Positions 1 through 29,545 are shown, numbered from the stretch's first letter. The stretch is DNA of 29,545 nt from a virus (IMGVR_UViG_3300025732_000195:1-29545), one strand, 5' to 3'. Made by a program: numbers and translations. The notes: generated by a model from the letters alone, not told the origin.

Positions 1-3000
1 CATAGTACTGTGCATCAAATACTTCAAGATCAAATCCAAATCTGCCCAGTGCATAATCCCACAGCTCTGCTGAGAATTTAATAGTGCCATCTTGTAACAC
101 CACACGTTCCCATCCGGTGTCAGTGCGCAGATAAATTTCGTACTTGCCCTGGGCATTGGCTGTAACTTTAACCGAGCTGCCAACGTCAACTGTGAGCGTA
201 CTCAACGCTGCGTAGTTTGCAACTTCTGTGATTACCTTGGTACTGGGGTTGTATCCTGGGCGGTTCCATACAATGTAACTCCAGTAGTCTGGGGTGTTGT
301 ATCCTTGCACACTGGTCAGCACCAACACACGTTGTCCTGCTGTAACGTCACTGTTTTGTACAGTGTAAATGGTCCACAGACCTCGATTGTCGCTGTCAGA
401 AACCACTAGGTATTTGTAACCAATGGGTATAGGACCATTGGGATTGCTCCAAATTGGTTCTTGGAATCCTAGTATTTCTTGAGTTGCCACACGCAGATTC
501 CAGTTGGTTACTGTTACCCCATTTACTACTGTTATTTGACTCGGCTCAGGTTCGCTGGAATTCAGCAAGTTAAAGATTCTTGTTTCAACAATAGGGTATT
601 GTGCTAATATTGCATTAGCTTTAGTGAGATAATTCTTGAGTGCGGCAAAACGATCCACAAACATGCTTTGTCTTGGACGGAACTGCACACCATAACGTTC
701 GGCTGGACTTAGATTAGGGTCCGGCACCAAATTACCAAAAGTGTCTACTCCACAAAAACTATCTAGGAATTTTCGGTACAGATTTGAACTTAAAAACCCG
801 TCTGCGCGATCCTGTGGAATTAATTCATATTCCACGTGAACATTGTCATTGGTCAACTCACGATCAAACTCAATGCTGATAATGGTGTCACTGGCTTCAA
901 TATAATCAGCACTATTATACAGTGCAATGGTACTGGCATTGATAGGTGCCATGTAGGCTATGCCGCTGGCACGAGGATCTTGAATGTATGATGCTACAGT
1001 ACTAGCTGGTAATGTTTTACCCAGTTGTGTGGCAGTGACTGTGATGCCTCGTACCCAAAAATAATATTCAGTAGCAAATGTTCCGTCTACGGTAAGTTTA
1101 GTATTAACAGTATAAGACGCAGTATTCAACGGTACGCCTTCGCCGGTGTAGCTGCCTGGTGGTTGATCACTGACTACCCACTGATACACATCAACTTCGC
1201 TGCCCGGGAACAACTGTGCCCAGCGTCGACTTGCGTACACTATTGAATCTTGGTTAGGATCAATAAATCTTAACGAACTAACGTCCCACCACAATTCGCC
1301 TATATGTTCTGCGCCCCAGGTGGTTCCTGTGATATTTACAAAACCAACATTGTAGGATGCAGGATCTACAGCACCAATGTAGTCAAGATTCTGTCTAGCG
1401 GCTCCTAGTATTCTACCTTGCAACGGATTGATAAAATCTAAAAATTCTGACTTGGCACTAGTGATACGATCGTACAAAAATACACTGTTCAATAAACGAA
1501 TGTCTACTACAGGCTGCTGTTGTCTTAGCACTGTCCACGACGGTGTACGAGTAGCGTTTTCAAATACAAATACTGCGCCAAAATCAGCAGTACTGTCACT
1601 GTAGTCGTTTTTGGGTGCGCCGGCCATGAGCACACCAGAAGTATAGTTTACTGCTGTGCCAAAACCATCATATGGTGCAACATCTGCATTGTTGATCTGT
1701 TGTCCAAAAACAAATTTGCCCGGATTGGTTATCAATAGTGTTGAGCTAGGGAGATAATCGTATGTGTATACTGATCCACTCTGTACAATAATTGAAAAGA
1801 AAACAGTACTGCCAGCATCAAAGAAAGTGGTTCCATCGTCAAATTCTGCTTCTAGATATAGCGTACCTTGTGGTGCGCCTACCACAAGGTTGACCGCAGA
1901 ATCATCAATGCTTAAACTGGCACCAAATCCTGCATATTCTGTGGGATATGGACTGGTGATTGTTTGAGTCCAAACAAATGTTTCAAACCCTAAATCGTCA
2001 AATGTTGAGCCTATGGTACCGGGTGCTACTTGAAGTTTATTAAATTCTGGAGCAGCATCGGAGTTCTTCACGCTGAGCGTTAAATATCCAGCGGCATCAA
2101 CTGTGGCCAATACGTTTAATACCGACAGTGAAATTTGTTGTGCTAATGCACGAACTTCTACACTGGCCAACACTGTAGTTGACTCTAATTGAGTCCAATA
2201 GGCTGTATTGGTCAATGCTGTAAATGCAGGTACATTTTGTATAGAAACGTAGATTTGTGCAGTACTGCCACTTGTGTTGTAGACCACAGTGTTGACGTCG
2301 TATCCAGTGGATGATGACCAAGACCCAGGTACTACAACCTCAATGTTGTTTACACAAATAGTATCGCCGTTGTCAAGGTCGGCCATGGGTATGGTGCTGG
2401 TAATAGTACCATACACGCGACTTTGGTTAACAAAACGCTCAACTACGCCACCTTTGAAAACTTGTTGACTACTCTGTGGCTCTCCTACATACAAACTACA
2501 GTTGTTGCTGCAAATGTCTGTGGCTTGACCAAAGTTTGAGAACTCGGCTATAATGTTTTGGTCAATTTCTTGAACCTGCTGAAATTGATTGGTTTCTATT
2601 TCAATTATGTCACCTGTGACCAAGTCAGCATTTATAGTAATAATGTTACCATTTACAGTGAATGTATTGATTAAGCCTGGACCGGCATCTACACTGTTTT
2701 GTTGATTGATCAAAAACTGACCGTTCAGCAACACGCTTACTGGTCCAGTGACTGACCCAAGCACTGTGAAATCAATTGTGCTGCCGTCGGTACCATAGAT
2801 AAATTTTTGAACACTGCGGTCAAATACATAAGTTGACCCAGCTTCGGTGAAAGTTTCAACTTCGTTTACTGTTATAGTCAAATTATTGACGCCGGTTCCG
2901 CCCAGTGATGTTCCTAGAATAGTTATAGTATCATTGACTGCGTAGTCTTGCCCACCACGTACTACTGTTACTACATATGACGAGTCACTTCGACTAACAT

Positions 3001-6000
3001 CAAATTTAGCACCAAATCCTGACCCAGATGTGCTGTACTGACTGAGATTACTGTAAGCAGCCGAGCCTGCTGCTGCCAATCCCGTACTGCTCACTGTGTC
3101 AATGGCATTTGCTATGGCTTTGTAAGGTGTACCAATCAATACCTGGCGTCCGTCTGTGGTGCAGCATACACTGTGTCCAAATCTATCTCCGGCAGTGAGT
3201 CCACCCGTGACATCGCTAGAGTCAATAGTGTAAACATAAGTAAAATATTCTTTGGCAGACACAACCAAGATGTCTGCACTGATAAATGATATCAAAAATG
3301 TTACCGTTGTGCCGGCAAACGTATAATCAAGGTTGGGTCGTAGTAGATTACCGTTTAGTTTGATACTGAATGAATAAATGTTATCAGTTTCTACTGTGGC
3401 CAAGCCCAATCTACGACCATTGGCGTCTAGATCATCTGCTAAGTTTTGTGTCACAGCAGTGTATGGAATTTGATAACTGTTGTATCTTGCAAATTCAATC
3501 AACGTTTCTTCTAGCACAGTGCCCGAGCCCGTAGCTGATCCAGTAGCGGTAAAGGTAACACCCACTGTGTTTGAAGCAGCGCCTATTGAAACAAAATCTG
3601 TGGTACCCACAGTTAGAATAGTGTATTCTGTTCCAGGTACAATAGCGGTGGCATTAACCAGCCCTGGAGTATTAATAAAAGTCACTGTATTAAGATCAGT
3701 AATAGTGTAATCTACTCCCACTGTTTGAACCTGTCTGTTTAGAGTGACTTTCAATTGATATATGTTGTCAATTTGAATTGAATTATTGATATTCCAGGAT
3801 TTAGTTGACCCGTCGGCAAACACCTTTAATTGCTGCTGTTGCCAATCAACCTGACCATAGGCATGTACTTGATTTGCACCTGGTGCTCCTACATATATCC
3901 AGCGTTCGTCTTGGCTGACTGCTACAGAATATCCCATTTCTCCTGCTACAGCACGATCTGGTGCTGTAGGCGGGGTTAACAATTGCCATGTGGTATAAGG
4001 AATGCTGCCTGGTTCGCCAAGAAGAGGATCTCGGAAAATTACAAAAGCATAGCCTACATTAGCAAGACTGGCGGTACCTTGACTGGCACTGGCTCCAGCG
4101 GCGGCCCAAGTTTGGTTGCCAAAATCAGCGGCGTTGCCCAAGCCTCTTACGCCGGTGGTTTCCACTGTAAGTATTGAATCGCTTGTGCCAATGGGGCTGA
4201 CTGGTATGTATTGGTCTCCATAACTTTTGACATATACATAAATCGCACCGTACTCTGTGCCAGAACCAAATCCATATCGGGGACTACCCACTAGAGCAGC
4301 CAGTCTATTGCGGGCTTGCGCCACACTGGCACCATACTGTTCGCCCGCATCTAGCAACACAGGATTCAATGAGATAATATCAGAAAATACACTGTTCTTT
4401 TGTAAAACTTCCCATAGGCCTGAGCCGTTGTTGTCTACCCAGACTTTGGCACCTGGTAGAATATTGTTGGCATATGGCAAATTGATCACATCGCTGGCCT
4501 GGTCCACACGCATAGTCTGTAAGGTGAATCCCAGTCCTAGTCCATTGGCTACCACACGATCGCCAGTAAAATTAAACGCTATATTCACTGTGGTCAAATT
4601 TGCCACTGATAATACCTGATATACACCGTTAATTTCAGGGTCAAAGAATTTAATAATTAGTTTATTGCCTGCTGTCAAGCCATGTTGAGCGTTAAAAATC
4701 ACACGGCTTGTGCCATCTAAGTTGTCGCAAACGTGCTGGATTACACCAGGTACAGCTTGGGCACGATATATGTTCCAGTCGTAAGAGTTGACCTTGGCCA
4801 CCCATATACTGGTTCCCACTTGAATAGCATCAATATTGGCAGCAAGGCTGGCTGCATTCTCAATGTCAAATACTGTGATATCAACATCTTCAAGATTTAC
4901 ATAACCAGCACTTGGCAGAGCCGTATCTGTTGGTAAGTCCGTGGTTACTGGCAAGATATCAGTGGATGTTAATGCAAAACTTTGTCGCCACACATCACTG
5001 AAGAAGATAGTTTGATCAGCTTCACTTGCCTGTTGTGGATAAATTACTTGTACTAAACTAGGATTGCTATCTAACAATGCGCGATTTAGCCTTAGTTCAA
5101 AGAAACTACGGTTTGCATTGGCACCATATACTGCACGTTGCACTGCCCAATTTTCATAGATGTCATAGTCTGCAGATTCTTTTCCAAGATTGGCTTGTTT
5201 GAATAGTTCTGCCGCAAGTATAGTACCTTTAGTTCTAAGGAATTGTCGGTATACATTTACTTGACTAACATCGTCTAAATTCAACGCAGCCATGTATTGG
5301 CGAGGTTTAAATCCAATCAGACCATATGCCAACAAATCGTTGTCTGATTCAATATTGGCTGTGTTAATATTGTAGCTATTAGCTAGTTGATTGGCTTTGT
5401 TGGCCAAGTTAGGTAGTAAACCTAGTTCAATTTGAGTGTAATCGCTTTGGGTCCAAACATTAAAATCAAATTTGTCGGTAGGTTGCACAATGGTCAGTGC
5501 TGACCAATAGACATTTTTATATTTGACAATTTCGCCTTTGCTATAGGTTCGTAAACCAGTCCATTCTTGAACATTGTCTTGATTTAATATAAATCCTGGA
5601 GTATCAACACTTCCAGTCCAATCTGAGGTGGTAAGTGCCACCAAAGTCAACCGACTTTGTCTTGCGCCGGTCACCGGATCATAGATCAAATCTCCAAACA
5701 CACTTTGATTGTTTAAAACAATCATGTGTTCGTAATTGGTAAATCTCATATCAATATAACTGATAGCATCTAGATTTAATGGTTCAACAGAGAACCTATT
5801 GCCTAGTCTAACAATATTGAGTGAACGCTGTGGTATTTCTTGTGAATTTTGATTCAACAGCAAGTTTTCTGTGGTTTCGACGTTGATGCTATCAACCACA
5901 GCAAGTGGTCTAGTAATTTCTAGTTTGGCAGCCAGTGGATTAAGATTGATAATTGCATCTTGACCCCAGCCTTGCTGACTCCAATACAAAAATTCATTGA

Positions 6001-9000
6001 TCATGCGCGGCCAATCTAACACATAACCATTGGCGGTGTTGGTAAATGCCAATCCTTGTGTATCTAAAAGTTTACCGTAACTGGCCAAGAAATCACACAC
6101 AGTAGTTTCGTTGCTGAATACAAATCCATATGGTACTTGTATCACAGTATCAGTGTAAAATGTAGGAATACGTACGGTGATACCACCCGAGCTGTAAGTA
6201 GCCAATTTGCCCACAGCCTGGCTTTGCAGAATGTTAAAATAAGGCTGCGAATTACCAAATCCAAACACAGCATAACCATTGGCAACTTTTTGCACAGCCA
6301 CGCTACTGTATCTCACTTGATCAAAAGGTTGATTCTTGTACAACAAAATGTCATAACTTTGATCAGGAATCAACAAAGCAGTGTTGGTTGAATTAGGACT
6401 AGATTTTTCTGTAAACAACTTGATATATTGTTTGTCACTAAATGACGCCATACGATAGCACAATCGTACATCTAGATTTTTAAGATCCGCAGTCAATAAG
6501 TCAGTTGAATCAATGCCAGTCTGACGATTATAATCCACAATCCAATTGATATAACTGGCCTTGCTTGTACCATTGCCATATACTTCAACGCCGTTAGCGT
6601 CTAAACGATAGCGATCATCAAGTAGATATTGGTCGTAGTCTAAATTGTATCGATATCTATCACGATCAGCGAACAAAGCAAAAAACTTTGCTGGTCGTGT
6701 TACCGCCAGCACATGCATCACAGAAAATGGATACGATGAACTATTGTACCATGATGCTTCAACCGGGCCGCCGTCGCCTAACGCCCAACTCTTAGAAAAT
6801 TTACTGTTAAGACCTGTATTCAAAGGAGTAAATCCTACCACAGAATTAAGCGGGCTCAATAAATTGCCTTCGCTGTCGGTAGGAATTACCGAGGTCAACC
6901 CTGGTCGCACATAATTTGGGACTGTGTAGGGTGCAACAGGATCAGCCACTAAACCAATTTCTAAATCGTCCCATAACACCAAGTTGTCAGAAGTGTAAGG
7001 GGCCGGACCATAACGATCTTGCCACCAGGCAGGCTCATCAGTTAATCCCAACATTTCCCACGGTGTTAGGCTAGGTTGTTCTGTATCGTAAAAATACCGA
7101 TAAATTCCCCGCCAGGCACCTAACAACGGTTGATTGTCAAGGCGATTGTTACTGCTACTGTAGTTGTAGGTAAATTCGTTGCTGGCCAAATAATTTTGCT
7201 GATTATAGTCTAGTTTATTCCATCCACAGTAGGACAAGAAATCACTATTAAAGATAGTGTTGATTTCTTCAAACGTGTATCCTGTGTCGCGAAACTGCCC
7301 AGGTAACACATCATCTATAGTGAGCGGCACTGGATTGTCATCTAGTTTAAGATTATTATAAATTCGTGTTTCAAATTCCAATAACACATCATCGCGAATG
7401 TCATCAAACACAGGAGTGGTACTACCATCATGGCCTAATATAAATTGTGCTGTTCCATTACTGGTTACCTGAGTGATCAACGCTGGTTTCCAAGAAGGAT
7501 ACAGTCCTAATTTGGTAGGTGTGTTAGGTAGAAAACTTCCATAAGTGGTGTTGTATTCATTGATCAGTATTATATCTCCTGGTACCAATGGAGACAACAC
7601 AGTGATACGTGGACCGTCAGTGGCCACAGTATAGTCTGTACCTCGAGTTAACTGCTGACCATTGAGATATACCAAAAGACCAAGATAATTTTGAGTAGTA
7701 AAATCATACACCTGTACAGTATCAAAAACATTGGTGGTGATAAAACTCACAGTGTAAGAATTGCTGGCATAGGTTATACCAGCAGGAATCATGTCGCTCC
7801 AATAAAATGGTTGAGTATCTAGTTTGCCCAAGGTCACATTTTGTATAGCAGTATCAAGTACTTGTGCTGTGGTTTCAAATCCAAGGTTTTGAGTTAACAC
7901 TGAATCCAGCATTTGTGCTTTAAATTTGGTATATTCGCGGCTGTTGTATTGCATAGCGGCAAAAATATTAAAGTCACTGCTACGCATGAAATATCCGGCC
8001 AGCGTCAATGGTGAGCTCTGTTGTAAGATAACTAGACCGTAAGGAATTATGTTGCCAAGATCTCGAGTGTTGTTGGCACCATTGACTGGACCTTGAAGAG
8101 TTTGCAGATTTTCGCAGATGCTTTGATAATGAGTGCGAATAGTTCCCAGTGTAAACTCTTGTGAGTTTGAGTTTAACGGATTACTTTGCAAATTGTTAGG
8201 TACTTGATAAAATGCAACTTTACTGGTTTGATTGCTTAATACCAGGACTTCTACAATATCTGTCAGTTCATAGGTATTGAGTAAAGTTATAGTAGTACTG
8301 TTATCAGTGGTAGTATAGGTATATGTGCTGGGATCTATAAAAATACTTCCTACATATATTTTAATCACTGGTACGGCGATAGATGTTTGAGTCAATGCTG
8401 CTACATCTAGTTTGAGTGTAGCACCTGTGTATGAAAACTTAAACTGCTGATAAAGTTGTTGATCCACTGCGGCTTTTTGCCACCCTATTAACTTTTGATA
8501 ATTGATTCGGCTAGAGTATTCTCTTACAGACCCAGAACTAATGTCTGATGTAACACTAACGTTGTCAACAACATACAAGAACGTATCAACATACAAATTG
8601 TTGTCAAAAACTATGTCGCCAACGTTGTTGATATTCAAATACTTAAGAGGAAACTGCAAAATTGGGTCAAGAATACCTGTGTCACCCACAGCATAACTAA
8701 ACAGCTTTGATCCTGCAAATGTGGTTGATTGATATTGTGTGCCATCTCCAAAACTCACGCCATCAGAATTATAAATATTGAACAATGGTGCTTGTTGTAC
8801 TGAAGTTTTTTGTTGGGCTTCGACCCATTCAATTCCGTTGTACCAAAAAGTTTTTCCAGCAATGTCAGTGCCGTTGATACACACTGTAGATTCATCTAGT
8901 AAAACCAATCCGTCAGTGGCCTGCGTCAGGGTAATAATAGGTTGTGCTATCAACGGATCTACAGTATCTGGAGTCACAAAGCTCACGATATAAATTTTGT

Positions 9001-11470
9001 TGCGCACAGATGTATCTTCATCTGCTGCAAAAATAACTCGTGTGCCTTCTACAAAAGTGTAACCAGCGGTAGTGTAACTGGTAGATCCTTCGATGTTAGA
9101 AAAAGCATCTGTGGCTTCAAAATCAATAATATCAACTGGCGCTTTGCCTGACGTTCCCATGTTCCACAGACGCATTCCTGGTCTGAATTGAATAATTGGT
9201 CTCTTGGCTCTGTAGTTGTTGTCCAATACTGCGGTAGTGTTATTGTACTCAGCCGTGGCATTGAGTACATCAATATGGAACCAACGATTACTTCTAGACC
9301 ATGCATTTAAATCTTTACTTGCACGATTAATGGTCAAATAGTCTGGTTGAGCAGGTTCTGAAGCTATAGTACTGTCGTCTGCATCTTCTACATAGAGTTC
9401 TGGCACAACATAATTTGTTGTAGGCAAAAGTTCAATTGCAGTACCTACACCACTCACGTAATATTCTCTATTGCTAATAGCCGTAGCCACTGCGGTGCCT
9501 ATACCGCTGGCCAACACCACCGCAGGACCACCTTCCACTGCGCTAACAGTAAATTTTATCCCGTTAGCTGAAATTGATCTTACATAGTAGGTCTGGCCGG
9601 GATTGAGACCGCCCAGTGACGGTGAAGAAAATACTACTTGTTGACCTACGTACAAATCTGTAGCATTGTTGTAGGTAATATAGTTTGTACCAGCTTCGGT
9701 GGCTGTGTATTCAAATTCAGACAAGCCAGATGCATAACTGCTAGGAGACACATCACCAACGAAGCGAACCCGCAAGCCGTTGCTGAATGTTACACCATTG
9801 GGACTGGTATAATTTTGACGACCTAGTATTTCGTCCACATATATCACATTGGTTTGTGTTTGTTCTATTAATTTAATACGTCCAAATATTTCTGGGTCTG
9901 TTCCGTCTTGATAATACAAGGTATCTTGTACTGCTGACAATAGAGGAATTTGTTGAAATTGTCCGGTGGCATCTTTGTACCATTGAGTATTACTATAGGT
10001 CAGACCGTATCCAATAGTAAACTTTTCCAACGATGCAATATCAGATACCTTGTTCAATTGTATGTACATGATACCTGCAATGTTTTCGTAACTGATTTGA
10101 TACTTTTGATAGCGTTGATTAGGTGCAATATCAATGGTGTAATCATAAGGCACACTGTCATAGCTGCCTGCCACACCCACATTAGATGGATCATCTATCA
10201 GTGGATCAAAGAAACTAGTACGATACCAGCCACCTGCTTCAGTATCTTCTATGGGGTTGGTAAACACCAGAGTACGACCATCAAGATTTGTAATCCCGTC
10301 AATACCATTGTATTGGTTGATAAATTCGCTGACTGGTTGATTGTTAATTTGTGCAAACTGCATGTCTGTTAACAAATCAACTGTACCAATATTGGTCAAG
10401 TTGTAATAGAAACTCTGTGCGTCTTTGTACGGAACATTAAAAGTAATGGTGCCTAAATCTTCACCGTTATTGATTACTCCCAGTATGTTTCTACTACTGA
10501 TGTTGGGAGTAGCAGGTAACGTTCCTGACACTCCTGGAGCAGTCTGAATCCAAAAACCCGGTCCGGTGCCTGGTGTACCATCAACAATGTTTAAAATACC
10601 TTGCATGCTGCCTTGATTTTGAGCCACATAGTATAATGTATCAGGAGCATCTTGTGGTACTGTAAATGTTACCAGGCCAGAACTGGCACCATTGCGGCTG
10701 ACTCCTTGTGTGTAAGCGTCTCCTGTACCAGTGGTAGCTGAGGTTTTGATCCAAAAAGGATATACTCCATCTAGAGTTAAATTAAACACATAAGTATTGC
10801 CGCGAGCTAGTTCCAGACTAGGATTGTTTTGAAAATCAATTACATAGGCCGTGGTGCCTGAATTTTTTACTCGATAATTAACAGTTTCTTTAGTGTTTTG
10901 GGCAACTTGAAAAGTATAATTGCCACCGCGCACCAATTCAATCACCGGATTGTCACCATTAATGCCAGAAAAACTATAGACCCCATTGGCTCGAGTTACT
11001 GTAAAATTGTCTGAGGTAGGGACGCCCGTAGCTCCAACATCTACCACATCTGGGCCACCAGGTACCCAAAAATATTGTGAAAAATTCACAAATGCATCAA
11101 AATCTACAAAAGGATCCCAGGTATAGTATTCACTAGAGTACAGCCGATCTGGGCGATTGCTGTTACCGCCTTGGAATCCAATAGCATCGTTTAGTCCAGG
11201 ATAGGTAATAGCATTGCGAATCTGGCTGGTTTCAGGTATGAGGCTAACTACTCCAGGTTCCAATTGGTAATTGGCTCTGGTAGCTGTGGGTTCAACCACA
11301 TACTTGTCGTTGGGATTAACTCCCGGGCCCACCGAGCGCCCAATAAAGCCTTGTGTTTTTCTAAAGTTAGGCTCTTGGATCAGTTGATCAAGAGTAGCGG
11401 CCAAAAATTGTTTGTTAGCATCAGTCTGAAAAATTTCAGGAAGAAAATCTACACTACGAACTGTTGCCAT
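1..11470 (-). CDS. Giant baseplate/tail structural protein in the gp7 position (C-terminus beyond window)
   Basis: One reading frame runs from the ATG at 11470 to the left edge, giving at least 3,823 codons; I read most of it in frame and met no stop. The start follows a GGAG ribosome site 7 bases upstream and overlaps the gp6 stop (TAATG). It follows gp6, where T4 has wedge protein gp7 (about 1,000 residues), so a baseplate wedge or peripheral role is inferred. Residues 1-150 are aromatic and Asn/Pro-rich and begin MATVRSVDFLPEIF. Residues about 205-300 resemble a cupredoxin-like fold without metal ligands. The middle (about 1250-2350) is Trp/Tyr-rich with LNG...DYT beta modules. Residues 2377-3286 hold seven FG-GAP motifs with long inserts. 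No signal peptide or catalytic motif was seen. It could combine several T4 wedge or fibre functions in one chain. The structural call is fairly sure; the exact role is not. Confidence 0.85.
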   Translation of the reverse strand, partial: MATVRSVDFLPEIFQTDANKQFLAATLDQLIQEPNFRKTQGFIGRSVGPGVNPNDKYVVEPTATRANYQLEPGVVSLIPETSQIRNAITYPGLNDAIGFQGGNSNRPDRLYSSEYYTWDPFVDFDAFVNFSQYFWVPGGPDVVDVGATGVPTSDNFTVTRANGVYSFSGINGDNPVIELVRGGNYTFQVAQNTKETVNYRVKNSGTTAYVIDFQNNPSLELARGNTYVFNLTLDGVYPFWIKTSATTGTGDAYTQGVSRNGASSGLVTFTVPQDAPDTLYYVAQNQGSMQGILNIVDGTPGTGPGFWIQTAPGVSGTLPATPNISSRNILGVINNGEDLGTITFNVPYKDAQSFYYNLTNIGTVDLLTDMQFAQINNQPVSEFINQYNGIDGITNLDGRTLVFTNPIEDTEAGGWYRTSFFDPLIDDPSNVGVAGSYDSVPYDYTIDIAPNQRYQKYQISYENIAGIMYIQLNKVSDIASLEKFTIGYGLTYSNTQWYKDATGQFQQIPLLSAVQDTLYYQDGTDPEIFGRIKLIEQTQTNVIYVDEILGRQNYTSPNGVTFSNGLRVRFVGDVSPSSYASGLSEFEYTATEAGTNYITYNNATDLYVGQQVVFSSPSLGGLNPGQTYYVRSISANGIKFTVSAVEGGPAVVLASGIGTAVATAISNREYYVSGVGTAIELLPTTNYVVPELYVEDADDSTIASEPAQPDYLTINRASKDLNAWSRSNRWFHIDVLNATAEYNNTTAVLDNNYRAKRPIIQFRPGMRLWNMGTSGKAPVDIIDFEATDAFSNIEGSTSYTTAGYTFVEGTRVIFAADEDTSVRNKIYIVSFVTPDTVDPLIAQPIITLTQATDGLVLLDESTVCINGTDIAGKTFWYNGIEWVEAQQKTSVQQAPLFNIYNSDGVSFGDGTQYQSTTFAGSKLFSYAVGDTGILDPILQFPLKYLNINNVGDIVFDNNLYVDTFLYVVDNVSVTSDISSGSVREYSSRINYQKLIGWQKAAVDQQLYQQFKFSYTGATLKLDVAALTQTSIAVPVIKIYVGSIFIDPSTYTYTTTDNSTTITLLNTYELTDIVEVLVLSNQTSKVAFYQVPNNLQSNPLNSNSQEFTLGTIRTHYQSICENLQTLQGPVNGANNTRDLGNIIPYGLVILQQSSPLTLAGYFMRSSDFNIFAAMQYNSREYTKFKAQMLDSVLTQNLGFETTAQVLDTAIQNVTLGKLDTQPFYWSDMIPAGITYASNSYTVSFITTNVFDTVQVYDFTTQNYLGLLVYLNGQQLTRGTDYTVATDGPRITVLSPLVPGDIILINEYNTTYGSFLPNTPTKLGLYPSWKPALITQVTSNGTAQFILGHDGSTTPVFDDIRDDVLLEFETRIYNNLKLDDNPVPLTIDDVLPGQFRDTGYTFEEINTIFNSDFLSYCGWNKLDYNQQNYLASNEFTYNYSSSNNRLDNQPLLGAWRGIYRYFYDTEQPSLTPWEMLGLTDEPAWWQDRYGPAPYTSDNLVLWDDLEIGLVADPVAPYTVPNYVRPGLTSVIPTDSEGNLLSPLNSVVGFTPLNTGLNSKFSKSWALGDGGPVEASWYNSSSYPFSVMHVLAVTRPAKFFALFADRDRYRYNLDYDQYLLDDRYRLDANGVEVYGNGTSKASYINWIVDYNRQTGIDSTDLLTADLKNLDVRLCYRMASFSDKQYIKLFTEKSSPNSTNTALLIPDQSYDILLYKNQPFDQVRYSSVAVQKVANGYAVFGFGNSQPYFNILQSQAVGKLATYSSGGITVRIPTFYTDTVIQVPYGFVFSNETTVCDFLASYGKLLDTQGLAFTNTANGYVLDWPRMINEFLYWSQQGWGQDAIINLNPLAAKLEITRPLAVVDSINVETTENLLLNQNSQEIPQRSLNIVRLGNRFSVEPLNLDAISYIDMRFTNYEHMIVLNNQSVFGDLIYDPVTGARQSRLTLVALTTSDWTGSVDTPGFILNQDNVQEWTGLRTYSKGEIVKYKNVYWSALTIVQPTDKFDFNVWTQSDYTQIELGLLPNLANKANQLANSYNINTANIESDNDLLAYGLIGFKPRQYMAALNLDDVSQVNVYRQFLRTKGTILAAELFKQANLGKESADYDIYENWAVQRAVYGANANRSFFELRLNRALLDSNPSLVQVIYPQQASEADQTIFFSDVWRQSFALTSTDILPVTTDLPTDTALPSAGYVNLEDVDITVFDIENAASLAANIDAIQVGTSIWVAKVNSYDWNIYRAQAVPGVIQHVCDNLDGTSRVIFNAQHGLTAGNKLIIKFFDPEINGVYQVLSVANLTTVNIAFNFTGDRVVANGLGLGFTLQTMRVDQASDVINLPYANNILPGAKVWVDNNGSGLWEVLQKNSVFSDIISLNPVLLDAGEQYGASVAQARNRLAALVGSPRYGFGSGTEYGAIYVYVKSYGDQYIPVSPIGTSDSILTVETTGVRGLGNAADFGNQTWAAAGASASQGTASLANVGYAFVIFRDPLLGEPGSIPYTTWQLLTPPTAPDRAVAGEMGYSVAVSQDERWIYVGAPGANQVHAYGQVDWQQQQLKVFADGSTKSWNINNSIQIDNIYQLKVTLNRQVQTVGVDYTITDLNTVTFINTPGLVNATAIVPGTEYTILTVGTTDFVSIGAASNTVGVTFTATGSATGSGTVLEETLIEFARYNSYQIPYTAVTQNLADDLDANGRRLGLATVETDNIYSFSIKLNGNLLRPNLDYTFAGTTVTFLISFISADILVVSAKEYFTYVYTIDSSDVTGGLTAGDRFGHSVCCTTDGRQVLIGTPYKAIANAIDTVSSTGLAAAGSAAYSNLSQYSTSGSGFGAKFDVSRSDSSYVVTVVRGGQDYAVNDTITILGTSLGGTGVNNLTITVNEVETFTEAGSTYVFDRSVQKFIYGTDGSTIDFTVLGSVTGPVSVLLNGQFLINQQNSVDAGPGLINTFTVNGNIITINADLVTGDIIEIETNQFQQVQEIDQNIIAEFSNFGQATDICSNNCSLYVGEPQSSQQVFKGGVVERFVNQSRVYGTITSTIPMADLDNGDTICVNNIEVVVPGSWSSSTGYDVNTVVYNTSGSTAQIYVSIQNVPAFTALTNTAYWTQLESTTVLASVEVRALAQQISLSVLNVLATVDAAGYLTLSVKNSDAAPEFNKLQVAPGTIGSTFDDLGFETFVWTQTITSPYPTEYAGFGASLSIDDSAVNLVVGAPQGTLYLEAEFDDGTTFFDAGSTVFFSIIVQSGSVYTYDYLPSSTLLITNPGKFVFGQQINNADVAPYDGFGTAVNYTSGVLMAGAPKNDYSDSTADFGAVFVFENATRTPSWTVLRQQQPVVDIRLLNSVFLYDRITSAKSEFLDFINPLQGRILGAARQNLDYIGAVDPASYNVGFVNITGTTWGAEHIGELWWDVSSLRFIDPNQDSIVYASRRWAQLFPGSEVDVYQWVVSDQPPGSYTGEGVPLNTASYTVNTKLTVDGTFATEYYFWVRGITVTATQLGKTLPASTVASYIQDPRASGIAYMAPINASTIALYNSADYIEASDTIISIEFDRELTNDNVHVEYELIPQDRADGFLSSNLYRKFLDSFCGVDTFGNLVPDPNLSPAERYGVQFRPRQSMFVDRFAALKNYLTKANAILAQYPIVETRIFNLLNSSEPEPSQITVVNGVTVTNWNLRVATQEILGFQEPIWSNPNGPIPIGYKYLVVSDSDNRGLWTIYTVQNSDVTAGQRVLVLTSVQGYNTPDYWSYIVWNRPGYNPSTKVITEVANYAALSTLTVDVGSSVKVTANAQGKYEIYLRTDTGWERVVLQDGTIKFSAELWDYALGRFGFDLEVFDAQYY
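1613..4342 (-). other. FG-GAP beta-propeller domain inside the giant protein (seven motifs)
   Basis: Seven segments fit the FG-GAP pattern (F/Y-G-x-S/A-V ... I/V-x-V-G-A/S-P, often then G-x-V-x-V-Y/F). They lie at 4232-4342 (YGASVAQ...LVGSPR...IYVYV), 4034-4126 (DFGNQTWAAAGAS...VIF), 3857-3943 (GYSVAVSQDERWIYVGAPG), 3122-3187 (DRFGHSV...VLIGTP), 2477-2536 (NFGQATD...LYVGEP), 1871-1936 (AGFGASL...LVVGAP) and 1613-1669 (DGFGTAV...LMAGAP). These are residues 2377, 2449, 2510, 2762, 2979, 3179 and 3268 onwards. The first three are spaced like propeller blades (61-72 residues); later ones are pushed apart by inserts of roughly 130-190 residues. FG-GAP repeats form the seven-bladed propeller of integrin alpha chains and some bacterial surface proteins. 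The motifs are seen; the fold and any binding role are inferred. Confidence 0.7.
10570..10860 (-). other. Cupredoxin-like domain without metal ligands (residues ~205-300 of giant protein)
   Basis: The segment reads LELARGNTYVFNLT ... DGVYPFWI ... GDAYTQGV ... VTFTVPQDAPDTLYYVAQNQ then GSMQGILNI. This follows the layout of small cupredoxin-like domains common in marine phage and bacterial proteins, which usually carry a His in the GHPF segment and a Cys, His and Met in a LYYYCxxHxxM segment. Here the first His is replaced (GVYPF) and the LYY segment has Val/Ala and Gln instead of Cys and His; only Met remains. Metal binding is therefore unlikely and the fold is probably used structurally. A partial second copy (IELVRGGNYTFQV) precedes it. 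Confidence 0.5.
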
Positions 11471-14400
11471 TAAATTACTCCGCTACCAGGGGCAGTACGC
11501 AAGTTGGTACTGGTCAATGCTTCAATTACTTCAATGTTATTGATAGTGGCACCATTAGCAAATATTTCATTTGGCTCTGAGCGTATTTCGTACAAGTCGC
11601 CAAAGTACTTTTGTGGGTTCAACGGAACCAAAACAACTGAACTAATAATACTACCCAAATTACTATGTAGGTAGGCCGCAAGTTCTGAAAAGTAAAAAGT
11701 ATCTCCAAAGTTCCATTTATCAATGCTAAAATATGTATTCATTGCAGCAACTACAGAACTTTTTATTTCACTAGTACTAGCAGTTGAACCGCTAGCTCTA
11801 ATGACTTTAATAGTGGCACGTAGTTCTTGTGCTGCTTTTTGTCCAAACAATGGTTTGAACACAACAGAATTTAAAATAATATTGTCGCTCAGCATCTTGT
11901 AGTTCTGCAGACCTTGATAAGTGGTTGTTAATTCATCAAGGGTCGGGGCGTCAGGTTCAATCACTGTGTCTGTAGTATCCTGAATCCAGTTTTGATATGC
12001 AGTATAATAGGCCAAAGTAACCACATATAAATCAATAATATTAGTAGTGCCTGGATCAATGCGTGTAGTTAAAGGGGCATTGTGTCTATATTGAAAATAT
12101 AAATTTTGTCGACCTGTTTTGGCCAGCCATTCTGTACTGACATCAATCAAGGTTCTTAGTCCTGTGGCGCCCACGCTCAATTGATAAAATGCTTCGTCGG
12201 TGTAGGCATAAAAAATCTGGCCTGGAGACCACTCAGTCTTGGCCAACTCAATATCATCTAGAGTGGCATAGTCACTGACGACTTCGCCCTGAGCTACTAA
12301 AAGATAACGTTGTAAATTATCAAAGTCCACTGTTTTTTGTAGGTATACATACTTTTGCGTAGGGTCTACAGAAGGAGCAACAATGTCAGCAAAAAAATCA
12401 GGGTTGTCAGGTACACCATCGTTGTCACTGTCACGATAACTGACCAGCACTTGAAAATCGTCCACATAGCCGTCAGACTCAACAGGTTGTCCAGTAATTG
12501 TCATGATAATATCTCCAGACAAATGATCGGTAGAGTCAGGTTTGGTGTTTACTGCTAAAACATTAATATAGTCCTTGATCACTGTGCCAGTTCGTGAATC
12601 GTAAATTTGTGATCCATCATAGAAGAAAAAGCGTGTGCTCAATACTGAACCAAAGTAATAGGCTAAGCCACGGAAAGTGATTGTGTAATTTTGATTTTGA
12701 ACCACAAACTGGACCAACCAAGATGCATCTTGATTTGTGCCTGATGTAGATCCTGCGTTGGCTTGACTAAATGCACTGCCAGCCGCTAGGTTGGTACTGG
12801 TGATCAAGTACCAGCTGTAAGGAGTTCCAGTAATATCACCATTACTGTCGTAGCCAATACCAAAGTTACGATTGAGCAAAATTTGTTCAGCCATGGCCTG
12901 TTCCAATGCCAATGGCAAGTCTGAAACAAACAGTGGAATAATAGTATCAACTAGGGCACCAGTTGGTATAAAATTATTCAGCGTGATAGGGCCTGCACCT
13001 GAACTGAGATTTCCAAGTCCATTGTTGTATCCAGTGCCTTGTATGCTCAATGGACTGGCCCAAATTTCCAGTGTTTCGTCGGCGCGACTGGGTGTGCCAG
13101 GCTTGAGTCTATTGTTAGCGTCAAAGTAGTAACCAGCAGGTGGTACAAATTTTATCAAACTGCCCACTGCCACATACCTAAAATTGGTAGTGGTAGTAAG
13201 TCCTACAGGAATTGGGGTACCGTTGGGCCAAGTTGCAGATGTCACTGCATTTCTAAAATAACCAGTTGTTTCATTGGCCAAGGTGGTACTCTGATTCCAG
13301 GTGGCGTCCGGAACCCAGGTAGTGCCGCCATATGTGGGCAGAGTAGACTCAGTTACCCTTGGAAAGTTAGCATAGTAAAACTGCTTCATGGTAGTTTCAG
13401 CTAGGCCAGGTTGTACCTGATTGGAAATCACATCCGCTATTTCATTTCGGTTAGTGTATGAAAACAAAATAGTGGGCAATATGTTTTGTTCCCACAGCCC
13501 GCCATCAGCACCAAAACTGTTGGTGCTAGAATATTTGCCTGTGTTGTCCACAAGGTCAAGATAACGGCTGGTACCAATTGAGGCACGATTCACAGCCTTG
13601 CTTTTCACAATTGAATTGTATTGTGTGTACGGGAAGAGATTGTAGTCTTCGCCGTTGACCATACGATTTTGAGTGTAGTATTGTGCAGGCGCACGTTGTT
13701 TGATTTGATCGATAGTTTCACGTGCCTGGCTATTGCTCACAGGTCTTGTGATACCGCAGGTGAATGTGATGGTTTCTAGATTGCCGTTGCGACTGATGTA
13801 ACTGATGGGAATAGTTACACTCTGCATTTCTTCAGGATTGATAATGTATTGCAATCCGTTTGATGCACGAACATAGGCACGGAACGTACCTACTGGGATC
13901 TCTGAAAACACACCGTCGCCAAACACCAAGGTGATTTGATCATTGGTACGTGATGTCACTGTGTAGATTGGACGCAAAGTGGTTCCAATTTGTTCAGCAG
14001 CCGCTGCATAAATGTTTTCTGTGTATTCCCATTCGCGGTTGATATTGCCCACATTATCCAGCTGATACAACCAACGGTCTTCGTTGTTGACACCTTCAAT
14101 ATTGATGTTTACTGTGCGGTTGCTAATTTTTTCAGCCAAGTTAAAATCTTGATTCTGTAACACACCTTGTTTGAACATAAAAAAGTAACCTGTATTGGCA
14201 GATTGAAATCCCAGTTGATCGTTTCTAAACAAAATGTTAAAAGGCTGGTTCGCTCTTGGACTTGGTTCGTACAAATAATCTGCGCCCACCGATGTAGATG
14301 TCATGGCTTCAAATGGCATGTTTACACCATCAACAGTGGCTGTATAAGGCACAATTGGCAAATAACCAGGTACCAAGTTAATACCATATTCGTCTGTTCT

Positions 14401-14946
14401 TACGCCTAAAATGGTCTGGCGGTTACCGGGACGTCCTACTCGTTGAGTATTAACAAGGCTGGCATTGATAATGGTAGTAAATTGTTCTTGCCAATCTGGA
14501 TTAGTAGGGTCTGCCCAGTTAACTGTGACATTGCTTAAATTTATTCCTTGATAGTCTATAACATTTTCTGTTGTTGTTACTGAAAAAACTTTGAGTAATC
14601 CTTGGGCAGCGGTATTTCGTTTGGCAGTATAACTAACCAAGTTAGCAAGACGCACAACAGAATCCCTACGTTCTGCCGTGTCCATGTAGTTTTCGCGAGT
14701 GTTTAAGTCAGTGCGGAAGGCCAGGGCTTGGCCCATGAAGGCCATGACATCTAGTAATGCAATAAACTCTGACGACTCAATGTAGTCATTGAATGTCTCA
14801 GGATAGTACAAACGCAAATAATCAATAAAACTCTTACGTAGTGTTTCAAAGTCGTAGCTTTGAAAATCGGCTTCGCGATAAGTTTGATAGATCTGTTTCC
14901 AGTCCTCAACTCCAAATATTGCCGTTTGTCTTGTTGTTGTTGCCAT
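11470..14946 (-). CDS. 6: Baseplate wedge protein gp6-like
   Basis: This 1,158-residue protein matches the T4 gp6 wedge family in its N-terminal third: a Tyr-rich start, then SYDFETLRKSFIDYLRLYYP, then IALLDVMAFMGQALAFRTDL and RRDSVVRLANLVSYTAKRN, the helical region common to gp6 proteins. In T4, gp6 forms a ring that joins neighbouring wedges and drives the baseplate change at contraction. It lies between gp25 and the giant gp7-position gene, the T4-type order around gp25, gp6 and gp7. It is much longer than T4 gp6 (about 660 residues); the extra length is mainly beta-rich sequence in the middle (about residues 450-900). The ATG has an AGAGG site 10 bases upstream, and a GATAAATA late-promoter-like sequence lies 21 bases upstream. 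Its stop overlaps the next start by one base. Confidence 0.85.
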   Translation of the reverse strand: MATTTRQTAIFGVEDWKQIYQTYREADFQSYDFETLRKSFIDYLRLYYPETFNDYIESSEFIALLDVMAFMGQALAFRTDLNTRENYMDTAERRDSVVRLANLVSYTAKRNTAAQGLLKVFSVTTTENVIDYQGINLSNVTVNWADPTNPDWQEQFTTIINASLVNTQRVGRPGNRQTILGVRTDEYGINLVPGYLPIVPYTATVDGVNMPFEAMTSTSVGADYLYEPSPRANQPFNILFRNDQLGFQSANTGYFFMFKQGVLQNQDFNLAEKISNRTVNINIEGVNNEDRWLYQLDNVGNINREWEYTENIYAAAAEQIGTTLRPIYTVTSRTNDQITLVFGDGVFSEIPVGTFRAYVRASNGLQYIINPEEMQSVTIPISYISRNGNLETITFTCGITRPVSNSQARETIDQIKQRAPAQYYTQNRMVNGEDYNLFPYTQYNSIVKSKAVNRASIGTSRYLDLVDNTGKYSSTNSFGADGGLWEQNILPTILFSYTNRNEIADVISNQVQPGLAETTMKQFYYANFPRVTESTLPTYGGTTWVPDATWNQSTTLANETTGYFRNAVTSATWPNGTPIPVGLTTTTNFRYVAVGSLIKFVPPAGYYFDANNRLKPGTPSRADETLEIWASPLSIQGTGYNNGLGNLSSGAGPITLNNFIPTGALVDTIIPLFVSDLPLALEQAMAEQILLNRNFGIGYDSNGDITGTPYSWYLITSTNLAAGSAFSQANAGSTSGTNQDASWLVQFVVQNQNYTITFRGLAYYFGSVLSTRFFFYDGSQIYDSRTGTVIKDYINVLAVNTKPDSTDHLSGDIIMTITGQPVESDGYVDDFQVLVSYRDSDNDGVPDNPDFFADIVAPSVDPTQKYVYLQKTVDFDNLQRYLLVAQGEVVSDYATLDDIELAKTEWSPGQIFYAYTDEAFYQLSVGATGLRTLIDVSTEWLAKTGRQNLYFQYRHNAPLTTRIDPGTTNIIDLYVVTLAYYTAYQNWIQDTTDTVIEPDAPTLDELTTTYQGLQNYKMLSDNIILNSVVFKPLFGQKAAQELRATIKVIRASGSTASTSEIKSSVVAAMNTYFSIDKWNFGDTFYFSELAAYLHSNLGSIISSVVLVPLNPQKYFGDLYEIRSEPNEIFANGATINNIEVIEALTSTNLRTAPGSGVI
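11478..11481 (-). promoter_or_regulatory. Ribosome binding site fixing the start of the giant gene
   Basis: GGAG lies 7 bases before the ATG at 11470, inside the last codons of gp6. It supports this ATG as the start and indicates coupling through the one-base TAATG overlap. Confidence 0.65.
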
Positions 14947-14967
14947 CTTAGATATGCCTCTGTGTTT

Positions 14968-14975
14968 TATTTATC
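14968..14975 (-). promoter_or_regulatory. Candidate T4-type late promoter before gp6
   Basis: The minus strand reads GATAAATA, one base from the T4 late consensus TATAAATA. It lies in the 48-base gap between gp25 and gp6, 21 bases before the gp6 ATG. A start about 6 bases downstream would leave a short leader carrying the AGAGG ribosome site. T4-like late promoters are recognised by polymerase carrying gp55, which this phage encodes. The position is convincing; the sequence alone is short. Confidence 0.55.
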
Positions 14976-14994
14976 GGGGCTGAAAACGGCTTAG

Positions 14995-15372
14995 TTATAC
15001 ATAGGAGGCATTGCGCTGTTGAAAATCAAAGAAAATACTCAACCTCTCGGCATTGGTACTGGGAACCACTGTGAGTTCTATTTGTATTAAAATACCGTTA
15101 TTTTGTGGGAACGTTTGGATGTCGCTGATGTAGATTCTAGGATCACCGCCGGCCACTCGCTGAATTTCTGTTTCAATGGCCTGTTGTAATTCTTCCAGTT
15201 GCGGCTCAAACAGATAATCCCATATCACAGTGCCATAACCTGGTCTCCCAGGCAGTTGTCCTTGGCGAATATTAAACGCATTCAACAAGTCGCGTTTGAC
15301 CAGTTCAAAATTAGTGAGTGTAAATTTTTTAAACTGATTTTGTGTGTTGAATCCAATAAATTTTTGTATCAT
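14995..15372 (-). CDS. 25: Baseplate wedge protein gp25
   Basis: This 125-residue protein belongs to the gp25 / GPW family (T4 gp25 is 132 residues). Family features are the segment DLLNAFNIRQGQLPGRPGYG followed by TVIWDYLFEP, a helix with repeated Glu (LEELQQAIETEIQR), and a beta-rich C-terminus. gp25 is one of the most conserved parts of contractile tails; it links the wedges to the first sheath ring and is thought to trigger sheath contraction. The ATG at 15372 is the only Met and I see no ribosome site before it. A perfect TATAAATA sequence ends 4 bases upstream, so the message from that promoter would start at or beside the ATG. The gene is 17 bases from the stop of the upstream gene. 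Confidence 0.9.
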   Translation of the reverse strand: MIQKFIGFNTQNQFKKFTLTNFELVKRDLLNAFNIRQGQLPGRPGYGTVIWDYLFEPQLEELQQAIETEIQRVAGGDPRIYISDIQTFPQNNGILIQIELTVVPSTNAERLSIFFDFQQRNASYV

Positions 15373-15376
15373 GCTG

Positions 15377-15384
15377 TATTTATA
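15377..15384 (-). promoter_or_regulatory. Candidate T4-type late promoter before gp25
   Basis: The minus strand carries a perfect TATAAATA in the 17-base gap before gp25. T4 late transcripts begin about 6 bases past this box, which here falls on the gp25 start codon. Either the message is leaderless or the match is fortuitous in an AT-rich gap. The sequence match is exact; use as a promoter is inferred. Confidence 0.5.
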
Positions 15385-15389
15385 GAGCG

Positions 15390-17345
15390 TTATTCGCCTG
15401 CCCGTTGACCTTCAATCTTGAGAGATAGTTGATATAATAATTCTTTTATCTGGCGAAATTGCTCAACGATGTATTGAACTAAACTTGCTATTTTACTTGG
15501 CGAATTTGACTGAAAAGAATTAACTACTTGTTTTTGTGATGCACTCAACCGGTCGTAGATAGCAAATACTTCTGAAGCAAGTACAGGACCTTGAGGATTA
15601 TATGCCTGACTAGCAGTTTGAAATTCGTTGTTTACTGCGTCGTATTGTTGTTGAGTAATAAATTGCTGATTTGCTAATGCTTCTATCTTTGTTTTTACCA
15701 CTTCTAAGGCCCGGCCTGCTACATTGATGTATTTGTTTATAAGCTCAACAGATTTGATCACATACGCTTCGCCGTCAGCTTGATTTTCAATTGTTTGTTT
15801 TGGTCCATAGTTGGGTGTGGGAACTTTGTCGTCCCCAATGACTCGGGTGCTAGCAGCATCTACTGTGGCACGATTTACTGTGTTAGAGGATGGCACCGGC
15901 GTGTCTTCTTGTTTGAACGCCGTGGGAATTTTAGTTTGCACCAAGTTCACAGCAAATGCACCGTCGCGTACCGCAGATGAAAACTCTGCTTGTAGCGCAC
16001 CTGTTGCATCTCCAGGTATGGGAAGACCTTTCACAAATGCTTCAGCACTGGGTAAATCTTTTGCAGCATTTAATGCCATGCCGGCAAGACCTTGACTAGA
16101 TAAATTTTGAACGGGCACGCCTACTGCTGCCAGTCCAGCGACACCTTTAGTCATGAGATCTTGTTGTATTTGACTTTGTTTGGGTATGTTTTGCAATAGG
16201 TCTGTGGCAGTCTTTATTCCGTCTTTTCCAGTCCATACCGCAGGACTTTTAATCACATCAGCAAACACATTTGTACCTGCTGCTAGCAATGCTTTTGTAC
16301 CCGGTTTTACATAACCAGCAGTTTCTAATTGTCCAACATCAAGTCCGAATGATCCAAGACCTTTGGTATTGCTTAACACTGAACTGGCTTGGTTTACTAG
16401 ATTTTTAGCCTGTGCCAACACTCCGTTGACTTCAGGTACACTCATGGGTCCTAGTCTGGCCACAGCACCTGCAGGATTAGTACTACCAGCAATTTTAGTA
16501 AAATCCGCAGCGTCGATGGGGCTGGTCACTGAAAATTGTGTGAGTGTGCGATTGATAGTTTCAATACTTTTGATAGCTGTTGATCCCTGTATGCCAGCAG
16601 CTCCTACTAGTGCAGTGCCCAAGCCGGATACCGAGTTGACTGCTGGACCCACAGCGGCTGTAAGTCCTGGAGTAATACCGGCCAATGATCCGCTAATGGC
16701 ACCGCCGGCGGCGCCCAAGCCACTGGCCACGCTGCCTATTACACTATTAAACGCACCAGCTCCGCCATTGACGCCGCCGCGAGCGAATGCCGCGTCAACT
16801 GATGGTATGCGCCCAGTGGTTAGGTCTACCCCAGATGCTGATAGTCTGGATGTAAAACTTCCCACGTCGAGACTGCCGGTTACACCTGCCTGAGCTTGTG
16901 CTACCATGGCCTGTGCTCCGGCCAGGCCGTCTGCAGCTTGTGTTGCGGCGCTTAGTGTTTCACCTGGTTTGAATCCTACTAGGCTACCAGTGTCGGCTTG
17001 TTTCTTGAATATTGCAAATGCCTGCTCACGTGTGAGTCCTGGTGGACCTTTGATGGCAAATGTTTTTGCAGAGCCGTCAGGGTTTGTGGGCACTGATCCT
17101 GTGGCCGGTATGTCAGTTGCTGTTCCTGTGGTGTCTTCAGGCGGGCGCGGATAACCAAGTTGGGTTAAACTAGGCAATCCTCTGCGCAGGCGTTCTCTAT
17201 TGGTGTTGTCCCAGACAATGTAGTCATTGCCAGTATAGGTTAGGTCTTCATCTTTTGTTTTGGAATACAGGCCAGCTTCAAACTTGCTAGCACCTTTGCT
17301 AACACTGGCTTTGAGTTGATCAAGATTAAATGTAAATTCAGCCAT
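15390..17345 (-). CDS. Baseplate-operon protein of unknown function, Gly/Ala-rich core
   Basis: I do not recognise this 651-residue protein. Residues 1-75 are polar and contain GNDYIVWDNTNRERLRRGLP. About 110-160 is helical and includes GLTREQAFAIFKKQ. Residues about 185-260 are a low-complexity Gly/Ala/Ser/Val stretch, followed by more Ala/Gly/Val-rich sequence. The last 130 residues look helical, with many Gln and a YNPQGP turn. It lies between the gp5-like spike and gp25, so it is probably a virion part near the hub or wedge. The ATG has an AGG site 9 bases upstream and lies 1 base past the gp5 stop, so it is co-transcribed. The Gly/Ala core resembles tape-measure or tail-tip sequences, but the gene is short and in the wrong place for a tape measure. 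Confidence 0.75.
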   Translation of the reverse strand: MAEFTFNLDQLKASVSKGASKFEAGLYSKTKDEDLTYTGNDYIVWDNTNRERLRRGLPSLTQLGYPRPPEDTTGTATDIPATGSVPTNPDGSAKTFAIKGPPGLTREQAFAIFKKQADTGSLVGFKPGETLSAATQAADGLAGAQAMVAQAQAGVTGSLDVGSFTSRLSASGVDLTTGRIPSVDAAFARGGVNGGAGAFNSVIGSVASGLGAAGGAISGSLAGITPGLTAAVGPAVNSVSGLGTALVGAAGIQGSTAIKSIETINRTLTQFSVTSPIDAADFTKIAGSTNPAGAVARLGPMSVPEVNGVLAQAKNLVNQASSVLSNTKGLGSFGLDVGQLETAGYVKPGTKALLAAGTNVFADVIKSPAVWTGKDGIKTATDLLQNIPKQSQIQQDLMTKGVAGLAAVGVPVQNLSSQGLAGMALNAAKDLPSAEAFVKGLPIPGDATGALQAEFSSAVRDGAFAVNLVQTKIPTAFKQEDTPVPSSNTVNRATVDAASTRVIGDDKVPTPNYGPKQTIENQADGEAYVIKSVELINKYINVAGRALEVVKTKIEALANQQFITQQQYDAVNNEFQTASQAYNPQGPVLASEVFAIYDRLSASQKQVVNSFQSNSPSKIASLVQYIVEQFRQIKELLYQLSLKIEGQRAGE

Positions 17346-17346
17346 G

Positions 17347-18873
17347 TTATTTTGCCTGTATTTCTACACCAGCCGGAACTGGTACTGCACCTGGTGGCGG
17401 GCTTGGTTTACCTTCTTCGAACGCAATCTCAACATCCACGCCCTTGTTGTGATAAGGATATGGTTCGTGCGTGGGCGCTCGGTTCACAATGCTTTCAAGT
17501 CCTTCGGGTTTGACTATCCAACCTCGGCTGGTATCCCATTCAGTATCGTCTAAGAGTGTTTTGGTCAAGGGTTGTGGTGTGTTCACTTGACCCGCGGCAG
17601 GCCCGTTGAGATCAATGCCGCCTGCTTGTAATACCAGCGCAGATCCTGCGCCCCAGGATCCTGATGAGCTGTTCAATGTCAATGTTCCATCAGCTTTGAC
17701 TCCAATTGTGTTTTTGCTATACAGTGTGATATCTTCCTGTGCTTGAATGGCCAAGAATGTGCCAGACTCTATCTGCATATCTTCTTTGCTTTTCATTTTA
17801 AAATATCGTCCAGCAAACATATTAATATCTCTGTCAGCGTGAAAATTAATATCTCCTTTAGTACGTACATTTACAGAATTTGTAGCATAGACGTCTACTG
17901 TACCTTCAACCCCAAATTCCAACCAGGTTTGACCATTGGCATGCACAATGTAAAAAAAGTTGCCAGAGTCACTCATTGTGATTTGATGGCCAAGACTGGT
18001 TCGCAAACGCAACAAAGCGTTGTTGCCGTCTAGATCACCGTCATCCATAACCAAGCTATGACCACCTATTCGACCAATTACTCTAGCATCACCAGGTTTG
18101 ATTTCTCCTGAATTTAATTTACTTCTAATGTCATTGGGTTTCATGCCACCTTGATAAATGGCTGTACCTGGTGTGCTGATGCCAAACACAGCACTAGGCG
18201 TTTCGCGCTGACTAGAGCTTTTAATTGTGCCGCGCTCAAGATCTGTAATCAATCCTTGTTGCAACAATGCTTGTGCGAGATAACCGTGTACTGGTTTGGG
18301 TTGATCATAAAATCTTGGATTGTTAAAAATACCATCGTTATTAATGTTAATTTCTGACACTGGTAATCTAGGTGCGTCAGCAAAATAAGTTTCTTGATTT
18401 TGATTTTGTATTTCTGCTTGTGTTGAGGATGCTGAACCAATAGCTGGCACCATGTGCCCTAGCCCTTGTTCCGGAACTACCCCAATATAAAAACCCTGTG
18501 AGCGGTCACCATTGACAAATATGCAAATTACAGTTACTCCTACGTCAGGTGGTGTAAACCACATACCATAGCTGGTGGGGTTTCCAGGATAAGCACCAAT
18601 ACCTTGTGTAGCCCCTTGGCTTTGGCTAGGCGGTGTATTACCATAAAATGCAGGCATGTAACTCACAGTAGTCCAGGTAGCTTCGTTACTCATGCTATTG
18701 ATATCTGATCCTGAACTAAAAGCATCAATGTAAACTCGCAATCGCCCCGACCGTGTGGGGTCTACCGTGCTCATTACCACGCCAGTAAATGGCCCAAACT
18801 CCGCAGGTACGCCGCCTCGATCTAGTTTATAATTGCGCGGTCTTCCTCTACTGCGTTCTACATTCTCTGCCAT
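17347..18873 (-). CDS. 5: gp5-like baseplate hub / tail spike protein, no lysozyme domain
   Basis: The protein has 508 residues. Residues about 24-150 form the OB-fold typical of gp5/VgrG spikes (PFTGVVMSTVDPTRSGRLRV ... PDVGVTVICIFVNGD). A central part (about 210-300) carries GHSLVMDDGDLDG and LRTSLGHQITMSDS. Residues about 300-390 have short repeats (DINFHADRDINMFAG, EDITLYSKN, GVKADGTLTLN) of the gp5 C-terminal triple beta-helix that forms the membrane-piercing needle. The C-terminus has an APTHEPYPYHN segment. T4 gp5 (575 residues) carries a lysozyme domain between OB-fold and helix; no lysozyme signature is visible here, so the needle would pierce without cutting peptidoglycan. It follows the putative hub gene by 2 bases and has an AAGAG ribosome site 7 bases before ATG. 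Confidence 0.85.
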   Translation of the reverse strand: MAENVERSRGRPRNYKLDRGGVPAEFGPFTGVVMSTVDPTRSGRLRVYIDAFSSGSDINSMSNEATWTTVSYMPAFYGNTPPSQSQGATQGIGAYPGNPTSYGMWFTPPDVGVTVICIFVNGDRSQGFYIGVVPEQGLGHMVPAIGSASSTQAEIQNQNQETYFADAPRLPVSEININNDGIFNNPRFYDQPKPVHGYLAQALLQQGLITDLERGTIKSSSQRETPSAVFGISTPGTAIYQGGMKPNDIRSKLNSGEIKPGDARVIGRIGGHSLVMDDGDLDGNNALLRLRTSLGHQITMSDSGNFFYIVHANGQTWLEFGVEGTVDVYATNSVNVRTKGDINFHADRDINMFAGRYFKMKSKEDMQIESGTFLAIQAQEDITLYSKNTIGVKADGTLTLNSSSGSWGAGSALVLQAGGIDLNGPAAGQVNTPQPLTKTLLDDTEWDTSRGWIVKPEGLESIVNRAPTHEPYPYHNKGVDVEIAFEEGKPSPPPGAVPVPAGVEIQAK

Positions 18874-18875
18874 AA

Positions 18876-21800
18876 TTAATCTCTTACAATTTGTTGCTCA
18901 GCTGGATTAGTGGGGCTGTTTGATGTCGTGCCAGCGGCAGCGGCTGCTTGACGCTGGCGTTGAATATCTCTCAAACTGCCTGGAACAATGGGTCGTCCAG
19001 GTAATTTTGGCGGACCGTTTCCGGCTTCTTCTGTTGTTGTGCCAACTGTGCCTCCAGTGCCGTCAGTTGGTGCAGTAGGTGCACCTGCAGGTCCAAGATT
19101 TGCGCCTGCTGTGATACCTTGTCGTGTAATGCTGGGATTACCAAGGGCTGCGCCCTCACCAGTTTCAGCAAATTTTGCTTGTTTGTATGCGCCTTGTGCT
19201 CCAAGAATTGCACGTTTACCACCGTCACCTGTGTCAAGGCGTCTAGGATCTGTTGCTGCAAAATTAGATCTAGCTTTTTGAGCAGCTTCCTCTGTTAAAT
19301 TTACACCGGATCGGGCAGCAGTTTCTTTGGTTTTATTTGCTGTATTATTACTTCGACCAGCATCGCTGCCAGTTTTGTTAGTGGCCAGTGCAGCCACTGA
19401 AGGTTTGGCGGCATTGCTAGCATCTGATTTCAAAAAAGTGTAAAGTTTGCCTTCAAGAGTTTGTTCAAATCTTCCAGATCTAAATTCACTGGTAACCTTG
19501 GTAGCAATATACACTCGACTTTGCAAGGCCACTCGAGCGTTGTATTTTTTTTGTGTCTGGCTATAAGGATCTGCCAGGCCGGTACTGAGATCATAGTCTT
19601 CGGGGCGTTGCCAAACTATTTCAAACAAAATTTCTTGATTGTCAAATGCCACTGATCCGTCAGGCATGAAACCGGAGGTCAGTGCGTTGCCACCAAATGT
19701 TTCTTGAGTAACAGGACGAAAAAAACTACCTTGCGCGATCCAAGCAGGGTCACCAATGATTTTAATTTTGGCATTTTTCAATCCTGCTGGATCATAAAGC
19801 AACTCAGCTGCATTGGCGCCTAATTCAAAACTCTTGCCCAGGGCACCTGCACTGGATTCTACACTGCGAGCCTGATAGGTATACATCATGATTTCATTTA
19901 AACTTGCAGTTTGTGCGTTGCGTAATTTTGTTGCTGCGGCATCCTCTTCAACATTGCCACTCAAGGTCATTCTAAAAATACCATTGAGATTTTCTTGGTA
20001 CTCCAACACCGCGGTATTTTTGCCAGTAAACCAATAAGGATAACTTTTGTGAACTCCACTAAACTTGTTCACTGGAAAATATACGCTGGCTAGATTCTTG
20101 ATCAAAAAAGGACTCACAGTGTATTTGATATCGTAAGCATAGTCGTTTCTTTTGCCATCAAGTTTGCTGCTGCGCGGTTGAGCACTCATGTTTATGATGT
20201 ACCATTTTACTGGCTCGTTGTAATTGAGATTCTTGGTGGGTATTTGACGTCCTTCTTCATCAATGGTAAACAAGGCCTGCGAACTGATGTAGCTGCTGTT
20301 GCGAATGGCTAATTCAATCACTTGCAAAATTTGTTGGCCAGCAGTGATACTGAAACTTCTGCTAACATTGTCTACTCGGTTACTATCAGGACTAATATTG
20401 CCGCCGCTACCAGCAACCCCGCTAGCAGTTCTAAGTTTGTCTATTTTAACTGTATTCTGTGCTAAGGTGGCTCCGGCTATTTTCTCAGAGCCAGGCCCAA
20501 CAAATTCAATTGAATAGTTGTCAGCCTGTTCATAAACACCATCCAGCACAAGTTTTTGTTGAAAGTCATTCATGGCCTGCATGAGTCCTTGTACAATGGT
20601 ACGTGAAGGATTAGGCGCAGACACAGCAGTTTGTGGTGCTGGTGCGCCAGTTGACGCGGTCCCATCATTTTCGTAATATGTGGTAGTTGATGTTCCAGGA
20701 CTGGATGCAGGTGTCACTGCTGATGAATATTTTGCCTGCCCACCTAGTAATTTGTCTATACTGGCAGCATTGAGCTGTAAATCATAGGGAATGGTCCCAC
20801 GGGCTGTAGACCCAGCAATGTGCAGCCCCACAGGTTTGCATTTCCATTCATAACTGGTAGTCTTGGTACCCACTGTCCAGTCTATATTTACAATCTGAAA
20901 TGGCACAAGTTTTTCTACCACTGCCTTGGTATCACTGGTTTGGCTGCCTACTGTGAGGCCTCCTTTAATGGGCATCACAATGTTGCCATTTTGATCATAT
21001 CCATAAAATCTAATCACCATGACATAGGTGGCAGCAAGATAGTTGACTTTGCCGTTTTCATTTTGAGGTGAATGATTTTCCACAGCATCTCGCAAGCGTT
21101 CCAGCAGGGTCACGCCCTGTGGTTCTATCAAGGTAAATTTTAGATCAGTGTCAAAGTGTGCTCCACCTGAGCCGCCACCTGGTAATTTGTTTTCTAGCGT
21201 TACTGAATCTATATAGAAATCATTGTCAAAAAATGGATTACGTCCACCATCGGGGTAGTTGCGTTCTTCTGGGGGCACGGTGCCACCGTCTTGATCCGTG
21301 GTGCCAGCTGCGGGCTGTGGCCTAAATCCGTCACGATTCAACGGTGCTCCTCCAGTTTGAAATAGCAATTGATAACCGTCAAGTTTGAGATTGTTGCCAA
21401 ACAACAATCTCTTGTATTGCGAGTCATTGCACAGATACACAGATATCTGATAGGAATAACTGTAATAATCATCCAGCACGTTTGGTTGAGGAATGATCTT
21501 GACAAGACTGGCTTCGCTGGCGTTTACTTCAGTTTGTTTAGTAGATGTAGAATTGTTGGCTGCATCATCCCGAGTGGGTGGACCAGGTTCTGTTTTTAAC
21601 TCAACACTACCTGGTGTGCCACCAGGAGCGTCCAACTCACCTGCTTCAGGAGCCTTTCTAAGATTAGATAGCGTGCCGTCGGCGGCCCTGACATCTAATC
21701 CCCTGGCGTTGCCGTTGGTATTATAACCGTTAGTAGCTTGTGTTTGTTCTGTGGTACGCACTGGAGCATTGGTGCCTGTGTCGCCGCCTGTGTCAGAGGT

Positions 21801-22184
21801 CGTTGGTGTTTCGGCACTAGCAGGGGTTGAAGTATCTGGCGGCGCTACTACACGACCGTTACCAGCAACTTGCACTGCTGCGGGCGCATTAGGTCCCTTG
21901 GGTGCATCATCCTGGGCAGCCTGGCTGGCTGTAACCGGTGGTTGTGGTTGCTGTCCTGGCGCCTGCGCCTGGGATAGTGCTTGTTCTGCTTCTGCCAGTT
22001 CTCGTCGTTGATTTGCGATAACCTCCTGATTTCTTGCCTGTACTGTTTCACCAGTTCGTCTTTGTGCTTCTGACAGGTTAGGATTCGCCAACAATTGATC
22101 TCGTTGAGCAATCAACTGCTCAGATCTTGCAATGTCTCGTTTAAGACGATTGATAATAACTTCTAGTTCAGCTACGGTGGCCAT
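18876..22184 (-). CDS. Large baseplate hub protein (gp27-like role inferred)
   Basis: The protein has 1,102 residues. Residues 1-75 look like a coiled coil. Residues 76-225 are Pro/Thr/Gly/Ala-rich and probably disordered. A folded core begins near 226 (LVKIIPQPNVLDDYYSYSYQ) and runs to about 960; it includes FTLIEPQGVTLLERLRDAVE, TYVMVIRFYGYD, KNAKIKIIGDPAWIAQGSFF and SGRFEQTLEGKLYTFLK. The last pieces resemble phage hub proteins of the gp27/gpD type. The C-terminal 130 residues are again low-complexity. It lies between gp53 and the gp5-like spike; in T4, gp27 forms the trimeric ring that holds gp5. The position and beta-rich core suggest the same job, but clear homology to gp27 is not visible by eye. 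The gap to gp53 is 3 bases, with a weak GGGG ribosome site. Confidence 0.75.
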   Translation of the reverse strand: MATVAELEVIINRLKRDIARSEQLIAQRDQLLANPNLSEAQRRTGETVQARNQEVIANQRRELAEAEQALSQAQAPGQQPQPPVTASQAAQDDAPKGPNAPAAVQVAGNGRVVAPPDTSTPASAETPTTSDTGGDTGTNAPVRTTEQTQATNGYNTNGNARGLDVRAADGTLSNLRKAPEAGELDAPGGTPGSVELKTEPGPPTRDDAANNSTSTKQTEVNASEASLVKIIPQPNVLDDYYSYSYQISVYLCNDSQYKRLLFGNNLKLDGYQLLFQTGGAPLNRDGFRPQPAAGTTDQDGGTVPPEERNYPDGGRNPFFDNDFYIDSVTLENKLPGGGSGGAHFDTDLKFTLIEPQGVTLLERLRDAVENHSPQNENGKVNYLAATYVMVIRFYGYDQNGNIVMPIKGGLTVGSQTSDTKAVVEKLVPFQIVNIDWTVGTKTTSYEWKCKPVGLHIAGSTARGTIPYDLQLNAASIDKLLGGQAKYSSAVTPASSPGTSTTTYYENDGTASTGAPAPQTAVSAPNPSRTIVQGLMQAMNDFQQKLVLDGVYEQADNYSIEFVGPGSEKIAGATLAQNTVKIDKLRTASGVAGSGGNISPDSNRVDNVSRSFSITAGQQILQVIELAIRNSSYISSQALFTIDEEGRQIPTKNLNYNEPVKWYIINMSAQPRSSKLDGKRNDYAYDIKYTVSPFLIKNLASVYFPVNKFSGVHKSYPYWFTGKNTAVLEYQENLNGIFRMTLSGNVEEDAAATKLRNAQTASLNEIMMYTYQARSVESSAGALGKSFELGANAAELLYDPAGLKNAKIKIIGDPAWIAQGSFFRPVTQETFGGNALTSGFMPDGSVAFDNQEILFEIVWQRPEDYDLSTGLADPYSQTQKKYNARVALQSRVYIATKVTSEFRSGRFEQTLEGKLYTFLKSDASNAAKPSVAALATNKTGSDAGRSNNTANKTKETAARSGVNLTEEAAQKARSNFAATDPRRLDTGDGGKRAILGAQGAYKQAKFAETGEGAALGNPSITRQGITAGANLGPAGAPTAPTDGTGGTVGTTTEEAGNGPPKLPGRPIVPGSLRDIQRQRQAAAAAGTTSNSPTNPAEQQIVRD

Positions 22185-22187
22185 AGA

Positions 22188-22487
22188 TTAAAACCCCAAT
22201 ACTGATTTCAGCGTTGTAATTTTTGGCAAATATATCAAGGTGCCTACTTTAAAGTCCAAAGGTGGTGCTTGCAGGGTGTTGGGATTGCGTTGATAAAACA
22301 CCCACCACAAAGTGGCATTGTCATAAAGGTCAAATGCCAACATGTCTGGTCGATACTGATAAGTGGTATTGATCACAAAAGTCTGATCGTCATCCTCTTT
22401 GGGTATAGGCCTATTGACCATGACATCAAGATAAAATTGTGTGTATCCAGTCTCAAAGTACGGACTGGTTGAGTCGTAGTTGGCCAT
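22188..22487 (-). CDS. 53: Baseplate wedge protein gp53 (LysM-like)
   Basis: This 99-residue protein has the gp53 pattern: YQYRPDMLAFDLYDNATLWW then VFYQRNPNTLQAPPLDFKVG then TLIYLP, a LysM-like fold used here as a structural joint rather than for glycan binding. gp53 stabilises the T4 wedge and is needed for assembly around the hub. T4 gp53 is about twice as long, so this is a short form with only the core domain. The ATG overlaps the preceding gene's stop by one base (TAATG), and a strong GGAGGG ribosome site sits 8 bases upstream inside that gene's end. Confidence 0.85.
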   Translation of the reverse strand: MANYDSTSPYFETGYTQFYLDVMVNRPIPKEDDDQTFVINTTYQYRPDMLAFDLYDNATLWWVFYQRNPNTLQAPPLDFKVGTLIYLPKITTLKSVLGF

Positions 22488-24619
22488 TACCAGAACCCTC
22501 CTTTGAGTAGTTGTCCGTTAGCAAAGCCTTTGAGACTGAATTGTTTGCTGACTTGTGTGCGTGTTTGTACAGGTATCAAAGTAATATCAATTTCCATCTT
22601 GGTTGGTACATAACTTGCGCCAGCGGTGTTGCTGACATTTTGTTGAATGGCGCTGGGGTCTGGAACACCTTGACCAGGCGCACCTTTTTTCAGCAAGGCA
22701 TTGGCCAATCTATTCAATCCTGCTAGACTTTGCCCACCTGGGTTGCTGGCCGCTGCGGCACGGCGATTCAACAGGTTAATGCCGTAATTGTTGGGACTGC
22801 CTGCTCGTATGTAGTCAACATCATTGGGCAGGGTGTAATTAAATGACGATATCACCACTGGATGATCTGAGAATTGGTACTGTCCAAACCCGTTCAACAA
22901 GCACACAGGCGGTGGCACACCACGTTGTGCATCTTGTCCATAGAACATCTTGGTTGCTGAGCGAAAAAAATGTATCACTGCCAGCAAGTAGTCGGCCTCT
23001 GCGGTATCTTGAGCCGTGAATGTGCCTCTAATTTGAATGTCCCCTACTCTGGAATTTTTGTAAAATAAGCCACGATAATTGGAGTGAACAAGATCATACT
23101 GTTCATATTGAGCTGAGTACGTGGTAGTTATGTTGGGTGTGTAGGGAAATATTACTCCGTCCGTTTTAGCCAAAGGGGCAAGAATGCCAACCGAGTTTTT
23201 TTCATTGTACAGGTATTGTGCATTAGGTGCAAGGCTCAGTCTTACACGCCAGTCATTGTTGCCAGGTTGTTTGTATCGCGCCTGGAATGTGGCCTGTTGC
23301 CGTGCTCGGTCTCTAACAGCGGCTTCTCTGCTGGCTGCTGCCGATTCTGCAGTAGCTGGTTCAACAAAACCTCCCCCTACAAAAACTGGATTGTTGTCTT
23401 CATCAAGAGTATAGCCTGGATTCAAAAAACCATTATCGTCGTAAGCTGTGCCGCCAATACCTGGATCAACTCCAGGGTTCACTGGTAGTTGTTGACGAGC
23501 CAGAATTTCTTCGTCGCTTAGACCCCCAGCATTTTGTCTTGCTAAGATTTCTTCATCAGACAATGTTACAGGTTGTGCTTGGCGTGCTAAAATTTCTTCA
23601 TCTGACAGCCCACCAGCATTTTGTCTGGCTAGAATTTCTTCGTCTGATAGTCCTGATTGTGGGCTAAACACAGTAGGCGGGGTGTCAGGATCGACTCGTA
23701 CTGGGTTGTTGTTTTCGTCAAGTTCAAATCCAGGGCTGAGATTGCCTTCGTCGTCAAACGCTGTAGGATAAACGCTTTGTTGTGGCGGCGCTTCGGGTGC
23801 TACTTCCGCTACTCTGGTATCAGCTACAGTTAATCCTCGAGTGCCTGTACCAGGATCTTGATCTAAGTTAACCGCAGCAGCACTGGTTGTGGTAGTGCCA
23901 TTGGCTGCTGTGGGCGTCTGTTGATTTAGTTGTATTTCAGTTTTTTGATTCAATGATTCGTCGTTGCTGAAATTCACCGGAGCATTGACCGCGGCCGTTT
24001 GTGTGGTCACAGTTTCTGTAGATGTTGTGGTATTAGGTACCGTGGTTACCGTGGGGGTTCCAGGAGTTTCAGCATCAATTTGCTGATTGACCAGTTGACC
24101 TTTTTGTTCTTGCAAGGCACGTAATTGTTCAGATCTAGCTAGATTTTCTTCAGGAGTCAATGGTGGTAACCCTTGGCGCCGGCGAAGAAAATTGCTGGGA
24201 TTGTCTTTGATAAATTGATCAATTTCTGCCTGTTTGGCAGCAGCTTCTTGAGCATAGGCCTGGCTGGCTTCGGTAGCCTGCCTGGGGCCTGCTGTGATTG
24301 TGGTTGAGCCGCCGCCACTCACAGTTTCTGTGCTGGTAGTGGTATAAGTTACAGTTTTGGCACTGGGTTGTTGACTCGGCAGTCCGTCGGCTGATTGTTT
24401 GTATTCTACTTGAGCAGGTTGATTTTGGCCAGTGACAACTTCAACATTGGGTTTAGTTCCGGTTCCAATGATCAATGCTCCCATTTTGCCATCCATGCCA
24501 ATGGCATAATCTGCAAAGTCGTTGGCGCCGATGCCGGCCTGGGCCAGTGCGGCATCTTCCGAAATGCCCGATTGAATTAATTTGTTGTATGTTGCTGCTT
24601 TGCCTGCATCGTACGCCAT
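22487..24619 (-). CDS. Baseplate / tail-tube cap protein (gp48/gp54-type C-terminal domain) with long repeat-bearing N-terminus
   Basis: The protein has 710 residues. The C-terminal 265 are the folded part: WRVRLSLAPNAQYLY, GVIFPYTPNITTTYSAQYEQ, a segment with DIQIRGTFTAQDTAEADYLL and IHFFRSATKMFYGQD, then PVVISSFNYTLPNDVDYI. This layout resembles phage tail-tube initiator proteins (gp48/54-type); T4 gp54 sits on the hub and starts tube assembly. The N-terminal 445 residues are Thr/Gln/Ala-rich and probably disordered, with four LSDEEILARQ repeats at 324-376 between two copies of a D-D-x-G-x-L-x-P-G motif. This is the first gene of the minus-strand operon. The ATG has AGGAA 9 bases upstream. 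The family call rests on the C-terminal half only. Confidence 0.7.
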   Translation of the reverse strand: MAYDAGKAATYNKLIQSGISEDAALAQAGIGANDFADYAIGMDGKMGALIIGTGTKPNVEVVTGQNQPAQVEYKQSADGLPSQQPSAKTVTYTTTSTETVSGGGSTTITAGPRQATEASQAYAQEAAAKQAEIDQFIKDNPSNFLRRRQGLPPLTPEENLARSEQLRALQEQKGQLVNQQIDAETPGTPTVTTVPNTTTSTETVTTQTAAVNAPVNFSNDESLNQKTEIQLNQQTPTAANGTTTTSAAAVNLDQDPGTGTRGLTVADTRVAEVAPEAPPQQSVYPTAFDDEGNLSPGFELDENNNPVRVDPDTPPTVFSPQSGLSDEEILARQNAGGLSDEEILARQAQPVTLSDEEILARQNAGGLSDEEILARQQLPVNPGVDPGIGGTAYDDNGFLNPGYTLDEDNNPVFVGGGFVEPATAESAAASREAAVRDRARQQATFQARYKQPGNNDWRVRLSLAPNAQYLYNEKNSVGILAPLAKTDGVIFPYTPNITTTYSAQYEQYDLVHSNYRGLFYKNSRVGDIQIRGTFTAQDTAEADYLLAVIHFFRSATKMFYGQDAQRGVPPPVCLLNGFGQYQFSDHPVVISSFNYTLPNDVDYIRAGSPNNYGINLLNRRAAAASNPGGQSLAGLNRLANALLKKGAPGQGVPDPSAIQQNVSNTAGASYVPTKMEIDITLIPVQTRTQVSKQFSLKGFANGQLLKGGFW
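22496..22501 (-). promoter_or_regulatory. Strong ribosome binding site for gp53 inside the preceding gene
   Basis: GGAGGG on the minus strand lies 8 bases before the gp53 ATG, within the last codons of the upstream gene. Together with the TAATG stop/start overlap it supports coupled translation and fixes the gp53 start. Confidence 0.75.
23384..23764 (-). repeat. Four LSDEEILARQ repeats framed by a duplicated motif
   Basis: In the tail-tube cap gene, residues 324-333, 338-347, 353-362 and 367-376 (bases 23492-23650) each read LSDEEILARQ, with linkers NAGG, AQPVT and NAGG. They are framed by two related blocks, TAFDDEGNLSPGFELDENNN (from 23764 leftward) and TAYDDNGFLNPGYTLDEDNN (from 23449 leftward). 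A weaker relative, LTPEENLARSEQ, lies near residue 154. The DNA copies have diverged at many third positions while the ten residues stay identical, which points to selection on the peptide. Confidence 0.85.
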
Positions 24620-24639
24620 GACGGTTTGTTCCTATCACT

Positions 24640-24647
24640 TATTTAAC
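24640..24647 (-). promoter_or_regulatory. Weak late-promoter-like sequence before the baseplate operon
   Basis: The minus strand reads GTTAAATA 20 bases before the first ATG of the baseplate operon. Six of eight bases match TATAAATA at the conserved 3' part. It is the best late-promoter candidate in this gap, but the match is imperfect. Confidence 0.3.
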
Positions 24648-24678
24648 CATTTTTAAAACGGCGTATTTTAACCATAGG

Positions 24679-24706
24679 TTGACAACTGTTGTAAATATGT
24701 TACAAT
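24679..24706 (+). promoter_or_regulatory. Host sigma70-type promoter driving gp55
   Basis: TTGACA (24679-24684), 16 bases, then TACAAT (24701-24706) with a TG one base before the -10 box (extended -10). Transcription would begin near 24713, leaving a leader of about 22 bases with the AGGAG ribosome site. This is close to the consensus for unmodified host polymerase, so gp55 can be made without phage factors. Confidence 0.8.
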
Positions 24707-24734
24707 AAGTACTAATCAGGAGATTTTGTCACTT

Positions 24735-25631
24735 ATGACTCTTATACCAAAAGCCGCGCCGCGAGTTAACTATCTCAACAACAGAGACATTTTAAAAGAA
24801 ATTCACCTAAGCAAAAACAACTACTGCTGGTTCCGAGACCGTGATCTTGACCATCAATACGATATTATTTTGCCATCTATAGAACGAATCAATCAACGTA
24901 CCATTGCAGAAGCAAGACGTAATCGAGCTGACCGTCTCAAACGCGAAGGCATTATTGTGGATCCAAAAAAAATACCCAACATAGACATTGTGTTCCGTAT
25001 TACATGTTGGGATCATATACCACGGGCACCCAAAAAACTAACCAAAGCCGAGCAAAAAAAGCGTAAGCTAGAAGATATTCTAGATCTAGACGATGTTATT
25101 GAAGACGATTCAATGGCAGACATTGTGGACGTTCCTGTGCTAGATCTGAACCATGTTAGAGTAAACTTTCCACCTTTTGAACACTACCGTATAGACGAAG
25201 AGAAAAAGCCTTATATTGTGGGTCGCTCACACTGGAAAGGTGATTTGGCCACAGGAGAGTTTTCCAAAGATCACGGCGACATGACCAAGAAATTGGCCAT
25301 GATGTTTATGAAACTGTGCGAGCGCTATGCCACACGATCGAACTGGCGCGGCTACACCTACAACGAAGAAATGCGCGGGCAAGCACTACTACAACTCAGT
25401 CAAATTGGCCTGCAATTTGACGAGTCAAAATCACAAAATCCCTTTGCCTATTACACCGCTGCCATTACCAACAGTTTTACTCGTATCCTGAATATTGAAA
25501 AGAAGAATCAAAACATACGTGATGACATTTTAGAAATGAACGGGCTCAATCCTTCGTGGACCCGCCAGAATTCTGGCAAACATTCAATGGCTGCCATGAG
25601 CGGGCCGGTTGTGTCTAGCCTGGATGAGTAA
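24735..25631 (+). CDS. 55: Late-transcription sigma factor gp55
   Basis: The protein has 298 residues. The N-terminal VNYLNNRDILKEI matches the NYVNNKELL motif near the start of T4 gp55. Residues about 184-258 match its sigma region-2-like core: KLAMMFMKLCERYATRS, GYTYNEEMRGQALLQL, LQFDESKSQNPFAYYTAAIT and ILNIEKKN. gp55 directs host polymerase to TATAAATA late promoters. T4 gp55 is about 185 residues; the extra length here is a charged insert of roughly 130 residues (about 35-175) between the two conserved parts. The C-terminus (PVVSSLDE) lacks the DFLYE-like tail by which T4 gp55 binds the sliding clamp. I prefer the ATG at 24735, with AGGAG 12 bases upstream, over a TTG at 24726 only 3 bases from it. 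Confidence 0.85.
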   Translation: MTLIPKAAPRVNYLNNRDILKEIHLSKNNYCWFRDRDLDHQYDIILPSIERINQRTIAEARRNRADRLKREGIIVDPKKIPNIDIVFRITCWDHIPRAPKKLTKAEQKKRKLEDILDLDDVIEDDSMADIVDVPVLDLNHVRVNFPPFEHYRIDEEKKPYIVGRSHWKGDLATGEFSKDHGDMTKKLAMMFMKLCERYATRSNWRGYTYNEEMRGQALLQLSQIGLQFDESKSQNPFAYYTAAITNSFTRILNIEKKNQNIRDDILEMNGLNPSWTRQNSGKHSMAAMSGPVVSSLDE

Positions 25632-25643
25632 TACAAAACTAAG

Positions 25644-27236
25644 ATGACTAGTCTATTTGTTGAAGATGATTCGTTGCAATCAATCAGAAATAAATTATCC
25701 AACCAGTATCAAGTTGAGTGTACTATTTTCATTGAAGAGATAGAAAATTCCCCAAGTTCTTTTTTATATAAAAAGTTAATACCGTTATACCAACCAGTAT
25801 ATCGTGCTCAACAACGCTTTGTTTTTTTTAACTTTGCGCCTATACAAAAAACAACATTAGATCACGTTATTGCAACATTACAATACATCGATATTTCTCC
25901 ATATTTTATATTAGTAGTCACTAATCAGGAATCAACTGCTTCCTATTTCAAATCGTTGCCTGAGCCTATTTCTGTAATCCTATCGTCTGAATCGTCTCAT
26001 CTTCAAAAAAATATTACAGAAATAAAACCACTGTTCAATACTGATAAAAGAATGTGTGCCCATGCCTGGGCAGGACTGCATGTCAACCCCGATGGCACCA
26101 CCAGATTATGCTGTGAAGATCGTGATTTGATCAAGGATACTCAAGGTACGCCATATAACATAAAAACCACCGACATTTTAGACATCCTAGATAGTGAGCA
26201 CATTAAAAAAGTAAGGCATCAATTTAGGCAAGGAGTAACTCCGCCTGGGTGTAATAATTGTTTAAAAATAGAATCTGTCGGGGGGACTAGTAAAAAATCA
26301 TTAACTCCATTCAAGTTAGAAAATATCTACGGCAACATCAATTGGGAATCTGATTCAATTGACTCAATGGGATGGATTGGCGGGCATCTCGGTAATCTAT
26401 GCAATCTCAAATGCAGAATATGTAACGAAACTTATAGTTCTAGCATTGCTGCTGAAAAAATAAAATTTAGCTTGTATGAAAACAAAAAACAAGATCCAGT
26501 GTATAAATTTTTTGCCAACACCTGGGCTGACTACAGCAATACATTTTATAGCAACCTAAAACAGATAGTCCCGCCAATTAAAAATTTTGAATTTCTAGGA
26601 GGGGAGCCGTTGTTGATGTTGGAGAATATCAAATTTATGCAACACCTAATAGATTCTGGGATTAGCCAGGACTGCATATTTGAGTTTGTTACCAACGGAA
26701 CACAATATCCAGAAATTTTTGATCATGCTGATAAATTTAAACGGTTAACTATAACAGTAAGCATTGATAACTTAGGCAAAAGATTTGAGCTTGAAAGATC
26801 TGGTGCGTCATGGAACATTGTGGAAACTAATTTAGAAAAATTAATCAATCGAAAAAATTCATGTAGTTCAATGAAAATAGGAGTTAGTATAACTGTGAAC
26901 ATACAAAATGTATATTATTTGCCTGAACTAATTGCATGGCTTACCAGCAAAGGTATCAGTCACTACTACTACAATTTCCTATCTACTCCATCTTGGCTTA
27001 GCCTCAACGGCCTAACAAGCAATGCCAAAATTATAGTTTTAGATAAATTGCTATCGGCAGAGTTACCTCAACAAGATCAAACAATGTTAGCAACAGTAAT
27101 ACAACAGGTGCAACAATCTGCCACGTCTAACGGCCAAAAATTTTGTGCGGAAATGAAAAAATTAGATGCCATTCGCTCACAAACTTTTAATTTGACTCAC
27201 AAAGAGATTGCAGAAGCAATGGGATACATGCTATAA
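25644..27236 (+). CDS. Radical SAM enzyme with N-terminal twitch-type cysteine domain
   Basis: The protein has 530 residues. The core motif is C253-x3-C257-x2-C260 (LCNLKCRICN), which would hold the 4Fe-4S cluster that cleaves S-adenosylmethionine, followed by FLGGEPLL (GGEP at 319-322) and FVTNGT. Before the core is a second cysteine set: C138 in MCAHAWAGLHVNPDG, C156-C157, and C203/C206 (GCNNC), the pattern of a twitch/SPASM-like auxiliary cluster placed N-terminal instead of C-terminal. Residues 1-130 form an extra alpha/beta-looking domain I do not recognise. Related proteins are known from marine phages and bacteria with no assigned substrate. It starts 12 bases after gp55 with no clear ribosome site. 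It is very AT-rich beside its neighbours, suggesting acquisition. No precursor peptide gene is visible nearby. Confidence 0.85.
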   Translation: MTSLFVEDDSLQSIRNKLSNQYQVECTIFIEEIENSPSSFLYKKLIPLYQPVYRAQQRFVFFNFAPIQKTTLDHVIATLQYIDISPYFILVVTNQESTASYFKSLPEPISVILSSESSHLQKNITEIKPLFNTDKRMCAHAWAGLHVNPDGTTRLCCEDRDLIKDTQGTPYNIKTTDILDILDSEHIKKVRHQFRQGVTPPGCNNCLKIESVGGTSKKSLTPFKLENIYGNINWESDSIDSMGWIGGHLGNLCNLKCRICNETYSSSIAAEKIKFSLYENKKQDPVYKFFANTWADYSNTFYSNLKQIVPPIKNFEFLGGEPLLMLENIKFMQHLIDSGISQDCIFEFVTNGTQYPEIFDHADKFKRLTITVSIDNLGKRFELERSGASWNIVETNLEKLINRKNSCSSMKIGVSITVNIQNVYYLPELIAWLTSKGISHYYYNFLSTPSWLSLNGLTSNAKIIVLDKLLSAELPQQDQTMLATVIQQVQQSATSNGQKFCAEMKKLDAIRSQTFNLTHKEIAEAMGYML

Positions 27237-27237
27237 T
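27208..27237 (+). promoter_or_regulatory. Candidate extended -10 promoter before gp47
   Basis: TTGCAG (27208-27213), 18 bases, then TATAAT (27232-27237) preceded by TGC, an extended -10 element. A start 7 bases on would fall at the gp47 ATG, giving a leaderless or near-leaderless message. The -10 is a perfect match, the -35 is moderate, and the site overlaps the end of the radical SAM gene. Confidence 0.4.
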
Positions 27238-27244
27238 ATTGTTT

Positions 27245-28261
27245 ATGACTAACCTATTCCGGAAGGCTGCGATCTTTACAGACATCCACTTTGGCCTAAA
27301 GTCCAATAGCACACTACACAACGAAGATTGTTTGGCATTTGTAAAGTGGGCCACTGCTCGAGCAAAGGAAGAAGGTTGTGAAACCTGTTTGTTTTTGGGT
27401 GACTGGCACAACAGCCGTGCCAGTTTAAACATTGTTACTTTGAACTACAGCCTGCGAGCCTTGGAGCACTTGAATGACAATTTTGAGCGGGTTTTCTTTA
27501 TTCCTGGCAATCATGACTTATATTATCGTGATAAGCGAGATATTCAGTCCGTCGAGTGGGCTCGACACCTCCCAAAGATACAAATTTGTAATGACTGGTT
27601 TAGTTCTGGGGACGTTGTCATTGCTCCTTGGCTGTGCGGTGATGATCATCGCCGGCTAGCTAAAATGTCCGGCAAATATTTGTTTGGGCACTTTGAACTG
27701 CCAGGCTACTTGATGAATGCCATGGTAGAAATGCCCGATCATGGAGAAATCCGCAGAGAAGACCTTGGTGGGTTTGAACATGTCTACACCGGTCACTTCC
27801 ACAAACGACAAACCAAAAAGAATATTACCTACATTGGCAACTGTTTCCCACACAATTATGCCGATGCTGGTGACGACGAGCGTGGACTTACAATATTAGA
27901 GTGGGGTCAAGAGCCGGTGTATCATGCTTGGCCTGATCAACCAACCTACAGAGTCTATGGTCTTGCCAATGTCATTGATCATGCTGATACATTATTAAAA
28001 CCCAAGATGCATGTGCGTGTTAACTTGGACATTGAAATCAGTTATGAAGAAGCAGGGTTTATCAAAGACAATTTTGTAAACAATTACAACCTGCGTGAAA
28101 TGGCCCTGTTGCCCAACAAGACCCAAGGTGTAGAAGAGGATTTAGCGCCCGGGGAAGTTAAATTTGAGTCGGTGGATCAAATTGTCACAGATCAAATTAC
28201 CAACATCGAAAGTGAATTTTACGATAACAAATTGTTATTGAAAATCTATCAAAGTTTATGA
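27245..28261 (+). CDS. 47: Recombination endonuclease subunit gp47 (Mre11/SbcD-like)
   Basis: The protein has 338 residues, matching T4 gp47 (339). It shows the metallophosphoesterase motifs in order: D13-x-H15 (FTDIHFGL), GD53-x-H55 (LFLGDWH), GN89-H90-D (FIPGNHDLYY), GH149 (LFGHFE) and GH184-x-H186 (YTGHFHKR). These bind the two metal ions of Mre11-family nucleases. gp47 pairs with ATPase gp46 to resect DNA ends for recombination, recombination-dependent replication and host DNA breakdown. The ATG at 27245 is preferred over a TTG two codons earlier; no good ribosome site is present for either. Its stop overlaps the next start as ATGA. GC content is clearly higher than in the radical SAM and SGNH genes on each side. 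Confidence 0.9.
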   Translation: MTNLFRKAAIFTDIHFGLKSNSTLHNEDCLAFVKWATARAKEEGCETCLFLGDWHNSRASLNIVTLNYSLRALEHLNDNFERVFFIPGNHDLYYRDKRDIQSVEWARHLPKIQICNDWFSSGDVVIAPWLCGDDHRRLAKMSGKYLFGHFELPGYLMNAMVEMPDHGEIRREDLGGFEHVYTGHFHKRQTKKNITYIGNCFPHNYADAGDDERGLTILEWGQEPVYHAWPDQPTYRVYGLANVIDHADTLLKPKMHVRVNLDIEISYEEAGFIKDNFVNNYNLREMALLPNKTQGVEEDLAPGEVKFESVDQIVTDQITNIESEFYDNKLLLKIYQSL

Positions 28262-28971
28262 AATTGTATTTCAATGGATGCAGTCATACATTTGGAGATG
28301 ATCTTTTGGATAAATCCCAGTCTTGGCCTGCGCTTATTGCAAAAAACTTAGGATTTGATTTTTTAAATGATGCTGTAAGTGGCGGAACCAATGATAGAAT
28401 TTTGTATAGAACAATCAAACATGCTCACAACTTTGATAAGTTTTACATAGCGTGGACATACACCTCAAGATTTACAAGGTATAGATCGGACAACAATCAT
28501 GATGTAAACTTCAACCCTCAGTTAAAAAACACCATATACGGCAATACATCTGAATTCAAAGACTACGGCAAAATACACTACTCAACTTGGCACAATGAAT
28601 TATATGCTTTTAAAATTTGGTTGCAGAATGTTATTTTGTTGCAAAGATATTTCGAAAGTATGAAAAAACCATACATCATGATAAATTCTGATCATAATCA
28701 TATCAATCAATGGACTGTTGGTTGGAATTTGTTCAATGATAATGTAAAATCCTTGTTGTGCTTTGATCTCATGGACGACCAACAGCTATACAACGAACAC
28801 ACCGAAATACAAAATTTAACAAATCAAATCAACACAGATCATTACATTGGATGGGATACTTGGTGGATCACTTCATTATACAACAAGTATTCAACTGGTC
28901 CGACAAGGCATCTACTAGAAGACGGGCACAATGCAGTAGCAAACTTCGTATTAACACATGATTCAAATTAA
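28258..28971 (+). CDS. SGNH/GDSL-hydrolase-like protein
   Basis: The protein has 237 residues. The start YFNGCSHTFGDDLLDKSQSW fits SGNH block I with Ser9 as likely nucleophile. DAVSGGTNDRILYRT (38-52) has the Gly and Asn expected for later blocks, and the C-terminal LLEDGHNAVANFV gives the Asp222/His224 pair. SGNH enzymes are esterases or deacetylases acting on glycans or lipids; the substrate here is unknown. No signal peptide is seen, so it acts in the cytoplasm or virion. It overlaps gp47 by 4 bases (ATGA) and gp46 by 14 bases, yet is AT-rich (a sampled 60-base line has 17 G/C, against 29-36 in the core genes). This suggests an acquired gene fitted precisely between 47 and 46. It could instead be a non-catalytic relative. 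Confidence 0.7.
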   Translation: MKLYFNGCSHTFGDDLLDKSQSWPALIAKNLGFDFLNDAVSGGTNDRILYRTIKHAHNFDKFYIAWTYTSRFTRYRSDNNHDVNFNPQLKNTIYGNTSEFKDYGKIHYSTWHNELYAFKIWLQNVILLQRYFESMKKPYIMINSDHNHINQWTVGWNLFNDNVKSLLCFDLMDDQQLYNEHTEIQNLTNQINTDHYIGWDTWWITSLYNKYSTGPTRHLLEDGHNAVANFVLTHDSN

Positions 28972-29545
28972 AAATCTTACTGTTCGAAACTTCATGAGTG
29001 TGGGCAATACCACACAGGGCATTGACTTTGATCGAGGCGACTTGACCTTGGTGCTAGGAGAGAACCTGGACATGGGCGGTGATGGTAGTCGCAACGGCAC
29101 AGGCAAGACCACGATCATCAATGCCTTAAGCTATGCCTTGTATGGCACGGCTCTCAGCAATATACGCAAGGACAATCTAGTCAATAAGACCAACGGTCGG
29201 AACATGTTGGTCAGTCTTGAATTTGATGTTGGTGGTAAGGCATATCGAATTGAGCGTGGTCGCAAACCCAATGTGTTAAAGTTCTACGTCAATGATGAAG
29301 AACAGTCGGTCACAGACGAAGCACAGGGCGACAGTCGTGAAACGCAGGATGCCATTGAAGACATTTTGGGCATGAGTCATGACATGTTCAAGCACATCTT
29401 GGCCCTGAACACCTACACCGAAGCATTTTTGTCCATGAAGGCTAACGACCAACGCACGATGATCGAACAGTTGTTGGGCATTACTCTGCTGAGTGAACGT
29501 GCTGAAAAGATCAAAGAGTTAAACAAGGCCGCCAAAGACGCGATA
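28958..29545 (+). CDS. 46: Recombination nuclease ATPase subunit gp46 (Rad50/SbcC-like), N-terminal part
   Basis: The first 196 residues are present; the gene continues beyond the right edge. It begins MIQIKNLTVRNFMSVGN, the usual start of SMC/Rad50 ATPases, followed by LTLVLGENLDMGGDGSRNGT then GKTTIINALSYALYG, the Walker A region. The loop is longer than usual, and the first Gly of GxxxxGK is a Ser (SRNGTGKT). Later pieces (SLEFDVGGKAYRIERGR; FKHILALNTYTEAFLSM; DQRTMIEQLLGITLLSERA) match the Rad50/gp46 ATPase half with its Q-loop region, before the coiled coil. gp46 works with gp47 encoded just upstream. The ATG lies within the end of the SGNH gene (14-base overlap), so translation is probably coupled. 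Confidence 0.9.
   Translation, partial: MIQIKNLTVRNFMSVGNTTQGIDFDRGDLTLVLGENLDMGGDGSRNGTGKTTIINALSYALYGTALSNIRKDNLVNKTNGRNMLVSLEFDVGGKAYRIERGRKPNVLKFYVNDEEQSVTDEAQGDSRETQDAIEDILGMSHDMFKHILALNTYTEAFLSMKANDQRTMIEQLLGITLLSERAEKIKELNKAAKDAI

Follow-up and report, generated by a model that had tools for sequence, protein, structure and literature searches.

A predicted seven-bladed FG-GAP_2-type β-propeller inserted in a giant phage tail protein

The viral contig analysed here (29,545 bases, hereafter the window) carries on its minus strand a giant gene at 2-11470, of which 3823 codons lie in the window, the contig end removing the C-terminus. The full-length protein, of about 5058 residues, is encoded on a contig (L001) that is near-identical to the window. 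A first-pass annotation had proposed that seven FG-GAP motifs in this protein build an integrin-type β-propeller in a phage baseplate protein. The locus raises the question of whether repeats that are interrupted by large inserts can form one such domain, and what the domain would do in a virion. In a PHROGs profile search the giant protein matched phrog_10938, a virion structural protein family (E=2.9e-270). Its conserved body and C-terminal flank place it in this family, and profiles of the flank match eight isolates.

The giant gene is the last of a minus-strand tail block (all features of the window described below are on the minus strand unless otherwise indicated). The block contains a small gp53-like baseplate wedge gene (22188-22487; phrog_7145, E=1.4e-22), a gp5-like gene resembling baseplate hub and tail lysozyme proteins (17347-18873; phrog_13211, E=3.1e-36), a gp25-like baseplate wedge gene (14995-15372; phrog_43 and phrog_261) and, directly preceding the giant gene, a gp6-like baseplate wedge gene (11470-14946; phrog_10646, E=1.4e-281, and phrog_219). 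In T4 the order is gp53, gp5, gp6, gp7, so the giant gene occupies, in position only, the place of the baseplate wedge protein gp7, directly after gp6. By contrast, T4 gp7 is far smaller and is without FG-GAP repeats. No sequence similarity between the two was seen with one single gp7 sequence as the query, hence a weak comparison, and the PDB profile searches likewise returned no gp7 likeness for the giant protein. Comparison of its N-terminus with the gp6-like gene also gave no similarity.

The genes of the phrog_10938 orthologues of cultured phages likewise follow gp25- and gp6-like genes, in the same order (121Q gp582, RaK2, CBB, GAP32, PA5oct gp355, Atu_ph07 gp180 and phAPEC6 gp245). For two of these, presence in the virion is on record: phAPEC6 gp245 (381.88 kDa) was identified in virions by mass spectrometry with 17 unique peptides (PMC7247149, Table 1), and the annotation of PA5oct gp355 states virion detection by ESI-MS/MS. 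The assignment to the baseplate made in the first-pass annotation therefore stands on synteny and on the detection of orthologues in virions by mass spectrometry rather than on a structure; these data identify the giant protein as a tail or baseplate component, its exact position being presumptive. Two further tail-region proteins, of 651 and 1102 residues, are encoded inside the baseplate block at 15390-17345 and 18876-22184 and have no or weak PHROGs matches. Elsewhere in the window, a radical SAM domain protein is encoded on the plus strand at 25644-27236, between a late sigma factor gene and SbcD/SbcC genes.

Translation of the giant gene located all seven FG-GAP-like repeats within two residues of the positions reported earlier, namely at residues 2379 (YGASVAQARNRLAALVGSP), 2450 (FGNQTWAAAGAS, degenerate), 2512 (MGYSVAVSQDERWIYVGAP), 2764 (FGHSVCCTTDGRQVLIGTP), 2980 (FGQATDICSNNCSLYVGEP), 3182 (FGASLSIDDSAVNLVVGAP) and 3270 (FGTAVNYTSGVLMAGAP). 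The strict pattern [FY]G..[VIL][GA][ATSE]P matched four times, whereas 2000 shuffled sequences averaged 0.10 matches and never gave more than 2, and a looser pattern gave nine start positions (the seven blades plus two extra starts), against a shuffled mean of 0.44 and maximum of 5. Across 37 homologues the FG glycine is conserved at 97-100% and the GAP glycine at 81-100% in all seven blades. In Pfam searches the classical FG-GAP family (PF01839) found no match in the window and matched only one of the 37 homologues, but FG-GAP_2 (PF14312) exceeded its cut-off in three stretches of the window protein (E=2.7e-8), was found in five stretches when the propeller segment alone was searched at a lax threshold, and matched every homologue (37/37). 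Thus the proposed FG-GAP profile match was borne out for PF14312 and not for PF01839, and, as judged from sequence, the repeats are of the FG-GAP_2 kind and lack calcium-binding loops. The phage protein differs from the Pfam family in that only three to five of its seven repeats score individually and in that large inserts interrupt them. When the blades were compared with each other by HHalign, using one alignment per blade, blades 1, 3, 4, 5, 6 and 7 were interlinked with best probabilities of 81-91%. Blade 2 remained below 13% and was not linked by profile, and the insert controls scored near zero, except for pairs with a common module.

Structure prediction points to the integrin alpha head as the closest known fold. 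AlphaFold2 modelled residues 2340-3330, with the 37 homologues, at a pLDDT of 78.8 and a pTM of 0.81, and a compact homologue of 757 residues (L031) at a pLDDT of 87.2 and a pTM of 0.87. In Foldseek comparisons with the PDB, integrin alpha heads ranked first for both models. The best 28 hits of the compact model were all integrin alpha, the top one being 9ind_A (E=1.5e-9; TM 0.62 when scaled to the 440 residues of this chain). When PDB sequences were searched with a profile, every hit was an integrin alpha chain, at weak significance (E>=0.11), and a single-sequence search of the PDB with the propeller gave no match. Predicted strands mapped on the alignment yield seven blades of four strands each, in which the b1-b2 loops are 2-5 residues long, invariant in length and indel-free in all seven blades, and in which inter-blade linkers are mostly 13-21 residues. 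The segment has one more W-type outer strand than seven blades need: the extra strand, WEVLQK (residues 2353-2358), precedes blade 1, and WEVLQK and WTVLRQQ are candidate ring-closing outer strands. From the alignment of the whole propeller to integrin heads we infer a closed ring.

At the level of prediction, residues ~2342-3321 (window 1508-4447) thus form one complete seven-bladed FG-GAP_2-type β-propeller with an integrin alpha head fold. The integrin-type propeller proposed at the outset is supported by sequence profile, structure prediction and fold comparison alike, with topology, loop lengths and blade profiles fitting seven four-stranded blades. The domain extends beyond the interval first assigned to it, 1613-4342.

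The domain opens with a KVWVD/WEVLQK hairpin (4349-4447) that is also present in orthologues without the propeller, as VWMF..LWNI in 121Q and KVWID..WAVA in PA5oct. Blade 1 follows at 4190-4348 (residues 2375-2427) and blade 2, with its degenerate motif, at 3971-4162 (residues 2437-2500). Strands b1-b3 of blade 3 (3848-3955; residues 2506-2541) are separated from strand b4 (3224-3247; residues 2742-2749, YFTYVYTI) by a b3-b4 hairpin insert of 200 residues (3248-3847; residues 2542-2741), which holds two modules resembling the T7 tail fibre N-terminal domain and one module termed TDF. Blade 4 is interrupted twice. Its FG-GAP part (3110-3202; residues 2757-2787) leads into a b2-b3 loop module of 98 residues (2834-3127; residues 2782-2879), which is poorly modelled by AlphaFold2 (pLDDT<50) and missing in most homologues (median 13 residues), and strand b3 (2813-2833; residues 2880-2886) is followed by a b3-b4 hairpin insert (2585-2812; residues 2887-2962) and strand b4 (2564-2584; residues 2963-2969). 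In blade 5, strands b1-b3 (2420-2548; residues 2975-3017) precede a b3-b4 hairpin insert (1979-2425; residues 3016-3164) and strand b4 (1958-1978; residues 3165-3171). Blades 6 (1691-1951; residues 3174-3260) and 7 (1508-1690; residues 3261-3321) complete the domain. The b1-b2 hairpin of blade 5 contains two cysteines four residues apart (DICSNNCSLYVG; residues 2986-2990, window 2513-2527) that are invariant in 37/37 homologues and perhaps form a disulphide or a metal site.

The blades are indeed split by large inserts, as had been proposed, and these are orderly, lying mainly inside b3-b4 hairpins of blades 3, 4 and 5 and not between blades. Variable or large inserts are confined to these hairpins, where they measure 141-307, 69-76 and 95-205 residues, respectively, and to the b2-b3 loops of blades 1, 4 and 7. 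Several inserts are modules with further copies at other places in the giant proteins that carry them. A domain resembling the T7 tail fibre N-terminus (PF03906), detected in 7 of 37 members with a best E of 2.7e-6 and weakly in the window itself (E=0.026), recurs near residues 1250, 2550-2700 and 4300-4800 of the giant proteins. The TDF module, a 40-residue unit (YTILTVGTTDFVSIGAASNTVGVTFTATGSATGSGTV), occurs at about ten different places across 51 giant virion proteins, with copies at residues 2613-2652 of the window protein (~3500-3634) and at residues 4492-4531 of the L001 protein, much as a mobile protein module might. A further module, GxGY/GDT, has its window copy in the blade 4 loop and lies mostly at other sites in other members. 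Pairwise identity is 0.53-0.70 in the propeller core, 0.64-0.67 in neighbouring structural regions and 0.41-0.57 in the inserts, indicating that the core evolves like the structural body and most inserts evolve faster.

Integrin propellers themselves accept a domain insertion, the alpha-I domain. The phage propeller, with the seven four-stranded FG-GAP blades predicted here as in the alpha-V, alpha-5 and alpha-IIb heads that are its best PDB fold matches, resembles the integrins that carry an alpha-I domain in tolerating domain insertions. However, it carries its inserts within the b3-b4 hairpins of blades 3, 4 and 5 and not at the alpha-I position, its sequence identity to integrin alpha is ~10%, and its setting is a phage virion protein. 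The DxDxDG calcium loops of integrin blades 4-7 are absent, the phage b1-b2 loops being of fixed length and motif-free. Other traits of an integrin alpha subunit, i.e., thigh and calf domains, a membrane anchor and pairing with a beta subunit, were not found, and the flanks are unrelated.

Searches with the propeller as query found 55 viral contigs; the C-terminal flank, used in the same way, retrieved at least 566 contigs encoding relatives, some reaching up to 225 kb. In the 80 that were examined, a propeller signal was present in all except one (L103), whose available ORF starts just before the flank. Two distant relatives lie in binned marine contigs, one of which (L150) has an FG-GAP_2 hit ahead of the flank. 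By contrast, the giant protein is without the propeller in all eight cultured orthologues (121Q, RaK2, CBB, PA5oct, Vibrio 2.275.O, SCTP-2, Atu_ph07 and RAS14), and their records contain no FG-GAP_2 match anywhere, save in a separate 393-residue protein of Atu_ph07. A tblastn search of phage isolates with the propeller recovered just a weak piece, in phage phiL7.

The Atu_ph07 protein, gp320, is an FG-GAP_2 propeller protein of a related jumbo phage and superimposes on our model with a TMt of 0.66. Unlike the inserted propeller of the window it stands alone, beside tail-sheath genes. Its annotation (L152, 7019-8200) as a streptococcal hemagglutinin is probably wrong. BFVD also contains FG-GAP proteins, from uncultured phages and from giant viruses.

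What occupies the propeller site in the cultured orthologues varies. PA5oct has little there, its KVWID..WAVA hairpin directly abutting the C-terminal flank, and looks like an empty site; the 121Q group has ~80-100 residues, and SCTP-2 and Atu_ph07 have unrelated longer stretches. These comparisons show, at the sequence level, the propeller to be a domain insertion that follows a β-hairpin of the giant protein and is missing from that protein in other jumbo phages. The occurrence of the propeller, or of unrelated domains, at one site in different phages suggests that the site accepts different cargo, albeit in few lineages so far. Among the unrelated occupants, the second distant marine contig (L151, ~7163-9925) has an insert of ~900 residues with E1_FCCH-like and Gp18-domain-like hits. 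No family was found for the long SCTP-2 insert (L057, ~16102-17064); a LamG-like lectin suspected there by eye was dropped, as Pfam gives no support.

Taken together, the best overall explanation, to which we assign a probability of about 0.82, is a complete propeller inserted in a giant tail or baseplate protein at the gp7 position, most likely as a rigid, module-presenting disc. In such an arrangement the conserved core would lie at the baseplate periphery, with the rims of blades 3, 4 and 5 presenting exchangeable modules that might serve docking of other tail or fibre proteins or contact with the cell surface. It could be argued that the repeats are instead separate β-sandwich domains, or a tandem array that merely resembles FG-GAP without forming a propeller, given the stretches of up to 200 residues between blades and the degenerate blade 2. 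Yet AlphaFold2 and Foldseek align integrin heads over the whole length and the four-strand topology and linkers are regular; these model-based results appear to have largely refuted such an arrangement already, and we regard it as highly improbable.

By analogy with integrin alpha heads and their ligands, the propeller itself might be a receptor-binding adhesin whose face binds a host glycan or protein. The fold match, the variable loops and inserts and the hemagglutinin annotation of the Atu_ph07 FG-GAP_2 protein are all in keeping with this idea. However, that label is annotation only, the calcium-binding loops are absent, and the conservation of the core comes close to that of the structural body, which is unusual in a receptor-binding head. 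Indeed, a core with body-like identity and inserts of lower identity favours a conserved disc with variable modules over a fast-evolving receptor-binding head. We therefore prefer the role of scaffold with modules over direct receptor binding by the propeller, a preference we hold at roughly even odds, and consider the adhesin possible but rather unlikely. The same conservation, the retention of the propeller throughout the environmental clade and the virion location of the orthologues would also suit an assembly or ruler element inside the baseplate wedge that is buried and never touches the host. Because eight cultured phages make tails although their orthologous protein lacks it, however, the propeller appears dispensable for the wedge as such, and the variation and exchange of its inserts are what one would expect of exposed parts; we judge a buried element the less likely of these two alternatives to the module-presenting disc.

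Our search of the open-access literature, which does not prove absence, found no paper in which a phage baseplate protein is said to contain an FG-GAP propeller. The fold is known, and its setting in a phage tail-tip protein is apparently undescribed. Little is understood of the large structural proteins of jumbo phages, and the propeller offers a concrete, testable part for how a baseplate is built or aimed. It is universal in the examined environmental relatives with the region covered and absent from all cultured relatives tested. The window protein shows that a whole propeller can be inserted into a phage structural protein and that recurring modules can then be loaded into its blade hairpins, a principle similar to that of the integrin I domain. 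We tentatively suggest, at somewhat less than even odds, that the giant protein at the gp7 position in jumbo phages contains, behind one hairpin, a cargo site that takes different large domains according to lineage, and that one abundant environmental clade has filled it with an integrin-like propeller bearing swappable modules, a nested presentation platform through which the tail tip would contact the host. In view of its presence in environmental phages and its absence from their cultured relatives, the propeller may act as a platform with which phages construct or direct the tail tip.
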